From: Betaproteobacteria bacterium
Lineage (GTDB): Bacteria > Pseudomonadota > Gammaproteobacteria > Burkholderiales > Rhodocyclaceae
Assembly (NCBI GenBank): GCA_020621405.1
Contig: JAHRYN010000001.1
Span: forward strand, 434,001 to 498,000
Length of the DNA: 64,000 nucleotides
Reading direction: 5' to 3'
Shown here: piece after piece, positions 1 through 64,000 of the stretch
How the letters are laid out: every line of letters begins with the position of its first letter
Position numbering within the stretch: the stretch's first letter is position 1
The notes under the pieces: generated by a model
The model's input: only the letters and a program-made list of their open reading frames with translations
Databases searched by the model: none
What the model was told of the DNA's origin: nothing
Translations under genes and position numbers: made by a program

Positions 1-1
1 G

Positions 2-145
2 GACACCACCACCGTGTACCTGGTAACGCGCGGGCGGGGCCTTGCGCAATCGCTGCTGCCCGCCATTCACCGCTTCGACCCGGCCGTGCATCTGCCGCAA
101 CCGAATGCGGATGAGAACGGCAAGGAGGCCCGTCATGCGCAGTAA
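2..145 (+). CDS. Conjugation protein of the PFL_4704 (TIGR03749-like) family, C-terminal end only
   Basis: The frame is open from the left edge and ends at TAA 143-145, giving the last 47 residues of a protein whose start lies outside the window. It overlaps the next gene by 11 bases, as in a translationally coupled transfer operon. The family call rests mainly on position: in ICEclc-type elements the gene before the PFL_4705 homologue is the PFL_4704 (TIGR03749) homologue, a periplasmic or envelope component of the mating channel. The fragment itself is too short to prove it. Confidence 0.55.
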   Translation, partial: DTTTVYLVTRGRGLAQSLLPAIHRFDPAVHLPQPNADENGKEARHAQ

Positions 146-1544
146 CGGACTCCTGAAGTGGCTGATGATCCCAGTGGCCCTCCTGGTGCTGTTCATCGGC
201 GTCCGTCTGTTCTCGGGCGGCGGACCTTCGACACTTTCCCAAGCCGACGCGGGGAGCCAGCTCACGCCCGAAGAGATGAAGGCGCTGGGCATCGAGGGCG
301 ATACCCCGCGCGATACCGTCGCCACGCTGGTCGCGCAGGTCAAGCAACTGCGCACCGAGCTTCAGACCGCGCTGTCCGACAACAAGTCTCAGCGCGAGGA
401 AAACCAACGCCTGCGCCAGCGCGAGAACTCGATCGATCAGCGCATCAACGCCGCGCTCGAAGCCGAGCGTTCCAACCTGCGGCGCGACCAGCAGCAAGCC
501 GCGAGCGAGCGCCAGCAAACCGAAGGCTTGCTCGCGGACTTGCAGCGACGCCTGGAGGCGATCGGCGGTCGTGGCGGCGGCCATGCCGACCTGCCGGTGG
601 GCCTGGGACTGCGCGACGGCGACGAGGCCGGGATGGAAGGCGGCGTGCGCTGGGTGGAACCGGACGACGCGAAGAAGGCTGAGGCGCGCGGCTCGTCCAG
701 TGGCGCCATGAGCTTTCCGACGAGCTTTGGACCGGCGCAGCGCACGCTGGAAACCACGGCGGAAACCGTGGCGAACGCGGGCGCACGCGCCGCCGGCGTC
801 AAGACCGCCAAGGCTGTTTATACGGTTCCGACAAACTCCACCCTCATGGGATCGGTGGCGATGACCGCGCTAATCGGCCGTGTGCCGATCGACGGCACCG
901 TGAACGACCCGTACCCCTTCAAAGTCCTGGTGGGCCCCGACAACCTCACGGCCAACGGCATCGATATTCCCGACGTGGCGGGCGCCGTGTTCAGCGGCAC
1001 AGCCTCGGGCGACTGGACGCTCTCGTGCGTGCGCGGCCAGGTGCGCAGCATTACGTTCGTCTTTCATGACGGAACCATCCGCACCATTCCCGAGGACCGC
1101 GAGGGCAACCAGCAGAACAACCAGCAACGCGATGGCCTGGGCTGGATCAGCGATCCCTATGGCATTCCCTGCGTCAGTGGGGAGCGGCGCAGCAACGCCC
1201 AGCAGTACCTCGGTTCGCAGGCCCTGATCACCGCGGCCGGTGCCGGCGTGGCCTCGCTCATCGAAAGCGACAGCGGCCAGATGTCCTACGTCGGCTCGGA
1301 CGGCTCCATCGGCACTGTGGGCATCAGTGGTCAGGAGGCCGTGGGCCGGATTCTCGCCGGTGGCGTCCAGGAAATGTCGAACTGGGTCAACAAGCTCTAC
1401 GGGCAGGCCTTCGCCGCCGTCTATGTGCAGCCCGGCGCGAAAGTCGCTGTCCACCTCGAAAAACCCCTTGCCATCGACTTCGACCCCGAGGGTCGCAAGG
1501 TCGATCACCGCGCAGGAGAAAGCCATGCTCTCGAACTTGACTGA
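135..1544 (+). CDS. Conjugation protein of the PFL_4705 (TIGR03752) family
   Basis: A 469-residue inner-membrane-anchored component of the type IV secretion channel. Residues 7-27 form a membrane anchor, 60-145 are a Q/E/R-rich coiled coil, and the rest is a periplasmic domain, the overall plan of TraB/VirB10-type scaffold proteins. The start at 135 is chosen because AAGGAGG lies at 122-128, because it restores a normal N-terminal anchor, and because the length matches the family. An upstream in-frame start at 42 lies inside the preceding gene. The gene overlaps both neighbours in frame-shifted fashion, so it is part of one operon. Confidence 0.85.
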   Translation: MRSNGLLKWLMIPVALLVLFIGVRLFSGGGPSTLSQADAGSQLTPEEMKALGIEGDTPRDTVATLVAQVKQLRTELQTALSDNKSQREENQRLRQRENSIDQRINAALEAERSNLRRDQQQAASERQQTEGLLADLQRRLEAIGGRGGGHADLPVGLGLRDGDEAGMEGGVRWVEPDDAKKAEARGSSSGAMSFPTSFGPAQRTLETTAETVANAGARAAGVKTAKAVYTVPTNSTLMGSVAMTALIGRVPIDGTVNDPYPFKVLVGPDNLTANGIDIPDVAGAVFSGTASGDWTLSCVRGQVRSITFVFHDGTIRTIPEDREGNQQNNQQRDGLGWISDPYGIPCVSGERRSNAQQYLGSQALITAAGAGVASLIESDSGQMSYVGSDGSIGTVGISGQEAVGRILAGGVQEMSNWVNKLYGQAFAAVYVQPGAKVAVHLEKPLAIDFDPEGRKVDHRAGESHALELD

Positions 1545-1974
1545 CTTGACCCGTGGCCTTGCGCTGGCCGTTGCCGTTGCGGTGCTCGGCGGCTGCGCCA
1601 CCAGCAAGGAAAAGCTGCTGCCCCACGGTAGCAGCACGATGATGGACATTTGGCAGCAGGAAGCCGGCGACGGTGGCGGCGGTGCTGGCCAGGTAGCGCG
1701 CAGGCAATTGCTCGATGCGCGTCAAAGCCTGCGTCGGCCGCTGACCGAAGCGGACGTGCAGGCCGCACCTTCTGAGCAGATGCGCTACACGCGCACGGCG
1801 CGCAACGAAGTCTATCGCCAATTTCAGCGCCTGCCGAATCCCGACCTTGTGATGTATGTGTTCCCCCACCTGGCGGGCACCGACCCCATACCTGTGCCGG
1901 GCTACACGACCGTTTTCCCCCTGTACCAGCGTACCCAGTACGCCATGCCGGGCGAGCGCGTGGAGGATTATTGA
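1525..1974 (+). CDS. Conjugative transfer region lipoprotein (TIGR03751 family)
   Basis: 149 residues starting with a short hydrophobic signal that ends in a lipobox (L-G-G-C, Cys 24), so the mature protein should be lipid-anchored, probably in the outer membrane, like VirB7/TraV-type pilotins of secretion channels. ATG 1525 has AGGAGAA just upstream and overlaps the previous gene by 20 bases. The stop TGA overlaps the start of the ATPase gene (TGATG). Position between the PFL_4705 and PFL_4706 homologues matches the family. Confidence 0.85.
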   Translation: MLSNLTDLTRGLALAVAVAVLGGCATSKEKLLPHGSSTMMDIWQQEAGDGGGGAGQVARRQLLDARQSLRRPLTEADVQAAPSEQMRYTRTARNEVYRQFQRLPNPDLVMYVFPHLAGTDPIPVPGYTTVFPLYQRTQYAMPGERVEDY

Positions 1975-4844
1975 TGCGCTGGAAACTCTCTTGGCCGAAG
2001 CTGGCCGCATCCAGTGCTGGCGATGAAGAGCAACCGGACGGCTGGAAGCGCCATGTTGAGGCCTTGCGCCAGGCCGGTATTCCCGAACCCGGCTCGGCGG
2101 TCCGCGGGCGCAGGTCGGCAACGGTGGCCGACGAGCAGGCGCTGTACGACGTCGCGCCTTCGTTCGTGGAACTGCTGCCTTGGGTGGAGTTCCTGCCCGA
2201 GTCGAAGGCCATGCTGCTGGAGGACGGGCAATCGGTCGCGGCCTTCTACGAGTTGGTGCCGCTGGGCACCGAGGGCCGGGAACCCGGCTGGCTCGCACAT
2301 GCCCGGGATGCCCTGGAGAATGCGCTGCAAGACAGCTTCGATGAATTGGACGAGCACCCCTGGGTACTCCAGCTCTACGCCCAGGACGAGGCCAGCTTCG
2401 ACCAGTACATGCAGACCCTGCGCGACTACGTGCAGCCGCGCGCACGCGATACAGCTTTCACCGAGTTCTACCTGCGCTTTTTCGGTCATCACCTGCGCGC
2501 GGTGGCCAAGCCGGGTGGCCTGTTCGAGGACACCGTGGTCACGCGCCTGCGCTGGCGCGGCCAAAGCCGGCGTGTACGGATGGTGGTCTATCGGCGTTCC
2601 AGCGGACAGGCGAGCCGCCGTGGCCAGACGCCGGAGCAGATGCTCAATATCGTCTGCGATCGCCTGTGTGGTGGCTTGGCCAACGCCGGTATTCAGGCCC
2701 GGCGTATGGTCGCAACCGACGTTCACGACTGGCTGCTGCGGTGGTTCAACCCCAATCCCGCGTTGCTCGGGCCTGCGGTCGAGGACCGCGAGCGCTTCTA
2801 TGCGTTGGCACGCTATCCCGATGAGACCGAAGACGGCGAGATCGAACTGGCGAGCGGACGGGATTTCAGCCAACGGTTGTTCTTTGGGCAACCGCGCTCC
2901 GACGTAGCGCGCGGTACCTGGACCTTCGACGGCATGCCGCACCGCGTGCTGATCACCGACCGGCTACGGATGCCACCCGGCGCCGGGCATCTGACCGGAG
3001 AGACCCGCAAGGGCGATGCGATCAACACGCTGTTCGACCAGATGCCCGAAGACACCTTGATGTGCCTGACGATGGTCGCCACACCGCAGGATGTCCTCGA
3101 ATCGGATTTGAATCACCTGGCGAAGAAGGCCGTGGGCGAAACCCTGGCATCCGAGCAGACGCTCAAGGATGTGCACGAGGCCCGTTCGCTCATCGGCAGC
3201 GCGCACAAGCTCTACCGGGGCACGCTGGCGTTCTACCTGCGCGGGCGTGACGAAGCCGAGCTGAACCGTCGCGGGCTGGATCTGGCGAACGTGATGCTCA
3301 ACGCCGGCTTGCAGCCGGTGCGCGAGGACGACGAGGTGGCGCCGCTCAACAGCTACCTGCGCTGGCTGCCGTGCTGCTACAACCCCAGCCAAGACCGGCG
3401 CAAGTGGTACACGCAACTCATGTTCGCCCAGCACGCGGCGAATCTGTCGCCGGTATGGGGCCGTGCTCAGGGCACCGGGCACCCCGGCATCACGATGTTC
3501 AACCGCGGCGGCGGCCCGATCACTTTCGACCCGCTCAACCGCCTGGACCGACAGATGAATGCCCATCTGTTCCTGTTCGGCCCAACCGGCTCGGGCAAAA
3601 GCGCCACGCTCAACAACCTGCTGAACCAGGTCACGGCCATCTACCGGCCGCGGCTCTTCATCGTGGAGGCTGGCAACAGCTTCGGTTTGTTCAGCGAATT
3701 TGCCAGGCGTTTGGGTCTGACGGTCAACCGCGTGAAGCTGGCCCCTGGCTCGGGCGTGACCCTGGCGCCGTTTGCCGATGCGCGCCGGCTGATCGAGACA
3801 CCCAGCGACGTGCAAACGCTCGATGCCGATGCGCTGGACGAAGAGCTGCCACCCGATGCCTCGGCCATGGAGCCGGACGAGCAACGCGACGTACTGGGCG
3901 AGTTGGAGATCACCGCGCGGTTGATGATCACAGGTGGGGAAGACAAGGAAGAAGCCCGCATGACGCGGGCCGACCGCTCGCTGATCCGCCAGTGCATTCT
4001 GGATGCTGCCGAGCGCTGCGTGGCCAAGAGGCGCACGGTGCTCACGCGTGATGTGCGTGATGCGTTGCGCGCGCGGGGCAACGACAGCACGCTGCCAGAG
4101 ATGCGGCGCGTGCGGCTGCTGGAGATGGCGGACGCAATGGACATGTTCTGCCAGGGCACGGATGGCGAGATGTTCGATCGGGACGGTTCCCCTTGGCCCG
4201 AGGCCGACATCACTCTGGTGGATCTCGCGACCTATGCTCGCGAGGGCTACAACGCGCAGCTCTCCATCGCGTACATCAGCCTGATCAGCACGGTGAACAA
4301 CATCGCCGAGCGCGACCAGTATCTGGGCCGACCGATCGTCAATGTGACCGACGAAGGCCACATCATCACCAAGAACCCGTTGCTCGCGCCCTACGTCGTG
4401 AAGATCACGAAGATGTGGCGCAAGTTGGGCGCGTGGTTCTGGCTCGCGACGCAGAACATTGACGATCTGCCCCGTGCCGCAGAACCCATGCTCAACATGA
4501 TCGAGTGGTGGATCTGCCTGTCGATGCCGCCGGACGAGGTGGAGAAGATCGCGCGCTTTCGCGAACTCTCGCCCGCGCAGAAGGCGTTGATGCTTTCCGC
4601 ACGCAAGGAAGCAGGGAAATTCACCGAAGGCGTGATCCTGTCGAAGTCGATGGAGGTGCTGTTTCGGGCCGTACCGCCAAGCCTCTACCTCGCACTCGCG
4701 CAGACCGAACCCGAGGAGAAGGCCGAACGCTACCAGCTCATGCAGCAGTACGGCATCACCGAACTGGAGGCGGCCTTCAAGGTGGCCGAGAACATCGACC
4801 AGGCACGCGGCATCGAGTCGCCGGCCCTGGACCTGCCGCAATAG
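1974..4844 (+). CDS. VirB4/TraC-type conjugative transfer ATPase, PFL_4706 (TIGR03744) family
   Basis: A 956-residue cytoplasmic ATPase that powers assembly of the mating channel and pilus. The N-terminal half is the TraC/VirB4 non-catalytic domain. The C-terminal half carries the Walker A motif GPTGSGKS at about residues 536-543 and a Walker B region ending in V-T-D-E near residue 790, followed by a W-x-A-T-Q-N segment typical of VirB4 motor domains. ATG 1974 is preferred to the TTG at 1971 because it overlaps the lipoprotein stop as TGATG. The gene is intact and of family length. Confidence 0.93.
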   Translation: MRWKLSWPKLAASSAGDEEQPDGWKRHVEALRQAGIPEPGSAVRGRRSATVADEQALYDVAPSFVELLPWVEFLPESKAMLLEDGQSVAAFYELVPLGTEGREPGWLAHARDALENALQDSFDELDEHPWVLQLYAQDEASFDQYMQTLRDYVQPRARDTAFTEFYLRFFGHHLRAVAKPGGLFEDTVVTRLRWRGQSRRVRMVVYRRSSGQASRRGQTPEQMLNIVCDRLCGGLANAGIQARRMVATDVHDWLLRWFNPNPALLGPAVEDRERFYALARYPDETEDGEIELASGRDFSQRLFFGQPRSDVARGTWTFDGMPHRVLITDRLRMPPGAGHLTGETRKGDAINTLFDQMPEDTLMCLTMVATPQDVLESDLNHLAKKAVGETLASEQTLKDVHEARSLIGSAHKLYRGTLAFYLRGRDEAELNRRGLDLANVMLNAGLQPVREDDEVAPLNSYLRWLPCCYNPSQDRRKWYTQLMFAQHAANLSPVWGRAQGTGHPGITMFNRGGGPITFDPLNRLDRQMNAHLFLFGPTGSGKSATLNNLLNQVTAIYRPRLFIVEAGNSFGLFSEFARRLGLTVNRVKLAPGSGVTLAPFADARRLIETPSDVQTLDADALDEELPPDASAMEPDEQRDVLGELEITARLMITGGEDKEEARMTRADRSLIRQCILDAAERCVAKRRTVLTRDVRDALRARGNDSTLPEMRRVRLLEMADAMDMFCQGTDGEMFDRDGSPWPEADITLVDLATYAREGYNAQLSIAYISLISTVNNIAERDQYLGRPIVNVTDEGHIITKNPLLAPYVVKITKMWRKLGAWFWLATQNIDDLPRAAEPMLNMIEWWICLSMPPDEVEKIARFRELSPAQKALMLSARKEAGKFTEGVILSKSMEVLFRAVPPSLYLALAQTEPEEKAERYQLMQQYGITELEAAFKVAENIDQARGIESPALDLPQ

Positions 4845-4856
4845 CCGGAGAACGCC

Positions 4857-5621
4857 ATGGAGCCGAAACGTCCCTTCATTCCGATGCAAGTGCAGGCGTT
4901 CCGTCGCCATCGCTCGCGGAAGCGCTGGATCTGGGTCTCGGCCGCTACGCTGGTCGCGCTACTGCTGATCTGGCTCGTGTTCCAGTCGTCCGGCGAATCC
5001 TTAACGCAGTCGTCCGCCCCGGACAGCGCTGCGCAGGCGGCGGGGCCGCCGTGGCAGATGGGCAACCAGGACGGCCGCTTTACGCTGACGCTCTATGCCG
5101 ACCTGGAATGCCCGTTCTGCCGGGATTATTTTCCGAGGCTCAAGCAGTGGGTGGGAGCCAATACCGACGTTGCCTTGCAATGGCATCACCAGCCGCTGGC
5201 CGCGCATGAGCCGGCCGCGTCCGCCGAAGCACGCCTGGCCGAATGCGCCGCTGAGGTCGGCGGGCAAGCTGCCTTCTGGCGGGCCATCGAATGGGTCTAT
5301 GCCCATACACGCAGCGACGGCCAGGGCTTGCCCGACGGCCTGAGCTATCCAGACCTTACGCCCGCCATCGAGCACTGTCTGGCAAGCAAGCGGCCGGATG
5401 CGGTGATCCGCGCCCAGGCCGAGGAAGCCACGAAGGGCGGCGTGACCGCCACGCCATCTATCCGGCTGCATGATCGCCAGACCGGTCAGGCAATCCTACT
5501 GCAAGGGCCGATCGAGGGCGACTCCTTGCTTTCGGCCATGGACATGCTGTCGGCTGACGACTCGGCCGCCGCACCGACCACCGAAATGCCTGCCGACGTT
5601 GTCGGCGACATGCCCAGGTAG
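4857..5621 (+). CDS. Membrane-anchored DsbA-like thioredoxin-fold protein of the transfer operon
   Basis: A 254-residue protein with an N-terminal anchor (about 24-42) and a periplasmic thioredoxin fold of the DsbA/DsbG type. The redox motif C-P-F-C is at 85-88 and the cis-proline loop (T-A-T-P-S) is near 200. It probably oxidises or isomerises disulfides of cysteine-rich mating-pair proteins such as the product at 6903. It lies 12 bases after the ATPase gene in the same operon. A dedicated thiol-disulfide protein at this place is normal for these ICEs. Confidence 0.85.
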   Translation: MEPKRPFIPMQVQAFRRHRSRKRWIWVSAATLVALLLIWLVFQSSGESLTQSSAPDSAAQAAGPPWQMGNQDGRFTLTLYADLECPFCRDYFPRLKQWVGANTDVALQWHHQPLAAHEPAASAEARLAECAAEVGGQAAFWRAIEWVYAHTRSDGQGLPDGLSYPDLTPAIEHCLASKRPDAVIRAQAEEATKGGVTATPSIRLHDRQTGQAILLQGPIEGDSLLSAMDMLSADDSAAAPTTEMPADVVGDMPR

Positions 5622-5745
5622 CCTGCGGTCCTTGAGGCTACGGCGCAGTCCTCTGCGCTGATCGCTACCCGTTCGCCTCGCATCCTGGCCGCGAACGATC
5701 ACCGCACCCGCGGTGGTGGATGCATCATGTTCCGTTGTTCCCATC

Positions 5746-5770
5746 CCCAGGAGGGCTTGCCCTCCCTGGG
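5746..5770 (+). promoter_or_regulatory. Stable hairpin in the leader of the radC-like gene
   Basis: CCCAGG-A-GGGC, loop TT, GCCC-T-CCCTGGG forms a near-perfect stem with one bulge, 36 bases before the next start codon. No U-tract follows, so it is not a standard terminator. It sits in the only long gap (about 180 bases) between the DsbA-like and radC-like genes and may limit read-through or protect the downstream message. Confidence 0.4.
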
Positions 5771-5805
5771 CATGCGCCTCCGATCTCATCACCCGGAGGT
5801 TCGTC

Positions 5806-6300
5806 ATGTCTTTCGTCGTCAATGACTCCTGCGTGGAGTCGCTTTCCGTCGTCGCAGCCCAGCACGAAGACTGGATCATCCAGCAAGCCATCGCGCTGCT
5901 GGAACAGCGGGTTTTCAAAGCCGGCCCCCGGCTCGACCGGCCAGCAGCCGTGCGGGACTACCTGCGTCTGAAACTGGTCGCCGAGCCCAACGAAGTATTC
6001 GTCGTTGTGTTCATGGACAGCCTGCACCAGGTGCTGGCCTACGAGCCGATGTTCAGAGGCACGATCAATTCGGCCACGGTGCACGCGCGTGTCATCGTGC
6101 AGCGTGCTTTGGAGCTGAATGCCGCCGCGGTCATTCTTTCGCACCAGCATCCCTCGGGAGCCACTGAGCCGTCGAGCGCCGACCGCGCGCTGACCCAGCA
6201 ACTGCAGGCCGCGCTGGCGCTGATCGATGTTCGGGTACTGGATCACATCATCGTCGGCCAGGGAATTCCGTACTCCTTCGCGGAGCACGGCCTGCTGTAG
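5806..6300 (+). CDS. RadC-like JAB/MPN-domain protein of mobile elements
   Basis: 164 residues made up almost wholly of the RadC-type JAMM domain. The metal site can be read as Glu63, His113 and His115 in S-H-Q-H-P-S-G, and Asp126 (S-S-A-D). The start is ATG 5806 with CGGAGG upstream. The helix-hairpin-helix domain of chromosomal RadC is absent, as usual in ICE copies. The biochemical role of RadC is unsettled. Copies on mobile elements are often encoded near transfer or anti-restriction genes, so a role in handling incoming DNA is only a guess. Confidence 0.88.
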   Translation: MSFVVNDSCVESLSVVAAQHEDWIIQQAIALLEQRVFKAGPRLDRPAAVRDYLRLKLVAEPNEVFVVVFMDSLHQVLAYEPMFRGTINSATVHARVIVQRALELNAAAVILSHQHPSGATEPSSADRALTQQLQAALALIDVRVLDHIIVGQGIPYSFAEHGLL

Positions 6301-6320
6301 CACATCGCTTCATTGATCAC

Positions 6321-6352
6321 AGCGGGGGCTTCGGCCTCCGCTTCTTCCTTGC
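6321..6352 (+). terminator. Terminator-like hairpin after the radC-like gene
   Basis: AGCGG-G-GGC, a C(TTCG)G tetraloop, GCC-T-CCGCT, then TTCTTCCTT. The extra-stable UUCG loop and pyrimidine tail 20 bases after the stop codon fit a weak intrinsic terminator inside the transfer operon. Confidence 0.5.
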
Positions 6353-6459
6353 CGAGAAGCAAGCAGGTATGCGGGGTGTCCGCGATGCGCATTGTTTGTG
6401 GGGGCCGGACCGGGTTCGGCGTTTGACTATGGCCCTGATCAACTTCCGGGGCACGCGTC

Positions 6460-6906
6460 ATGCCAGCATCTTTTCCCAGGTCCGCTCCAAGCTGGCGAGC
6501 CCTTGGCCTGGCCGTTGTACTGCCGGTGTCCTTGGGTGTCTTCAGTCCGGCCACATTCGCTGCCGATGTGCTGGTCATCACCGACAGCCGCCATCCGGTC
6601 AAGACCATGGGCGGCGAGCGGCTGATCGAGCTGGACGAAGCGTACCGGATTGAAGCGGAGCTTTCTGCGGAACTGCCCGCCGAACCCGAACAGGCGACCG
6701 CCCTCGTCAAGCGTCGGCTGAACAGCGGCGGCACCGACCTCCAACGCCGCATCGCTTCCGCCTACCAGGGCGTTGCCGACGCATGGAGCCTGGGCATCAC
6801 CAGCATCCCGGCCGTCGTGGTGGATCAACGCTACGTCGTCTATGGCGAACCCGATGTGGCCCGCGCTGTCGCGCGCATCGAGCAGCACCGGAGGGCCCAG
6901 CCGTGA
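6460..6906 (+). CDS. Integrating conjugative element protein, PFL_4709 (TIGR03757) family
   Basis: 148 residues with a signal peptide ending near A-T-F-A-A (about residue 35). The exported part has a thioredoxin-like pattern with a cis-proline segment (S-I-P-A-V-V-V) but no Cys pair, resembling the periplasmic TrbC/TraW-type proteins of conjugation systems. It overlaps the next gene by four bases (GTGA), so the two should be translationally coupled. Its position before the PFL_4710 and PFL_4711 homologues is the standard order. Confidence 0.83.
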   Translation: MPASFPRSAPSWRALGLAVVLPVSLGVFSPATFAADVLVITDSRHPVKTMGGERLIELDEAYRIEAELSAELPAEPEQATALVKRRLNSGGTDLQRRIASAYQGVADAWSLGITSIPAVVVDQRYVVYGEPDVARAVARIEQHRRAQP

Positions 6907-7850
6907 CCCGCCCATTCGACCTGATGCGCCGCTTGCGTGCTGGCGTGGCATCCGTGCTGCTGCTCAGCGCCACGGGCAGCTATGCGCTCAACACCGCAAC
7001 CATCGTCGGCTCGGTGGCATCGCCAGACTGCCTCGAATACCGCGTCGTCGGGATCTGCTACTGGCTGTACTGCACCTGGACCGGCTGCACGGTGCGCACG
7101 TCGGTCAAAGTGCGCCACTACATCCCGGATGCGGTCGTCTCCAGCTACAGCAATACCGGAGAAAACCCCTGGGCCGAGGTTCGGGCGATGAGCACGCCCA
7201 ATCCTTCAGCTCAGGCCGGTGGTGACGGCACCACCAACGAAGACCACGAGAACAACCTCGCCAAATTCAAGAACGCGGATGTCATCGGGCATCCCGGCGT
7301 CGAGGTATTCAACCAGTTCGTCTCCTCATCGGGCTACTTCTGCGAGGGCGCGGGCACGGCGTTCATGCCGTATCTGCTCAGCACCTTGGACACGCTGGCC
7401 TGGCGCTACAACGTGCCCGAGATGGCCTACCCGGAGGCACTGATCCCCGGAACGCGCGAGATCGGCGTGCGCTCGACGTTGAACCTCTGGGGCAACGTGT
7501 ATCCGCGCGGCGGCTTCCTGCATCAGACAGACGACCACAAGGCTGGTGCCGTGGTGGCCCAGCGTGCGGGCGATGTCGTCACTCGCCGCGGGCAGTTGCA
7601 CGTGTACCAGCCGCTGCTCGCCAACGCCCGTGATGGCTACTGGCCGGCTGGCGAGCTGGTCGAAGGCGACGCCTCGACGGGCAAGTGGCAGGAACTCACA
7701 CCCGTCCTGTCATCGTCGTGCTCGGTCTTCCCGCGCAACGGCTCCCTGACACAGGCCCAGCAAGGCGATTACGCGTGGGCGCTGTGGCGGCCCTATGCGT
7801 GCTGTGAACGCCGTGGGCAGGTGTTTCTTGGCAGCGTTGATTTCCTCTGA
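6903..7850 (+). CDS. Integrating conjugative element protein, PFL_4710 (TIGR03756) family
   Basis: 315 residues. The GTG start at 6903 overlaps the previous stop, and it gives a clean signal peptide (through about residue 30, S-Y-A-L-N). The mature N-terminus is rich in Cys and Trp (C-L-E-Y, G-I-C-Y-W, Y-C-T-W, G-C), so it is a likely client of the DsbA-like protein at 4857. In position and cysteine content it resembles TraU of F-type systems, a periplasmic mating-pair stabilisation factor. An upstream in-frame start (6783) lies inside the previous gene and is rejected. Confidence 0.85.
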   Translation: MTRPFDLMRRLRAGVASVLLLSATGSYALNTATIVGSVASPDCLEYRVVGICYWLYCTWTGCTVRTSVKVRHYIPDAVVSSYSNTGENPWAEVRAMSTPNPSAQAGGDGTTNEDHENNLAKFKNADVIGHPGVEVFNQFVSSSGYFCEGAGTAFMPYLLSTLDTLAWRYNVPEMAYPEALIPGTREIGVRSTLNLWGNVYPRGGFLHQTDDHKAGAVVAQRAGDVVTRRGQLHVYQPLLANARDGYWPAGELVEGDASTGKWQELTPVLSSSCSVFPRNGSLTQAQQGDYAWALWRPYACCERRGQVFLGSVDFL

Positions 7851-7859
7851 GGTGCCACG

Positions 7860-9254
7860 ATGAAGCGTCCTGAACCGACGAATCTCTCCACCAGGGCGTA
7901 CCGCCTGCTGCGTCCGACGGCACTGGCCGGCGCGCTCGCCCTGGGCTGCGGCCTGGCATGGGCACAGGCCGGATACCAGAACAGCGGCCCCGTCGTCGGC
8001 GATGACGTCATGTACTCGATCGGCGGCGGCAGCGCAGTGTCCATGGGCCGCGCCGCCGGCATGCGTTCGATCGGGGTCGGCGTGGGGTGGAACAGCAACC
8101 TGATCTGCGGTGACATGAGCCTTCAGACCACCCTGCGCAATCAGCTCAATGGCATCACGAATGGTTTCCAGCAGATCATGGGTAACGTGATCCAGAGCGC
8201 CACGAGTGCCGTGGCATCCCTGCCGGCGCTGATCATCCAACGCGCCGATCCCGGTTTGTACAACTTGCTCACGAATGGCGTGCTGCAAGCGCGGCTGGAT
8301 TTCGACCGTTCCAAGCTGACGTGCCGCGCCATGGCCGAGAAGATGGCCGAGATGGCGGGCGGCCAGCTTGGCTGGAGCCAGATGGCCGAAGGCATGGCGC
8401 TGCGCGATGCGGTGTCGAGCACGGACGCCGTGTCGGCCATCGAGCAGGCCGAGACGCGCCGGGGCAATGATGGCGTGCCCTGGGTGGGCGGCAGCAATGC
8501 CGGTGGCGCAGGCCAGCCGGCTATTCGGGTGGTCGGCGATGTCACTCGCGCGGGCTACAACCTGGTCAACGGCCGTGGCGTGACCGACACGTCATCCATC
8601 GCATCAGCCAGTTGCGTGAGCCTGTCGTGCCAGACCTGGACCTCGCCGCAGCAGGCGATCGAATGGGCCACACGGGTCCTCGGGGAGCAGGAGCAGCGCA
8701 CCTGCGATGCCTGCACCAAGACCGAGACGGTGCCCGGCGTCGGACTGACGCCGCTGATCCAGGAAGAATACGAGGTGAAGCTGGAAACCTTGCAGGAGCT
8801 GATCTCGGGGACGCGCAACACGACCTTCGAGAACCTGCGCGAGGCCGGCAGCACGTCGCTGCCGATCACGCGCGGCGTGATCGAGGCACTGCGCGACGAG
8901 CCGGACCAGGACCTGCTCGCGCGACGCCTAGCGTCCGAGGTCGCGCTCTCGTCGGTGCTGGAGAAAGCATTGCTGCTCCAGCGGACCCTGCTGACGGGCA
9001 AGAAGGAACCCAACGTGGCGGCCAACCAGTTGGCGGTCGAGGCGGTGAACCACGAGAGCGACACGCTCGACCGCGAGATCCGCAACCTCAAGACCGAGCT
9101 GGAGCTGCGCCGCGAGCTGGCCAACAACTCGCCGATGGCCATCATCCAGCGCCACGGTACGCGCGCGGCGGGTTCGCGCGGCGTCTATGAGGGGGACCCG
9201 GTGCCCGACCGCCTCGACCAGTTGCAGAAGGGCAACCCGGGAGGCCGGCCATGA
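7860..9254 (+). CDS. Integrating conjugative element protein, PFL_4711 (TIGR03755) family
   Basis: 464 residues with a signal peptide cleaved near A-W-A-Q-A (about 36). The body has a Gly/Ser-rich N-terminal part, a pair of Cys-rich segments (C-V-S-L-S-C and C-D-A-C) and a charged helical C-terminus. It occupies the place of TraH-like periplasmic or outer-membrane mating-pair proteins. It begins nine bases after the PFL_4710 homologue and ends in an ATGA overlap with the next gene, so it is in the same operon. Confidence 0.87.
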   Translation: MKRPEPTNLSTRAYRLLRPTALAGALALGCGLAWAQAGYQNSGPVVGDDVMYSIGGGSAVSMGRAAGMRSIGVGVGWNSNLICGDMSLQTTLRNQLNGITNGFQQIMGNVIQSATSAVASLPALIIQRADPGLYNLLTNGVLQARLDFDRSKLTCRAMAEKMAEMAGGQLGWSQMAEGMALRDAVSSTDAVSAIEQAETRRGNDGVPWVGGSNAGGAGQPAIRVVGDVTRAGYNLVNGRGVTDTSSIASASCVSLSCQTWTSPQQAIEWATRVLGEQEQRTCDACTKTETVPGVGLTPLIQEEYEVKLETLQELISGTRNTTFENLREAGSTSLPITRGVIEALRDEPDQDLLARRLASEVALSSVLEKALLLQRTLLTGKKEPNVAANQLAVEAVNHESDTLDREIRNLKTELELRRELANNSPMAIIQRHGTRAAGSRGVYEGDPVPDRLDQLQKGNPGGRP

Positions 9255-9610
9255 GTCCGCGCGCGAACTGGCTGGGCCGGCTGTTCAGCCGGCACGCGGT
9301 GAAGGCGCTGCTATGGACGGTGGTGATCATCGCGGCTGCCGTGGGGGCCAACGTCGTCGGCATCTACCTGGTCGGCAGCGTTGACGGCTGGGAGCAGTGG
9401 CTGGCCGCCACTGCGGGCTACTTCCTGGTGTGGCGGCTGTGCCTGTACGGCGCGACAGCCTATGGATGGGTCTGGATGCGCCGCCGGTTGCTGGCGCGCG
9501 AGGCCCAGAACGGCGCGGATGGGCAGGCACGGCGCCGCCTGGTGCGCAGCGAGATCGCTGGCGTCATCGCAATCGTAGCGCTGGAAGCCAGCCTGCTGAT
9601 GCAGGGCTGA
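9251..9610 (+). CDS. Small conserved ICE membrane protein
   Basis: 119 residues with three predicted membrane segments (about 18-38, 50-70 and 97-115), flanked by Arg-rich cytoplasmic stretches. The start overlaps the upstream stop (ATGA). It resembles the short unnamed membrane protein found between the PFL_4711 homologue and the TraG N-terminal protein in this ICE family. I do not recognise a function; context suggests a minor inner-membrane part of the mating-pair complex. Confidence 0.7.
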   Translation: MSPRANWLGRLFSRHAVKALLWTVVIIAAAVGANVVGIYLVGSVDGWEQWLAATAGYFLVWRLCLYGATAYGWVWMRRRLLAREAQNGADGQARRRLVRSEIAGVIAIVALEASLLMQG

Positions 9611-9625
9611 GGGGAGATTCAGGCA

Positions 9626-11149
9626 ATGACGCTTTTTACGACCGACTACCTGGAGTACTACCTCACCCTAGTCTCCTGGATCGTCCATAACGGAATCTGG
9701 GCCGTGCTGGTGTCCAGCGGGGTATTCGCGTTGCCTTTCGTGGCGATCATCGTGCAGGAATGGCTCAAGGCACGCGCGGAAGGCGCGGACGAGGGCAACA
9801 AGGGCGTGCTGTCGGCTGCGCGCATTGAGAACCGGGTGTTCGTCGCCATCGTGGTGGTGATGTTCGCTGGCATTCCGTTCATCGACGTGGACCTCAACAC
9901 CATCCAGTACGACAGCTCGCGCTCGGCGCAGTGCCAGGTCAGCGTGCCGCAGCCTACCGGCACGGGCTGGTCGCAGTCCTTCTCGACGCTCAACAACCAG
10001 AGCGCCAAGCTGCCGGTGTGGTGGGCCTTCATGCACGCGCTCTCGCGTGCGGTCACGGGAGCTTCCGTGGCGGCGATCCCTTGCGGCACTGATTTGCGGC
10101 AGATGCGGATGGAGATCGACGCCACGCGCATCGACGACCCGGTTTTGGCTCAGGAGGTCGCGGATTTCACGCACGACTGCTACGGGCCGGCCCGCGCCAA
10201 GCTGTTCATGCAGCGCCCGAACCTCGATGAGGCGCAGATGCACGACGTGACCTGGATTGGCTCCCGCTTTTTCACGGACACGGCCGGCTACTACGACAAC
10301 TATCGGTCGAGCACGCCACGCGATGACTGGCCTTACGACAGTGACCGTGATGCTGGGCTGGCCCAAGTGTCCAGCGGCGGTGGCTATCCGACCTGCAGGC
10401 AATGGTGGGCCGACGGCAGCAATGGCTTGCGCGCGCGGCTGTTGGGCCAAGTGGACCCAAATCTGCTCACGCGGGTGGCGGGCTGGGCCGGGTTTCTGAG
10501 CCGCGCCGAGGTGGACGACTCCGTGATCCGCACCATCGCTTCACCGAGACAGCAGAAACTGAACCAGGGGAGCGTCTATACGGACTACGGTGGCCAGATC
10601 GACAAGACCTTGCCGAACGTCATCACGCGCGCGGCCGGCGACGTAGGAATGGCAGTCGGGGGAATCGCAGCGTTCCCTGCCATGGACGTCGTTCGCCAGG
10701 CGCTGCCCATGGTGCTCGCCTTGCTCAAGATGGCGCTGGTCATCTGCATCCCGCTCGTGCTGGTCATTGGCACCTATGACCTGAAGACGGTCGTTACCGT
10801 CAGCGTCGTGCAATTCGCGCTGTTCTTCGTGGATTTTTGGTTCCAGCTCGCACGCTGGATCGACAGCACTATCCTCGACGCGCTCTATGGGTGGGGCTGG
10901 GGCTGGAACCGGCCGCACAACAACTTTGATCCACTGGTCGGGTTGAACAATGCGTTCGGCGACATGCTCCTGAACTTCGTCATGGGCACAATGTTCATCG
11001 TAATGCCCACCTTCTGGGTCATGGCCTTGGCTTGGGCAGGCGTTCGCGCCGGCAACGTCCTTCAAGGCCTCGCTGGAGCCACGGGAGATGCCAAGGCTGC
11101 AGGGGGTAAAGGAGGAGGTATTGCGCTCAACGCCGTGTCGAAAAAGTGA
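9626..11149 (+). CDS. TraG N-terminal-like mating-pair stabilisation protein
   Basis: 507 residues, a polytopic inner-membrane protein. Hydrophobic segments occur near 12-35 and 70-90, with a cluster at about 355-470. A large periplasmic loop with scattered Cys lies between. This matches the N-terminal region of F-plasmid TraG, which serves mating-pair stabilisation and pilus assembly. The entry-exclusion C-terminal region of full TraG is absent, as usual in these ICEs. GGGGAG precedes ATG 9626. It is the last + strand gene of the block and converges on the DUF3742 gene. Confidence 0.85.
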   Translation: MTLFTTDYLEYYLTLVSWIVHNGIWAVLVSSGVFALPFVAIIVQEWLKARAEGADEGNKGVLSAARIENRVFVAIVVVMFAGIPFIDVDLNTIQYDSSRSAQCQVSVPQPTGTGWSQSFSTLNNQSAKLPVWWAFMHALSRAVTGASVAAIPCGTDLRQMRMEIDATRIDDPVLAQEVADFTHDCYGPARAKLFMQRPNLDEAQMHDVTWIGSRFFTDTAGYYDNYRSSTPRDDWPYDSDRDAGLAQVSSGGGYPTCRQWWADGSNGLRARLLGQVDPNLLTRVAGWAGFLSRAEVDDSVIRTIASPRQQKLNQGSVYTDYGGQIDKTLPNVITRAAGDVGMAVGGIAAFPAMDVVRQALPMVLALLKMALVICIPLVLVIGTYDLKTVVTVSVVQFALFFVDFWFQLARWIDSTILDALYGWGWGWNRPHNNFDPLVGLNNAFGDMLLNFVMGTMFIVMPTFWVMALAWAGVRAGNVLQGLAGATGDAKAAGGKGGGIALNAVSKK

Positions 11150-11155
11150 GTGCTG

Positions 11156-11515
11156 CTAATCATCCTCGACATGTGGATCAACGCGAAAGCCGTCATAGGT
11201 GTACAGGCCAAATCCCGCAGGCCCGTTTCTCCATTCCGGCTCGGGTAACTCGTGATCCAGATCAGCATTGCGGGCCATCCAAGCGGCAGCTATTGCGAAC
11301 ACCAGCAGCAGAGCCAGCCAGAAAGTGGTGTACAGGAGCACACCGAGCACGGCCAACTTGACCAACCACAGCAGCGCGGTGGCACCAGCCACCGGCACAC
11401 CCTTGGAAACCAGCCAGTTCGACACTCGCCGTTCGCTGCGGGCATAGGCCCGCCACCCGCGGCCGACGCTGCGGCCAAGCCGTTCTGCGGTGCTGATGCG
11501 TGTTGTCGTGCTCAT
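11156..11515 (-). CDS. DUF3742 family protein
   Basis: 119 residues with an Arg-rich N-terminus, two membrane segments (about 45-62 and 63-80) and an acidic tail. It matches the DUF3742 family, which is almost confined to ICEclc/PAGI-2-type elements and sits between traG-like and relaxase genes. The function is unknown. It is transcribed against the transfer operon, with only six bases between the converging stops, so no terminator separates them. Confidence 0.8.
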   Translation of the reverse strand: MSTTTRISTAERLGRSVGRGWRAYARSERRVSNWLVSKGVPVAGATALLWLVKLAVLGVLLYTTFWLALLLVFAIAAAWMARNADLDHELPEPEWRNGPAGFGLYTYDGFRVDPHVEDD

Positions 11516-11542
11516 GGTCGTCTCCTGCTACATGGGGGATGC

Positions 11543-12001
11543 CTACTTCAGTTTGCTCCAATCCTGCTTGCTTGCCAGTACCAATGCGTTCCAGTCGTCC
11601 GGCGGATTTCCCCGCCCCAACATCTTCTCAAAAACGGCGTAGGGGTCTGACTTGCTGCCCGACGACCGCAATGTCTGCTCATCGTTGACCCAGGCGTAAA
11701 CGATGATCTTCGCCTTGGAGTCGTACCGGAAGAACAGCCGGAACCGCCTTCCGATCTTGGCCCGTCGCCAGTGGCGGTGGGCCGGCCCCAAGGTATTGCC
11801 CTGGCGGTATTCGTCGCGCGCCGGATCACTCGGCACCACATCCAGCATCAACTGACTCAAGGCCCGGAAGAGCTTGACGTTGGCGTTGGACTCGAAGCCA
11901 TTCGGATCGTTCTCCTGCGCGCGCCGGGCGGCTGCATGCAACTTCTGCAACTGCTCGATCACGCAGTCATGGAATAGCAGCGTCCAGCCATGCCGTTGCA
12001 T
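11543..12001 (-). CDS. yhaV: YhaV-family toxin (RelE-like ribonuclease)
   Basis: 152 residues, the size of E. coli YhaV, a ribosome-associated mRNA/rRNA endonuclease of the RelE/ParE superfamily and partner of PrlF. Recognisable blocks include the N-terminal H-G-W-T-L-L-F-H segment, the central R-R-A-K-I-G-R-R-F-R-L-F-F-R-Y strand and the K-I-I-V-Y-A-W-V-N-D-E region. Its ATG shares one base with the stop of the antitoxin gene (TGATG), so translation is coupled. The pair probably stabilises the ICE by post-segregational killing after excision loss. Confidence 0.9.
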   Translation of the reverse strand: MQRHGWTLLFHDCVIEQLQKLHAAARRAQENDPNGFESNANVKLFRALSQLMLDVVPSDPARDEYRQGNTLGPAHRHWRRAKIGRRFRLFFRYDSKAKIIVYAWVNDEQTLRSSGSKSDPYAVFEKMLGRGNPPDDWNALVLASKQDWSKLK

Positions 12002-12318
12002 CAGAGCGCCACTTCCCCGTCGATTTCCTCGTCCAGCTTCACGCCGTGCCCCGCGTGCTTCAGCATGGCGCGAGCCAGATCCTCGGGCAGGCCTTGGACG
12101 TTCCGGCCAGCCTCGATGTCGCGGGCCAGCAGGCTCAGAAACGCACCGATGGCGGGGTCCTCGTGCTCGGCGTCGGCACGGGTCACGACGACTTCGCCGT
12201 CACGCAGGTCAAATGCGACTTTGCCGCCGGCATCGACACCGAGCGCTTGCCGGATGGGCTTGGGCAGAGTGATCTGGCCCTTGGAGGTCAGTGTGGCAAC
12301 TTCATGAATGACAGGCAT
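12001..12318 (-). CDS. prlF: PrlF-family antitoxin (AbrB/SpoVT fold)
   Basis: 105 residues. The N-terminal swapped-hairpin AbrB domain is clear (A-T-L-T-S-K-G-Q-I-T-L-P-K-P-I-R, then D-L-R-D-G-E-V). The C-terminal half should bind the toxin. ATG 12318 has AGGAG just upstream. A longer frame from 12387 would run through the promoter and operator, so it is rejected. Family knowledge: PrlF neutralises YhaV and represses its own operon. Confidence 0.92.
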   Translation of the reverse strand: MPVIHEVATLTSKGQITLPKPIRQALGVDAGGKVAFDLRDGEVVVTRADAEHEDPAIGAFLSLLARDIEAGRNVQGLPEDLARAMLKHAGHGVKLDEEIDGEVAL

Positions 12319-12345
12319 GGCCGTTCTCCTGAGAGAGATGCCTCT

Positions 12346-12374
12346 ATGGTAAGGAATATTCCTTACCTTGTCAA
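12346..12374 (-). promoter_or_regulatory. prlF-yhaV promoter with a perfect 20-bp palindromic operator
   Basis: On the - strand a consensus -35 TTGACA (12374-12369) is followed after 17 bases by TACCAT (12351-12346) as -10. The spacer is occupied by GGTAAGGAATATTCCTTACC (12348-12367), an exact inverted repeat. A dimeric AbrB-fold repressor bound there would block RNA polymerase directly. This fits conditional cooperativity-type autoregulation of the toxin-antitoxin operon. Confidence 0.85.
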
Positions 12375-12387
12375 TGTGATGCCTCAT

Positions 12388-12619
12388 GGCGTTCTCCCGT
12401 CCAAGAATCGCCCATCGTAGGCCGGGAATAGCGAGCCTTCATGCATCAATCCGACCGCCCGCACCCCGCATTGGCGATGGACGATCGATGCCCGGCGTCC
12501 TATACCCAAATGGTTAAAGGCCAAAGGGCCGAAAGGGCAAGGGAATGGGGCGCAAGGGGAAAGGCCCTACCTGAAAAGGCGAAAAGGCCTCCCGGCCGGC
12601 CCGCCAACAGGACACCTAC
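12388..12619. other. Gap between antitoxin promoter and relaxase gene; purine-rich tract
   Basis: This 230-base stretch has no convincing gene. Bases 12516-12590 on the + strand are strikingly purine-rich, with repeated AAAGG/AAGGG units, ending in GC-rich GGCC repeats just before the relaxase ribosome-binding site. It holds the relaxase promoter. Because MobH relaxases often act on an oriT next to their own gene, this is a reasonable oriT candidate, but no nic site can be named from sequence alone. Confidence 0.35.
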
Positions 12620-14485
12620 ATGCTCTCCTTGTTCCAGCGAAAAAGGGTCTCTGTCGCCCCCGCTCCGTCGCCAGCACCTGCCATCGATCTCCCGAAAGGG
12701 CTGCTGCGGCCAGAAGCCGCCGCAGCGCTGCTGGCAACACCGCGCCGGCAGAAACTGCTGGAACACATCTGGCAGCGCACGTCGCTGTCGCGCAGGCAGT
12801 TCGCCACCCTATACCGCGCACCGCTGGAGCGCTACGCCGAGCTGGTCCAGCAGTTCCCCGCCTCCGAAAACCACCACCATGCCTACCCGGGCGGCATGCT
12901 GGACCACGGCCTGGAGATCGTCGCCTATAGCCTCAAGCTGCGACAGTCCCATCTGCTGCCCATCGGCGCCAGCCCTGAGAACCAGGCCGCGCAAGCCGAA
13001 GCCTGGACGGCCGCCGTCGCCTATGCCGCTCTGCTGCACGACATCGGCAAGATCGCGGTCGATCTGCACGTCGAACTGGCCGACGGCAACACCTGGCATC
13101 CCTGGCACGGCCCGTTGCACCAGCCGTACCGCTTCCGCTACCGCGACGATCGCGAGTATCGCCTGCACAGTGCCGCGACAGGCTTGCTCTACCGCCAGCT
13201 GCTTGACCGCCAAGTCCTGGACTGGCTCAGTGGCTATCCGGCGCTATGGGCGCCGCTGCTCTACGTCCTGGCTGGCCAGTACGAGCACGCCGGGATACTG
13301 GGCGAGCTTGTCGTGCAAGCCGACCGTGCCTCGGTAGCGCAGGAGCTGGGCGGCGATCCGGCGCGCGCCATGGCCGCACCCAAGCATGCGCTGCAACGCA
13401 AGCTACTCGACGGGCTGCGCTATCTGCTCAAGGAAGAGTTGAAACTGAACCAGCCCGAGGCCTCCGATGGCTGGCTCACCGAGGACGCGCTGTGGCTGGT
13501 GAGCAAGACGGTCTCCGACAAGCTGCGTGCGCACCTGCTATCCCAGGGCATCGATGGCATCCCGGCGAACAACACGGCGGTGTTCAATGTGCTGCAGGAC
13601 CACGGTATGTTGCAGCCCACACCGGACGACAAGGCGGTCTGGCGGGCGACCGTGACCAGCCCCAGCGGCTGGTCTCACTCGTTCACGCTGCTGCGCATCG
13701 CTCCTGCGCTGATCTGGGAATCTGGCCAGCGGCCGACACCGTTCGCTGGCACCGTGGTAATCGACGTAGCGCCTGCAGCCAAAGATACCGATGCTTTCGT
13801 ACCCCCGGCCGCGATCGCGACAAAGCCAGCCGCCGAGGGTCAGGAGCCGAAGCGTTGGGAGGAAAGCGGCGACATCGCTGCCCAGGCTCCCCCGCCCGCT
13901 TCCCCGGCCATGCCCGATGCCATGGAAGACATGTTAGCTATGGTAGGCATGGGCGATCCGCCCGACGTTTCTCACAATGAGCAGGCCGATACAGCCAACA
14001 CATCTGCCGCACGCTCCGAGGCTCCTATGCCGACTATGGCTGTGACCTCGCCAACGTCGCCTGTATCCACGGCCATAGCTGCACCGCCACCCTTAAGCGC
14101 ACGGCCATCCGGTGAGCATTTCATGGAGTGGCTGCGCCAGGGTATCGCTTTACGCAAGCTCATCATCAATGATGCGAAGGCGCTCGTGCATACCGTGAGC
14201 GACACCGCGTATCTGGTCAGCCCTGGCGTGTTCCAGCGGTACGCACAAGAACACCCACAAGTGGGCATGCTGGCAAAGCAGGAGAGCCAACAAGATTGGC
14301 AATGGGTGCAAAAGCGCTTCGAGCGGGCGCAGTTGCATCGCAAGCATCCCAACGGCTTGAACATCTGGGCCAGCGAAGTGACAGGTCCGCGAAAATCACG
14401 GCGCCTGCATGGCTACCTTTTGCAAGACCCCCATTTGTTGTTTACGGAGGTGCCTCCAAACAATCCGTATCTGTCGTTGATCTGA
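12620..14485 (+). CDS. traI: MobH-family relaxase (TraI_2 / HD-domain type)
   Basis: A 621-residue enzyme that nicks the ICE at oriT and leads the strand into the recipient. The N-terminal TraI_2 domain shows the MobH triple-His motif (H-H-H at 85-87) and the HD signature L-L-H-D-I-G-K (His140, Asp141), further His residues around 160-183, and an unstructured Pro/Ala-rich linker (about 395-490). The C-terminal DNA-binding domain (about 500-615) is the usual TraI_2_C region. AGGAC precedes ATG 12620. The gene is intact. Confidence 0.92.
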   Translation: MLSLFQRKRVSVAPAPSPAPAIDLPKGLLRPEAAAALLATPRRQKLLEHIWQRTSLSRRQFATLYRAPLERYAELVQQFPASENHHHAYPGGMLDHGLEIVAYSLKLRQSHLLPIGASPENQAAQAEAWTAAVAYAALLHDIGKIAVDLHVELADGNTWHPWHGPLHQPYRFRYRDDREYRLHSAATGLLYRQLLDRQVLDWLSGYPALWAPLLYVLAGQYEHAGILGELVVQADRASVAQELGGDPARAMAAPKHALQRKLLDGLRYLLKEELKLNQPEASDGWLTEDALWLVSKTVSDKLRAHLLSQGIDGIPANNTAVFNVLQDHGMLQPTPDDKAVWRATVTSPSGWSHSFTLLRIAPALIWESGQRPTPFAGTVVIDVAPAAKDTDAFVPPAAIATKPAAEGQEPKRWEESGDIAAQAPPPASPAMPDAMEDMLAMVGMGDPPDVSHNEQADTANTSAARSEAPMPTMAVTSPTSPVSTAIAAPPPLSARPSGEHFMEWLRQGIALRKLIINDAKALVHTVSDTAYLVSPGVFQRYAQEHPQVGMLAKQESQQDWQWVQKRFERAQLHRKHPNGLNIWASEVTGPRKSRRLHGYLLQDPHLLFTEVPPNNPYLSLI

Positions 14486-14754
14486 TGGGAACAGCCCAAG
14501 CGCAACCGACCTGTCAAGTTGCGCCCGAAGGGTTACGCGGGTATGCACTACTGCGACTACAACTGGACCGGTGGGGGCACATCCATGGCGGTTTGTCGCC
14601 AGGCCTGCGCATCCGACCTGGTGGGGAAGACGAACAACCCCTATCGCTGGGAGTGGCCCAGCAGCTCGGCGCTTGCGCCAGTTCCTTACGTGACCTGCAC
14701 GGGGCAACCCGGCTGCACCCCCAGGGCTGCGGCAAACTTCGTCTGTGGCTTCAT
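14486..14754. other. Interval after the relaxase gene; one doubtful small ORF
   Basis: Between the relaxase stop and the converging fragment at 14755 there is no gene I can support. A + strand frame from ATG 14543 to 14806 (87 residues, Cys- and Trp-rich, with GC-rich third positions) could be coding but has no recognisable family, no good ribosome-binding site, and runs into the end of the opposite gene. I leave it uncalled. Confidence 0.3.
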
Positions 14755-15159
14755 TCAAGCGTCCTTGTCTTTGGATGGGGTAATGCCGATGACCTGGTTT
14801 TTGTAGCCGATCTCCAAACGGTCGACTTGGAGAACGATGTCTGGCAGGCCGTTGGGCTGAAGGCCGCCCTTCAGGACCTTGAAAAAGATTCGATCCCCGG
14901 TAGCGTCGCGCCCGACCCGGTTCAGCTCAGCCACGTCTTCAGGCTTCAGGCGCAAGGCAGCGTGGTAACGGCCTCCGTGCTCCACCCCAACCACCGCTGA
15001 TCCCTTTCCCAGCGGGGATGCACCCACCACTGCCGTGGGCAAAAACCCTGGGGAGTGGGGATACCAGGAGTTGTCGAAGATCTTCGCGTAGGCATGGAGG
15101 ATCCCGGTCTTCGGGTCGATCTCCACGTCCATGGGAGGCCGCAGGTAGAAAATGCGTAT
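14755..15159 (-). pseudogene. C-terminal part of an unknown ICE protein, cut by the IS21-type element
   Basis: The frame reads cleanly from the IS end at about 15159 to the stop at 14755. It gives about 134 residues that look like a real globular protein (D-V-E-I-D-P-K-T-G-I, a K-I-F-D-N-S-W-Y-P-H segment, K-D-K-D-A end). An internal ATG at 15132 could still start a 125-residue product, but the reading continues upstream with sensible residues (I-F-Y-L-R-P-P) up to the IS repeats, so the 5' part is probably missing. I do not recognise the family. Confidence 0.5.
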
Positions 15160-15264
15160 TTCGGCGAACGTGACCGCCCATTTCGGTCCATCGTGACCGG
15201 CACGCCGAGCGGTGAATTCGGCGTCATTTCGGCAACGTGACCACGCGTTTCGGTGATCGTGACC
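15159..15264. repeat. IS21 terminal repeats: four copies of TTTCGG-N3-5-CGTGACC
   Basis: Copies lie at 15159-15175, 15181-15198, 15227-15242 and 15248-15264. In each, TTTCGG is followed after three to five bases by CGTGACC. Multiple copies of a short motif inside each end are characteristic of IS21-family elements and are the binding sites of the IstA transposase. They fix the outer boundary of the remnant at about 15159. Confidence 0.75.
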
Positions 15265-15326
15265 GCCCAGGTCGATGGCGGTGCTGCGCAGGGGGCAGAG
15301 TTTAGGGGCGGTCAGGTTCGCTCAGA

Positions 15327-16139
15327 TCATTGGCTGGCGTCCTGAACTGCCCTTGTTGACTTGGCTGCCGCCCGCGCGGCCTTGCCGGTGCGACGCGACT
15401 CGCCCTCGAGATTGAAGCGCCGGCAGCTTTGCATCAATCGGTCGAGGATGGCGTCGGCGATCGTGGCGTCGCCCAGCCAGGCGTGCCAATGCTCGATGGG
15501 CAACTGGTGCGTGATGATCGTCGCGCGGTGGCCTACCCGGTCATCAATGACCTCCAGCAGGTCACCCCGGGTGACACTGTCCATCGGACCCGTCCCCCAA
15601 TCGTCCAGGATCAACACGTCGACCTTGGCAAGCTGCTCGAGCCAACGTCGGAAGGTGCCTGCGCCGTGGAGGATGCGAAGCTCCTCGGCCAGACGTGGCA
15701 CCCTCAGGTACAGCGCCGAGTGTCCCTGGCGACAGGCGTACTGGGCCAGCGCGCAGGCCAGCCACGTCTTGCCCAGCCCGGTGGCGCCGGCGAAGGTCAG
15801 CGTCTCGCCCCGCTCGATCCAGGTCGACAGTGCGACGCCCATCAAGGTGGACCTGTCGATGCCGCGCACCGTCTCGAAGCTGGCGTCCTCCAAGGTGGCC
15901 GTGGGGTACTTCAGCTGGGCACGCTGCAGCAGCCGAGCCCGCTTGCGGTCGCCTCGGGCGTAGACCTCGCGCTCGACCAGCAGGGCCAGTCGCTCGTCGA
16001 ACGACAGGTTCAGGCAGTCGGCCTGTTCTTGCTGCTGCTGCAAGGCGTCGGCGAAGCCCTGCAGTTTGAGCGCGCGCAGTTGGGTCAGGGTGGCGTTGTT
16101 GAGCATGGCGTGTGGGTGCAATGGATTGGATGGGTTCAT
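15327..16139 (-). CDS. istB: IstB transposition helper ATPase
   Basis: A 270-residue AAA+ helper of IS21 transposition. Walker A is G-A-T-G-L-G-K-T and the Walker B region is V-D-V-L-I-L-D-D-W-G, followed by the T-H-Q-L-P sensor region. ATG 16139 is chosen. The frame is open to 16223 but the extra residues are not family-like. It lies just downstream of istA, as usual, and appears intact. Confidence 0.92.
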   Translation of the reverse strand: MNPSNPLHPHAMLNNATLTQLRALKLQGFADALQQQQEQADCLNLSFDERLALLVEREVYARGDRKRARLLQRAQLKYPTATLEDASFETVRGIDRSTLMGVALSTWIERGETLTFAGATGLGKTWLACALAQYACRQGHSALYLRVPRLAEELRILHGAGTFRRWLEQLAKVDVLILDDWGTGPMDSVTRGDLLEVIDDRVGHRATIITHQLPIEHWHAWLGDATIADAILDRLMQSCRRFNLEGESRRTGKAARAAAKSTRAVQDASQ

Positions 16140-16171
16140 GGTGGGCTCTGGGCTGGTGAGGTCGGTCGTCC

Positions 16172-16924
16172 TCACTGGTAGTAGCCCGGTCCGCGCAGGT
16201 TGGCGTGCGTCGGACTGGTCCATTCGGCTTCGGCATCCAGCGGCACCTGGTCACGGTTGTTGGCCAGCAGGTCGCGCACATGGCGGTAGCGGAAGGCACC
16301 CAGAGCGAGGGCCCGTTCGCAGGCCGCCTCCAGCCGTGCCTCGCCATATCGGCGCGACAGGTTCAGCAGTCCCAGGCAGGAGCGGTAGCCGTGTTCGGGA
16401 TGCTTGTAGGTCTGCAGCAGCCGGGTGATGAGTTCGCCGCATGCCATGCCGATGCGTTGGCCCCAATCGATCAGCCGCTGAGGCGTCCACTCCAGGTGGG
16501 CGCGGTGGGCAGCAGGCATGTGGGCCTCCACCGTGGTGTAGCCGCCGCGGCGCTCGTTGCGAGCGTGGGCGGCCACGCGCTGGCCGCGCAGCAGCAACTC
16601 CACGCCGTGGCGGGTGAGGCGCGCCTCCAGGGCCTGGCCGACGAGCGCATGCGGCACGCTGTAGCGGTGGCCCTCCATCTCGACGTGGTAGTCGATGTGG
16701 ACCTTCACCGTCTTGAAGCGGGCAAGCTCATAGGGTTGGCGCGGCAGCGACATCAGTGTCGGCGCATCCAGTTCGGCGAACACGCTGGCGCGGCTGCCGG
16801 GCAGCTTCTGAAACGGCCGGTCGTTCACGCTCGATAGCAGTTCGGTGATGGCTGCATCGACCTGGGCGACGGTGTCGAAGCGATGGTGGCGCAGCCGGGC
16901 CAGCACCCAACGGGTGAAATCCGC
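16172..16924 (-). pseudogene. istA: istA transposase, C-terminal half only
   Basis: About 250 residues match the distal half of IstA: R-P-F-Q-K-L-P-G-S-R, V-H-I-D-Y-H-V-E, Y-S-V-P-H and the H-P-E-H-G-Y-R-S-C-L-G-L block are all present. The DDE catalytic core and HTH, which lie in the N-terminal half of the roughly 500-residue family, are missing. Homology stops near R-W-V-L-A-R-L at about 16917. Upstream codons belong to other DNA. Confidence 0.85.
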
Positions 16925-16925
16925 T

Positions 16926-17081
16926 CTAGTGCGCAGTGGCAAGGCCGACGCCACGATGGTCCTTTACCCTGGGGGCACGCATTCCTTGGCGGGCAGTGGA
17001 CGTCCGAGTCATCGACAGGACTACCACGAACGGATTGTGGATTTCCTTGAGCAAACGCAATATAGCGACAAACCGACGTAG
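16926..17081 (+). pseudogene. 3' end of an alpha/beta-hydrolase (S9 prolyl oligopeptidase-like) gene
   Basis: A + strand frame abutting the istA break ends at TAG 17079-17081 and encodes about 51 residues. Its pattern (M-V-L-Y-P-G-G-T-H-S, then H-R-Q-D-Y-H-E-R-I-V-D-F-L) is that of the C-terminal end of S9 peptidases and acylaminoacyl peptidases, with the catalytic His in the T-H-S segment. The rest of the gene is absent. It records a recombination between IS21 DNA and a host or plasmid gene. Confidence 0.6.
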
Positions 17082-17150
17082 AGGCCGCCCTGATGAGTGA
17101 ATCGCCCCGGTTTTTGAGGAGGCTCCAACCTTTGAGAAGATGGAGCCACT

Positions 17151-17474
17151 ATGAAGAAGTCGCCAAAGTATTCCCCCGAAGTGATCGAGCGCTCGGTGCG
17201 TCTGGTCTTTGAAGCGAAGGACCAGTACGCGTCGCAATGGGCGGCCATCGAATCGATAGCCGGCAAGATCGGCTGCACAACAGAGACGCTGCGCCGCTGG
17301 GTGCGGCAGGCCGAGCGTGACCAGGGCCTGAGGGCAGGCACGACGACAGCGGAGCAGGCGCGCATCAAGGAACTGGAGCGAGAGGTGCGTGAGCTGCGCC
17401 GAACCAACGAGATCCTGAAGCTGGCCAGCGCCTATTTCGCCCAGGCGGAGCTCGACCGCCATCACAAGAAGTGA
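17151..17474 (+). CDS. IS3-family OrfA (HTH protein)
   Basis: 107 residues with an N-terminal helix-turn-helix ([11 protein letters not shown], then T-T-E-T-L-R-R-W-V) and a C-terminal leucine zipper ([12 protein letters not shown]). This is the DNA-binding half of the transposase. The stop overlaps the GTG of OrfB, allowing coupled translation or a programmed frameshift that makes OrfAB. Confidence 0.9.
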
Positions 17475-18376
17475 GTCGGTTCATCGACACGCATCGTCAG
17501 CGCTTCGGGGTCGAGCCGATCTGCAGAGCGCTGCAGGTTGCCCCGTCGGGCTATTGGCGAGACGCGGCCAGAAGGCGGGACGTCTCGCGGTTGCCAGCCC
17601 GTGCACAGCGCGACGCGCTCCTGCGCCCGCACATTGAACGGGTCTGGAATGCGAATCTGCGCGTCTATGGCGCCGACAAGGTCTGGAAGCAGATGCAGCG
17701 GGAAGGGCAGTGTGTCGCCCGCTGCACGGTGGAGCGACTGATGCGCCAGTTGGGGCTGCGCGGTGCTGTGCGCGGCAAACGCGTGCGCACGACGGTGCAG
17801 GATGCCCGGGCGGCGTGCCCGGCGGACCGGGTCAATCGGCAGTTTCATGCCAAGCGTCCGAACCAGCTCTGGGTCAGCGACTTCACCTACGTCTCGACCT
17901 GGCAAGGCATGGTCTATGTCGCCTTCGTCATTGACGTGTTCAGCCGCTACATCGTGGGCTGGCGGGTCAGTTCGACGATGCGTACCGATTTCGTTCTCGA
18001 TGCGCTGGAGCAGGCGTTGTATGCACGCAAGCCGCAGCGTGATGGCGCACTGATCCACCATTCGGACAGGGGGGCTCAATACGTGAGCATCCGCTACACG
18101 GAACGCCTGGCCGAGGCCGGCATTGAGCCGTCGGTCGGATCCCGGGGCGACAGCTACGACAACGCGCTGGCCGAGACCATCAATGGCTTGTACAAGACCG
18201 AACTGATACACCGTCGGGCGCCTTGGAAGAACAAGGAATCCGTCGAACTGGCCACCCTGGAATGGGTGTCGTGGTTCAATCACCACCGGTTGCTGCAGCC
18301 CATCGGCTACATCCCGCCGGCCGAAGCCGAGGCACACTACTATCGGCAAATCGCCAGTCAGACCATGACCGCCTGA
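17471..18376 (+). CDS. IS3-family OrfB transposase (DDE integrase core)
   Basis: 301 residues with the HTH_21 segment, then the retroviral-type integrase core. The catalytic triad can be read in [16 protein letters not shown] and [12 protein letters not shown]. The C-terminal Y-I-P-P-A-E-A block is complete. The GTG start at 17471 overlaps the OrfA stop. Similar to IS1404-like transposases of the IS3 group. Apparently functional. Confidence 0.92.
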
Positions 18377-18475
18377 CTCACACCAAACAGCCTCCACGAT
18401 TCCCGGGGCGATTCAGACTGTCGCCTTCTTAAGACAATGTTTCGCCACCGTCGCCACGCCTTCCCAAGGCGAAAG

Positions 18476-18508
18476 GGCGCCGCACTATAGCTACTAGTGC
18501 GGAGCGCC
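18476..18508. other. Long GC-rich stem-loop next to the IS3 element
   Basis: GGCGC-CGCACTA, 7-base loop, TAGTGCG-GA-GCGCC forms a 12-bp stem with a two-base bulge. No T-run follows on either strand. It lies 60 bases beyond the IS end and 90 bases after the stop of the converging hydrolase fragment, and could be that gene's original transcription stop or a REP-like sequence. Confidence 0.4.
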
Positions 18509-18597
18509 GCTTCTGCGCGTCAATACGACGCAAAACGACCAGTTTCAAAGAAATCCATGCTGATCGCATTTGCGCCGAATGAGCTGCGGATCACCGC

Positions 18598-19110
18598 TCA
18601 TTCGTGTCTCGTCCCTCGTAATGCTTTTGACAACGCTGCCGTGGAGTCGCGAACTGCCTGTTGGCTCACCACTGCTGTCTGCACCATCTGAAACCCGTGT
18701 GGAGCGCCAGGGTAGATGTGCATTTCGACGGGCACCCCAGCCCGCATTAACCGTCGGGCATATTCGAGGCTCTCCTCAAGGAATAGGTCTAGTGCCCCGC
18801 ACATGATGAATGTGGGTGGCAATCCCGCAAGATCTTCTGCCCGTGCCGCAGCGGCGTAGCAGGACACCTCGCGCGAGCCGGGCGCGCAATTGAGCAATGA
18901 TGTCCAGCCATACAGATCTGAGGCCTGCGTCCAGATGAACTCCCCTGCATAGGGTGATACGTCGGGATCAATCGCCGTGCGGTCATCGATCATTGGGAAG
19001 ACCAGATGCTGGTAGGCGATCGCATACTTACCCCTATCGCGCGCGAGCAATGCCAGCGCCGCCGCGAGGCCGCCGCCTGCGCTGTCACCGCTGACAAGAA
19101 TACGGGTGCG
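18598..19110 (-). pseudogene. Hormone-sensitive-lipase-type esterase, N-terminus lost
   Basis: About 170 residues of an alpha/beta-hydrolase-3 family esterase. The nucleophile motif G-D-S-A-G-G lies near 19070. The catalytic Asp region (C-G-A-L-D-L-F) and His region (P-G-A-P-H-G-F) follow, and the natural stop is at 18598. The HGGG oxyanion domain that should precede the nucleophile is missing because the frame meets a truncated IS3 transposase at about 19110. Not expected to be active. Confidence 0.75.
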
Positions 19111-20591
19111 ATCTTGATCCGCTTCTCGTTGTACCAGCGGATGTACGAGTCGACCGCCTCGACGAACTGCTCAATGGTGGCGGTCTTCCAGTCCCGAGGA
19201 TAGAACAGCTCATTCTTCAGCCGACCGAAGAAGCCTTCGCAGGCAGCGTTATCAGGTGAGCATGCTTTGCGAGACATCGAGCGGATGAAGTTCGCGTTGC
19301 TCATTCTTGAGAGCCAACCCGGCCAGCGGTAGTGGCCGCCCCGATCGGAGTGGACCACGGGACGATCAGCCGTGTCGGCCAACGTCTCGATGGCTGCGTC
19401 CAGCATCGTGTTGACCAACTCCGCGTCCGGACTGGTCCCAATGGTCCAGCTGACGACCATTCCGTCGAAGCAGTCGATGATGGGCGAGAGGTACACCTTG
19501 CCAGCCGGGATCTGGAACTCCGTGATGTCCGTGAGCCATTTCGCGTTGGGCACCGCGGCCTGGAAGTCGCGATCGATGAGGTTCTCAGGTGCTGGGCTGA
19601 TTTCGCCAAGGTAAGACGCATAGCGGCGCTTTCTGGGCCTTGGAACAACCAGGCTTTCCTGCTTCATCAACCGCTGTACAACCTTCTCTGAGATCGTGAC
19701 GTCCTGCCTGGTCAGAGATGCCTGCAGCCTGCGGTAGCCATAGCAGCGGTGGTTCGACTCAAAGATGTCGGTGATGGATTGCCGAACCTTCAGGTACTTG
19801 TCGCCCACCGCTGCGCGGGCCCGGTGATAGAAATACGAACTGCGCGCAAGATCCAACTGTGCAAGGAGCTCTGGCAGGCCATAGTGCTCCCTGAGGGCGT
19901 CAATCAGCAGTGTCTTCTCCCGGTTGGACAGGAGCTGCAGGTCGACGCCCAGGCCTTTTTTTAACAGTTCGTTGGCCTTGTTCAAAAGATCCTGCTCGAG
20001 GCGCAGTTGCCTGACTTCGCGGCGCAGGGACTCAACCTGGCGCTCGAGCTCATCGCGCTCCTGCGAAGGCGAAGATGGATTGGTACGTTTCATGGATGCG
20101 GGTGCTTCACGTCCCAGAAGTTGGTTCTTCCAGTTGTACAGCGTTGGCCGGCACACGCCGAACTTGTCGGCTACAGCCTGGGCACTTTCCTCGCGAGTGC
20201 AGAGTTCCATGACTCCTGCTTGCATCAGCTCCCCGGAATACCTTCGTCGCACCGTACTGCCGACGACACGCCTTCTGGCTTCAGGAAGGGCCTCGCGAAT
20301 CCAAGCGGTTAGCGTCCCTCTGCAGGGGTAGCCCAGTGCCCTCATGGTGGCCGCAATGCAGCGGTCGTGAGCGAGGTAAAGCTCGATAGCTGCCGCCTTC
20401 TGTTCCTTCGAGAACTTGGGTCTCCGGCCCGCATAGCCCGCTGGCAAGTCGAGCTTCTGCTGGTATTCGTTGTACCAGCCCTTCAGAGAATTCTTTGTTG
20501 GATAACCCAGCTGGCGGATCGTGGGCCTGACGCGCCTGCCCAGCTTGATATAGAGCTCAACCGCTCGAATTCGATCTTCGTAGGAATACAT
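19110..20591 (-). pseudogene. IS3-family single-ORF transposase, C-terminally truncated
   Basis: About 494 genuine residues: two N-terminal HTH domains (S-Y-E-D-R-I-R-A-V-E and a K-N-S-L-K-G-W repeat), a leucine-rich coiled coil near 180-215, and a DDE core (W-L-T-D-I-T-E-F, V-V-H-S-D-R-G-G-H-Y, C-E-G-F-F-G-R-L-K-N-E). The family continues after E-K-R-I-K-I for some 20 residues. Here the frame instead runs into hydrolase DNA and stops at 18990 after 39 foreign residues. All three catalytic acids remain, so activity cannot be ruled out. Confidence 0.8.
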
Positions 20592-20640
20592 GAACTACCT
20601 CCTGGTAGTCCAAGTTTTCGTCCGCACCCCCAGATGGTCA
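19110..20640 (-). mobile_element. IS3-family element, 3' end deleted
   Basis: The 5' end is clean (TGACCATCTG at 20640-20631, reading leftward). The single long transposase gene loses its last residues where the sequence becomes a hydrolase gene at about 19110, so the other terminal repeat is missing. The deletion, not a simple insertion, joined the two genes. Confidence 0.8.
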
Positions 20641-20683
20641 GTTTTGGGTCGGCACTAACACCGGGACGGACCGGGAGGGCATG

Positions 20684-20719
20684 AAAAAAGGGGCTGGACG
20701 GGAACCCGGCCAACCCCTT
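20684..20719 (-). terminator. Intrinsic terminator of the former tRNA-Thr gene
   Basis: On the - strand AAGGGGTTGG and CCAGCCCCTT form the stem, with a further CGGG/CCCG hairpin in the loop, followed by TTTTTT (20689-20684). It lies 40 bases downstream of the tRNA 3' remnant in the same direction, so it is the native terminator of that tRNA and marks the old host side of the integration point. Confidence 0.8.
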
Positions 20720-20758
20720 GATTTTTCGATACTTTCTTACAGCTTGTTAGCTTAAATC

Positions 20759-20801
20759 TGGTGCCGGAAATAGGAATCGAACCTACGACCTACGCATTAC
20801 A
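20759..20801 (-). pseudogene. 3' part of a tRNA-Thr (UGU) gene: integration scar
   Basis: The - strand reads TGTAATGCGT (anticodon onward), AGGTC variable loop, a T-arm with loop TTCGATT, and the acceptor end ending in CCA (20761-20759). The 5' half, from anticodon loop back to the acceptor, is absent: bases beyond 20801 do not pair. A tRNA cut precisely at the anticodon loop with an intact 3' end is the product of a tyrosine integrase using that half as attachment core. The element lies on the 20802+ side. Confidence 0.75.
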
Positions 20802-20878
20802 GAGGAGTGCACTACGCCCATCTGAAAGATAGAAGCTTGCCCAAATCAGCTCGGCTGCGTACAGCAGATGGCAGTTGT

Positions 20879-22822
20879 CTATGGCTGCATGAAATGCGCT
20901 TCCCGCAGAGCAATGTCCTCTCTCAGAATGCGCTGGATTTCCAGCACTGCCGCCGCGCTCTGTTGCACGCTGTGTCCTGAAATGATGATTTTCTCGGATT
21001 GCGCCCCGGGAAGATGAGCGCTGCGGTAAGGCACGAGACCATCATCGGAATCAGCGAGGGCCACTTCGGCATTGGCCTGGGCCACGATCGAGTGATAGTT
21101 CACCTGGGCAGAGATGGGAAAGTCCGCCGCCGCGCGCACGAAAGGATCGTTCTCGTCGAGGTTGTCGACGCTATTGGGGATATGCCCCAGGCTTTCGTGG
21201 CTGCTGGCCGCCGCATTGGGTGCTAGTGTGTGGGCGAGTTCTTCGAGCACCGTAACGGGGAAGCGAATGAATCCCGCCATCCAGCGCCCCAGGCGTCCAC
21301 CTGCGACCGACGTGCCCCGGTGCGGTGCTGCGATGAAGATGGCGCGGCCGACATGCGGGAAGGGCTCGAAACGCAACATCGGATCTATGCGTTTGATCTG
21401 CTGCGGCGTCAGCCGACTGCGATCCGCAGCCAGCTGCACCAGCGACTGGTCGGTTGACGACACCATCAACCGCGCGATGACCCCGCCCATGCTATGCCCC
21501 ACCAGTACAAGGTCGGACGATGCCGGCGCCTGGCCGGAAGGATCGAAATGCGCCAGCGTATCCCCGAGCGCTCTGCGAATCATCGCGTGGTTCAATGCGA
21601 TCGGCATATTGGTCGGGTAGTAGACCTGCCAGATTTGGTAATGCTGGCGCAGCGCCTCATCGCCCAGGATTTCGTTGGCGAGTTCCACCCAGGCTTCCGG
21701 GCTACTGGCCAGTCCGTGCAGCATGACGATGATCCGTCGGTTCGGATCGTAGGGCTGCATCAGGTAGACGTGCGGACGGTCGATTCCACCCTCGCGCCCA
21801 AGCAGGCTGCGCAGCGACTGCCGGTTGAAGTTGGCGCGGGCCAGCCACAGTCCGTAGCCGGCGGTGAAATTGGCCGCCAGCGGTACGCGCTGCCCGCGCA
21901 GCATGATGGCCGACTCCACATAGGGGTCATGCACCGTCAAACGGACAGTGCGGGTATGCAGCACGCTGTCCAGGTCGTCTCCGTCCGGGTGCAGCAGAAT
22001 CGTCATGGACGGCGCGGGCATCTCGCTCCAGGGTAGAGGCTGCTGATTGCGTTTGGCCGCTGGATGGCCATCCCGGGTGGGGGCGGAAGTCAGGGGTTCG
22101 TCCGGCATGACCGCCACCAGCTCGGCGCCGAAACCGTCGCGCCGGTAGAGGCTGCGCAGTCCGCGGAAAGACAGGGACGAGGCTGGCAGGAGTTCGGCTG
22201 GCACCGCCGTACTGCCCGGCAAGCGCGCGCTGCGCATATCCAGCTGCAGCTCCCAGCCTGCAATGTTCCAGCGGGTCTGCGCTGGCAACTGCGTAGACAT
22301 TTGTTGCCGAACCTCGAACATCCCGGTGGCGGCACGTTCGACCGCATAGTTATACCAATCCCGCACTTGCGTCTGGCGATCCTCGAAGGCTCGCTCCCCA
22401 GGCGTATGGTCACCGAAGAACAGGTAGGCATAGGCATAACGAATGGTCTCAAGCCAGGCGGCTTGCTGCTCTGATCCGGGCTTCATGGCCTGAGCCTGCG
22501 CCAGCCACAGTTCGGACAGTGCAGCCAGGCGTCGATCCGCGGCAACGCCGGTCACGGCGGCCAGGGCCTCGACGCAATCCGCTGAGATCGGTTTTGCGCA
22601 AGCCTGCGCATCCAATGCCGCCACCCTGATGGTCTGGGTCGTCGCATCGCTGAGTTTGCCGCGTGTCAGGATATCGCCGCGCTTGAGTTCGATGGCCTCG
22701 CCCGCATCCAGTGTATGAACCTCAACCACTGGGCCGAACTCACGCAGGATCGAGCAGCCCCCCAGCAACAGCGGGGCAATGACGAGCCACACTGCCATGC
22801 GGCAAGACTGCTGGAACCTCAT
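20879..22822 (-). CDS. Lipoprotein esterase/lipase with alpha/beta-hydrolase fold
   Basis: 647 residues. The signal ends in lipobox L-L-G-G-C (Cys23), so it is an outer-membrane or periplasmic lipoprotein. About 350 residues without a recognised domain precede the hydrolase domain: oxyanion strand M-L-H-G-L (about 367), nucleophile G-H-S-M-G-G (Ser444), acid near Asp593/594 (S-D-D-G-L-V-P) and His617 (S-G-H-S-V). It resembles bacterial triacylglycerol lipases. Its start overlaps the DUF4105 stop by four bases, so the two are made together. The substrate is unknown. Confidence 0.8.
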   Translation of the reverse strand: MRFQQSCRMAVWLVIAPLLLGGCSILREFGPVVEVHTLDAGEAIELKRGDILTRGKLSDATTQTIRVAALDAQACAKPISADCVEALAAVTGVAADRRLAALSELWLAQAQAMKPGSEQQAAWLETIRYAYAYLFFGDHTPGERAFEDRQTQVRDWYNYAVERAATGMFEVRQQMSTQLPAQTRWNIAGWELQLDMRSARLPGSTAVPAELLPASSLSFRGLRSLYRRDGFGAELVAVMPDEPLTSAPTRDGHPAAKRNQQPLPWSEMPAPSMTILLHPDGDDLDSVLHTRTVRLTVHDPYVESAIMLRGQRVPLAANFTAGYGLWLARANFNRQSLRSLLGREGGIDRPHVYLMQPYDPNRRIIVMLHGLASSPEAWVELANEILGDEALRQHYQIWQVYYPTNMPIALNHAMIRRALGDTLAHFDPSGQAPASSDLVLVGHSMGGVIARLMVSSTDQSLVQLAADRSRLTPQQIKRIDPMLRFEPFPHVGRAIFIAAPHRGTSVAGGRLGRWMAGFIRFPVTVLEELAHTLAPNAAASSHESLGHIPNSVDNLDENDPFVRAAADFPISAQVNYHSIVAQANAEVALADSDDGLVPYRSAHLPGAQSEKIIISGHSVQQSAAAVLEIQRILREDIALREAHFMQP

Positions 22823-23865
22823 GGAGATACCTCGTCGGCCGGCACGCCGGGCACACCTTGTCGAATCGACATCGAGAAGTCGTCTCCTGATGCGTCAGAG
22901 GCCAGTGCGCGTTCGTTGATGTGCCCCAGTGCCTGCAGTTCTGCGTAGCGATGGCCGGGCGTCAATCCGTGCAGGTCATGGATGTATTCCGCAAAGTGTC
23001 CGGACAGCAGCAGGCGATAGTCCGCCGGCAACGCTGGCGCAATGAGCCGAGCCAACTCGAACACGATGGTCGTGCAGTTGCTGGTCAAGGTATTGTAAAA
23101 GCGTGGCGCGCGCCGCAGGCCATTGGCCGCATCCAAATACTCCAGAAACAACGCGCGGACTTTTGCCTGACTTATCTGCAACCGATAGAGATAAACGTCC
23201 TCGCCTCGCGCATTACTGCGCGTACGCACAATGTCACGCTCATCGGCGGCTACCAGGATCTGCTCGAACTGACGGAAAAATCCGCCGACCGCTGAGAAGG
23301 TCTCGTGGCGCTCCTTGCGTATTTCCAGTGAGAACACCACCCGCTCGCCATCGTCGAAGCCGAACGATACGAGCGTGTGAGCGATGTTCGGCCCCATCCA
23401 GTAGGAAAGTACCAGGTCGGCGCTACGCAGGCGGGTAAGGTCGTAGGTACGGTTCTCCCAACGCGGCGTGTAATCGGTTTCACTGCGCCATTCGAAGTTG
23501 CGTACATTTTTCAGTTGAACATGATCGCCGTCGATCCTGGCCTCCAGCAACTGGGCGACATCGTCAGCCCATGCGCGTTGGTGTGATGGCTGCAGCGCTC
23601 CCCACCACATGAGCAGGGCTGCCGTTGCGGCCCCGAACACGAATCCGGCAATCCTGCGTGTCCGTCTTTCAAGCAGGCCTGCCAGCGACACCGCGACGGA
23701 CAGCCCCGAGGCAGACCACGCCAGAGTGGCGATCCAGCGAGCCCCTGGATGTTGCGGCATCTGGTGCCACAGGGCCAGGGCGCCCCACGCAGTCAGCAAT
23801 AGCACCGCAATGCCGATCACCAGGCGCATGGGGAGGTGCCTGACTTTTTGCGTCACCTTGCTCAT
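22819..23865 (-). CDS. DUF4105 (Lnb-type N-terminal periplasmic domain) membrane protein
   Basis: 348 residues. Three hydrophobic segments in the first 90 residues anchor a periplasmic DUF4105 domain. The conserved S-N-C-T-T motif supplies the presumed catalytic Cys, as in papain-like enzymes. Related domains occur in Lnb, an enzyme that acylates lipoproteins in bacteria lacking Lnt. Here it is the middle gene of a three-gene operon with TetR and a lipoprotein lipase (four-base overlaps on both sides). A shared role in envelope lipid or lipoprotein remodelling is inferred. Confidence 0.72.
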   Translation of the reverse strand: MSKVTQKVRHLPMRLVIGIAVLLLTAWGALALWHQMPQHPGARWIATLAWSASGLSVAVSLAGLLERRTRRIAGFVFGAATAALLMWWGALQPSHQRAWADDVAQLLEARIDGDHVQLKNVRNFEWRSETDYTPRWENRTYDLTRLRSADLVLSYWMGPNIAHTLVSFGFDDGERVVFSLEIRKERHETFSAVGGFFRQFEQILVAADERDIVRTRSNARGEDVYLYRLQISQAKVRALFLEYLDAANGLRRAPRFYNTLTSNCTTIVFELARLIAPALPADYRLLLSGHFAEYIHDLHGLTPGHRYAELQALGHINERALASDASGDDFSMSIRQGVPGVPADEVSP

Positions 23866-24497
23866 CGAGGCTCCAAAAGCTCAAGCAGCAGTTGCCGATG
23901 CGCATCCTGTAACTGCACCAGCGCTATGGAAGGGTTGCCCCTGGATAGCATTGACGAGCTCAGCCATAGCAGTGCGGGAGCGAGTGCCAGCGGGAAAAAG
24001 TGCTCGGTCAAGACGCCCGGACGAATGATGCCCCGTTCTATGTTGCGTTGGATGATGAGCTGCGCCCGCTCTTTCAGTCCGTGCGCAACTTCGTTGTGCC
24101 AACGCTGCACCAGCTCTGGTGTTCTGGCGCTTTCGGCCAGAAGCAGCCGGTAAATCGACATCGTGGCAGGGGAGCTAAAGGTCGCGTATAGGCGATCCAG
24201 GTAGACATCTACCAGCTCTGGCAACGTCAGATCTTCATCCGGGAGCCAGCCCTGGAAATCGCAAATCTGCTTTGTCGTACGTTCGAGCAAGGCACGAAAA
24301 ATTTCTTCCTTGCTTTTGAAGTGGGCGTAGATGCCAGCCTTGGACAAGCCTGCGCATTCCGCCAGGCGCTCCATTGACACGGCGTTGTACGTCCGATCCG
24401 CGAATTCGACCAAGGCCGCGTCGAGTATTTCTTCTTTTCTGGCGGCAGAGGACAGGTAGCGGCGCTTGTCGGGCGCGTCATCTTTCTTGGGTAGCAT
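23862..24497 (-). CDS. TetR/AcrR-family transcriptional regulator
   Basis: 211 residues. The N-terminal HTH is typical (R-K-E-E-I-L-D-A-A, V-S-M-E-R-L-A-E-C-A-G-L-S-K-A-G-I-Y-A-H-F-K-S-K-E-E-I-F). The C-terminal ligand domain has the AcrR-type helical pattern. It is the first gene of the - strand operon and diverges from the efflux/PHB operon across a 450-base gap, so it probably represses both directions. No clear TetR-type palindrome was found in the gap. Confidence 0.9.
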   Translation of the reverse strand: MLPKKDDAPDKRRYLSSAARKEEILDAALVEFADRTYNAVSMERLAECAGLSKAGIYAHFKSKEEIFRALLERTTKQICDFQGWLPDEDLTLPELVDVYLDRLYATFSSPATMSIYRLLLAESARTPELVQRWHNEVAHGLKERAQLIIQRNIERGIIRPGVLTEHFFPLALAPALLWLSSSMLSRGNPSIALVQLQDAHRQLLLELLEPR

Positions 24498-24597
24498 TCA
24501 AAGGCTCTGTTCAAAGATCTGAGGGGTGTTCCCACGGGCCGGTCACCGGCTCTACCAGAAATCAGGGCCTTCCTTGAACCCAAGCCGGCAGCTCGAA

Positions 24598-24658
24598 TTG
24601 ATCTGCGTCAATGACCGACGAGCCCGCTGATTGCGGTTCTTGGATTGTAACGTATAAT
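24598..24658 (+). promoter_or_regulatory. FNR/Anr-type box and sigma70-like promoter of the efflux/PHB operon
   Basis: TTGAT-CTGC-GTCAA at 24598-24611 matches the FNR/Anr consensus TTGAT-N4-ATCAA at nine of ten positions. TTGCGG (24631-24636) and a perfect TATAAT (24653-24658) with 16-base spacing follow. Transcription would begin near 24665, placing the box centre near -60, a class I activator position. The predicted leader is about 285 bases. The box is on the + strand promoter side of the divergent gap 24498-24948. Confidence 0.65.
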
Positions 24659-24860
24659 TGAAAGCAACCGTCCAGCCGTTTGTTTTCAGATTTCACAATG
24701 CAGATCAACACAGGGCGCGAGTGAACCCGGCACATCGGGTTACGACACAGGAAGAGCGCCCTATCAACCAGCCGGGGAACACGGGGATGCACATATCAAC
24801 AAGGAGATGAAGTGGGCTTGACAGCACTTGCAAGCAAGAAAGTAGGGCCTGCGGACACCA

Positions 24861-24888
24861 GCCACGAACCCCGCATTGCGGGGGTGGC
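24861..24888 (+). promoter_or_regulatory. Leader hairpin upstream of the efflux operon
   Basis: GCCAC-gaa-CCCCGC, loop ATT, GCGGGG-GTGGC: an 11-bp stem with one three-base bulge, 60 bases before the first start codon. There is no U-tract. It may stabilise or attenuate the long leader. Elsewhere in the 450-base gap I see only the promoter and FNR-type box and a possible TTGACA at 24818 without a good -10. Confidence 0.45.
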
Positions 24889-24948
24889 AGCCATTCCCTC
24901 CTCTGCGACCAGACCCTCTTCAGCCCGATACCTGTACGGAACGTGACC

Positions 24949-26436
24949 ATGCTCCCAACTTCCCCGTTGTTTCCCGCGTTCAGATTGCGCGCTGCCTCGT
25001 TGGCCCTGAGCGCCGTCGTCTTGACCGGCTGCATGTCGCTCGCTCCGGCGCCAGACACCCCGCCATTGCCCGTGCCCGAAGCCTGGCCCGCGCATCTTGG
25101 ATCAGGCACCGACGGCGCCCACGCGGGAGAGCTTGCCTGGCAGGCGTACTTCACCGACCCCCTGCTGCAACGCCTCATCGAGACTGCGCTGGAAAACAAC
25201 CGCGACCTGCGCGTGGCCGCGCTGCGCGTCGAGGAAGCCAGCGCCACATTCCGCATTCAGCGCTCGGATCGTTTTCCTGCCATGGGCGTGGGCGCCCAAG
25301 GTGGACGCGCGCGGGTCCCTGGCGACCTGAACATGTCGGGCCGATCGCAGGTGGGCGGCGAGTACCGGGCCGAGGTGGGTTTGACCACCTGGGAACTGGA
25401 TCTGTGGGGTCGGATCCGCAACCTGGAAGACGCCGCCCTGCAAACTTGGCTGGCTTCCGACGCGGCTCGCCAGGCCGTCCATTTGGCGCTGATCGCCCAG
25501 GTGGCAGACGGCTATCTTGGCCTGCGCGAGATCGACGAACGCGTGGCGATCGCACGGCAAACCGTGACCACCCGCGAGGAGTCCTATCGCATTTTCCGGC
25601 GCCGCGTCGAAGTCGGCTCGACCTCGAAGCTGGATCTCACACAGGTCCAGACCCTGCTGAACCAAGCTCAGGCGCTGCTGACGCAGCTTGAGCAGGCTCG
25701 CACCACGCAACTGCACGCCCTGGCACTGCTGGTAGGCGCTGATCCCGGCCCGCTGCCCGCCAAGGCACCCTTCGATGAAACGACGGTTCTGGCTGAGCTG
25801 CGGGCCGGTCTGCCTTCGGAGCTGCTGGTCAGTCGCCCGGACATCATTTCCGCCGAACACCAATTGCGTGCCAGCAATGCCCACATCGGCGCGGCCCGCG
25901 CGGCGTTTTTGCCGCGCATTGCGCTGACCGGCAGCTTCGGCACGGCCAGCTCCGACTTGAATGGCTTGTTCGATTCCGGCAGTCGTGCCTGGACCTTCAT
26001 GCCCACCCTGTCGCTGCCCATCTTCGATGGCGGGCGCCGCCGCGCCAATCTGGAGCTGAGCGAAGTGCGCCGCGACATCGCCGTCGCCGGATACGAAAAA
26101 ACCATTCAAACAGCCTTCCGCGAGGTGGCTGATGCACTGAGCGCCAAGTACTGGCTGGCTGAGCAATTGACGATCCAGCGGGCCAATCTGGAAGCACAAA
26201 GCGAACGCGCCCGGCTGGCCCAGTTGCGCTACGACAACGGTTCGGCCGCCTTCCTGGAGGTGCTGGATGCCCAACGCGATCTGCTGGGTGCCCAGCAACA
26301 ACTGGTACAGGCGCGCCGTGCGCTGCTGTCTAGCCAGGTGGCACTGTATGCCGCGCTCGGCGGCGGCACCCTCGCTGCAACCGACGAAACCCAGGGTGCA
26401 ACCTCGACGCCCGCTCCCACGCCATTAACCCGTTAA
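24949..26436 (+). CDS. NodT/OprM-type outer-membrane efflux lipoprotein
   Basis: 495 residues. The signal peptide ends in lipobox V-L-T-G-C. Two outer-membrane efflux (OEP) repeats follow, with typical segments [11 protein letters not shown] and [12 protein letters not shown]. It forms the trimeric channel-tunnel for the pump encoded by the next three genes. ATG 24949 with ACGGA upstream is preferred to GTG 24943. The Pro/Thr-rich tail is unremarkable. Confidence 0.93.
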
Positions 26437-26450
26437 GGCACGCCGAACCT

Positions 26451-27530
26451 ATGACTGTCTCACCCTCTCTCAAGAAAAAACTCCTGGTCGCTGCCGCTGC
26501 AGCGGTTGTTATCGCGCTGGCCTGGTGGGGCTGGACGGAGCTTGCCGACAGCGGACCCGGCGAAGGGTTCGCCAACGGCAATGGCCGCATCGAAGCCACC
26601 GAGATCGACGTGGCCACCAAACTTCCCGGCCGCATCGAAGACATCCTGGTGCGTGAAGGCGATTTCGTCACAGCCGGCCAGCCACTGGCCAAGATGCGGC
26701 TGGAAACGCTGGAAGCGCAGCGCGACGAGGCCCTGGCCATGCGTCAGCAGGCTGAGCATTCGGTGACCGCGGCGCAGGCACAGGTGGCGCTGCGTGAAGC
26801 CGACGTGACTGCCGCCTTGGCTCTGGTTGGTCAGCGCGAGTCCGAACTGGACGCCGCGCAACGGCGCCTGACACGCTCCAGCACGCTGTCGAGTGAGGGA
26901 GCCGCCTCGATCCAGGAACTGGACGATGACCGGGCGCGCGTACGGGGCGCCCAAGCGACCCTCGCGGCCAGCAAGGCACAGGCCGCCGCTGCCCGCGCCG
27001 CGGTCGAAGCCGCCAGGGCGCAGCTTGTCGGCGCGCAGTCCAGTGTGTCCGCCGCTACGGCCAGTATCAGCCGCATCGAAGCCGACATCCGCGACAGCGA
27101 ACTGCGGTCTCCGCGCGACGGACGGGTTCAGGTGCGTGTCGCGCAACCCGGTGAGGTGCTTGGAGCGGGCGGACGTGTCCTGAACCTGATCGATCTGTCG
27201 GACGTGTACATCACCTTCTTCCTGCCCGAAACCGTGGCCGGCCGCGTTGCGCTGGGCTCGGAGGTTCGCATCATTCTGGATGCCGCGCCCGAGTATGTGA
27301 TTCCAGCCACCGTTTCCTTCGTCGCCAGCGCGGCGCAGTTCACTCCCAAGACGGTGGAAACCGCCAGCGAGCGGCAGAAACTGATGTTTCGCGTGCGCGC
27401 GCAGATTTCGCAGGAGCTGCTGCGTGAACACCTGGACCAGGTCAAGACCGGGTTGCCCGGCGTGGCCTGGATCAAACTCGACGCCAATGCCGAGTGGCCT
27501 CAAAACCTCTCCGTTCGCGTGCCGGAGTAA
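26451..27530 (+). CDS. HlyD-type membrane fusion (adaptor) protein
   Basis: 359 residues with an N-terminal anchor (about 11-29), biotinyl-lipoyl-like halves ([10 protein letters not shown] near 46; L-R-S-P-R-D-G-R-V near 215) around a long alpha-hairpin (about 90-205, Ala/Gln-rich) and a C-terminal beta-barrel. It bridges the ABC pump and the outer-membrane channel, like E. coli YhiI beside RbbA and YhhJ. It lies 14 bases after the channel gene and three bases before the ATPase gene. Confidence 0.92.
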
Positions 27531-27533
27531 GGT

Positions 27534-30302
27534 ATGAGCCACAGTGCGAGTGCGCAGCCCACGACCGTTGCAAGCGTCCGTCAGGTGCGCTTGCGTTACG
27601 GCGACGTCATCGCCCTGGATGGCATCGATCTGGACATTCCCGCCGGACGGATGGTCGGCCTGATCGGCCCCGACGGCGTGGGCAAATCCAGTCTGCTCTC
27701 ATTGCTGGCGGGTGTGCGCATCATCCAGGAGGGCACGGTCGAGGTGCTGGGTGGCGACATGGCCAGCAAGGCCCATCGCAAGCAGGTATGCCCGCGCATC
27801 GCCTACATGCCGCAGGGACTGGGCAAAAACCTGTATCCGACGCTCTCGGTCGAGGAGAATCTGCAATTCTTCGCGCGCCTGTTCGGTCATGGCGCCGCAG
27901 AGCGCCGCCAGCGGATCGACGAACTGACTCAGGCCACTGGCCTGTTCAAATTCCTGGAGCGCCCGGCAGGCAAGCTGTCCGGGGGCATGAAGCAAAAACT
28001 CGGCCTGTGCTGCGCGCTGATTCATGACCCGGATTTTCTGATTCTCGATGAGCCGACGACTGGCGTGGACCCGCTGGCGCGCGCGCAGTTCTGGGATCTG
28101 ATCGAGCGCATCCGCGCCGATCGCCCCGGCATGAGCGTGATCGTGGCTACCGCCTACATGGATGAGGCACAGCGCTTCGACTGGCTCGCCGCCATCGACG
28201 ACGGCAAGGTTCTCGCCACCGGCACACCGAAGGAATTGCTGGAAAGAACAAACAGCCCGAACCTGGAAGAGGCATTCATCCGCCTGCTCCCGGAAGAGAA
28301 AAAGCGCGGACACCAAGCGGTTGTCATTCCGCCTCTGCCTGAGGACGGCGCGGACGATATCGCCATCGAAGCCGAGGGGCTGACCATGCGCTTTGGCGAC
28401 TTCGTTGCCGTCGACAGCGTGTCCTTCCGCATCCGGCGCGGTGAAATCTTCGGCTTCCTCGGCTCCAACGGGTGCGGCAAGTCCACGACGATGAAGATGC
28501 TTACCGGCCTGTTGCCGGCGAGCGAGGGTCGGGCCTGGCTGTTCGGCCATGAAGTGAACCCGCATGATCTGGGCACCCGCCGCCGCGTCGGCTACATGTC
28601 CCAAGCGTTCTCGCTCTACAGCGAAATCACGGTACGCCAGAACCTGGAGTTGCACGCCAAGCTCTTCAGTGTGTCCCCGGAGGACATTCCTGCTCGCGTC
28701 GATGAGATGGTGGAGCGCTTCGGGCTGGTGGACGTCATCGACAGCCTGCCGGCCAGTCTGCCTCTGGGCATACGCCAACGCCTGTCGCTGGCTGTGGCCA
28801 TGGTGCACAAGCCAGAACTGCTGATTCTGGACGAGCCGACCTCCGGCGTCGACCCGGTGGCGCGCGATGCGTTCTGGCGACTGCTCATCGAGCTGTCGCG
28901 GCGTGACCGGGTGACGGTCTTCATTTCCACCCACTTCATGAACGAGGCAGAGCGCTGCGACCGCATGTCGATGATGCATGCGGGCAAGGTGCTCGACAGC
29001 GACGTGCCCGCCAGACTGGTCGAGAAGCGCGGCGCCAAAACCCTTGAAGAGGCCTTCATCGGCTACCTCGTCGAAGCCGAGGGCGGCACGGCGGCGCCGG
29101 CCAGCCAGCCCGGGGCCGCCGATCACGAGGAGCAACCATCGGCGGCGCCCGCTGAACACGGTGGGCACCGCTCTGGCGGTTTCAGTCTGCAGCGAATGTT
29201 CAGCTATCTGTGGCGCGAGACGCTGGAATTGCAGCGGGACCCGGTACGCGCCACGCTGGCGCTGGGCGGTTCGCTGCTGCTGATGTTCGTGATCGGCTTC
29301 GGCATCACCATGGACGTCGAGGACCTGAGCTATGCGGTGCTCGATCGCGACCAGACCACGCTTAGCCAGAACTACACGCTGAACTTGGCCGGATCGCGCT
29401 ACTTCACCGAGCACGCGCCGATCGTCGACTACGACGATCTTGATCGACGCATGCGCAACGGCGAACTGTCGCTGGCCATTGAGATCCCCCCTGGCTTCTC
29501 TCGCGATGTGTTGCGAGGCCAGAACGTGCAGATAGGTGCCTGGATCGACGGCGCCATGCCGCAACGCGCGGAAACCGTCCAGGGCTACGTTCAGGGCATG
29601 CACCAGCACTGGCTGCTCGTACAGGCCAGCGAACGCAGCGGTGCCAGCGCCGCAGGCAATGCGAGCGTCGAGACGCGCTTTCGCTACAACCCCGATGTCA
29701 AGAGTCTGCCAGCCATGGTGCCGGCGGTGATCCCTCTGCTGCTGCTCATGCTGCCGGCCATGCTGACTGCGCTGGCGGTGGTGCGCGAGAAAGAAACCGG
29801 GTCGATCACCAATCTGTACGTGACGCCGGTCACGCGCATCGAGTTCCTGCTTGGCAAGCAACTGCCCTATGTCGGTCTGGCCATGGTGAACTTCCTGCTG
29901 ATGAGCCTGCTCGCGGTCACCATCTTCGGTGTGCCGGTCAAGGGCAGCTTCTTGACCCTGGCGCTGGCCGCGCTGATCTTCTCCTTCGCCGCGACAGGCA
30001 TGGGGCTGCTCGCCTCGGCCGTCACGCGCAGCCAGATCGCGGCCATGTTCTTCGCCATGATCGGCACCCTGATTCCGGCCACCCAGTTCGCCGGCCTGAT
30101 CGATCCAGTGTCCTCGCTCGAAGGCTCCAGCAAGTTCATCGGCGAGATCTACCCCGCCACGCACATGATCTCCATCAGCCGTGGCGTGTTCAGCAAAGCG
30201 CTCGGCCTGGCCGATCTGGCGGGGCCGTTGTGGTCGATGCTGCTGTCGGTTCCGGTGATTCTCGGTGCGGCCGTTTTGCTACTCAAGAAGCAGGAGCGCT
30301 GA
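27534..30302 (+). CDS. RbbA-type ABC transporter: two ATPase domains fused to an ABC-2 permease
   Basis: 922 residues. The first ATPase domain has Walker A G-P-D-G-V-G-K-S (45-52), signature L-S-G-G-M-K-Q and L-I-L-D-E-P. The second has Walker [10 protein letters not shown] (about 310) and an altered signature L-P-L-G-I-R-Q, as in RbbA relatives. The C-terminal third (about 565-920) is an ABC-2 permease with one membrane segment, a periplasmic domain, and five more segments. With the adaptor, channel and second permease it makes a complete tripartite exporter. The substrate is unknown. Confidence 0.92.
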
Positions 30303-30303
30303 G

Positions 30304-31434
30304 ATGCGCAGAAGAAACGTTGCCAACATCTACGACCTCGGTGTCAAGGAGCTGTGGAGCCTTTGGCGTGATCCGATGATGCTCGTGCTCATCGTCTATG
30401 TGTTCACCGCGTCGGTCTACACCTCGGCCACGTCCATGCCGGAGACGCTGCACAACGCGCCCATCGCCATCGTCGACGAGGATAATTCGGCGCTGTCCCA
30501 GCGGGTTGCCTCGGCCTTCTACCCCCCGCAGTTCACCCAGCCGGCCATGATCGACTATAGAGACGTGGACCCGGGCATGGACGCGGGGCTGTACACCTTC
30601 GCCCTGGTTATTCCGCCCAACTTCCAGCGTGACGTGCTGGCGGGGCGATCGCCCGCCGCGCAGCTCAATGTCGATGCCACCCGCATGAGCCAGGCCTTCA
30701 CCGGCAGTGGCTATATCCAGCAGATCTTCACCGGTGAAGTCAATGAGTTCGTCAAGCGTTACCGCGGCACCGACGCGCCACCCGTGGATCTGGCATTGCG
30801 CGCCCGCTTCAACCCCGCCCTCGACAAGGCTTGGTTCGGCTCGGTGGTGCAGATCATCAACCACATCACGCTGCTGTCCATCATCCTGACCGGCGCAGCA
30901 CTGATCCGCGAGCGCGAGCACGGCACCATCGAACACCTGCTGGTGATGCCCGTGACTCCCGCCCAGATCATGCTCTCCAAGGTCTGGTCGATGGCCCTGG
31001 TCGTGCTGATCGCCTCCTTCCTGTCGCTCACCCTCATGGTGCGCGGCGTCCTGGGCGTGCCCATCGAGGGCTCCATCGCGCTGTTCTTCGCCGGTGCAGC
31101 GCTCAGTCTGTTCGCCACTACGTCGATGGGCATCTTCATCGCCACGCTGGCGCGCAACATGCCGCAGTTTGGCATGTTGATGATGCTCACCATCATGCCG
31201 CTGCAGATGCTGTCGGGTGGCACTACGCCACGCGAAAGCATGCCCGAGATCGTGCAGAACATCATGCTGGTCGCACCCACCACCCATTTCGTGGAACTGA
31301 GCCAGGCCATCCTTTATCGGGGCGCCGGGCTGGAGACGGTGTGGCAGCCCTTCCTGGCGCTGGCCTTGATCGGCGCGGTGCTGTTTTTCCTGTCGCTGGC
31401 ACGCTTTCGCAAAACGATCGGCCAGATGGCCTGA
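30304..31434 (+). CDS. ABC-2 type permease (YhhJ-like)
   Basis: 376 residues of the same ABC-2 fold as the end of the preceding protein: a first membrane helix (about 21-41), a soluble periplasmic domain, then five helices from about 180. It includes the conserved I-R-E-R-E-H-G-T-I-E-H-L-L motif. It probably pairs with the permease half of the fused protein. ATG 30304, one base after the previous stop, is used in place of upstream 30265. Confidence 0.92.
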   Translation: MRRRNVANIYDLGVKELWSLWRDPMMLVLIVYVFTASVYTSATSMPETLHNAPIAIVDEDNSALSQRVASAFYPPQFTQPAMIDYRDVDPGMDAGLYTFALVIPPNFQRDVLAGRSPAAQLNVDATRMSQAFTGSGYIQQIFTGEVNEFVKRYRGTDAPPVDLALRARFNPALDKAWFGSVVQIINHITLLSIILTGAALIREREHGTIEHLLVMPVTPAQIMLSKVWSMALVVLIASFLSLTLMVRGVLGVPIEGSIALFFAGAALSLFATTSMGIFIATLARNMPQFGMLMMLTIMPLQMLSGGTTPRESMPEIVQNIMLVAPTTHFVELSQAILYRGAGLETVWQPFLALALIGAVLFFLSLARFRKTIGQMA

Positions 31435-31483
31435 TCGTTTGACCGCCCGAGTGGGCATTTCAACCCAAGCAAGGAGTTTGACC

Positions 31484-31945
31484 ATGAGCAATGAAACCAT
31501 CCCTCTCAATCTCTTCAAGGCGAACCTGGAACTGCAGCTGCGCATCCAACGCCTGATGCAGGAAAACGGCCAGCAATGGCTGGAGAACGCCACGCGCGCG
31601 GGCAGCGAAAACATTGCCGAGTCCGGCACTGAGATCGAAAGCCTGCTCAAGGCCCAGAACTGGCAGGAGTTGGCCACGCTGCCCGCGCAGGCCTTCTGGC
31701 GTCAGTTTCAGCACCAGATGGGTGGCGCGCAGGCACTAACGCAAGTCGCAATCAAGAATCAGACCACCTTCACTCAAGGCCTGCAGCAAGCCATTCAGGA
31801 CTGGCAGAAATCGGTCACGCAGGCCGTAGGCCAGGCAGATGCGATATTGCCGTTCCAGGATATTTTCAAGCAATGGGGAGCGGTGTGGGCCAAGGCACAG
31901 GACAAGGACGCACCAGCCAAGACAGGTGGTCGCAATGCCGGCTGA
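31484..31945 (+). CDS. phaP: Phasin family protein
   Basis: 153 residues, all helical and amphipathic, rich in Gln and Ala, without a signal peptide. The pattern (F-K-A-N-L-E-L-Q-L-R-I-Q-R-L-M-Q-E, and repeated Q-A-x-x-D-W motifs) is that of granule-associated phasins, which coat polyhydroxyalkanoate inclusions. AAGGAG precedes ATG 31484. Its end overlaps phaB by 11 bases, so the pair is coupled. The family call is from pattern and neighbours; the sequence is divergent from the classic PhaP1 type. Confidence 0.75.
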   Translation: MSNETIPLNLFKANLELQLRIQRLMQENGQQWLENATRAGSENIAESGTEIESLLKAQNWQELATLPAQAFWRQFQHQMGGAQALTQVAIKNQTTFTQGLQQAIQDWQKSVTQAVGQADAILPFQDIFKQWGAVWAKAQDKDAPAKTGGRNAG

Positions 31946-32681
31946 GCAACGCACTGCACTGGTCACCGGCGGCAGCGGCGGCCTGGGCGAAGCCATCGCC
32001 CGGGCCTTGCACGATGCGGGCCATACCGTGCTCATCGTCCATTCGCCGGGCAATGCCAGCATTGGCGCGTGGCTGAAAACCCAAGCCGGCGAAGGTTACG
32101 ACTTCGCCGCCTACGGCGCGGATGTGGCCGACCATGCCTCCTGCCAGGAGCTGGCCGGCCTCATTCAAGCAGACGGTCACCACATCGACATTCTGGTCAA
32201 CAACGCGGGCATCACGCGTGATGCTACGTTCCGCAAGCTGAGCTACGCCGATTGGGATGCCGTCCTGCGGGTCAATCTCGACTCCGTTTTCAACGTCACC
32301 CGGCCATTCATCGACGGCATGCTCGAACGCGGCTGGGGCAGGATCGTCAACATCTCCTCGATCAACGGCTCCAAGGGGCAGTTCGGCCAGACCAACTACT
32401 CCGCCGCAAAAGCCGGCATGCATGGCTTCACTAAAGCCCTTGCGCAAGAGGTGGCGCGCAAGGGTGTGACAGTCAACACCGTCTCGCCGGGGTATCTGGA
32501 TACGAAGATGGTGACGAGCATGTCGGAGGAAGTGGTCAAGCAAGTGACTGCCGGTATTCCCGTGGGTCGTCTGGGACGGCCTGAGGAAATCGCCGCACTG
32601 GTTGCATTCATCGCCAGTGAGTCTGCGGGGTTCATGACCGGCAGCAACGTGTCGATGAATGGTGGCCAGCACATGTACTGA
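31935..32681 (+). CDS. phaB: Acetoacetyl-CoA reductase
   Basis: A 248-residue classical short-chain dehydrogenase close to PhaB: T-G-G-S-G-G-L-G cofactor loop, N-N-A-G-I-T-R-D, catalytic Ser in N-I-S-S-I-N-G, and Y-S-A-A-K with the K-G-V-T-V-N-T-V-S-P-G-Y block. No acidic residue ends beta-strand 2 (I-V-H-S-P), consistent with NADPH use. It makes (R)-3-hydroxybutyryl-CoA for the PHA synthase at 40186. It lies between phasin and DUF3141 genes. Confidence 0.9.
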   Translation: MPAEQRTALVTGGSGGLGEAIARALHDAGHTVLIVHSPGNASIGAWLKTQAGEGYDFAAYGADVADHASCQELAGLIQADGHHIDILVNNAGITRDATFRKLSYADWDAVLRVNLDSVFNVTRPFIDGMLERGWGRIVNISSINGSKGQFGQTNYSAAKAGMHGFTKALAQEVARKGVTVNTVSPGYLDTKMVTSMSEEVVKQVTAGIPVGRLGRPEEIAALVAFIASESAGFMTGSNVSMNGGQHMY

Positions 32682-32766
32682 GTGAGGAAGGGCCGGCAAG
32701 ACGATGTGCCTGCGGCCCCTTTTCATTCAATTTTTCAGTTTCATCATAGACGGAGTGCCCATCGCC

Positions 32767-35271
32767 ATGAATCAAGACACCACGACATCACCAACGGCCG
32801 CTTGGGGGCAGTTGCTGTGGGACCCGTTGCGACTATCGGCGATGGCAAACGAGTATGCAGTGGATGCCTGGCAGCGGTCCATTCTGTATGCCGACGTTCG
32901 CCGCCAACGCGGCAACCAGTACCAGGAGCATTTGCAGGAGCAGACGCCGAACGTACTCGACTTCGCCTCTGAGGTCATCATGTCCGGGCTGGACCTTCCG
33001 CAGCCGGTCAACTATGGCCTCGTACGTATCCTGCCGCCAGCCGACACGCCGAGCGATCCCCACAAGCGACCGTTCGTGGTGGTCGATCCACGAGCGGGCC
33101 ACGGCCCAGGCATCGGCGGCTTCAAACCCGATAGCGAGGTCGGCGCGGCCCTCAAGGCTGGCCATCCCTGCTACTTCGTAGGCTTTCTGCCCGATCCCGT
33201 TCCCGGCCAGACCGTCGAAGACGTCATGCGCGCCGAAGCGGCCTTCGTGCGCAAGGTCGGCGAGCTGCACCCCGACAGCCGCGGCAAGCCTGCGGTCATC
33301 GGCAATTGCCAGGCAGGCTGGCAGATCCTGATGGCAGCCGCCGTCTGGCCCGAACTGTTCGGACCGATCATCGTGGCCGGTGCGCCGCTGTCGTACTGGG
33401 CGGGCGACATGCCGATGCGCTACGCGGGCGGTCTGACCGGCGGTAGCTGGTTGACGGCATTGACCAGCGACCTAGGAGCTGGTCGGTTCGACGGCGCCTG
33501 GCTGGTACAGAACTTCGAGAACCTGGACCCGGCCAATACGCTGTGGAGCAAACAGTACAACCTGTACGCCAAGGTCGACACGGAAGGCCCGCGCCACTTG
33601 CAATTCGAGAAGTACTGGGGCGGCCACGTGTTCCTGAACGATGTGGAAATACAGTACATCGTCGATAACCTGTTCATCGGCAACAAACTGAGTACGGCGC
33701 AGCTGGTGACGTCTGATGGCGTGCGCATCGACCTGCGCAATATTCGCTCGCCGATCCTGGTGTTCTGCTCCTATGGGGACAACATCACGCCACCGCCCCA
33801 GGCCCTGGGCTGGATCACCGATCTGTACCGCAACGATCTGGACGTGATGGGGCATGACCAGACCATCGTCTACGCCACCCATGACAGCATCGGGCATCTG
33901 GGTATCTTCGTCTCCGGCAGCGTCGGGCGTAAAGAGCACCAGGAGTTCGCCGCCAACATCGACGTCATCGACGTGCTGCCGGCCGGTATCCACCGCATGC
34001 TGGTCGATGAAAATCCAGACGGGTCGCAGGAAGGCGAGCCGACCGGGAACGCCTACCTGACTCGGATCCAGCGCAGCAACATCGATGAAGTCCGTGAGAT
34101 CGTCCGTCCCGACCCTGAGAACGATCGCCGGTTCGCCGCCGTTGCGCGGATCTCCGAGGTCAACCTGGCTTGCTACCGCAGCTTCGTGCAGCCATGGATG
34201 CGTGCCCTGGTCACGGACCAGGGTGCGAAGTGGCTGGAGCCGCTGCATCCGCTGCGCATGGGCTATGAATTGTGGTCTGACAGGCATCCGCTCGCCGCCG
34301 CAGTACATGAGGCTGCGCAACACGTGCGCGACCATCGTCAGCCCGTCTCCGAGGCCAACCCTTTCCTGCAACTGCAGGCGCAGTTTTCCACCGCCGTCGA
34401 ACAGATGCTGGATCAATTCCGTGATTGCCGCGACCAGATCTACGCACAGGCGTTTGACACGCTGTACAGCCTGCCGCTGGTGCAGGCCATGACTGGACAG
34501 AGCCTGCACGACGATGCACCGCCGCGACCCCGTCCCAGCGAGACGCCCGAGCATCGCCAGTATCTGGCGCAAGAGTTGACACGGCTCGAAGCGGATATTC
34601 ACAGCGGCGGGCTCGCCGAAGCCTCCATACGGGCGCTGTTCTTTGTGCTGGCCGCGCGTGGCGAGGCCGACGGGCGGCACTTCCGGCACGCAAAAGAACT
34701 CGCGCGCCCCCATTTGGCAAACGACTTCGACATGCAGGTCTTTCGCCACCTCGTTCGTCGGCAGGCTTTGCTCATGAGGCTCGACGAGGACGCCACGGTG
34801 TCCGCCATCCCCGGATTGCTCAACGGCATAGCGCCTGATGACATCCGCCAGGTGGCGGGAATGATCGTGCAAGTGATTGGCAGCGGCGGTGTGCTGTCCG
34901 CACAAGAACAAACCAGGCTGGAACAGGTTTCTACCTTGTTCGAGCAGGCCGAGCGCCAAGCGCAGGCGGCTTCGGCGCCCGCCGTGATAAGTCCCGCCAC
35001 TGATACCTCCGCTACGGTCGTGGACGCGAAGTCGACAACCGCCATGCCACGCTCTGCCAGTGGCACATCCGCTGCGGTCGAGGATGCGAATGCGGCGCCA
35101 GCCATGCCGAGCTCCGCCAGTGACACCTCCGCTCCGGCCATAAACACGACCTCCAAGACATCCTCTCCAAAGCCTAAGGCGCCTCAGAAGAAAACTGCTA
35201 CGCAGAAAACTGTGTCCAAGACGCCAGCCGCCCCGCGGACAAGTCAAACACGGCGAGGGAAAGGCAAATGA
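32767..35271 (+). CDS. DUF3141 protein: PhaC-like hydrolase fold with Lys/Ala-rich tail
   Basis: 834 residues. The N-terminal 450 have an alpha/beta-hydrolase plan related to PHA synthases and depolymerases, with a lipase-box-like G-N-C-Q-A-G in which Cys replaces Ser as in PhaC. Downstream lie candidate acid (C-S-Y-G-D-N) and His (D-S-I-G-H-L-G) motifs. The middle is helical. The last 100 residues hold Ser/Ala/Thr-rich imperfect repeats and then a Lys/Pro/Ala tail like the DNA-binding end of PhaF. The gene overlaps the next by four bases. Activity is not established for the family. Confidence 0.75.
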   Translation: MNQDTTTSPTAAWGQLLWDPLRLSAMANEYAVDAWQRSILYADVRRQRGNQYQEHLQEQTPNVLDFASEVIMSGLDLPQPVNYGLVRILPPADTPSDPHKRPFVVVDPRAGHGPGIGGFKPDSEVGAALKAGHPCYFVGFLPDPVPGQTVEDVMRAEAAFVRKVGELHPDSRGKPAVIGNCQAGWQILMAAAVWPELFGPIIVAGAPLSYWAGDMPMRYAGGLTGGSWLTALTSDLGAGRFDGAWLVQNFENLDPANTLWSKQYNLYAKVDTEGPRHLQFEKYWGGHVFLNDVEIQYIVDNLFIGNKLSTAQLVTSDGVRIDLRNIRSPILVFCSYGDNITPPPQALGWITDLYRNDLDVMGHDQTIVYATHDSIGHLGIFVSGSVGRKEHQEFAANIDVIDVLPAGIHRMLVDENPDGSQEGEPTGNAYLTRIQRSNIDEVREIVRPDPENDRRFAAVARISEVNLACYRSFVQPWMRALVTDQGAKWLEPLHPLRMGYELWSDRHPLAAAVHEAAQHVRDHRQPVSEANPFLQLQAQFSTAVEQMLDQFRDCRDQIYAQAFDTLYSLPLVQAMTGQSLHDDAPPRPRPSETPEHRQYLAQELTRLEADIHSGGLAEASIRALFFVLAARGEADGRHFRHAKELARPHLANDFDMQVFRHLVRRQALLMRLDEDATVSAIPGLLNGIAPDDIRQVAGMIVQVIGSGGVLSAQEQTRLEQVSTLFEQAERQAQAASAPAVISPATDTSATVVDAKSTTAMPRSASGTSAAVEDANAAPAMPSSASDTSAPAINTTSKTSSPKPKAPQKKTATQKTVSKTPAAPRTSQTRRGKGK

Positions 35272-36689
35272 CGACGTCCTCCGCACCGGTCGATGGCGCC
35301 GCCGACGCATTGCAGGTTCTGCGCAACCGCACCTTCGACGAGATCGCCATCGGCGACAGCGCCAGCCTCGAACGCGCGTTTTCGCCGCAAGACATCCACA
35401 TGTTCGCGCTGCAATCGGGCGATGTGGATCCGGAATCTTCGGTGTCTTCGCCCTCGCGGGACACCACGGAGGCCATTTGTGCAAACGTCCTGATCTCGGC
35501 TGTGCTGGGAACACGCCTGCCGGGGCCTGGAACCCAATATGTCAGCCAGAACCTGCGCTTGCTCGGAGCCGTTCGGCCCGGCGACAGGCTGACCGTGCAG
35601 ATGCAGGTGAGCAGCAAGGACACGGCCACCCATCACGTCACGCTGGACTGCACCTGCACCAGCCAGGAGGGGGTGGCGATTTTCCAAGGCCAGGTAGAGG
35701 TCGTAGCGCCCACTGAGCGCATTGAAAGAACGCGCACGGCGTTGCCGGAAATCCATCCGGATGCGCAGGGCCGCACAGGCCTGCAGCACCTGCTGGCGCA
35801 TGTCGCGCACTTGCAACCGATTCGGGTAGCCGTCGTCCATCCGTGCGATGTCCCCAGCCTGTCCGCTGCGCTTGAAGCGCGCCACGCGGGGTTGATCGAG
35901 CCGGTGCTGGTCGGGCCACGAGGGCGGCTCGAAGCAGTCGCCACCGAGGCCGGGCTGGATCTGGCCGACGTCGCCATTGTGGACGTCCGGCACAGCCACG
36001 CCGCTGCGCAGCAAGCCGTCGCCTTGGCAGCCGCAGGTGAAGTCGAAGCCCTGATGAAAGGGAGCCTGCACACCGACGAGCTGATGTCCGCGCTGGTTTC
36101 GGCAGCAGCGGGGTTGCGCACCAAGCGCCGGGTCAGCCATTGCTTCCTGTTGCAGACACCGGCCTATCCGCGCCCGTTCATCGTCACCGATGCAGCGATC
36201 AATATCGCCCCGACTCTGGAACAGAAGGCAGACATCATCCGCAACGCCATCGAGCTGGCGCAGGTGATCGGCGTGCGCGAACCCAAGGTCGCAATCCTGG
36301 CCGCAGTCGAGACGGTCAGCCCGACGATGACGGCCACGCTCGACGCGGCGGCGCTGTGCAAGATGGCCGATCGCGGCCAGATCACTGGCGGCCTGCTCGA
36401 CGGGCCGTTGGCCTTCGACAACGCGATCTCCATCGCCGCTGCGCGTACCAAGGGGATCGTCTCCGAGGTCGCCGGGCAGGCCGACATCCTTGTCGTGCCT
36501 GACTTGGAGAGCGGCAACATGCTTGCCAAGCAGTTGATATTCCTGGGCGGCGCAGCCAGCGCCGGAATCGTCCTCGGAGCGAAAGTGCCGGTCATTCTGA
36601 CCAGCCGCGCCGACTCGCGCGATACACGCATCGCCTCATGCGCGATTGCACTGATGCTGGCGCACCACTATCGGCTGTCACCCCCGTGA
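35268..36689 (+). CDS. MaoC-like domain fused to phosphate acetyltransferase
   Basis: 473 residues. The N-terminal 150 form a MaoC/R-hydratase hot-dog fold. The C-terminal 310 are a phosphate acetyl/butyryltransferase (G-S-L-H-T-D-E-L, S-H-C-F-L-L, V-T-D-A-A-I-N-I-A-P, G-G-L-L-D-G-P-L-A-F-D). It would convert acetyl phosphate plus CoA to acetyl-CoA. In the MaoC part the usual G-D-x-N-P-x-H reads G-D-V-D-P-E-S: the Asp is kept but the catalytic His is replaced, so hydratase activity is doubtful. Overlaps the DUF3141 gene by four bases. Confidence 0.88.
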   Translation: MTTSSAPVDGAADALQVLRNRTFDEIAIGDSASLERAFSPQDIHMFALQSGDVDPESSVSSPSRDTTEAICANVLISAVLGTRLPGPGTQYVSQNLRLLGAVRPGDRLTVQMQVSSKDTATHHVTLDCTCTSQEGVAIFQGQVEVVAPTERIERTRTALPEIHPDAQGRTGLQHLLAHVAHLQPIRVAVVHPCDVPSLSAALEARHAGLIEPVLVGPRGRLEAVATEAGLDLADVAIVDVRHSHAAAQQAVALAAAGEVEALMKGSLHTDELMSALVSAAAGLRTKRRVSHCFLLQTPAYPRPFIVTDAAINIAPTLEQKADIIRNAIELAQVIGVREPKVAILAAVETVSPTMTATLDAAALCKMADRGQITGGLLDGPLAFDNAISIAAARTKGIVSEVAGQADILVVPDLESGNMLAKQLIFLGGAASAGIVLGAKVPVILTSRADSRDTRIASCAIALMLAHHYRLSPP

Positions 36690-36732
36690 ATCGACTTATC
36701 AGCAACGTATCCACCCCATTGGAGGAAACACT

Positions 36733-37485
36733 ATGAAGTACTCATTTTCTGGCCGCGTAGCCCTGGTAACCGGTGCAGGATCCGGCATTGGCGAGGCCAT
36801 CGCGCGACTTCTTGCGAGTAACGGCTTGAGTGTCGTCGTCTCGGATGTCAGTGCCGACAATGCCGAGCGCGTCGCCAAGCTCATCGACACCGATGGCGGC
36901 CAAGCCGTGGCCAATGTGGCCGACGTGGCAAGCATCGACCAGGTTCAGGCTGCTGTGGCCTGCGCGGTCGATACGTTTGGCGACCTTCATTTCGCGGTCA
37001 ACAACGCCGGTATCAGTGGCGACCAGAGCCCAGTGGGCGAACTGGACCCTGCCGCCTGGAGCCGGGTGATTGATGTCAACCTGAACGGCGTGTTCTATGG
37101 CCTGCGCTATCAGATTCCCGCGATCCTTCGTTCAGGAGGTGGTGCCATCGTCAACGTCTCTTCGATCCTGGGGGTGGTCGGCGATGCAGCGAACCCCGCG
37201 TACGTCGCAGCCAAGCATGCTGTGACCGGGCTGACCCGGTCGGCAGCGCTCGCTTATGCGGCCAAGGGGATCCGAATCAACTCGATCCATCCTGGTTACG
37301 TGCGTACGCCCATCCTGGATTTCCTGGGTGAATCGGCCCTTCAGGAGGCCGTCGGCCTGCACCCGATCGGTCGCCTGGGCACCCCGGACGAAATCGCCCA
37401 TGCCGTGGCGTTTTTGTTATCGGAAGGAAGCAGCTTCTTTGCGGGCACCCAGCTCATCGCCGATGGCGGCTACACAGCGCGCTGA
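36733..37485 (+). CDS. Short-chain dehydrogenase/reductase
   Basis: A 250-residue classical SDR: T-G-A-G-S-G-I-G, N-N-A-G-I, Ser in N-V-S-S-I-L-G and Y-V-A-A-K. An Asp at the end of beta-strand 2 (V-V-V-S-D-V) points to NAD(H). It belongs to the 3-oxoacyl-ACP reductase / 3-hydroxybutyrate or glucose dehydrogenase-like group; the substrate cannot be named. In the operon it could oxidise 3-hydroxybutyrate or related alcohols, giving an NAD-linked counterpart to PhaB. GGAGG precedes ATG 36733. Confidence 0.85.
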   Translation: MKYSFSGRVALVTGAGSGIGEAIARLLASNGLSVVVSDVSADNAERVAKLIDTDGGQAVANVADVASIDQVQAAVACAVDTFGDLHFAVNNAGISGDQSPVGELDPAAWSRVIDVNLNGVFYGLRYQIPAILRSGGGAIVNVSSILGVVGDAANPAYVAAKHAVTGLTRSAALAYAAKGIRINSIHPGYVRTPILDFLGESALQEAVGLHPIGRLGTPDEIAHAVAFLLSEGSSFFAGTQLIADGGYTAR

Positions 37486-37561
37486 GTCTGACGACGATGA
37501 GAGCGCAGGCATACCCGAACACCGTGGCGACGTCACCGGGGCTGGGCAAAAAGAGGACGAC

Positions 37562-38803
37562 ATGATGGATGCGACCAAGGCCCGCTCCTGGCGCCCCGAG
37601 CACGGACTGATCCTTGTGCTGAACTGCGGTTCATCCAGCATCAAGTTTGCCGTGTTCGACCCCTCGGCCACGCCACTGCCTCGCCAGGCGTTGTGGAATG
37701 GCAAGGTGCAGGGAATCGGCGGCGCCGATCCGGATTTCGGAGAGACCGGGGTTGCGCCGTTCCCGATCGAACTGGATACGGCACGTCCATATCGCGCCGC
37801 ATTGCGCCTCATCCGCGATCGAGTCAGTCAGCGACTCGATGGCCGCCGGATCGGTGCGGTCGCTCATCGGATCGTCCACGGCGGCAGTAAATATTTCGAG
37901 CCAGTTCGCGTGGACCTCCAGGTACTCACCGATTTGCAGGAATACATCCCGCTCGCGCCACTGCACCAGCCATTCGCGCTGGAGGCCATCGATATCCTGC
38001 TGCGCGAACGGCCGGAGCTGCCGCAGGTGGCCTGCTTCGATACCGGCTTCCATCACAGCATCCCTAAGATCGAGCGGGTTCTGCCGTTGCCCTATGCCGC
38101 ATGGGAGCGCGGTCTACGCCGGTATGGATTTCACGGCCTGTCGTATGCGTACATGGCGGTGGCCTTGCCCGAGCGCCATGGCGACGCGGCGCGCAGGCGC
38201 ACCATCGTTGCCCACTTGGGCAGTGGCGCCAGCCTGTGCGCCATGCAGGGGCTCCAGAGCGTCGCCACCACCATGGGTTTCTCCGCACTTGACGGCCTGA
38301 TGATGGGTACCCGCACCGGCGCGCTCGATCCAGGCGCCGTGCTCTACCTGATGGAGATCGAAAAGCTTTCACTGGAACAAGTGGGGCGTGTTCTCTATCA
38401 CGAGTCCGGTCTGCTCGGCGTTTCGGGCATCTCGGCCGAGCCGCGCATCATTGTCCGGCACGAGAACGATGAAGGCGAAACGGGTGAGCGAGCGCGTTTG
38501 GCGCTGGCCCTCTACGTGCGTCGCATCGTGCGCGAGATCGGTGCCTTGGTCGCTGTTCTGGGCGGCCTGGACATGCTCGTGTTCACGGCGGGCGTCGGTG
38601 AACACAACGCCTTCATTCGCGAGCGCGTCTGTGCGGCACTGAGTTTTCTTGGCGTTGCCCTGGATACTGACGCCAACGCCAGCGACGCGGCGACGATTTC
38701 CCCCGACCACAGCCAAGTCATCGTGGCAGTCGAACCCACCAACGAAGAATGGATCGCCGCCAGCCATGCGCTGTCCTGCCTGGACAGGGGGAAGGTGCGA
38801 TGA
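37562..38803 (+). CDS. ackA: Acetate kinase
   Basis: 413 residues of the acetate/propionate kinase family: N-C-G-S-S-S-I-K-F at the N-terminus, H-R-I-V-H-G-G, F-D-T-G-F-H, Y-G-F-H-G-L-S-Y, the H-L-G-S-G-A-S-L phosphate loop and F-T-A-G-V-G-E-H. It converts acetyl phosphate and ADP to acetate and ATP. With the phosphotransacetylase two genes upstream and the phosphoketolase-like enzyme at 44728 it gives a substrate-level phosphorylation route. ATG 37562 or 37565. Overlaps the next gene by four bases. Confidence 0.93.
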   Translation: MMDATKARSWRPEHGLILVLNCGSSSIKFAVFDPSATPLPRQALWNGKVQGIGGADPDFGETGVAPFPIELDTARPYRAALRLIRDRVSQRLDGRRIGAVAHRIVHGGSKYFEPVRVDLQVLTDLQEYIPLAPLHQPFALEAIDILLRERPELPQVACFDTGFHHSIPKIERVLPLPYAAWERGLRRYGFHGLSYAYMAVALPERHGDAARRRTIVAHLGSGASLCAMQGLQSVATTMGFSALDGLMMGTRTGALDPGAVLYLMEIEKLSLEQVGRVLYHESGLLGVSGISAEPRIIVRHENDEGETGERARLALALYVRRIVREIGALVAVLGGLDMLVFTAGVGEHNAFIRERVCAALSFLGVALDTDANASDAATISPDHSQVIVAVEPTNEEWIAASHALSCLDRGKVR

Positions 38804-40005
38804 AGATCGATGCCTTCCATGGCTTCACGCTCGCCATTCTGCTGTTGTTTGTGGGCAAGGGCTTGGTGGCGCGTTCGGGCATTCTGCGTCGTTACAGCAT
38901 TCCGGAATCCTTGGTGGGCGGCTTGGCCTGCGCCTTGGTTGTCTTCGTCCTGTACTACGGGATAGGGGTCACGGTCAGTTTCGATCTGGAAGCACGAGAC
39001 GCGCTTCTGCTGTACTTTTTTGCCGCCATTGGCCTAAGTACCGACGCTCGCACGCTGCGCCATGGTGGACGGCCTTTGCTGATCCTGTCGGGATTGGCCA
39101 TCGGCTTCATGGTGCTGCAGAACCTCGTTGGGATGGAGACGGCACGCGCATTCGGCCTGGATCCGCGCGCCGGACTCATGGTCGGGTCCATTTCCCTGAC
39201 CGGCGGGGTGGGCACTACCTTGGCCTGGTCCGATTACTTCGTTCAAACCCTCGGCATTGCTCAGGCGCAGGAACTGGGGTTGGCGGCGAACATGATCGGC
39301 TTGATTGCGGCGTGCACCATCGGTGGCCCGATCGCAAGCCTACTCATGCGCAGATATCAACTTCGAGCCTCCGGGGACAGCACACTGGAGATTGGCACGC
39401 TGCACAGCGATGAACAGCATGCCCGTCTGGACTACTACGGTGTGCTATTGGCATTGCTCTGGCTCAACTTCGCCTTGATGTTGGGCTCCGGAGTCAATGC
39501 CTTGGTCGCGCTTACCCCTGTCACGCTACCCGCCTTTGTGGGCTGCCTGCTGGCCGGCATTCTCCTGCGCATGATTGGCGACTGGATGAGGCCGAGTGGG
39601 CGCGGGCGTCTATGGAACTGGCCGAGCATGCAGCCGGGCATCGCTTTGATCTCCGACATGTCATTGGGCCTGTTTCTGACCATGGCGCTGATGGGCCTCA
39701 GACTCTGGGAGCTGCAGCCTGTACTTGCCTTCATCACCGTGGCAATGCTGGTGCAGATCATCCTGGTCATCGCATTCGTTTTTCTGATCGTTTTTCGGGC
39801 AATGGGCAGGGATTACCAAGCCGCAGTGATGTGCGCCGGTTTCGGCGGAATCGCGCTGGGATCTACCGCCACCGCCATCGCCAACATGACGGCGGTCACT
39901 CGGGAGCATGGCGCTGCGCGCGAGGCGTTCATTGTGGTGCCCCTGGTGTGCGGGTTCGTCATCGACATTGCGAACGCGCTGGTGATCAGCCTGATGGCCG
40001 GTTAA
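38800..40005 (+). CDS. gltS: GltS-type sodium/glutamate symporter family protein
   Basis: 401 residues with ten to twelve membrane segments in two similar halves. Family motifs include G-G-L-A-C-A-L near the N-terminus, S-L-T-G-G-V-G-T-T in the first re-entrant loop and G-F-G-G-I-A-L-G-S-T-A-T-A in the second. It should import glutamate or a similar anion with Na+. Why it sits with acetate/PHB genes is unclear; glutamate uptake for osmotic or acid stress is one idea. ATG 38800 overlaps the ackA stop. Last gene of the 15-kb operon. Confidence 0.88.
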   Translation: MKIDAFHGFTLAILLLFVGKGLVARSGILRRYSIPESLVGGLACALVVFVLYYGIGVTVSFDLEARDALLLYFFAAIGLSTDARTLRHGGRPLLILSGLAIGFMVLQNLVGMETARAFGLDPRAGLMVGSISLTGGVGTTLAWSDYFVQTLGIAQAQELGLAANMIGLIAACTIGGPIASLLMRRYQLRASGDSTLEIGTLHSDEQHARLDYYGVLLALLWLNFALMLGSGVNALVALTPVTLPAFVGCLLAGILLRMIGDWMRPSGRGRLWNWPSMQPGIALISDMSLGLFLTMALMGLRLWELQPVLAFITVAMLVQIILVIAFVFLIVFRAMGRDYQAAVMCAGFGGIALGSTATAIANMTAVTREHGAAREAFIVVPLVCGFVIDIANALVISLMAG

Positions 40006-40057
40006 GACGAAAGAATTAACGGAATGCGCCGGCAGGCGGAGACATCTCTAGCACGCT

Positions 40058-40139
40058 GGCACGGTGTCATCGCAAAAGCGCTGATGACATGAGTGCCGGT
40101 GTGCATGAACACAAGCGAGCACAACTACCCCCGTGTTCA
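40058..40139. other. Two inverted repeats between the gltS-like gene and phaC
   Basis: GGCAC-gg-TGTCATC, loop with GC(AAAA)GC, GATGACA-tga-GTGCC (40058-40096) is a strong stem-loop just after the operon end. TGAACAC (40106-40112) pairs with GTGTTCA (40133-40139) across 20 bases. The first may end the operon transcript although no T-run follows. The second has the form of a two-fold operator upstream of phaC. Confidence 0.45.
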
Positions 40140-40185
40140 AACGAGGGCGCTCCATCTATTTGAATAGCAATTGAGGTAATGCGTT

Positions 40186-41937
40186 TTGACAAAAAATAAG
40201 AAAGGTAATACTTCATCGACAATCGTTCCGGCACTGGATATGCAAGCGCATATGGCTTGGGCCCAGGCTTGGTCCTCAATTTCACCTGAATCGTCGCTGT
40301 TGGCTTGGACTGATTGGGCAAGCCATTTAGCGAACAGCCCCGGAAAGCAATCGGAGCTTTTGGCTTTTGCAGGCTCCTTGTCTGAGCAATGGATGTCTCT
40401 GCTGAAAAAGAGCTTGGTCAGTCCGGACCAGGAAGTTGCATCTCCTGAACCGTCACCTACCAATGACCGTCGTTTCAACGATCCGGCATGGGATCAATGG
40501 CCCTACAACCTTTTCCGCAGTTCCTTTCTTATTCAATCCAAATGGTGGGAGCAAGCAACGCAAGGTGTATGGGGTGTTGATCCACAACACGAACGCCTAT
40601 TGGCGTTTGGCGCAAAGCAATGGCTGGAAATGGTATCGCCGACCAATTCTGCACTTTTTAACCCCGTTGTCCTGAAAAAAACGATAGAAGAACAAGGCGC
40701 CAATCTGGCGCGTGGCATGTCCAACTTTCTCGATGATCTGCGCCGACAACTATCCGGTGAGCCTCCTGCGGGAACCGAGAACTTCGTCGTTGGGCGCGAC
40801 GTGGCGGTGACGGAAGGAAAAGTCGTACTGAGGAATCAATTAATCGAGTTGATTCAATACACGCCCACTACCGCGAAAGTCCATCCTGAGCCAATACTGA
40901 TCATTCCTGCCTGGATCATGAAGTACTACGTACTCGATCTATCTCCCCATAACTCGCTGATACGGTATCTCGTTGCACAAGGCCATACGGTTTTTTGCAT
41001 CTCCTGGAAAAATCCGGATGCTAGTGATCGAGACTTGGGCATGGATGAGTATCTTGAGTTCGGCTTGCGTGCGGCGCTGGACGCCGTGACATCCATCGTC
41101 CCCGAGCAGGGAATCCACGCGGCTGGCTATTGCCTGGGCGGGACATTGCTGTCTATTGGGGCCTCAGCCATGGCGCGCGATGGCGATACGCGGCTGGTGT
41201 CCGTAAGCCTCCTGGCTGCGCAGACGGACTTCAGCGAGCCGGGCGAGCTGAGTGTTTTCATCAACGAGAGTCAAGTGGCGCTGTTGGAGGCCAGCATGGC
41301 TCAAACCGGCTATTTGACCCCCGAACAGATGAGTGGAGCTTTCCAGTTATTGCGTGCCTACGATCTCATCTGGTCTCGCATGATTGACGAATACCTGTTG
41401 GGCGATCGTCGGCCAATGACCGACCTGATGGCCTGGAATGCCGATGGGACTCGCCTGCCTGCGAAGATGCATTCGCAGTATCTCCGGCGCCTTTACCTGA
41501 ATAACGATCTCAGCGCAGGGCGTTATCCCGTCGCGGGTCGCCCGGTTTCAGTGGGAGACATCGCTGTACCGATGTTTTGCGTCGGCACTGCCACGGATCA
41601 TGTTGCGCCTTGGCACTCCGTTTACAAGCTGCATCTCCTGTCTTCGGCCGAGCTGACTTTCGTGTTGACCACTGGCGGGCACAACGGCGGCATCGTGAGC
41701 GAGCCCGGCCGAGGTAAGCGCCAATATCAAATCCATACCCGCGCAGCCGGTGATGGATACATGGCGCCGGATGAGTGGCAAGCGACGGCGCAGACGCATC
41801 CGGACTCCTGGTGGCCGGCATGGTCGGCATGGCTGCGAGAGCGTTCCGGTGATGTTGTTGCGCCTCCGCTCATGGGGGCCGAATCCAGTGGATACCCCAC
41901 TATTTGCGATGCCCCAGGGGAATATCTACGCAACTGA
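40186..41937 (+). CDS. phaC: Class I poly(3-hydroxyalkanoate) synthase
   Basis: 583 residues, the length of class I PhaC. The N-terminal helical domain is followed by the hydrolase domain with lipase box G-Y-C-L-G-G (Cys316), Asp471 (T-D-H-V-A-P) and His499 (G-G-H-N-G-G). It polymerises (R)-3-hydroxybutyryl-CoA from PhaB into PHB. The start is TTG 40186 with GAGGT ten bases upstream; the first in-frame ATG (40240) would remove 18 residues. The first third is visibly richer in A and T than flanking genes, suggesting a separate origin. Confidence 0.93.
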   Translation: MTKNKKGNTSSTIVPALDMQAHMAWAQAWSSISPESSLLAWTDWASHLANSPGKQSELLAFAGSLSEQWMSLLKKSLVSPDQEVASPEPSPTNDRRFNDPAWDQWPYNLFRSSFLIQSKWWEQATQGVWGVDPQHERLLAFGAKQWLEMVSPTNSALFNPVVLKKTIEEQGANLARGMSNFLDDLRRQLSGEPPAGTENFVVGRDVAVTEGKVVLRNQLIELIQYTPTTAKVHPEPILIIPAWIMKYYVLDLSPHNSLIRYLVAQGHTVFCISWKNPDASDRDLGMDEYLEFGLRAALDAVTSIVPEQGIHAAGYCLGGTLLSIGASAMARDGDTRLVSVSLLAAQTDFSEPGELSVFINESQVALLEASMAQTGYLTPEQMSGAFQLLRAYDLIWSRMIDEYLLGDRRPMTDLMAWNADGTRLPAKMHSQYLRRLYLNNDLSAGRYPVAGRPVSVGDIAVPMFCVGTATDHVAPWHSVYKLHLLSSAELTFVLTTGGHNGGIVSEPGRGKRQYQIHTRAAGDGYMAPDEWQATAQTHPDSWWPAWSAWLRERSGDVVAPPLMGAESSGYPTICDAPGEYLRN

Positions 41938-41941
41938 ATAA

Positions 41942-41978
41942 GCGCATACCGCGTCCGCTATTGCGACACGGTATGCGC
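41942..41978. repeat. Perfect 10-bp inverted repeat after phaC
   Basis: GCGCATACCG (41942-41951) and CGGTATGCGC (41969-41978) are exact complements separated by 17 bases, starting two bases after the phaC stop and ending 46 bases before the universal stress gene. It may be a transcription stop for phaC (no U-tract) or an operator for the gene that follows. Confidence 0.55.
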
Positions 41979-42024
41979 AATATCTGTTCGGCACCCCGTC
42001 CTACTCTGATAACTGGAGATATTC

Positions 42025-42519
42025 ATGTACTCAAGACTCCTGGTTCCGCTCGACGGAAGTCCTACCGCCAATTTGGCGCTCCACCACGCTGCGGTGCTGG
42101 CACGCCTGAATGGCGCAACCATCGTCTTGCTGCACGTCATCGAGGAGATGAAGCACAGCAACGGCTTCGAGAGGCCGAGGATCTATATTGAAGAAGTGAG
42201 GCCGGGCTTCCTGGCGGCCGGGCAGAAGCTGCTGGACGAGGCGGCGCTGCGGCTGAGGCAGGAAGGCTTGGCGGTTGAGACCGTCCTTCTGGAAAGCAAG
42301 GGCGAGCGCGTCTCGGTGCTCATCGCTCAGCAGGCACTGACCACTCAATGCGAGTTGGTGGTGCTGGGCACCCACGGACGTCGGGGCGTGGACAGGCTGC
42401 TGCTGGGAAGCGATGCAGAGCAGCTCGCTCGCATCGCACCAGTTCCGGTGATGCTGGTACGCCAGCCCCATTCTGTCATTGCTACTGCAACCCCTGGGCA
42501 CGGTGGCATGCCAGCGTGA
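42025..42519 (+). CDS. Universal stress protein (UspA family)
   Basis: 164 residues with a single Usp domain. The ATP-binding pattern G-T-H-G-R-R-G, nine residues, G-S is complete (115-129). The N-terminal strand reads L-L-V-P-L-D-G-S. Usp proteins accumulate under starvation, low oxygen or respiratory block. TGGAGAT precedes ATG 42025. The stop overlaps the GTG start of the next gene (GTGA). Position in the PHB/acetate cluster fits an energy-stress role. Confidence 0.92.
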   Translation: MYSRLLVPLDGSPTANLALHHAAVLARLNGATIVLLHVIEEMKHSNGFERPRIYIEEVRPGFLAAGQKLLDEAALRLRQEGLAVETVLLESKGERVSVLIAQQALTTQCELVVLGTHGRRGVDRLLLGSDAEQLARIAPVPVMLVRQPHSVIATATPGHGGMPA

Positions 42520-43589
42520 CGAAAGTTCAGCCCACTGACCTCGCTGAATGGAGGCTCAGAGTCGCAGCTACCTTGCTGCTGCTGTCGCTGAGTGCCTGCG
42601 CGCAGGCACAGTCCTGCCACCGTGACAATCCGCTGCGCTCGACCGGAACGCTCAATCTGCGGATCGACAACGACATGTTCGGCGGCATGGGACAGGATCA
42701 AGGGTACTCCAACGGGTTTCTCGCCAGTTGGGTTTCCCCCAACCTCGTGGACTATAGCGATGACCCTTGTCTACCGCGTCTCGTCCGTGGGCTGAATCGC
42801 TTTCTCACGATGCTCCAACCCCAAGGCTTCGACGAACAGAACATGACCATCGGCTTCGGGCAGATGATGTACACCCCGAACGACAAAACGCGCAGCGATC
42901 TCATCAAGGATGATCGTCCTTTCGCGGGCGCCTTGATGTTGAGCCTTGGCTATAACGCGAGGCGGGGCGATACGCTGCGCACTTCGCAACTCCGCGTGGG
43001 GGTGGTGGGGCCCTCCTCCCAGGCCAGGCAAGTCCAGAACTGGTGGCATGACACCGTCGGAGTGGACAGATTCAATGGCTGGAGACATCAACTGCGCGAC
43101 GAACCCGTGCTGCAGTTGCTCCACGAACGCCGAACGCGAGTCTTCAGGCAAGAAAACGTCAGCGGTTGGGGTTGGGATCTGACCCGCCACTGGGGCGGCA
43201 GCTTGGGCAATTTCGCCACCTACGCGAATGTCGGCGGAGAACTGCGCTATGGCCTACGCCTGCCGGACGACTTAGGCACCGCACCGCTGCGCCCGGCTGG
43301 AGAAAACACCTCGCCCGTGCGTAAGACCGCTGGCAGCAACTGGAACGGGCACCTGTTCGTGGCACTCGACGGTCGCTGGGTTTTGCACGACATCACGTTG
43401 GACGGCAATACGTTCAAGTCCAGTCATAGTGTTGATAAACGGCCATTCGTGGCCGATGTGGGCTATGGCATCGCGATGACTCAGGGCAACTGGCGCATCG
43501 CGATAGCCCGCTACCACCGCACCCGCGAATTTCGTGGACAAAAGGAAATCCCGGTCTACGGAACGATCACCGTAGGACGGCGATTCTGA
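42516..43589 (+). CDS. LpxR-like (DUF2219) outer-membrane lipid A deacylase family protein
   Basis: 357 residues. The GTG start overlaps the previous stop and yields a signal peptide ending near A-C-A-Q-A-Q. The mature protein has alternating beta strands ending in an aromatic C-terminus (T-V-G-R-R-F), as in outer-membrane barrels. N-D-M-F near the start and D-D-R-P-F-A-G-A-L match conserved LpxR/DUF2219 segments. LpxR removes the 3'-acyloxyacyl chain of lipid A; whether this copy does is untested. It would alter the envelope under stress. Confidence 0.78.
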   Translation: MTKVQPTDLAEWRLRVAATLLLLSLSACAQAQSCHRDNPLRSTGTLNLRIDNDMFGGMGQDQGYSNGFLASWVSPNLVDYSDDPCLPRLVRGLNRFLTMLQPQGFDEQNMTIGFGQMMYTPNDKTRSDLIKDDRPFAGALMLSLGYNARRGDTLRTSQLRVGVVGPSSQARQVQNWWHDTVGVDRFNGWRHQLRDEPVLQLLHERRTRVFRQENVSGWGWDLTRHWGGSLGNFATYANVGGELRYGLRLPDDLGTAPLRPAGENTSPVRKTAGSNWNGHLFVALDGRWVLHDITLDGNTFKSSHSVDKRPFVADVGYGIAMTQGNWRIAIARYHRTREFRGQKEIPVYGTITVGRRF

Positions 43590-43792
43590 TGCAGATCGAT
43601 TCCTTGAACGCCATGCAAGCCACTCTGTTGCTGTTCATGACAAGAGCCTGGTTGCTTGTGGAGCTACCACGTCGACGCAGTACTGCCAATGCCGTCGTCA
43701 TTAGCCAGTTGGCAAGGTGAACACAGCGAGCTGAACGATAAGGCACCCGCGCTCGATAAGAGACCAAGGACAACAAATAAGGAGATAAATGG

Positions 43793-44689
43793 ATGCAACG
43801 ACTCACCCTGGCCCTACCCGGCAATGAAGATCTGGCCCGCGGCATCGCGCAGGCATGCGGCAGCGAAGCCGGCCGCATCGAAACGCGCCGATTCCCCGAT
43901 GGCGAGAGCTATGTCCGGTTGCATGGCGAACCTGCCGATCGGATCGTGGATGTGATTTGCACGCTGGCCCATCCTGATCCGCAGTTCCTGCTTCTGGCTT
44001 TTGCCGCTGACGCGGCGCGCGAACTTGGCGCGCAAGAGGTGAACCTGATCGCACCGTATCTGGCCTACATGCGCCAGGACAAGCGATTCCATGACGGAGA
44101 AAGCGTGACGTCGCGGTCCTTCGCACGTCTGGTCTCATCGACCTTCGACAAGCTGCTCACGGTGGATCCGCATCTGCACCGCTATCCGACACTATCAGCG
44201 GTCTACACGATCCCCACCATCACCTTGCATGCCGCACCACTGCTGGCCGACTGGATCGCGAATCATGTCGAAGAACCTTTGATCGTGGGCCCCGACGAGG
44301 AAAGCGAGCAGTGGGCCGGCGCCATCGCGTCCCGCATCGGCGTACCGCACGCTGTGCTTCGCAAGACACGCCATGGCGATCGCAGCGTGGACATCGATGT
44401 TCCCGACCTGTCGATCTGGCGCGGCAGAACGCCGGTGCTTGTGGACGACATCGCATCATCAGGCCGCACGCTCGCCGTCGCGGCGCGCAAGCTCGCCGAG
44501 CAAGGAATGCGCAAGCCGGAGTGCGTAGTGGTGCATGCCCTGTTCGCCGAGGATGCCTGGGCCCAATTGACACCGTTGTTTGCCCGAATTACGTCCACCG
44601 ACGCAGTACCGCATCCGAGCAACCGGATTGGTCTCGCTTCGCTGATTGCCGACGCTCTCTCTAGCGGGAAAACCGATCCGCGAGGCTGA
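43793..44689 (+). CDS. prs: Ribose-phosphate diphosphokinase (PRPP synthetase) family
   Basis: 298 residues, shorter than typical bacterial Prs (about 315) and resembling the compact archaeal-type enzymes. Motifs: F-P-D-G-E-S near 34, catalytic loop M-R-Q-D-K-R-F near 93-99, and the PRPP-binding V-L-V-D-D-I-A-S-S-G-R-T (215-226). It interconverts ribose 5-phosphate plus ATP and PRPP plus AMP. GGAG lies eight bases before ATG 43793. It heads a four-gene run with short gaps, each preceded by a strong ribosome-binding site. Confidence 0.9.
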   Translation: MQRLTLALPGNEDLARGIAQACGSEAGRIETRRFPDGESYVRLHGEPADRIVDVICTLAHPDPQFLLLAFAADAARELGAQEVNLIAPYLAYMRQDKRFHDGESVTSRSFARLVSSTFDKLLTVDPHLHRYPTLSAVYTIPTITLHAAPLLADWIANHVEEPLIVGPDEESEQWAGAIASRIGVPHAVLRKTRHGDRSVDIDVPDLSIWRGRTPVLVDDIASSGRTLAVAARKLAEQGMRKPECVVVHALFAEDAWAQLTPLFARITSTDAVPHPSNRIGLASLIADALSSGKTDPRG

Positions 44690-44727
44690 TCTTTTTATCG
44701 ATCCAACTATTTTCAAGGAGACCTGAA

Positions 44728-47106
44728 ATGTCCTCTCAAGCTAACCTCGCAACCGATTGGCGTGCTGGTTACGGGCCCATCGCGCACAGGTCTGAAACCA
44801 TCGAACGTATGCAGGCCCTCGTGCAACGTCTGGTCGCGCAAAGGCGTATAGCAGACGAAGCCTCGGCCCATGCGCTGCTGGCTGCAGCCGACCGGGTGGC
44901 CTGCACGGCCATGAGCGTAGTGGCGCATATGACCTATGCCCGGCGCATCGACCGAAGCGGCTGCCCACTGGGCTCCGATGATTTCAAACAAACGCCCGAA
45001 GGCCACACCGGCGGCTCGCTCAACATGGTGCCAGCCTTCGTGGGTTATCTGTTGGCCAACGCGCTGACCGGGACGACACGCGGCTGGCTCATGGGGCAGG
45101 GGCACTGCGTGGCCGCGATCGAGGCGGTGAACGCACTGACCGGCGATGTATCCGCCGCCCAGCGTGGACGCTACGACCGCAGCGAGGCGGGCCTGTCGCT
45201 CCTGATCGCGGACTTCTACTCCTATGCCATCGATAAGCAGGGTCGGCCCGCGGTACCGCTGGGTAGCCATGCCGGGCCGAACACGGCCGGCGCGATCTCC
45301 GAAGGCGGCTATCTGGGGTTCGCCGGGCTGCAGTATGTGCACACGCCGTTGCCGGGAGAAAGCCTGGTGGCATTCCTCAGTGATGGCGCTTTCGAGGAAC
45401 AACGTGGCTCGGACTGGGCGCCGCGCTGGTGGCGCGCCGAGGACTGCGGCTTCGCCATCCCGGTCATGATTCTCAACGGACGGCGCATCGAGCAGCGCAC
45501 CCAGATCGTGCAGGAAGGTGGCGCTACCTGGCTGGCCGAGGACCTGCGCCACAACGGCTTCGATCCGGTCATCGTTGATGGACGTGATCCGATGGCGATC
45601 GCATGGGCCATTGTTGAAGCCGAAGACACGCTGAGCGCCTTCGCTGCACGCTCGGATCGGCGCTATCCGGTCAAGCTGCCCTACGTGATCGCCGAGACGG
45701 AGAAAGGTTTTGGCTTCCCGGGCGCGGCGACCAATGCCGCCCACAACCTGCCGCTGAACGGCAATCCGCGCGAGGATGCGCAGGCACGCGAGGCCTTCAA
45801 CGCAGGGGCTGCGGCGCTGTTCGTGCCCGAGAGCGAACTGGAAAACGCGCTCACCGTCCTTGCGAATCACGGCCAGAGCCAGCGCTCGCGCGAAAGCGAG
45901 CACCCCATGGCCCTACGCCATCCAGCGAGCCCTCATCTGCCGATGCCGGCCTGGGCGCCAACTGAGGTATCGGGCAGCGCCATGTCCGCACTGGACCGTT
46001 GGTTCGTGGAGCTAGTGCAGGCAAATCCACAGTTGCGCATCCGGATCGGCAATCCCGATGAACTGGCCAGCAACAAGATGGGGACCACGCTAGCGCTGCT
46101 CAAGCACCGCGTCAACGTGCCCGAACCCGGCGCCCCGGAATCGACGGATGGCTCGGTGGTCACCGCACTCAATGAAGAAGCCGTTGCGGCCGCCGCCCTC
46201 GCCAACAAAGGGGGGCTGAACCTGATCGTCAGCTACGAGGCATTCGCGGTCAAGATGCTTGGATTGATGCGCCAGGAGATCATCTTCGCGCGTCGGCAGA
46301 AGGAGCTGGGCCAGCCGCCAGGCTGGATCTCCGTCCCGCTGATCGTCACATCCCACACCTGGGAGAACAGCAAGAACGAGCAGTCACACCAGGACCCGAC
46401 CATTGGCGAAGCATTGCTGGGGGAGATGTCGGACACCGCACGCGTGTTGTTCCCGGTGGATGCCAACACGGCGTGCGCCGCGCTGCGAGCGGTCTACGCC
46501 AGCCGGGGCCAAGTGGCTTGTGTTGTGGTCTCCAAGCGCGACACGCCGAATCACTTCAATGCCGCCGCCGCTCAATCGCTGATCGAGCACGGCGCAGCCC
46601 ATGTAGCCGGCGATCCGGCTACAGCACAACTGCAGTTCGTGGCGATTGGCGCCTACCAGTTGGAGGAAGCGCTCAAAGCCCACGCCCGCCTGGGGCACCA
46701 TGGGTTTACGTCGTGCGTCACCGTGGCGATCGAGCCCGGCCGTCTGCGCATTCCACGAGACGACCTTGAGGCCGCCTTCGTGCTCGGTGACGAAGCACTG
46801 CAAGCGCTCTTCCCGCCTCACCTGCCGCGCGTGTTGATGAGCCATACCCGCCCTGAGCCGATGCTGGGCGTGCTGCGCCGCATTGACAGCGGCCCCTCGA
46901 AGACGCGGGCTTTGGGCTACATCAACCGCGGCGGCACACTCGATGTGGCTGGAATGCTGATCGCCAACCGCTGCACCTGGGCGGACGCCATCTATGCGGC
47001 TGCGCAAGTGACCGGCTGGAACAGTTCGCAGGTTGCTGCGGCCGCGACCGACGCGCGAATTTCAAGTGGTTCTGACGCGGTCCGCGGCGACCGCGCCGGT
47101 TCCTGA
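44728..47106 (+). CDS. Divergent phosphoketolase-family (XFP) thiamine-diphosphate enzyme
   Basis: 792 residues, the length of phosphoketolases. TPP-enzyme blocks are recognisable: P-E-G-H-T-G-G-S-L-N, S-H-A-G-P-N-T-A-G-A-I-S-E-G-G, the Mg/TPP loop S-D-G-A-F-E-E, V-S-Y-E-A-F and S-H-Q-D-P. It differs from classical Xfp at several signature blocks (for example H-W-G-T-x-P-G is replaced by H-T-G-G-S-L-N). Relatives are sometimes labelled xylulose-5-phosphate 3-epimerase. Acetyl phosphate formation from xylulose or fructose phosphate is likely but unproved. AAGGAG precedes ATG 44728. Confidence 0.8.
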   Translation: MSSQANLATDWRAGYGPIAHRSETIERMQALVQRLVAQRRIADEASAHALLAAADRVACTAMSVVAHMTYARRIDRSGCPLGSDDFKQTPEGHTGGSLNMVPAFVGYLLANALTGTTRGWLMGQGHCVAAIEAVNALTGDVSAAQRGRYDRSEAGLSLLIADFYSYAIDKQGRPAVPLGSHAGPNTAGAISEGGYLGFAGLQYVHTPLPGESLVAFLSDGAFEEQRGSDWAPRWWRAEDCGFAIPVMILNGRRIEQRTQIVQEGGATWLAEDLRHNGFDPVIVDGRDPMAIAWAIVEAEDTLSAFAARSDRRYPVKLPYVIAETEKGFGFPGAATNAAHNLPLNGNPREDAQAREAFNAGAAALFVPESELENALTVLANHGQSQRSRESEHPMALRHPASPHLPMPAWAPTEVSGSAMSALDRWFVELVQANPQLRIRIGNPDELASNKMGTTLALLKHRVNVPEPGAPESTDGSVVTALNEEAVAAAALANKGGLNLIVSYEAFAVKMLGLMRQEIIFARRQKELGQPPGWISVPLIVTSHTWENSKNEQSHQDPTIGEALLGEMSDTARVLFPVDANTACAALRAVYASRGQVACVVVSKRDTPNHFNAAAAQSLIEHGAAHVAGDPATAQLQFVAIGAYQLEEALKAHARLGHHGFTSCVTVAIEPGRLRIPRDDLEAAFVLGDEALQALFPPHLPRVLMSHTRPEPMLGVLRRIDSGPSKTRALGYINRGGTLDVAGMLIANRCTWADAIYAAAQVTGWNSSQVAAAATDARISSGSDAVRGDRAGS

Positions 47107-47141
47107 TTTCACAACCCACCAACAAGAGAGGAGACAAATAC

Positions 47142-48500
47142 ATGCTCTCATTGACCAGCCTGGGTGGTGCCGGCACCGTCACCGGCTCCAAGCACCTTAT
47201 CACCCATGGCAATACCCGCATCCTGATCGACTGCGGACTGTTCCAGGGATTGAAAAACCTGCGCGAACTTAATTGGCAGCGCCTGGCCGTTGAACCCAAG
47301 GACATCGATGCGGTCGTACTGACGCATGCGCACCTGGATCATTGTGGGTATCTGCCCCGATTGGTGCTGGACGGGTTCCGCGGGAAGATTTTCTCGACCT
47401 CAGCCACGCGAGATGTCGCCGAACTCATCCTGCTCGACAGTGCCTGGTTGCAAGAGAAGGACGCCGAGTTCGCCAATCGAAAAGGATTTTCCAAACACAA
47501 GCCAGCCCTTCCGCTGTATCGGGTTCGGGATGCAGAACGTGCGCTCCTGCAGTTCAAACCGGTGCCGCTGCATCAAGAGACGGAATTGCCGGGCAATGCC
47601 CGTCTACTGCTGCGCAGCGCTGGTCACATTCTTGGGGCGGCGACGGTTCAGATCGACATTGGCGGCAAGCGTTTGGTGTTCTCCGGCGACCTGGGGCGCT
47701 ATGACGATGTGGTCATGCCTGATCCTGAACCCGTCACGGCAGCGGACTACATCATCATCGAGTCCACCTATGGCAATCGTCGTCATGACCGTTCCGATGC
47801 CGTCGAAGCGCTGGGCGACATCATCGAGCGCACGACTCGCCGCGGAGGCACCGTAGTGATTCCCGCTTTTGCCGTTGGACGCGCGCAGTCGTTGATCTAT
47901 GACCTATGGCTGTTGCGACAGCGCGGTCGGCTCCGCACCGTGCCCGTCTATCTGGACAGTCCCATGGCCACCAGCGCAACTGCGCTGCTGCACCGCCATG
48001 CCGACGACCACAAGCTCGCACAACACGATTTCGAGGCGGCATTCTCAGAAGTCACATACATGCGCGACGTTGAAGAGTCCAAGGCGCTATCGGCGAATCG
48101 CTACCCCAAGGTGATTATTTCCGCCAGCGGCATGGCCACCGGTGGCCGCGTGCTGCATCACATAGAAGCGTTTGGCGGCAGTCATCAGAACACGCTGCTG
48201 TTCTCTGGATTCCAGGCAGCAGGTACGCGCGGACGCAAGCTGCTTGAGGGCGCTCGCGAAGTCAAAATTCATGGGCGCTGGATGCCGATCAAGGCGGAGG
48301 TCGCCGAGCTTGCGATGTTGTCGGCTCATGCCGACAGCGATGAGCTGATGCGATGGCTGCGCAGCTTTACCAAGGCACCGGAAAGAGTGTTCATTGTTCA
48401 CGGTGAATCCGATGCCTCCGAGGCGCTGCGCGAACGTATCCAGCGCGAACTCAATTGGCACGCATCGGTGTCCATGCAAAACCAGGAATTCGCCCTGTGA
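47142..48500 (+). CDS. Beta-CASP metallo-beta-lactamase RNA nuclease
   Basis: 452 residues. The metal motif H-A-H-L-D-H is at 62-67. Further ligands lie in the S-A-G-H-I-L-G (about 160), F-S-G-D-L-G and S-A-H-A-D regions, and a C-terminal RMMBL segment is present (I-K-A-E-V to V-H-G-E). This is the CPSF-like group, mainly archaeal and Thermus-type, with endo- and 5'-3' exoribonuclease activity. Beside a nucleoside phosphorylase and PRPP synthetase it could supply nucleotides from RNA. GAGGAG precedes ATG 47142; overlaps the next gene by four bases. Confidence 0.87.
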   Translation: MLSLTSLGGAGTVTGSKHLITHGNTRILIDCGLFQGLKNLRELNWQRLAVEPKDIDAVVLTHAHLDHCGYLPRLVLDGFRGKIFSTSATRDVAELILLDSAWLQEKDAEFANRKGFSKHKPALPLYRVRDAERALLQFKPVPLHQETELPGNARLLLRSAGHILGAATVQIDIGGKRLVFSGDLGRYDDVVMPDPEPVTAADYIIIESTYGNRRHDRSDAVEALGDIIERTTRRGGTVVIPAFAVGRAQSLIYDLWLLRQRGRLRTVPVYLDSPMATSATALLHRHADDHKLAQHDFEAAFSEVTYMRDVEESKALSANRYPKVIISASGMATGGRVLHHIEAFGGSHQNTLLFSGFQAAGTRGRKLLEGAREVKIHGRWMPIKAEVAELAMLSAHADSDELMRWLRSFTKAPERVFIVHGESDASEALRERIQRELNWHASVSMQNQEFAL

Positions 48501-50014
48501 GTGCCCGCATCACCCCCCAGACACCCGCCTTGCAAGCATTGCGCATGCGACTGCATGCCCAGCATCAACCCGTCGTCTTGATGCGTACCGATTGCCATGT
48601 CTGCCGTGCCGAAGGGCTGGCACCGCGGTCACAGGTACTGATCATTGCCGGCGACCGCACTGTGCAAGCGCTACTGTACCAAATCGACAGCGATCTGCTC
48701 AAAACCGGACAGATCGCTCTGTCCGAGGCCGCCTGGGATGCCCTGGACATTCATGAGGGCGATCTTGTGCAGGTTCGGCATCCTCCGCTGCTCGAATCGT
48801 TGTCGGCCGTGCGTGCGCGAATTCACGGCCACCGACTGCAAACGACGGAGTTGCAGGCGATCGTCCGTGATGTGGTCGATGGTCGCTATACCGATGTCGC
48901 ACTTTCGGCCTTCCTGACCGCAACGGCGGTACTGCCTCTGGATATGCAAGAGACCATCCATCTCACCCGTGCGATGGTCGATGTCGGAGATCACCTGCAA
49001 TGGCAGGCTCCGATTGTTGTGGACAAGCATTGCGTGGGCGGATTACCGGGAAATCGCACCACGCCGTTGGTGGTTGCCATCGCCGCAGCCAATGGATTGG
49101 TGATGCCCAAGACCTCATCACGCGCCATCACCTCTCCCGCTGGCACCGCGGACACCATGGAAACGCTGGCTCCTGTAGACCTGGACCTGGATACGCTCAG
49201 AAAGGTCGTGGAGAAAGAGGGTGGATGCGTGGCGTGGGGCGGCGCGATGCACCTCAGCCCCGCGGACGACATCTTCGTGCGTATTGAGCGTGAACTGGAT
49301 ATCGACACGCAAGGACAACTGATTGCCTCGGTGTTATCCAAGAAGATTGCAGCAGGGGCGACCCACATCGTGATCGATATTCCGGTTGGGCCAACCGCAA
49401 AAGTCCGCAGCCGGGAAACTGCCGAGCATCTTGCGCATCACCTTTCGGAAGTCGCCGCGTCATTTGGCCTTGTATTGCGTTGCCTGTTTACAGACGGGAA
49501 TCAGCCTGTCGGCAGAGGTATCGGCCCGGCGTTGGAGGCGCGCGACGTGTTGGCCGTATTGCGCAACGAGGCGGATGCGCCGCAAGACCTATGTGACCGC
49601 GTGGCGTTGGTCGCGGGCGCGGTGCTTGAGCTTGGCGGTGTCGCCAAAGAAGGGGACGGACTTCGGTTGGCTCACGAGACGATCAGCAGTGGCCGCGCCT
49701 GGGAAAAATTTCAGAGAATCTGCGCGGCTCAGGGGGGATTTCGTGAGCCGCCCCAAGCTCTCTATGTCGAACCGCTTTTGGCAACCACTTCAGGCCGAGC
49801 AGTACACATCGACAACCGTAAGCTGTCCCGTTTAGCCAAATTAGCCGGAGCGCCTGAGAGTCCAGCCGCAGGGATTCAATTGCAAGTGCGCTTAGGTGAC
49901 GAGGTAACACGCGGACAATCATTGATGTTTTTGCATGCGCAAACCTCTGGAGAGATGGCCTATGCACTCGCATACGTGCATGACATTGGTGACATCGTAA
50001 AGATTGAACCTTAG
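48497..50014 (+). CDS. Long-type thymidine/AMP phosphorylase family protein
   Basis: 505 residues, the length of archaeal AMP phosphorylases and the 'type 2' thymidine phosphorylase group, with an extra N-terminal domain (1-85) before the classic fold. Phosphate and catalytic blocks: K-H-C-V-G-G-L-P-G-N (about 180) and S-S-R-A-I-T-S-P-A-G-T-A-D-T-M-E. It would split nucleosides or NMPs with phosphate to base and ribose 1-phosphate or ribose 1,5-bisphosphate. The substrate cannot be told by eye. GTG 48497 overlaps the nuclease stop (GTGA). Confidence 0.87.
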   Translation: MSARITPQTPALQALRMRLHAQHQPVVLMRTDCHVCRAEGLAPRSQVLIIAGDRTVQALLYQIDSDLLKTGQIALSEAAWDALDIHEGDLVQVRHPPLLESLSAVRARIHGHRLQTTELQAIVRDVVDGRYTDVALSAFLTATAVLPLDMQETIHLTRAMVDVGDHLQWQAPIVVDKHCVGGLPGNRTTPLVVAIAAANGLVMPKTSSRAITSPAGTADTMETLAPVDLDLDTLRKVVEKEGGCVAWGGAMHLSPADDIFVRIERELDIDTQGQLIASVLSKKIAAGATHIVIDIPVGPTAKVRSRETAEHLAHHLSEVAASFGLVLRCLFTDGNQPVGRGIGPALEARDVLAVLRNEADAPQDLCDRVALVAGAVLELGGVAKEGDGLRLAHETISSGRAWEKFQRICAAQGGFREPPQALYVEPLLATTSGRAVHIDNRKLSRLAKLAGAPESPAAGIQLQVRLGDEVTRGQSLMFLHAQTSGEMAYALAYVHDIGDIVKIEP

Positions 50015-50200
50015 CGCCGTAGATAAACAGGGCTCTTGAATGCTCAGTCAAACACAGCCCGGCCTCTCGTTTGGAAAAGTTGAACGCCTACATCTCGTGC
50101 TCAAAGAGCATATGCAAAAAACATCGCCTAGAAGTTTTCAACCTGCATAGCGTGGAGCAAATAGAAGGAGGTCGTCAGCGTCTGAATAGGAACATTGCTC

Positions 50201-51091
50201 ATGGAACTGCGACACCTGCGTTGCTTTATCGTTTTGGCCGAAGAGCTTCATTTCACACGGGCCGCCGAGCGCCTGCATATCGAGCAACCCCCTTTATCTC
50301 GCGCCATCAAAGAGCTTGAAGACGAACTGGGGGTGGTACTTTTCGACCGAAATCGCCGTGGAACCGTTCTGACCGCAGCAGGTGCTGCCTTCTTGCAGGA
50401 TATTCGACGCCTGTTCACCGTCCTGGAGCAGGCACGAGAAAACGCCAAGGCTGTCGCCTCAGGCTTGCGAGGCAGCTTGCGCATTGCAGTGTCCGATGGT
50501 GCGATCGATCCTCGACTGTCAGCATTTCTGGTCCGCTGCCGCGCAGAGGAACCGGAGATAGAGATACGCCTATCCGAGGTGCCGTTGGCCGAGCAGCTAC
50601 GCGGCTTGCGGTCAGGCGACTTCACGATCGGATTCGCGCACACGGCCGAAGTCGGTGACGACATTGTTGCCGAACCCATCTGGCGGGATCCGTTGGTGAT
50701 CGCCGTGCCAGCTCGGCACGCGCTGCTCGTCCACAAGAAGGTCCCACTTCATGAACTCCGGGGGCATCCGCTTGTCTTGTGCGACCCTCACGCATGCGAG
50801 GGGTACTGCCGCGAATTGGGGCGGCTCTTGCAGGTGCTGGAGCACAAGCTGAACATCGTCGAGGAAGTGTCTTCGCTGGACATGATGCTCACGCTGGTCG
50901 GTGCAGGATATGGCGTCGGCTTCATGACGGCGACCAAGATTCCGGTCTGCCAATGGCCGGATGTGGTGATTCGTCCCTTGGCGATGGATTCCGCGGTGAT
51001 CACCACCTACTTGCTTCGGCCTGAAAGCAACAGTTTGTCGGCTTCGCTGGAGCGGTTTATCGCTCGGTTACGCGACTCGTCCGACGGTTGA
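50201..51091 (+). CDS. LysR-family transcriptional regulator
   Basis: 296 residues: N-terminal winged HTH (M-E-L-R-H-L-R-C-F, A-A-E-R-L-H-I-E-Q-P-P-L-S-R-A-I) and a complete effector-binding domain. ATG 50201 with AGGAA eight bases upstream is preferred to TTG 50195. It follows the phosphorylase gene by 186 bases in the same direction and may control the cluster before it or the peroxidase gene after it. No T-N11-A type site was singled out. Confidence 0.92.
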   Translation: MELRHLRCFIVLAEELHFTRAAERLHIEQPPLSRAIKELEDELGVVLFDRNRRGTVLTAAGAAFLQDIRRLFTVLEQARENAKAVASGLRGSLRIAVSDGAIDPRLSAFLVRCRAEEPEIEIRLSEVPLAEQLRGLRSGDFTIGFAHTAEVGDDIVAEPIWRDPLVIAVPARHALLVHKKVPLHELRGHPLVLCDPHACEGYCRELGRLLQVLEHKLNIVEEVSSLDMMLTLVGAGYGVGFMTATKIPVCQWPDVVIRPLAMDSAVITTYLLRPESNSLSASLERFIARLRDSSDG

Positions 51092-51114
51092 CGGAGTCCT
51101 GCCGGCGGACATCC

Positions 51115-51408
51115 TCAAGGATCGGTTTCGGCACGCAGATTGCGTTCGGTCGCCGTCATCAGTTCAGCCGCGCTTATCCTGAGCGCCGTAGAAATTCTCA
51201 GTATGAGAGGCAGTGTGGGCACGTGCTCACCGCGCTCGATCTTGCCCATGTGCGAGCGCGAGATGACTGCCCGAGACGCGAACTCGTCTTGCGCGACTCC
51301 CTGAGCGACGCGGGCAGCGCGCACGGCCTGTCCGAAGGCCAACGCCGACTCGGATTCATACGTTGATGTGCCAGTAGGGCGGCCTGGCTGGATTGTTGAT
51401 TTCTGCAT
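51115..51408 (-). CDS. XRE-family HTH regulator
   Basis: 97 residues with a standard Cro/CI HTH (A-F-G-Q-A-V-R-A-A-R, then A-Q-D-E-F-A-S-R-A-V-I-S-R-S-H-M-G-K-I-E-R-G-E). ATG 51408 is used; the frame is open to TTG 51435. It converges on the LysR gene and diverges from the short LysR-like gene at 51528. Three related palindromic sites lie in that divergent gap, as expected for an autoregulated repressor. Confidence 0.88.
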   Translation of the reverse strand: MQKSTIQPGRPTGTSTYESESALAFGQAVRAARVAQGVAQDEFASRAVISRSHMGKIERGEHVPTLPLILRISTALRISAAELMTATERNLRAETDP

Positions 51409-51437
51409 TAGCAGAAGCGTCAAACAATCTTCCAAAA

Positions 51438-51483
51438 TTAACCACGTTATTTTTAACGACGTTAAACTTCACTCTTAACCACG
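51438..51483. promoter_or_regulatory. Three TTAAC(C/G)ACGTTAA-type operator sites
   Basis: TTAACCACGTTA (51438-51449), the perfect palindrome TTAACGACGTTAA (51453-51465) and the half-match TTAACCACG (51475-51483) lie in the 119-base gap between the XRE gene and the divergent LysR-like gene. Spacing from start to start is 15 and 22 bases. They are strong candidates for binding sites of the XRE protein controlling both genes. Confidence 0.65.
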
Positions 51484-51527
51484 ATGTTGGTTCGCCTTCC
51501 TGGCCAGATCGCTTCTTGGGGGTCCTC

Positions 51528-52181
51528 ATGCATGCCACCAGCCAGTTTTCTCATTTCAGGCTTGCTATAGCACCCGGGGTGCCGTCCTCATGCCTCTCCA
51601 CGCTTCTCGCCCTGCAGCGCACGGAAGAGCCGGACACCCCCATCGCCTTCTTTGAAGCCTCGGGTGACGACCTGGTGATCGGCCTTGAAGAAGGCCGCTA
51701 TGACGCAGGAATATCGCTTCGGCACGTGAGTGCTCCGTTCCTGAGAAGCCAGCCTTTGTGGATCGATAACATGGCTGTCGCCATGCCATTGCGGTCTTCC
51801 TTGCTTGGCCGGGCAACGCTCACGACCGCCGAGGTTCTGGACTACCCCGGGTTTCGCTGGCAAGCAGAGACCTGCCCGCTGCTGGATCAGCGGTTGTCCT
51901 CCTTCCCGCCGCTGAGCGAGCAGAGCATGCAGCATGTCACTTCGTTTGAGATTTTGGCGCTATGGGTCGCCGCTGGCTATGGCGTCGGGATCTCTGCGCA
52001 ATCGCGTATTGAGCGCGCCCATGCCTGGGGCATCACCATGCGGCCGCTTTCTGATGCTCCCTACGAGGTCGTGACACATCTGCAGCGGCCCAGGGAGCGA
52101 GCCAGCGCCATTTCTGAGCTGTTCGAGCGCAGGGCGATGCAGGTTGCCAAAGATAGCGCGGCCTACTCGAATACCCGATAG
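51528..52181 (+). CDS. LysR-type effector-binding domain protein without HTH
   Basis: 217 residues consisting only of a LysR substrate-binding domain (F-R-L-A-I-A-P-G-V start; D-A-G-I-S-L-R; A-A-G-Y-G-V-G-I-S). The DNA-binding domain is missing: upstream codons to 51393 do not encode an HTH and overlap the operators. ATG 51528 follows a GGGGGT. It could be a remnant, or a stand-alone sensor that forms mixed oligomers with the full LysR protein at 50201. Confidence 0.75.
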   Translation: MHATSQFSHFRLAIAPGVPSSCLSTLLALQRTEEPDTPIAFFEASGDDLVIGLEEGRYDAGISLRHVSAPFLRSQPLWIDNMAVAMPLRSSLLGRATLTTAEVLDYPGFRWQAETCPLLDQRLSSFPPLSEQSMQHVTSFEILALWVAAGYGVGISAQSRIERAHAWGITMRPLSDAPYEVVTHLQRPRERASAISELFERRAMQVAKDSAAYSNTR

Positions 52182-52338
52182 CTCACTCGCGCTGCGTGCT
52201 CTCCACTCAGATGCCGATGCCAGGCATCCGTAATCGGCGCGGGAATTCACTGCTTCCTGGTAATTGCAACGGCACGCGCTGTCAATGCGCCAGCATCGCG
52301 TTTTCATCTCTGGCAACATGACGAATTAAACCGGCCTT

Positions 52339-53311
52339 ATGGAGATGCCAATGGTTGGAAGTAGTTGGGACCGAGTACCCATCGACTCGCAAAGCATCGA
52401 TGCGCCACTGTCGCGCGCGGCGGTGTTTCTCACATTGACGGTCGCCGAGGGCCGAGAGTCCCTGCAGGCGGTCGCCGGCGTCCTGGACGGCCTGGACGAC
52501 CTGATCAAGACGGTGGGCTTTCTTCGCGATCTCAACGGCCGGCTGTCGTGCATCACCGCCCTGGGATCGGCGCTGTGGGACCGTTTCCAGGCCGGAAGGC
52601 GCCCGAAAGAACTGCGTCCCTTCGCACCCATCAAGGGCGCGAAGCACACCGCGCCGGCCACGCCCGGCTCATATCCGGGCCGAGGGCGAGGACCTCTGCT
52701 TTGAATTCGAGCGCCTGCTGTTGGACCAATTGGGCAGCAGCGTGACGGTGGCCGACGAGGTGGCGTGCTTTCGCTATTTCGACTCCCGCGATCTCCTTGG
52801 CTTCGTCGATGGCACAGCCAATCCGACCGGGCACGAAATCGGCGCATCCACGCTGGTCGGCAGTGAGGATCAGGAATTCGCCGGCGGGAGCTACGTGGTG
52901 GTGCAGATGTATCTGCATCAAATGCAGCCGTGGGCTCGGCTTCCCGAGGACCAGCAAGAGCAGATCATCGGCCGGGAGATCGTCAGCAATATCGAATTGC
53001 CCGATGCGACGAGCGGCCAGAAGTCGCACAAGACCCTCGCCACGATCGTGGGTGCTGACGGTACCGAGCACGACATCCTGCGCGACAACATGCCCTTTGG
53101 CCGCCCCGGCCAAGGCGAATACGGCACCTACTTCATCGGCTACTCCAGGCATCTGTGCGTCACGCAGAAGATGCTGAAGCGCATGTTCCTCGGCGATCCG
53201 CCGGGCATGAACGACCGCCTGCTCGATTTCTCGACGGCGCACACTGGTGCCGTGTTCTTTGCGTCCGCCCCGCGCACGCTGAGCGAACTCGTGCAGGCTG
53301 TACAAGCGTAG
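52339..53311 (+). pseudogene. DyP-type peroxidase gene with an internal frameshift
   Basis: Frame one (from ATG 52339) gives the N-terminal part through G-A-K-H-T-A-P-A-T-P-G. Frame two continues from H-I-R-A-E-G-E-D (52670) to the stop at 53311, including the family motif G-F-V-D-G-T. Relatives have T-P-G-D-L-L-F-H-I-R-A-E here, so about 11 bases are missing at 52666-52669. DyP enzymes are haem peroxidases. Unless the change is a sequencing error, the gene is inactive. Confidence 0.85.
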
Positions 53312-53348
53312 CGCGGGGGCCGCAAGGCGCCCGCAAGGGCTGGTAGCC

Positions 53349-55283
53349 CTATGCGCCGTCCAGAACCACGGCGCTGTCCACCATTCGGCGAACGCTCTGC
53401 CGCACCTCCTCTGGGATAGGCCGCGGTGGGACTGTCTCTGGCGCATTCGCATGGAACTGGCCGCTTGCGATGACCTGGACCACCATGCCCAGATTGCTTG
53501 GCGTCACCAAATCGATGGCCGCGCGATCGCCCAGGTCCGGGTGTGGCCGGGTCAGCATGCGGTAAAGCTCCCACGAATCCGCTTGCGGACACTGGCGCAT
53601 GAGCACCTGGGCCAGCTTGTGCTTGAGCGGCACCAGTTGCCAATCGGGAACTCGCTGGCCCCGGTTGCCCAAGCTGACGGATAGCAGTTTGCCGGCCTTC
53701 AACTCGCGGTTGATCTGGTCTTTGGACTTCCCGGCCAACTTGCCGAACAGGGGGACCGGCAGGCTGCTCGGCGATTCATAGATGGCCAGCATTTCCTCGC
53801 GCTCGCGCTGGATGGCAGATACTTCCGGTTCTGGCGCATGCGTCGGAGGCGGCGGCACCTGCGACAGCCGCTGGAACGTGATGCTCCCGTCGTTCGGCGT
53901 CACGACGATGGGAGCGGTCACCATCGACGGAACGGGTGCCGCAGAGGACGCTGCAACGATGGCGTCGGGCTTGTCCTCCTCTGCCATGGCCGGCACGCCC
54001 TCGATGTGAATGGTGAGGTGCGCGCTGGCCGCCTCCACCTGGCCCTGTTCGAGCAGGTCGAGGCGATCCGCCCAGTCCTGCATCATCCGGCGGCGCGGCT
54101 CAACGTACTTGGCATGGTTGTAAGCCGAACTCACCTTGTTCGGGTCGGAGTGCGAGAGCTGCGCGTCCACCCAAATCTTGGGGTAGCCGATCTCGTTGAG
54201 CGCCGTCGAAATCGTTCCCCGGATGCCGTGGCCGGTCAGTTGGTCCTCGTAGCCCATCCGCTTCAAGGCGGCATTGAGGGTGTTCTCGCTGATGCGCTTC
54301 TTGAGTTCGCTGCGGTGCGCCAGCAGGTGGCGCTGGGCCGGCCGTATCACCCCCAGAAGGTAGCTCACGATCTCGATGGCTTGAAGGGACAGCGGTACGA
54401 TGTAGGGCGGCACATCCTGGGGGCGCTTGCCGGCCTTGCGCATCTCATCCTGAAGCTGCTTGACGATCTGGGGTGGAATGATCCAGAGGCCGCGGTCCAG
54501 GTCGAACTGATCCGGGGTCGCCAGCCGCAGCTCGCCGGTTCGCACCCCGGTCAGGAACAGCAGCCGGATGCCGAGCTGGGTCTGCCAGCCACGCGGGTTG
54601 TAGAGCCGGAGCTTCTGAAGGAATTCCGGCAGCTCGGGCAAATGCAAGTACGGGTTGTGGTTCACCGGAGGCTTGGGCTCCGCCACCACATCCAGGTCAG
54701 AAGCCGGATTGGCCTCCAGCCCCTCGACGATCACGAGGGCATAGCGGAACAACTGGCTCAACCAGGTGCGGACCTTTTCTGCCGTGGTGAAAGCCTTGCG
54801 TTCCTCGATTCTTGCCAGGACGCCCAGAAGCTGGGGCCGGCGAATGTCGTAGATCGACATCTTCCCGAGGGCGGGCAGCACGTCCTTGCCGAAAATCCGC
54901 AGGATCTGCGAGAGGGTGCTTTGACGGCCTTCCTTGAGTTCCTTGCGCCGATGCTCGACCCAGGCATCGAAGACCGCCTTGAACGTGTAGTCGGCCGCCA
55001 GCTTCACGGCATGGCGTTTCTGCTTGCGGTCGGTGTGAGGGTTGATGCCCCTAGCCAAGAGTGCGCGGGCTTCGTCGCGCAAGGTACGCGCTTCACGCAG
55101 GCCGATCTCGGGGTAGTTGCCCAGGGAGATGCGCTTTTGCTTGCCGAGCCAGTAGTAGCGCAGGTGCCACGATTTGCCGCCGGTAGGGGCGACCACCAGG
55201 CCGAGGCCATCGGTATCGGGGAGGCTGTAGGTTTTGTCAGCGGCCTTGGCTTGCCGCACAGTCAGATCAGAGAGTGCCATCAT
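53349..55283 (-). CDS. int: P4-type tyrosine integrase of the ICE (IntB13-like)
   Basis: 644 residues. Residues 1-100 form the DUF4102 arm-binding domain and 100-200 the core-binding domain. The catalytic set is Arg248 (T-G-V-R-T-G-E), His352 and Arg355 (G-H-G-I-R), His378 and Tyr388 (S-S-A-Y-N-H). About 230 residues follow the normal end (near 415), as in the 657-residue IntB13 of ICEclc. The gene starts 225 bases from tRNA-Gly and reads away from it. It excises and inserts the ICE at the tRNA 3' end. Confidence 0.93.
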   Translation of the reverse strand: MMALSDLTVRQAKAADKTYSLPDTDGLGLVVAPTGGKSWHLRYYWLGKQKRISLGNYPEIGLREARTLRDEARALLARGINPHTDRKQKRHAVKLAADYTFKAVFDAWVEHRRKELKEGRQSTLSQILRIFGKDVLPALGKMSIYDIRRPQLLGVLARIEERKAFTTAEKVRTWLSQLFRYALVIVEGLEANPASDLDVVAEPKPPVNHNPYLHLPELPEFLQKLRLYNPRGWQTQLGIRLLFLTGVRTGELRLATPDQFDLDRGLWIIPPQIVKQLQDEMRKAGKRPQDVPPYIVPLSLQAIEIVSYLLGVIRPAQRHLLAHRSELKKRISENTLNAALKRMGYEDQLTGHGIRGTISTALNEIGYPKIWVDAQLSHSDPNKVSSAYNHAKYVEPRRRMMQDWADRLDLLEQGQVEAASAHLTIHIEGVPAMAEEDKPDAIVAASSAAPVPSMVTAPIVVTPNDGSITFQRLSQVPPPPTHAPEPEVSAIQREREEMLAIYESPSSLPVPLFGKLAGKSKDQINRELKAGKLLSVSLGNRGQRVPDWQLVPLKHKLAQVLMRQCPQADSWELYRMLTRPHPDLGDRAAIDLVTPSNLGMVVQVIASGQFHANAPETVPPRPIPEEVRQSVRRMVDSAVVLDGA

Positions 55284-55416
55284 CGAAGCTCCTAAGTCTT
55301 GGACTTAGGCCCGATGCTGCTGGTCATCCCGATCCAACCCCAGCAACAAACCGGAACCGGCACCGCCCGCATTCTTTGGCCTTGTTTTTGGCCTCAAAAA
55401 CGCTGGCTGTCGGTGG

Positions 55417-55466
55417 ATTCCAGTGGCTTTTGCTGGAATGAAAAAAGGAGCCGAAGCTCCTCTTTT
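55417..55466 (-). terminator. Terminator between tRNA-Gly and the integrase, with a second hairpin
   Basis: On the - strand AGGAGC, loop TTCG, GCTCCT is followed by TTTTT (to 55441): a textbook intrinsic terminator 43 bases after the tRNA. Next comes a 7-bp hairpin (ATTCCAG/CTGGAAT, 55417-55439). As these lie on the ICE side of the attachment core, the ICE supplies the terminator for the rebuilt tRNA and shields the integrase from tRNA transcription. Confidence 0.85.
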
Positions 55467-55508
55467 CAACGACTTACAGACCCCAGTGGAAGTCTGTAGA
55501 TCATAATT

Positions 55509-55526
55509 TGGAGCGGGAAACGAGGC
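55509..55526 (-). other. Predicted right attachment core of the ICE
   Basis: The last 18 bases of tRNA-Gly, ending in TTTCCCGCTCCA, correspond to the 18-bp direct repeat known from ICEclc-type integration at tRNA-Gly(GCC). The partner copy should lie beyond the left edge of the window and is not seen, so the exact borders are inferred. Confidence 0.65.
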
Positions 55527-55584
55527 TCGAACTCGCGACCTCAACCTTGGCAAGGTTGCGCTCTACCAACTGAGCTATTCCCGC
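55509..55584 (-). tRNA. tRNA-Gly (anticodon GCC)
   Basis: 76 bases reading GCGGGAATAGCTC from 55584. The acceptor stem GCGGGAA pairs with TTCCCGC, the anticodon loop holds GCC (T-T-GCC-A-A), the T-loop is TTCGAGC, and an encoded CCA follows TCCCGCT at 55511-55509. All four arms fold. The gene is intact because the ICE restores its 3' end. Confidence 0.97.
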
Positions 55585-55786
55585 AAGACAGGTACCCGAA
55601 GGCACACTGACTGATGTACTGGAGGGAGGGTCGAAACAGAAATTTACTCTAAGAACAGCTATGGAAGCCAATCTTAAAATTTCTACTTTCTTTTTGCCCC
55701 CTATCAACACCCCTATTCAACTGGGGCGACTGCTTGCATGTGACTGCAGCAGGGCGCGAATCCTAACAGACTCACAGCCTTAACGG

Positions 55787-56326
55787 TCAAATTTCATCTC
55801 CATCCGCTCCCGGGTAGAAGATGGGGCTTGTGATCGAGTCCAGTACGGAATCGAGATTTCCGCGATCCCGCGCCTCTACCAACTCGTCGAATCTTTCGAG
55901 GATGGCCGTGTCGGCGCGGAAAAGCAGTCGCGCCAGGTCATCTGGATGAATCATGCACTTCTGGGCCTGCTTCGCGGTCGCCAGCTGCGCCTCAAGCTGT
56001 TGAATACGAAGTCGCAGCTGATCCGTGTCACTCATGGCAGATCGGAATACCCGTGCACGCAGGCGCCCCGGATCCGTGTTCTGGAATACCTGCCGCGCCG
56101 CAGCCACAGGATCAATCTTCCCATCCGGGGCCACGGTTATCTTTCCGTTCTTGATCCACTGCGAAACACATTGCTTCGATACGTTGCACATTCGGGCAAA
56201 GTCAGCCGGCCTGACGCGCACTGCTGTCAATTCCGCCGGGTTGAACGGCAGAAGTGACGGGGCAAAGTTTTCAGGCGTATGGCCCCGAGCGCTACCGCCT
56301 TGGTCAAAATCATCCACTCGTGTCAC
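55787..56326 (-). CDS. HTH protein, possibly a terminase small subunit-like factor
   Basis: 179 residues. An N-terminal helix-turn-helix reads A-D-F-A-R-M-C-N-V-S-K-Q-C-V-S-Q-W-I, followed by I-D-P-V-A-A-A-R-Q-V-F-Q-N-T-D-P, a pattern seen in phage DNA-packaging (Nu1-like) and related proteins. Residues 105-135 form a coiled coil. GTG 56326 overlaps the previous stop (GTGA) and is preferred to TTG 56341. It is the last gene of the cluster. Confidence 0.6.
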   Translation of the reverse strand: MTRVDDFDQGGSARGHTPENFAPSLLPFNPAELTAVRVRPADFARMCNVSKQCVSQWIKNGKITVAPDGKIDPVAAARQVFQNTDPGRLRARVFRSAMSDTDQLRLRIQQLEAQLATAKQAQKCMIHPDDLARLLFRADTAILERFDELVEARDRGNLDSVLDSITSPIFYPGADGDEI

Positions 56327-56748
56327 TTGGTAACCTCGCAAGTCAAGTCATTTTTAACGTCAGCACCTACACCCCCAATGGGGTTCGCATTACCCTGTCG
56401 TGGATTAGCCAGGAAGGACCCTGAATTCGCATCGAGACTGCTCCGCGCATCAACCTGAATGGTCTCGACTCGCTCTTGGTATCGGGTCATCAGATCGTCA
56501 ATATCAAGACGCGCGCCGTACCGCTGACGCAGGTCTTGGATCAAAGAGGCGACCGTGTCATCCGGTTGCCCGATTACCTGACCGCCAACCCTCATGGTTG
56601 AGCGCAATCGGAACGCGACAACCACCCTGGAGAGCACTGTATTTTCTGGCGCGAATTCAGTCTGGGGCACCCCACCCCCCGGCTCCATGCGTTCCCGTTG
56701 TTCAGTCCCTTGCACGGCTCGGGACACAAGAGCTGCCCAGTCGATCAC
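56323..56748 (-). CDS. Unknown phage-like protein
   Basis: 141 residues, soluble, no signal or membrane segment, start GTG 56748 overlapping the tape-measure stop by four bases. A central acidic helix (D-L-R-Q-R-Y-G-A-R-L-D-I-D-D-L) is visible. I do not recognise a family. Its place just after the tape measure suggests a tail or accessory protein. Confidence 0.5.
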   Translation of the reverse strand: MIDWAALVSRAVQGTEQRERMEPGGGVPQTEFAPENTVLSRVVVAFRLRSTMRVGGQVIGQPDDTVASLIQDLRQRYGARLDIDDLMTRYQERVETIQVDARSSLDANSGSFLANPRQGNANPIGGVGADVKNDLTCEVTK

Positions 56749-59006
56749 CGACGCCCAGCCTTCATGGCTTCTATACGGAGCTGCCTTTCCAGTGATTCGG
56801 CGACCGCCTGTTTCGCAAAGGTTTCAAAGCGGCCGCGATCACCCAAATCCAGCACAATCGGTGTTCTCGAGTTCTCCGCGGAGCGATTCAGGGGGCTGAC
56901 GCTGGGCTGCTGAAAATTGCGGACAAGCCCTCCGGTTGCGTACCCTCTCAACGCTCCTACACCGTCACGGTTCAAGCGCGTCATGAATTCAAGGACACCC
57001 GGCTGATTGGTGACCTCGCTGCGTAAAACGAACTCCCCGGCATGCACAATGCCCGCAGGTTGAAACTTGCCGCCCGGCCCCGTGTAGCCACCCGAAGATT
57101 TTCCGGGAAGCGCAACGGTAGCGCCGTCAGGCACTGTCCCCGTCGTTTCCAAGGCAATCTTTGCCCTGTATTCCTGCGCGGTCAGGGCTTCAAGTTGCGA
57201 TTGCAGTGTCTTGATCTGTTGTTCCGCCTGCGCGATATCCGCCTGCAAGGTAATCGGCTTTTCCAACTCCGCCCTGATCGCGGCAATTCGCGTCTCGGCT
57301 TCCGCGAGAAGTTGATTCTGCTGCGAGGCCCGCTGCTCGAGGTCGGATGCCTCGCGGTCCTTGATGTCGGCCTGCGCGTTGAGCACCTTTTCCTGTATGC
57401 GCCCGACTTCTTCGAGCGCGCTGGCGGCGGTGTCGTTGTTCAGGATGTTGTCGGCGGCCTTCTCGGCCTTCGCGGCCAGCTTGGCGGCATCTTCCGCCAG
57501 TTTCGTTGCCCGGGTAAGGTCGCCTTCGCGGACCGCGGCTTGGGCGGCACCCGCAGCCAGCGTGGCCCGAGCGCCCAGCGTGCTGGCGTCGCGTTCTGCC
57601 AGATCGCTGCGCTGCTGGTCGGTCAGATCGCGATTGCGGCGCTCCTGCGCCTTGTCGTTCGCGCTGCCGCGCGCATCGGTGGCGGCCGTGCGCAAGTCCT
57701 TGGCCTGATCGCGCGCCTTCTGGGCATCGACCAGCGACTGTTCTGATGCCTTGCGCAGTGCATCGGCCAGGGCTTCTTCACCCTTGAGGCGCGCTTTTGC
57801 ATTCTCCTCTGCCAGCTTTAATCGTGCATCAGCCAGAGACGTATCTATTTTCAATATTTCGGCACTGGCATTCCCGGCCGCGACGGCCTGAAGCTTTTCC
57901 AACTCCGCCCGTTTCGCGGCCAGATCTGTTTCGATCTGAATACGGTCTTGCCCTGCCCGTTGAGCCAATTTGCTATCCACTTTGTTGGATGCAAGTGGAT
58001 CGGTCGAAATCTCGATCACGTCACGCCAAAGCTGTTTATAGGTCTCTGCAGCTTGTTGGAAATTGCCATTGAATAGCTGCTTCAGGATTAAAGCAGTTGC
58101 ACCCGCAGTCCGCCCAAGAGCACGCACAAACCGACTCAGAATATCGACCGAATCAATCAACACATCGACAAGCGGTTTGGTTGTTTCAGTTGATGACGCC
58201 AGATCATCAAGCCCTTGTCCGACCGTAGAAATTCCGCTTGCGAGCGCAACAGTTGCGCCAGTTCCCTGATCGACTGATCCAATGAACTGCGCAAAAGAGT
58301 TGCGCAGCAAAACCATGGACTGGCCTACGGTGAGAGGCACATCCTTGAAATCACTTGCAATTGATCCGGACACCGTTTCCAGAGCCTTCGCCACCACCTC
58401 CGCCGTCAACTTCCCCTCGGCTCCCAGTGCGCGCAGCTGTCCGCGGGTTACACCCAATCCTTTCGCAATTGCATCGGCAAGCGCTGGCGTCTGTTCGAGA
58501 ATTGAATTCAACTCTTCGCCACGCAATGCACCACTTGCAAGGCCCTGCGTGAATTGCACGAGAGCCGCGCCAGCAGCCTCAGTTGAAGCACCAGAGAGGG
58601 CAATCGCCTGATTTACAGTCGTGATGATGCCCACAGTGCGCTGAGAACTGATACCAACCGCTGCCAAGCTGGGGGCGATCTGCGAATACAGGTTGACCGT
58701 ATCCTGAAGCGGCGCACGGGTATCTTGCGCGGCCTGACGCAACGAGGCTTGCACCTCGGAGAAATCGCCGGTCGCCCTGGTCGCCAGACGTAGCCGGCTG
58801 GTAATTTGTGCATATTGGTCGGCGATGCGAACAAGTTCCCCAACCCCGACGCCGATCCCCGAGAACGCAAGAGCGCCCGCTGCAACGGACTTGATACGGG
58901 TCAGCTCTCCGCCCAGATCGGAAACGGAGCGTTTCGCCTGATCAACACCCGAAGTGAATCCGGATGCATTGAGCGACAGCCGTACTTCAATGTTTTCACT
59001 CGACAC
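56745..59006 (-). CDS. Phage tail tape-measure protein
   Basis: 753 residues, GTG start. The N-terminus has the tape-measure domain (V-D-Q-A-K-R-S-V-S-D-L-G, then G-A-S-T-E-A-A-G-A-A-L-V-Q-F-T-Q-G-L-A-S-G-A-L-R-G-E-E-L). A long Ala/Glu/Lys/Arg-rich coiled coil follows (about 370-600), and the C-terminus is Gly-rich. The protein would set the length of a long non-contractile or contractile tail. At 753 residues it predicts a fairly short tail. Confidence 0.9.
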   Translation of the reverse strand: MSSENIEVRLSLNASGFTSGVDQAKRSVSDLGGELTRIKSVAAGALAFSGIGVGVGELVRIADQYAQITSRLRLATRATGDFSEVQASLRQAAQDTRAPLQDTVNLYSQIAPSLAAVGISSQRTVGIITTVNQAIALSGASTEAAGAALVQFTQGLASGALRGEELNSILEQTPALADAIAKGLGVTRGQLRALGAEGKLTAEVVAKALETVSGSIASDFKDVPLTVGQSMVLLRNSFAQFIGSVDQGTGATVALASGISTVGQGLDDLASSTETTKPLVDVLIDSVDILSRFVRALGRTAGATALILKQLFNGNFQQAAETYKQLWRDVIEISTDPLASNKVDSKLAQRAGQDRIQIETDLAAKRAELEKLQAVAAGNASAEILKIDTSLADARLKLAEENAKARLKGEEALADALRKASEQSLVDAQKARDQAKDLRTAATDARGSANDKAQERRNRDLTDQQRSDLAERDASTLGARATLAAGAAQAAVREGDLTRATKLAEDAAKLAAKAEKAADNILNNDTAASALEEVGRIQEKVLNAQADIKDREASDLEQRASQQNQLLAEAETRIAAIRAELEKPITLQADIAQAEQQIKTLQSQLEALTAQEYRAKIALETTGTVPDGATVALPGKSSGGYTGPGGKFQPAGIVHAGEFVLRSEVTNQPGVLEFMTRLNRDGVGALRGYATGGLVRNFQQPSVSPLNRSAENSRTPIVLDLGDRGRFETFAKQAVAESLERQLRIEAMKAGRR

Positions 59007-59078
59007 GTGTGTGCTCCTTCACTGCCATCACATACACCCGCCACGGGTAGGACCAGACGTTTGAATGCCCGTGGGTGA

Positions 59079-59432
59079 CTAGTGCGACTGCATTGCATTC
59101 GATGTTCCGGGCGACAGAAGCCGGCGTACAAGCGACACCTGTGCTGCCATGACGGCCGCCCGGCCGCGAAAAAAATGGGGGTTCAACTCCTTGGCCACCT
59201 TGAGAAGAGGGGCCAATTCCGAAGGCGCAAAGTCGTCAAACACGCCCGCGTCGACACCGCACATCATGGCAAGATCAGATAGGCTGCAGTCGTCGAAAAC
59301 GAATTCACCTGCCGGGTCCACGAGAGCAGACCCCAATTCGGTTTCGATCATCCATTGCCGGACATCTGAAACACTCAGTTCGCTAACAGAAAACTCTTTA
59401 TCACCAATGGTGACGTTAATACTGGCGCGCAT
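59079..59432 (-). CDS. Phage tail assembly chaperone-like protein
   Basis: 117 residues beginning M-R-A-S-I-N-V-T-I-G-D-K-E-F-S-V-S-E-L-S. It has the small acidic form and position, just before the tape measure, of tail assembly chaperones of the gpG type. AAGG lies eight bases before ATG 59432. A possible programmed frameshift product was looked for and not identified. The call rests largely on position. Confidence 0.5.
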   Translation of the reverse strand: MRASINVTIGDKEFSVSELSVSDVRQWMIETELGSALVDPAGEFVFDDCSLSDLAMMCGVDAGVFDDFAPSELAPLLKVAKELNPHFFRGRAAVMAAQVSLVRRLLSPGTSNAMQSH

Positions 59433-59656
59433 TTTCATATCCTTATGTCGTAATTTTCGGGTTCTCACAGCGACCCTATCCGTGACTGTTTGCCGCAATA
59501 TCAGTAGGCGCCCATGAGTATTGATAAAGCATGTAGTTGCTATGAGCGCCCGCTCTCGCAACCGCAATCCACCACTGTTTATGAGAAATTGATTTAAATG
59601 CGCACCTCCATGGCGAAGGGACTTTCATATCGTCTGAAATCTCGCGTTCGGTGCGC

Positions 59657-62527
59657 TCAAGCCTCCGAATCTGCTTCGAGGATGGAGGACAAAATCAGAT
59701 AGAACCGCGCCGGATTCGCAACCCCCGGTTCTCTCACCTGAATCGTCATGTGGGGGGATGACCGGCTCCGCTGCAGCATGCCTTTGTCGTGCAGTACTTC
59801 GGCAACCTGCTTCGGGTCAAAACCGCGGCACAGCTCCGACTTGAACGCCTCCGGATAGACCAAGTATTCAAACACCTGATCCGCTTCGGCAAAGCCTTGC
59901 GTCGCTGCCGACGGCCGGCGCCATCCGGCGCGATTCATGGTTCTGGGCGCATGACTGTCACCGACTGCAGGGCGGCGCAGGTCTTCGAGACGACCCACCG
60001 CGTGTGCCTGAATCCAGGCACGCACCTGCTCAACCATCTTGCGCGGCTCGCGGTTTTCCTCACCGCCGAAAGCCTGCAGCCAGTCCTTGAACAACCGCAT
60101 GGATGCGTGCACCGCGGCGCCAGCCGGCCACCCCGTAATTCCCCACGCCGTTGCCAACTCGCCAGCAAAGCCCGCCGCCGCAAAACGAGTCGCGGCGCGG
60201 ATAGCCTGTCCGCCAGCGCGCTCGGACAGCGCTGCATGTTCGAACTGCGAAAGCATGTGCGCGAACTCATCCGACAGGCCCGAGCGTTTCACCACCACGT
60301 TACGCACGAACGCCGGCCATGCAGTGCCGTAGTACCTAGCCGCATTGCCTTGCACCGCCTCACTGAAGCGGGCGCCATCGGCTTGGTCATGCAGGGTGTC
60401 CCAAGCGCCGAAGCCGGCGCCGGCATCGGCTGGCAATTCGCAGAAGCGCACTTCCTGCCCGGCATAGGCGCGCTCCTGACTTTCTTCGAGGAACTGCGTC
60501 AAGCCAATTTCGCCATTCGACTGGAACAGAAGCCTGAACTCCGCCGTTTCGCGCATGCCGCCCGCAGCCTGCCCGCGTCCCTTGCCTTGTCCGCTGGTGA
60601 GCATGTAGGCGGCCTGTGCCACGTCGCGCGGGTTGCCGGCCTGCTTCAGTTCGTCCAGCAGCAGCGGTGCGTCGCAATGCCCTGCGGCGGTCGCCTCGAT
60701 GGCCGTCGCGGTCAGCAACCAGGTGCGTCGATAGGCAGGCGAACCGCACAGGCTGGCCGCCGCGTACAACAGCGCCGATTTACCCAGACTGGAACCGCCT
60801 GCCCAATGGAAACCGCCCGCAATGTTCGGATGCAGCCACACCAGCGCAGCGGCAAAGCCGGTCGATAGTGCGAAGGTGAGCCGGCTATTGCCGACTGCCA
60901 GAGCCGCTACGTGTTCGCGCCATTGCGCCAGAGTGCCGGCAGTCCTGAACTGCGCACCGCCATTACCCGGCGTCTCGTGCAGCCACAGTTCAGCACCTTC
61001 GGGCGCAATCGGTTCAGCATCGCCGCCCAGCACGAAGGACCAGCGGCCCGCCTCACTCACGTCCTCATGCCAGCCGATGCGCCGCGTCAGGCGCGCCCGT
61101 GCGGCGGGGCGCTGCCGATTCACATACATCTTCAGCAGCCCGCCGCGATTGTCGGCAATGAACAGCCCACGCCCACGCAGCATGCGCGCGAGCGAGAGCC
61201 CATCACCTTCTAGCAGATCGTCCGGCACGATGACACGCCGGGTGCGCCCGTCGTGGTCGCGAAACTCCGCGAGTCGGCTCCATGCCTCGCCATGCCGGTC
61301 GCGCACCATGTGTGTGATGGTGAGCGGCGCGCAGACGAACTGCTGGTCCAGATACGGCAGGCTGTCCTTGCCCTTCGGTGTCAGCCACTTGGATCGATAC
61401 ACACCGGGCACATCGCAATCCGTGAGCAGGCGAAATTCATCGTCCGACTGTCCAGGCACGACCGCTGCGTTATTCGCTGGCGCCGGCCGCGCAGCGACCT
61501 TCTCCATCGGCTGAACCGGGACCTGAGCCCACGCGGCATTCAGCAACCGCCGCACTGCCGGCAGGCCTTCGCCATCGCGCAGGCTATTCGCCAGGTCGTT
61601 GAAGTCAGTCGACGCGGCGGAGCGGTCCGCTGCGAACTCGGGCACACACACGATGCCACCCACTGCTGCCGCGGCGACAGTGGCCTTCTTCCGCCCCGGA
61701 TTGCCATCGGTCGCATGGTCGTCGTCACCGCAGACAATCAGCTTCACGCCGGCATGCTTCTCGCGCAGCTCGCGTGCCACCGCTTCTAGGTTGCCTGCAT
61801 CGAAGGCCACCGCCACCGGCCAGCCGGTCACCTCGTGGACTGTGGCGGCCGTCGCGTAGCCCTCGGCGATGCACAACGGCACATCCTCGCGCACCTCGCC
61901 CAGCAGGTGAAAGCAGCCCGACTTTCGCCCGTGCGGCAGGAAGTCTTTGTCGCGGCCGTCGATACGCTCCGCGAAGATCGCCTGCAGGCTATGAAGCGTG
62001 CCAGATGCACTGCGTATCGGTACCAGCAGAGCACCTGGCACACGATTTTCCTCCCAGCGCCCGGCACCGTCCTGTTGCCAACGCGACCAGTTGCCGATCT
62101 TCAGCCCATGTGAACCGACATTCTTCCGGGCCAGATAGCTGTGTCCGTGGTCGACGGGCTTGCCGTCGTTCCAGATCGCGTTCGCCTTGCGGCGGGCCTT
62201 GTCGCGACGCTTCTTCTCGTCGGCCTCGCGCGCCTTCCGCTGCGCGTCGATACGGGCGCGATGCGCGGCCTCTTCTTCGGGTGTCAGCCGCCTGCCGATG
62301 TCGGCCCGCCAGTTCTCCCAGCCCCGGCCGTCGCGATGGTTCTCGAAACCGCCAGCCGGCACGCCATCGAGGTGCAGCAGATAGGCACCATCGCCTTTGC
62401 CGCGCGCCCCGCCATCAACGTCGCAGCGGTGCAAACAGCCATCTGCAACGATCTCGGCCGGCAGGATGAGCCCGCGCGTCGAAGCCGCAGATCGAAACTG
62501 ATCGCAGGTATCGATCATCAACGGCAT
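59657..62527 (-). CDS. Toprim / DUF927 primase-helicase-like replication protein
   Basis: 956 residues. A primase-like N-terminus leads to a Toprim domain (C-I-A-E-G-Y-A at 219-225; V-C-G-D-D-D at 265-270). A DUF927 helicase-like ATPase domain follows, with Walker A G-G-S-S-L-G-K-S (577-584) and Walker B P-L-L-L-D-E (621-626). This is the plan of primase-helicases of P4-like satellites and genomic islands. It probably starts replication at the iteron array upstream. Confidence 0.9.
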   Translation of the reverse strand: MPLMIDTCDQFRSAASTRGLILPAEIVADGCLHRCDVDGGARGKGDGAYLLHLDGVPAGGFENHRDGRGWENWRADIGRRLTPEEEAAHRARIDAQRKAREADEKKRRDKARRKANAIWNDGKPVDHGHSYLARKNVGSHGLKIGNWSRWQQDGAGRWEENRVPGALLVPIRSASGTLHSLQAIFAERIDGRDKDFLPHGRKSGCFHLLGEVREDVPLCIAEGYATAATVHEVTGWPVAVAFDAGNLEAVARELREKHAGVKLIVCGDDDHATDGNPGRKKATVAAAAVGGIVCVPEFAADRSAASTDFNDLANSLRDGEGLPAVRRLLNAAWAQVPVQPMEKVAARPAPANNAAVVPGQSDDEFRLLTDCDVPGVYRSKWLTPKGKDSLPYLDQQFVCAPLTITHMVRDRHGEAWSRLAEFRDHDGRTRRVIVPDDLLEGDGLSLARMLRGRGLFIADNRGGLLKMYVNRQRPAARARLTRRIGWHEDVSEAGRWSFVLGGDAEPIAPEGAELWLHETPGNGGAQFRTAGTLAQWREHVAALAVGNSRLTFALSTGFAAALVWLHPNIAGGFHWAGGSSLGKSALLYAAASLCGSPAYRRTWLLTATAIEATAAGHCDAPLLLDELKQAGNPRDVAQAAYMLTSGQGKGRGQAAGGMRETAEFRLLFQSNGEIGLTQFLEESQERAYAGQEVRFCELPADAGAGFGAWDTLHDQADGARFSEAVQGNAARYYGTAWPAFVRNVVVKRSGLSDEFAHMLSQFEHAALSERAGGQAIRAATRFAAAGFAGELATAWGITGWPAGAAVHASMRLFKDWLQAFGGEENREPRKMVEQVRAWIQAHAVGRLEDLRRPAVGDSHAPRTMNRAGWRRPSAATQGFAEADQVFEYLVYPEAFKSELCRGFDPKQVAEVLHDKGMLQRSRSSPHMTIQVREPGVANPARFYLILSSILEADSEA

Positions 62528-62700
62528 CCGGAAAGCACGCCGCCTGCGACCGGATGCAACAGCACGACGTGCACGACAGCCGCGACCATGGCATCCGGGT
62601 ACTTGCAGGCCGCTCGGGCCAGCGCATCGAGTGCTGAAGCAAAAACGCCGGGGGAGGTCAGGATTGCGCCGTACTGCGCGGCGGGATCCGGGTGCCTCAC
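62518..62700 (-). CDS. Small unknown protein upstream of the primase
   Basis: 60 residues. GTG 62700 overlaps the previous stop (GTGA), and the end overlaps the primase start by 10 bases, so it lies in a coupled translation chain. The C-terminal half is hydrophobic (V-A-A-V-V-H-V-V-L-L). No family recognised. Confidence 0.45.
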   Translation of the reverse strand: MRHPDPAAQYGAILTSPGVFASALDALARAACKYPDAMVAAVVHVVLLHPVAGGVLSGCR

Positions 62701-62870
62701 CGCTTGCGTCCGCTCTGTATGCGCTCCTGCTGCTTCACCAGCCTCTTCGCCTGGCGTCGCTGGGCTCGGCTTCCGATGCGTTCGATGTCACTCAGCGACA
62801 CGAACTCACCGGCACGCCCGGGCGCGGAGAGCCCCATGTGTGAGCGCTTCGGATAGCCGTCGTGCGCCAT
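62697..62870 (-). CDS. Small basic protein
   Basis: 57 residues, ATG 62870 one base after the stop of the HTH gene. The C-terminus is strongly basic (R-R-Q-A-K-R-L-V-K-Q-Q-E-R-I). Likely a nucleic-acid-binding accessory of the replication module; family unknown. Confidence 0.5.
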   Translation of the reverse strand: MAHDGYPKRSHMGLSAPGRAGEFVSLSDIERIGSRAQRRQAKRLVKQQERIQSGRKR

Positions 62871-62871
62871 G

Positions 62872-63120
62872 TCAGACCGCCCGCGCCTGAGCCATCTTGG
62901 CCAGCGCACTCCGCACCTCGCCCACGTTCCAGCGCAGCATGCTGTGAGAATGGCGGATCGGGAGCGGGATGACACCCGCCTTCCAGCGGCGCTTCAGGGT
63001 TTCGTTCGAGCAGGACAGCAACGCGCACATGTCGCGCGGGCCGATCTGGGCGGAGTCGGGCAACTGATCGAAGTTGCGTGTAGCCGGAGAGACTTCCTGA
63101 GTAGCGATCTTTCTTGACAT
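62872..63120 (-). CDS. Small HTH protein (AlpA/excisionase-like)
   Basis: 82 residues with a MerR/AlpA-type HTH (D-M-C-A-L-L-S-C-S-N-E-T-L-K-R-R-W-K-A-G-V-I-P) followed by a short wing. GAGG lies eight bases before ATG 63120. Such proteins regulate satellites and act as recombination directionality factors. It is separated from the gene to its right by about 75 A/T-rich bases that probably hold a promoter. Confidence 0.7.
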   Translation of the reverse strand: MSRKIATQEVSPATRNFDQLPDSAQIGPRDMCALLSCSNETLKRRWKAGVIPLPIRHSHSMLRWNVGEVRSALAKMAQARAV

Positions 63121-63194
63121 GCAAAGCACCTCATTGAATGGGCTTGCACGTCATTTAGAAGTAAAGAAATTGCTCTGAAAACGTTCTGCGCAAA

Positions 63195-63665
63195 TTATTT
63201 ATTTTTTGACGGACGCCGACCGCTGTTTGCACGGTGCGCTCTCTTAGCAAGCGCATCGGGCTTGAGTTCTGCAACTTCCGCTTCAAGCTCGTCGATACGA
63301 CCCTGCAAGACCTGAATTTCCTTTAAGAGATCGTTCGCCACAGGGTTATCCGGGTAGGAAATCGGCACTTTGTTCTGAGGTGCTACTCCCTCAATTGACC
63401 ATCTGATAGCGAACGTGGAGGACACAGTCGTTGGAAGACCAGAAAAGCAACCGGCCCAGCCTTTCTGATCGCTAGCCCATGCAACCAAGTGTGGCAACTC
63501 GAACTTCCCGCTCGACGACATCTTCAGCAAGTTAGATTTCTTCACCAGCTTGCGGTGGTAGCTGATGCGGGAACGAACAACAGTCTCGTCATCACCGGTG
63601 CGCGATACGATGAGTGCGACCGCCTCTTTCAACGTGAGCTGAGCGAAGGCTTTGTGTTTTTTCAT
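63195..63665 (-). CDS. Unknown protein preceding the iteron array
   Basis: 156 residues. ATG 63665 is chosen because the first GTAACC repeats lie just upstream and the extra codons to 63710 run through them. The N-terminal half has an HTH-like helical pattern (T-L-K-E-A-V-A-L-I-V, S-R-I-S-Y-H-R-K-L-V-K-K). The C-terminus has a coiled coil (L-L-K-E-I-Q-V-L-Q-G-R-I-D-E-L-E-A-E-V) and a basic tail. It may bind the repeats as an initiator or copy-control factor. Confidence 0.55.
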   Translation of the reverse strand: MKKHKAFAQLTLKEAVALIVSRTGDDETVVRSRISYHRKLVKKSNLLKMSSSGKFELPHLVAWASDQKGWAGCFSGLPTTVSSTFAIRWSIEGVAPQNKVPISYPDNPVANDLLKEIQVLQGRIDELEAEVAELKPDALAKRAHRANSGRRPSKNK

Positions 63666-63676
63666 CCAATCATCCC

Positions 63677-64000
63677 GTAACCACCAGTAACCACCGCCAA
63701 AAGGGGCCATGGTTACAACCCTGTTGCCACGAAAGCCGCATAGATACTAGTGTTTACTAACTTGTAACCACAGTAACCAGTGTAACCACTGGTTTTCCCT
63801 CTCTTAGGTCCGCGTCGATTTTTCTCCGTTCGGGAATCACTGGCGAAAGTGAACTTTGCGTCGCTGACCTGAAGGTGTTCAAAATCGGTGGTTACGGCGG
63901 TTACAGTGGTTACATGAAAAATTAATTCAATAATTCATGGCGTTAGAAGCAGTACCTGTAACCACACCCCATCCCATGTAACCACTGAAGACATGGTTAC
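63677..64000. repeat. Array of GGTTAC/GTAACC motifs, probable iteron origin
   Basis: GTAACC occurs at 63677, 63687, 63764, 63773, 63782, 63958 and 63978. GGTTAC occurs at 63711, 63890, 63899, 63908 and 63995. Most read GTAACCAC. The triplets at 63764-63787 (forward) and 63890-63913 (reverse) have exact 9-base spacing and face each other across about 100 bases; A/T-rich DNA (63914-63940) follows. No gene is seen in 63711-64000. This is typical of a replication origin or a regulator's operator cluster, next to replication genes. Confidence 0.75.

Follow-up and report, generated by a model that had tools for sequence, protein, structure and literature searches.

Results

A four-gene module on a mobile element

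The window, by which we mean the whole 64,000-nt stretch of DNA that was analysed, carries on its + strand four open reading frames at the places given in the original prediction, encoding a Prs paralog, a divergent phosphoketolase (XFP-like), a beta-CASP nuclease and a long-type phosphorylase (TP) (Table 1). As had been claimed, these genes are closely packed, with gaps of 38 and 35 nt and one 4-nt overlap between nuclease and TP; the most likely start of TP, as read from the sequence, is the GTG at 48497, which would share the letters GTGA with the nuclease stop codon. The strong ribosome-binding sites also claimed were recognizable as AGGAG-type sites before Prs, XFP-like and the nuclease, and for these three genes the claim stands. 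No promoter- or terminator-like match in positions 43400-50300 rose above shuffled sequences, and an RNA-fold scan yielded nothing exceeding shuffles.

Just upstream of the module, on the same strand, lie genes for a phosphotransacetylase, an acetate kinase, a Na/glutamate symporter, a PHB polymerase and a universal stress protein (Usp), all of them absent from the original prediction.

Table 1. Positions of the module, its upstream neighbors and the features of the carrying element in the window
Feature	Position	Strand	Remarks
Conjugation genes, taken as part of the element	1971..14485	+	TraC 1971-4844, TraG_N 9626-11149, TraI_2 12620-14485
Phosphate acetyl/butyryltransferase	35268..36689	+	weak MaoC-like N-terminus
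Acetate kinase	37256..38803	+	
PHB polymerase (PhaC)	40186..41937	+	context gene
Universal stress protein (Usp)	42025..42519	+	context gene
Prs paralog (PRK07199 type)	43793..44689	+	catalytic residues conserved; PDEES..W in place of the PDxGG loop
Divergent phosphoketolase, XFP-like subfamily	44728..47106	+	relatives on plasmids carry the record name 'xylulose 5-phosphate 3-epimerase' in 14/15 cases
MBL/beta-CASP/RMMBL nuclease	47142..48500	+	TTHA0252 is the closest relative of known structure; metal-site motifs preserved
Long-type thymidine/NMP phosphorylase family protein (TP)	48497..50014	+	starts at GTG and overlaps the nuclease stop codon by GTGA
Tyrosine integrase of the element	53349..55283	-	
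tRNA-Gly(gcc)	55509..55584	-	insertion site

The module is carried on a mobile element, as had been proposed, with the features of an integrative conjugative element: an integrase at a tRNA gene, conjugation genes, and an end at the tRNA 3' end. The element is nearly identical in a record of Eoetvoesiella caeni L009, where it is flanked by other DNA, and this near-identity stops at about position 55524, inside the 3' end of tRNA-Gly. A search for the left end by the tRNA repeat gave only one further copy, 10.9 kb away on the other side, and no left boundary.

Relatives of the XFP-like protein were found on 15 plasmids (49.5-68% by protein), while the module DNA matched plasmids only twice by megablast, covering 7-8% of the query. 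The neighborhoods of these relatives varied: the four-gene set was missing in 3 of the 10 examined among the 15 plasmid records, one had acetate kinase directly before XFP-like, and another, in Phenylobacterium, had phosphogluconate dehydrogenase paired with XFP-like and FixJ nearby. On plasmid p2 of Rhizobium rosettiformans, the genes arcA-argF-arcC-adk-usp (arginine deiminase pathway, adenylate kinase and Usp) precede the module.

Module enzymes retain catalytic residues

Two of the four enzymes appear, by their sequences, to be divergent branches of known families. The XFP-like protein reached the Pfam cut-offs of both XFP (145.5 bits) and XFP_N (39.8 bits) and fell far under all the NCBIfam phosphoketolase cut-offs listed (best 132 versus 962 bits); XFP_C had no match in the host genome. 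In its predicted structure (mean pLDDT 75.4, with low values in the active-site loops), the top 20 fold matches were all phosphoketolases.

We compared residues between 95 XFP-like sequences (not dereplicated, with the window copy counted twice) and 15 canonical phosphoketolases, numbering positions as 3ahc chain minus 20 and counting K605, which we take to be a phosphoketolase catalytic residue, among the active-site positions. The other catalytic residues were those given in the relevant part of PMC10547157. All 95 sequences conserved H64, H97, H142, E479, Y501, N549, H553 and K605, and 94/95 conserved H320, so that a dead paralog is unlikely. The pocket itself is altered, with H548 replaced by K and F551 by Q in 95/95 sequences and Q321 by N in 93/95. 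The family shares the fold and catalytic histidines of the Bifidobacterium, Lactococcus and cyanobacterial phosphoketolases but is only ~20% identical to them and has lost their H548, Q321 and F551.

Prs (Pfam Pribosyltran_N/Pribosyltran) is a PRK07199 protein (437 bits; NCBIfam cut-off 322) and is encoded in addition to a housekeeping Prs elsewhere in the host genome (402 bits). Residues F34, D36, E38, R94, Q95, H127, K191, R193, D218, D219 and T226 were kept in at least 93% of 69 sequences, and the catalytic residues were equal in three comparison Prs. The PDxGG loop was not conserved (E170 in 69/69, S171 in 66/69 and W174 in 68/69), although one of the comparison proteins, that of M. jannaschii, itself reads PDKGA there.

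TP (Pfam Glycos_trans_3N/Glycos_transf_3/PYNP_C), searched from 48500 onward and hence one codon short of its probable start, scored above the cut-offs of PRK04350 (672 versus 434 bits) and TIGR02645 (580 versus 434.6 bits) and below that of TIGR03327 AMP_phos (481 versus 535 bits). It is of the long form with an N-terminal domain, and its closest solved relative, aligned from residue 40, is 4ga5 (1.1e-105), entitled a putative thymidine phosphorylase and presumably the Thermococcus AMP phosphorylase. The nuclease combines Lactamase_B, Beta-Casp and RMMBL domains with the HxHxDH motif and metal ligands, as in TTHA0252/CPSF-type enzymes; type VII CRISPR Cas14 was rejected (NF045584, 393.7 versus a cut-off of 800 bits). 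The mixed ancestry originally proposed for the module held only with respect to the closest proteins of known structure, which for Prs and TP are archaeal and for the nuclease come from Thermus, source organisms that are in part our assumption.

The isomerase expected after an AMP phosphorylase had been noted as missing, and the host genome bears this out: no ribose 1,5-bisphosphate (R15P) isomerase scored over cut-off, and the only IF-2B homologue found was MtnA. The best match to the PhnN model in that genome also stayed far under the cut-off (53.9 versus 156 bits). Rpe and RpiA are both present.

Conservation and co-occurrence of the module genes

To define groups of related loci, we took the best 80 of at least 589 XFP-like matches, dropped one partial locus (L018), added the window copy and dereplicated at 90%, leaving 46 groups. 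Neighbors were counted on the same strand within about 9 kb above identity floors, counting nuclease paralogs at ~40% identity and including loci that end at contig ends; on these terms, XFP-like had the nuclease nearby in 39 groups, TP in 29, Prs in 26 and acetate kinase in 19. The full four-gene set occurred in 24/46 of these dereplicated loci among the best matches, with its genes arranged in two or more orders; pairs of acetate kinase and XFP-like that lack TP also exist.

We also surveyed 397 genomes of the host's phylum, taken as Pseudomonadota from named relatives. Long TP was present in 47 of them, about a tenth (50 matches), and the Prs paralog lay within 4.5 kb on the same strand at 44/50 matches, directly downstream in 41/50 (at most 190 nt between the aligned parts), with the nuclease nearby in 22/50. 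Rarity of such adjacency, set beforehand as the refutation of the original prediction, was not what we found; the module is real and conserved, and chance adjacency is incompatible with the 24 four-gene groups and the 44 TP-Prs pairs.

Across genomes, long TP occurred with a phosphoketolase of any type in 16 cases against 8.3 expected (Fisher p = 0.0036, without correction for relatedness), and with XFP-like alone in 4 against 1.8 (p = 0.09). Nevertheless, 31/47 long-TP genomes had no phosphoketolase match of either type and 11/15 XFP-like genomes had no long TP. Three surveyed genomes that are presumably Bradyrhizobium-like (G035, G149 and G281) keep TP-Prs-MBL (L186, L187 and L226) apart from phosphoketolase-acetate kinase (L204-L206), and the phosphoketolase they carry is a canonical one (24-26% identical).

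Bradyrhizobium genes of the same named families respond to low oxygen

In 8/46 loci, the 250 nt before the first module gene contained an FNR/FixK-like box (at most 1 mismatch), compared with a mean of 0.54 and a maximum of 5 in 2000 draws of random windows; it was missing in the other 38. The window has two FNR-like matches (chance mean 0.98), neither of them upstream of the module operon.

Operons of the same named families are known from Bradyrhizobium diazoefficiens, a soil bacterium and soybean symbiont, where predicted TP-Prs-MBL (bll3117-bll3116-bll3115) and phosphoketolase-acetate kinase (bll2518-bll2517) operons were lower in delta-fixK2 (PMC9104804) and MBL, Prs, TP and phosphoketolase were raised in microoxia (PMC6515984). 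The likeness to our module is one of named gene families, in Bradyrhizobium divided between two operons. The relevant sections of PMC6515984 do not mark the four genes as direct FixK2 targets, and those of PMC9104804 and PMC6515984 propose no pathway for them.

Discussion

A possible route from nucleotides to ATP

The module's function is probably ATP formation at low oxygen. We consider the chances about even that it is a horizontally spread module for substrate-level phosphorylation under these conditions, converting surplus nucleotides first to acetyl phosphate and from there to ATP. The nuclease would release NMPs from RNA, and TP would phosphorolyse them to free base and R15P, like the Thermococcus AMP/NMP phosphorylase. 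R15P, or else the pool of pentose phosphates and AMP, would be handled by the divergent Prs, whose gene in most cases neighbors that of TP; RpiA and Rpe of the host would lead on to xylulose 5-phosphate, XFP-like would cleave a ketose phosphate to acetyl phosphate, and acetate kinase would form ATP. We infer every reaction of this route, as well as its direction of flow. The energy-yielding context anticipated earlier is seen in the acetate kinase near 19/46 groups, the arginine deiminase genes of R. rosettiformans p2 and the published FixK2 dependence of the Bradyrhizobium relatives. Our search of the open-licence literature found no publication of a pathway combining AMP phosphorylase and phosphoketolase.

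If this is true, many of these bacteria would possess, partly on transferable DNA, a means of surviving oxygen loss by converting nucleotides, perhaps those of their own RNA, to ATP. Two orphans would then gain a role: the phosphorylase-Prs pair, present in roughly one in ten of the genomes surveyed, and the divergent phosphoketolase subfamily, labelled an epimerase in sequence records. A testable question also arises, the fate of R15P in bacteria without its isomerase.

Several observations count against a single pathway: the host has neither R15P isomerase nor PhnN over cut-off, most long-TP genomes lack a phosphoketolase and most XFP-like genomes lack long TP. The changed XFP-like pocket, the window's lack of an FNR-like box before the operon and the absence of a direct-FixK2 mark in the sections of PMC6515984 were counted likewise, as was the competition with XFP-like for pentose phosphate that would follow if Prs made PRPP.

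The strongest rival, to which we give roughly one chance in three, holds that two separate cassettes answer one oxygen signal. TP-Prs(-MBL) would serve nucleotide turnover, XFP-like-acetate kinase would yield ATP from ordinary pentose phosphates, and the two would be kept together for joint regulation and transfer, not as one chain. In its favor, most genomes with one cassette lack the other, acetate kinase-XFP-like pairs exist without TP, three genomes keep the cassettes separate, and XFP-like is paired with phosphogluconate dehydrogenase in Phenylobacterium; yet the four genes stand together in over half of the groups, in more than one order, and long TP coincides with phosphoketolases about twice as often as expected.

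A specific version of the nucleotide-to-ATP route, which we regard as unlikely, makes the Prs paralog, rather than a PRPP synthetase, the missing link of the pathway: an R15P-using phosphotransferase that would pass the C1 phosphate of R15P to AMP (or ADP), giving R5P and ADP. Together with an NMP phosphorylase, the energy held in the N-glycosidic bond of RNA nucleotides would be saved, and the altered phosphoketolase would take R5P on to acetyl phosphate. RNA would then be a reserve of ATP for anaerobic conditions, and R15P isomerase would not be required.

Slightly less credible still is a salvage direction, in which PRPP is the product of Prs and TP runs in both directions between nucleotides and R15P plus bases, rebalancing nucleotides rather than burning them. 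The conserved Prs catalytic residues fit this, as does R15P in Thermococcus, described in part of PMC9700705 as a node that also allows nucleosides to become NMPs; but a housekeeping Prs is already encoded by the host, the PDxGG loop is missing from the module Prs, and the context is one of energy metabolism, with acetate kinase and, on one plasmid, arginine deiminase genes.

That XFP-like is no phosphoketolase but the 'xylulose 5-phosphate 3-epimerase' named in 14/15 plasmid records is very improbable, since, despite that name, the low NCBIfam scores and the missing XFP_C match, the catalytic residues are conserved, phosphoketolases rank first in fold matches, acetate kinase is often near, and the papers using the name, in the parts available, were not found to treat this family.

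The route favored here shares with the archaeal pentose bisphosphate pathway (Thermococcus NMP phosphorylase, R15P isomerase and Rubisco) and its non-carboxylating haloarchaeal form, as outlined in part of PMC9700705, a long-type phosphorylase and the entry of nucleotide or nucleoside ribose into central metabolism. It differs in the R15P isomerase, which was not found in the host genome, in using phosphoketolase and acetate kinase where the archaeal forms have Rubisco or aldolase, and in the Prs paralog beside the phosphorylase. The low-oxygen-activated (lxa) locus of Burkholderia cenocepacia, known from a paper whose main text (PMC6127331) lacks the words phosphoketolase and phosphorylase, resembles our locus by gene names, in the portion describing it, in bringing an MBL protein, a phosphotransacetylase and Usp together in a low-oxygen cluster.

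A conserved and mobile four-gene module

The module is real, conserved and mobile, and its role is most likely the supply of ATP at low oxygen. The pathway of the original prediction, which led from RNA-derived nucleotides to acetyl phosphate, was borne out in part; its key chemistry is predicted. ORF calls and family profile searches recovered all four reading frames in the families first named, namely Prs, a divergent phosphoketolase (XFP-like), a beta-CASP nuclease (MBL) and a long-type thymidine/NMP phosphorylase (TP). Gaps of 38 nt and 35 nt occur within the module, and TP most likely starts at a GTG that gives a 4-nt overlap with the nuclease stop. Directly upstream, on the same strand, lie genes for DUF3141, phosphotransacetylase, acetate kinase, a Na/glutamate symporter, PHB polymerase, Usp and LpxR.

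Positions of features in the window (last row, outside it)
Feature	Position	Remark
Conjugation genes	1971-14485
Outer-membrane efflux protein and ABC/ABC-2 transporter	24943-30302
DUF3141 protein and phosphotransacetylase	32704-36689	the latter immediately follows the former and has a weak MaoC-like start
LpxR-type outer membrane protein	42348-43589	between Usp and Prs
XFP-like enzyme	44728-47106
TP start codon	48497	GTG, most likely
Phage-like genes	56745-62527	past tRNA-Gly; tape measure, DUF927/Toprim
Second copy of tRNA 3' repeat	G000:C12:500375	10.9 kb away

Scanning genome representatives with the XFP-like protein yielded at least 589 stretches encoding a relative, of which the best 80 were kept; after a partial locus (L018) was dropped and the window added, clustering at 90% XFP-like identity left 46 groups, covering alpha-, beta- and gammaproteobacteria as judged by organism name. 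Within ~9 kb and on the same strand, these groups from the best 80 of at least 589 stretches encode the nuclease in 39 cases, TP in 29, Prs in 26 and acetate kinase in 19, and the full four-gene set, whose co-occurrence had been proposed as a check, is found together in 24/46. Several XFP-like loci lack TP and have as neighbour either acetate kinase or a relative of the nuclease that has diverged to ~40% identity, which speaks against a single pathway. Within the same best 80 of at least 589, relatives of the LpxR-type protein lie near XFP-like in 7/46 groups, and relatives of the ABC protein (>50% identical, same strand) in 3/46; in Pseudorhizobium, RbbA with HlyD lies ahead of the module.

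The predicted mobile element is supported by an integrase adjoining tRNA-Gly, by the conjugation genes and by a match to Eoetvoesiella caeni (locus L009; 8 mismatches in 20,797 nt) that ends within the 3' end of this tRNA, past which the DNA differs. The left end was looked for and not located. Close copies, on average 89-99% identical in DNA, are present in Achromobacter, Variovorax, Brachymonas, Pigmentiphaga, Thauera, Zoogloea and Tolumonas (4.4 kb only). Relatives of XFP-like are also carried on 15 plasmids, 10 of them typed conjugative, and 7 of the 10 plasmid neighbourhoods examined contain the complete set of four genes side by side. The order is Prs-XFP-MBL-TP on plasmids of Paracoccus AK26, R. 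rosettiformans, Novosphingobium, Agrobacterium and Pseudorhizobium, and MBL-TP-Prs-XFP in Sulfitobacter and Paracoccus sediminicola. Upstream on R. rosettiformans p2 are arginine deiminase, ornithine carbamoyltransferase, carbamate kinase, adenylate kinase and Usp; in Alteromonas acetate kinase immediately precedes XFP-like, and in Phenylobacterium an NAD-dependent phosphogluconate dehydrogenase follows it, with FixJ nearby. A type II glyceraldehyde-3-phosphate dehydrogenase, possibly an outlet for the triose product, is encoded near the module or XFP-like at nine fetched loci (L130, L080, L072, L061, L122, L087, L082, L085 and L121).

Linkage of TP to Prs

Because the 46 groups are the nearest relatives, we added a survey of 397 genomes of the host's phylum, taken as Pseudomonadota. 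XFP-like (≥755 bits) is present in 15 of these, host included, with a clear score gap above the remaining phosphoketolase matches (≤87 bits). Long TP (E ≤1e-80) gave 50 matches in 47 genomes, and the surroundings of all 50, the window among them, were inspected. In 44/50 a module-type Prs is encoded on the same strand no more than 4.5 kb away, and in 41/50 it is directly downstream (≤190 nt between aligned parts); the six matches without it are L175 and the five lowest-scoring (L227-L231), and housekeeping Prs was the better fit at none of the 50 places. The nuclease is near 22/50 and a phosphoketolase of either kind near 6/50, which makes TP-Prs the tightest link seen (44/50 vs 6/50).

At the genome level, no phosphoketolase of either type was matched in 31 of the 47 long-TP genomes, and long TP was absent from 11 of the 15 XFP-like genomes; this separation is a point against a single pathway. 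Long TP and any phosphoketolase share 16 genomes against 8.3 expected (Fisher p 0.0036, relatedness ignored), with 4 vs 1.8 for XFP-like alone (p 0.09) and 12 vs 6.5 for canonical phosphoketolase only (p 0.02).

Predicted enzyme activities

Catalytic phosphoketolase positions are kept across 95 XFP-like sequences (H320 in 94/95), and in the pocket H548 is replaced by K (95/95), F551 by Q (95/95) and Q321 by N (93/95), with R442 variable. A structure model, with a mean pLDDT of 75.4 and poorly modelled active-site loops, retrieved phosphoketolases as its top 20 fold matches, transketolases next. We read XFP-like, from sequence and model, as a probably active enzyme with a changed pocket. Records from 14 of the 15 plasmids (H3-H17) name the family 'xylulose 5-phosphate 3-epimerase', against which fold and residues speak.

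In the host assembly, 12 contigs totalling 3.80 Mb, a housekeeping Prs scores 402 bits; with that model the module Prs reaches 186 bits and is thus a second copy. An alignment of 69 module-type sequences, compared with the housekeeping Prs and two archaeal ones (M. jannaschii also deviates from GG), retains the catalytic residues and replaces the loop PDxGG by PDxES..W (E 69/69, S 66/69, W 68/69). The nearest solved entry to TP is 4ga5, presumably the Thermococcus AMP phosphorylase, which shares the motif PKTSSRAITS, invariant in 29/29 module TPs. The metal-site motifs of the nuclease are invariant (n=37), and its nearest solved relative is ribonuclease TTHA0252. The users of ribose 1,5-bisphosphate (R15P) are, to our knowledge, R15P isomerase and PhnN; neither exceeded curated cut-offs in the host genome, confirming the missing isomerase noted originally. 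Rpe and RpiA are both encoded.

If TP yields R15P, the consumer would be Prs, XFP-like or another host enzyme; otherwise TP would act on nucleosides. PMC8376864 describes the Thermococcus enzyme as accepting all natural 5'-mononucleotides. According to PMC9232217, the PDxGG Asp of E. coli (D170) binds Mg and, on R5P, the hydroxyls at C1-C3; by our alignment, D168 of the module Prs appears equivalent to it. The module Prs may have a new activity, and the frequent TP-Prs pairing together with the changed loop points to Prs, which is therefore suspected for the R15P step.

Association with low oxygen

For Bradyrhizobium diazoefficiens, a table in PMC9104804 gives two predicted operons: TP, Prs and MBL form bll3117-bll3116-bll3115, while phosphoketolase and acetate/propionate kinase form bll2518-bll2517. 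Upstream motifs are listed, and the fold changes in delta-fixK2 are -6.6 (bll3117), -30.6 (bll3115), -10.0 (bll2518) and -10.2 (bll2517), the table passage giving none for bll3116. MBL, Prs, TP and phosphoketolase rise in microoxia (PMC6515984, Table 2), by 2.9, 4.4, 2.1 and 4.3 log2 units in protein and 15.4-, 7.7-, 5.1- and 8.2-fold in transcript, respectively; the direct-FixK2-target column of that table has '-' for all four. The same split is seen in surveyed genomes G035, G149 and G281, which have TP-Prs-MBL (L186, L187, L226) and, at separate loci (L204-L206), canonical phosphoketolase adjoining acetate kinase; gene order among other traits tentatively suggests that these genomes are Bradyrhizobium-like.

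No FNR/FixK-like box was found upstream of the window's module. Such boxes (≤1 mismatch) occur in the 250 nt preceding the first module gene at 8/46 loci, compared with a mean of 0.54 and a maximum of 5 in random windows (2000 draws), and allowing two mismatches gave 16 sites in 13 loci vs 4.4 sites expected.
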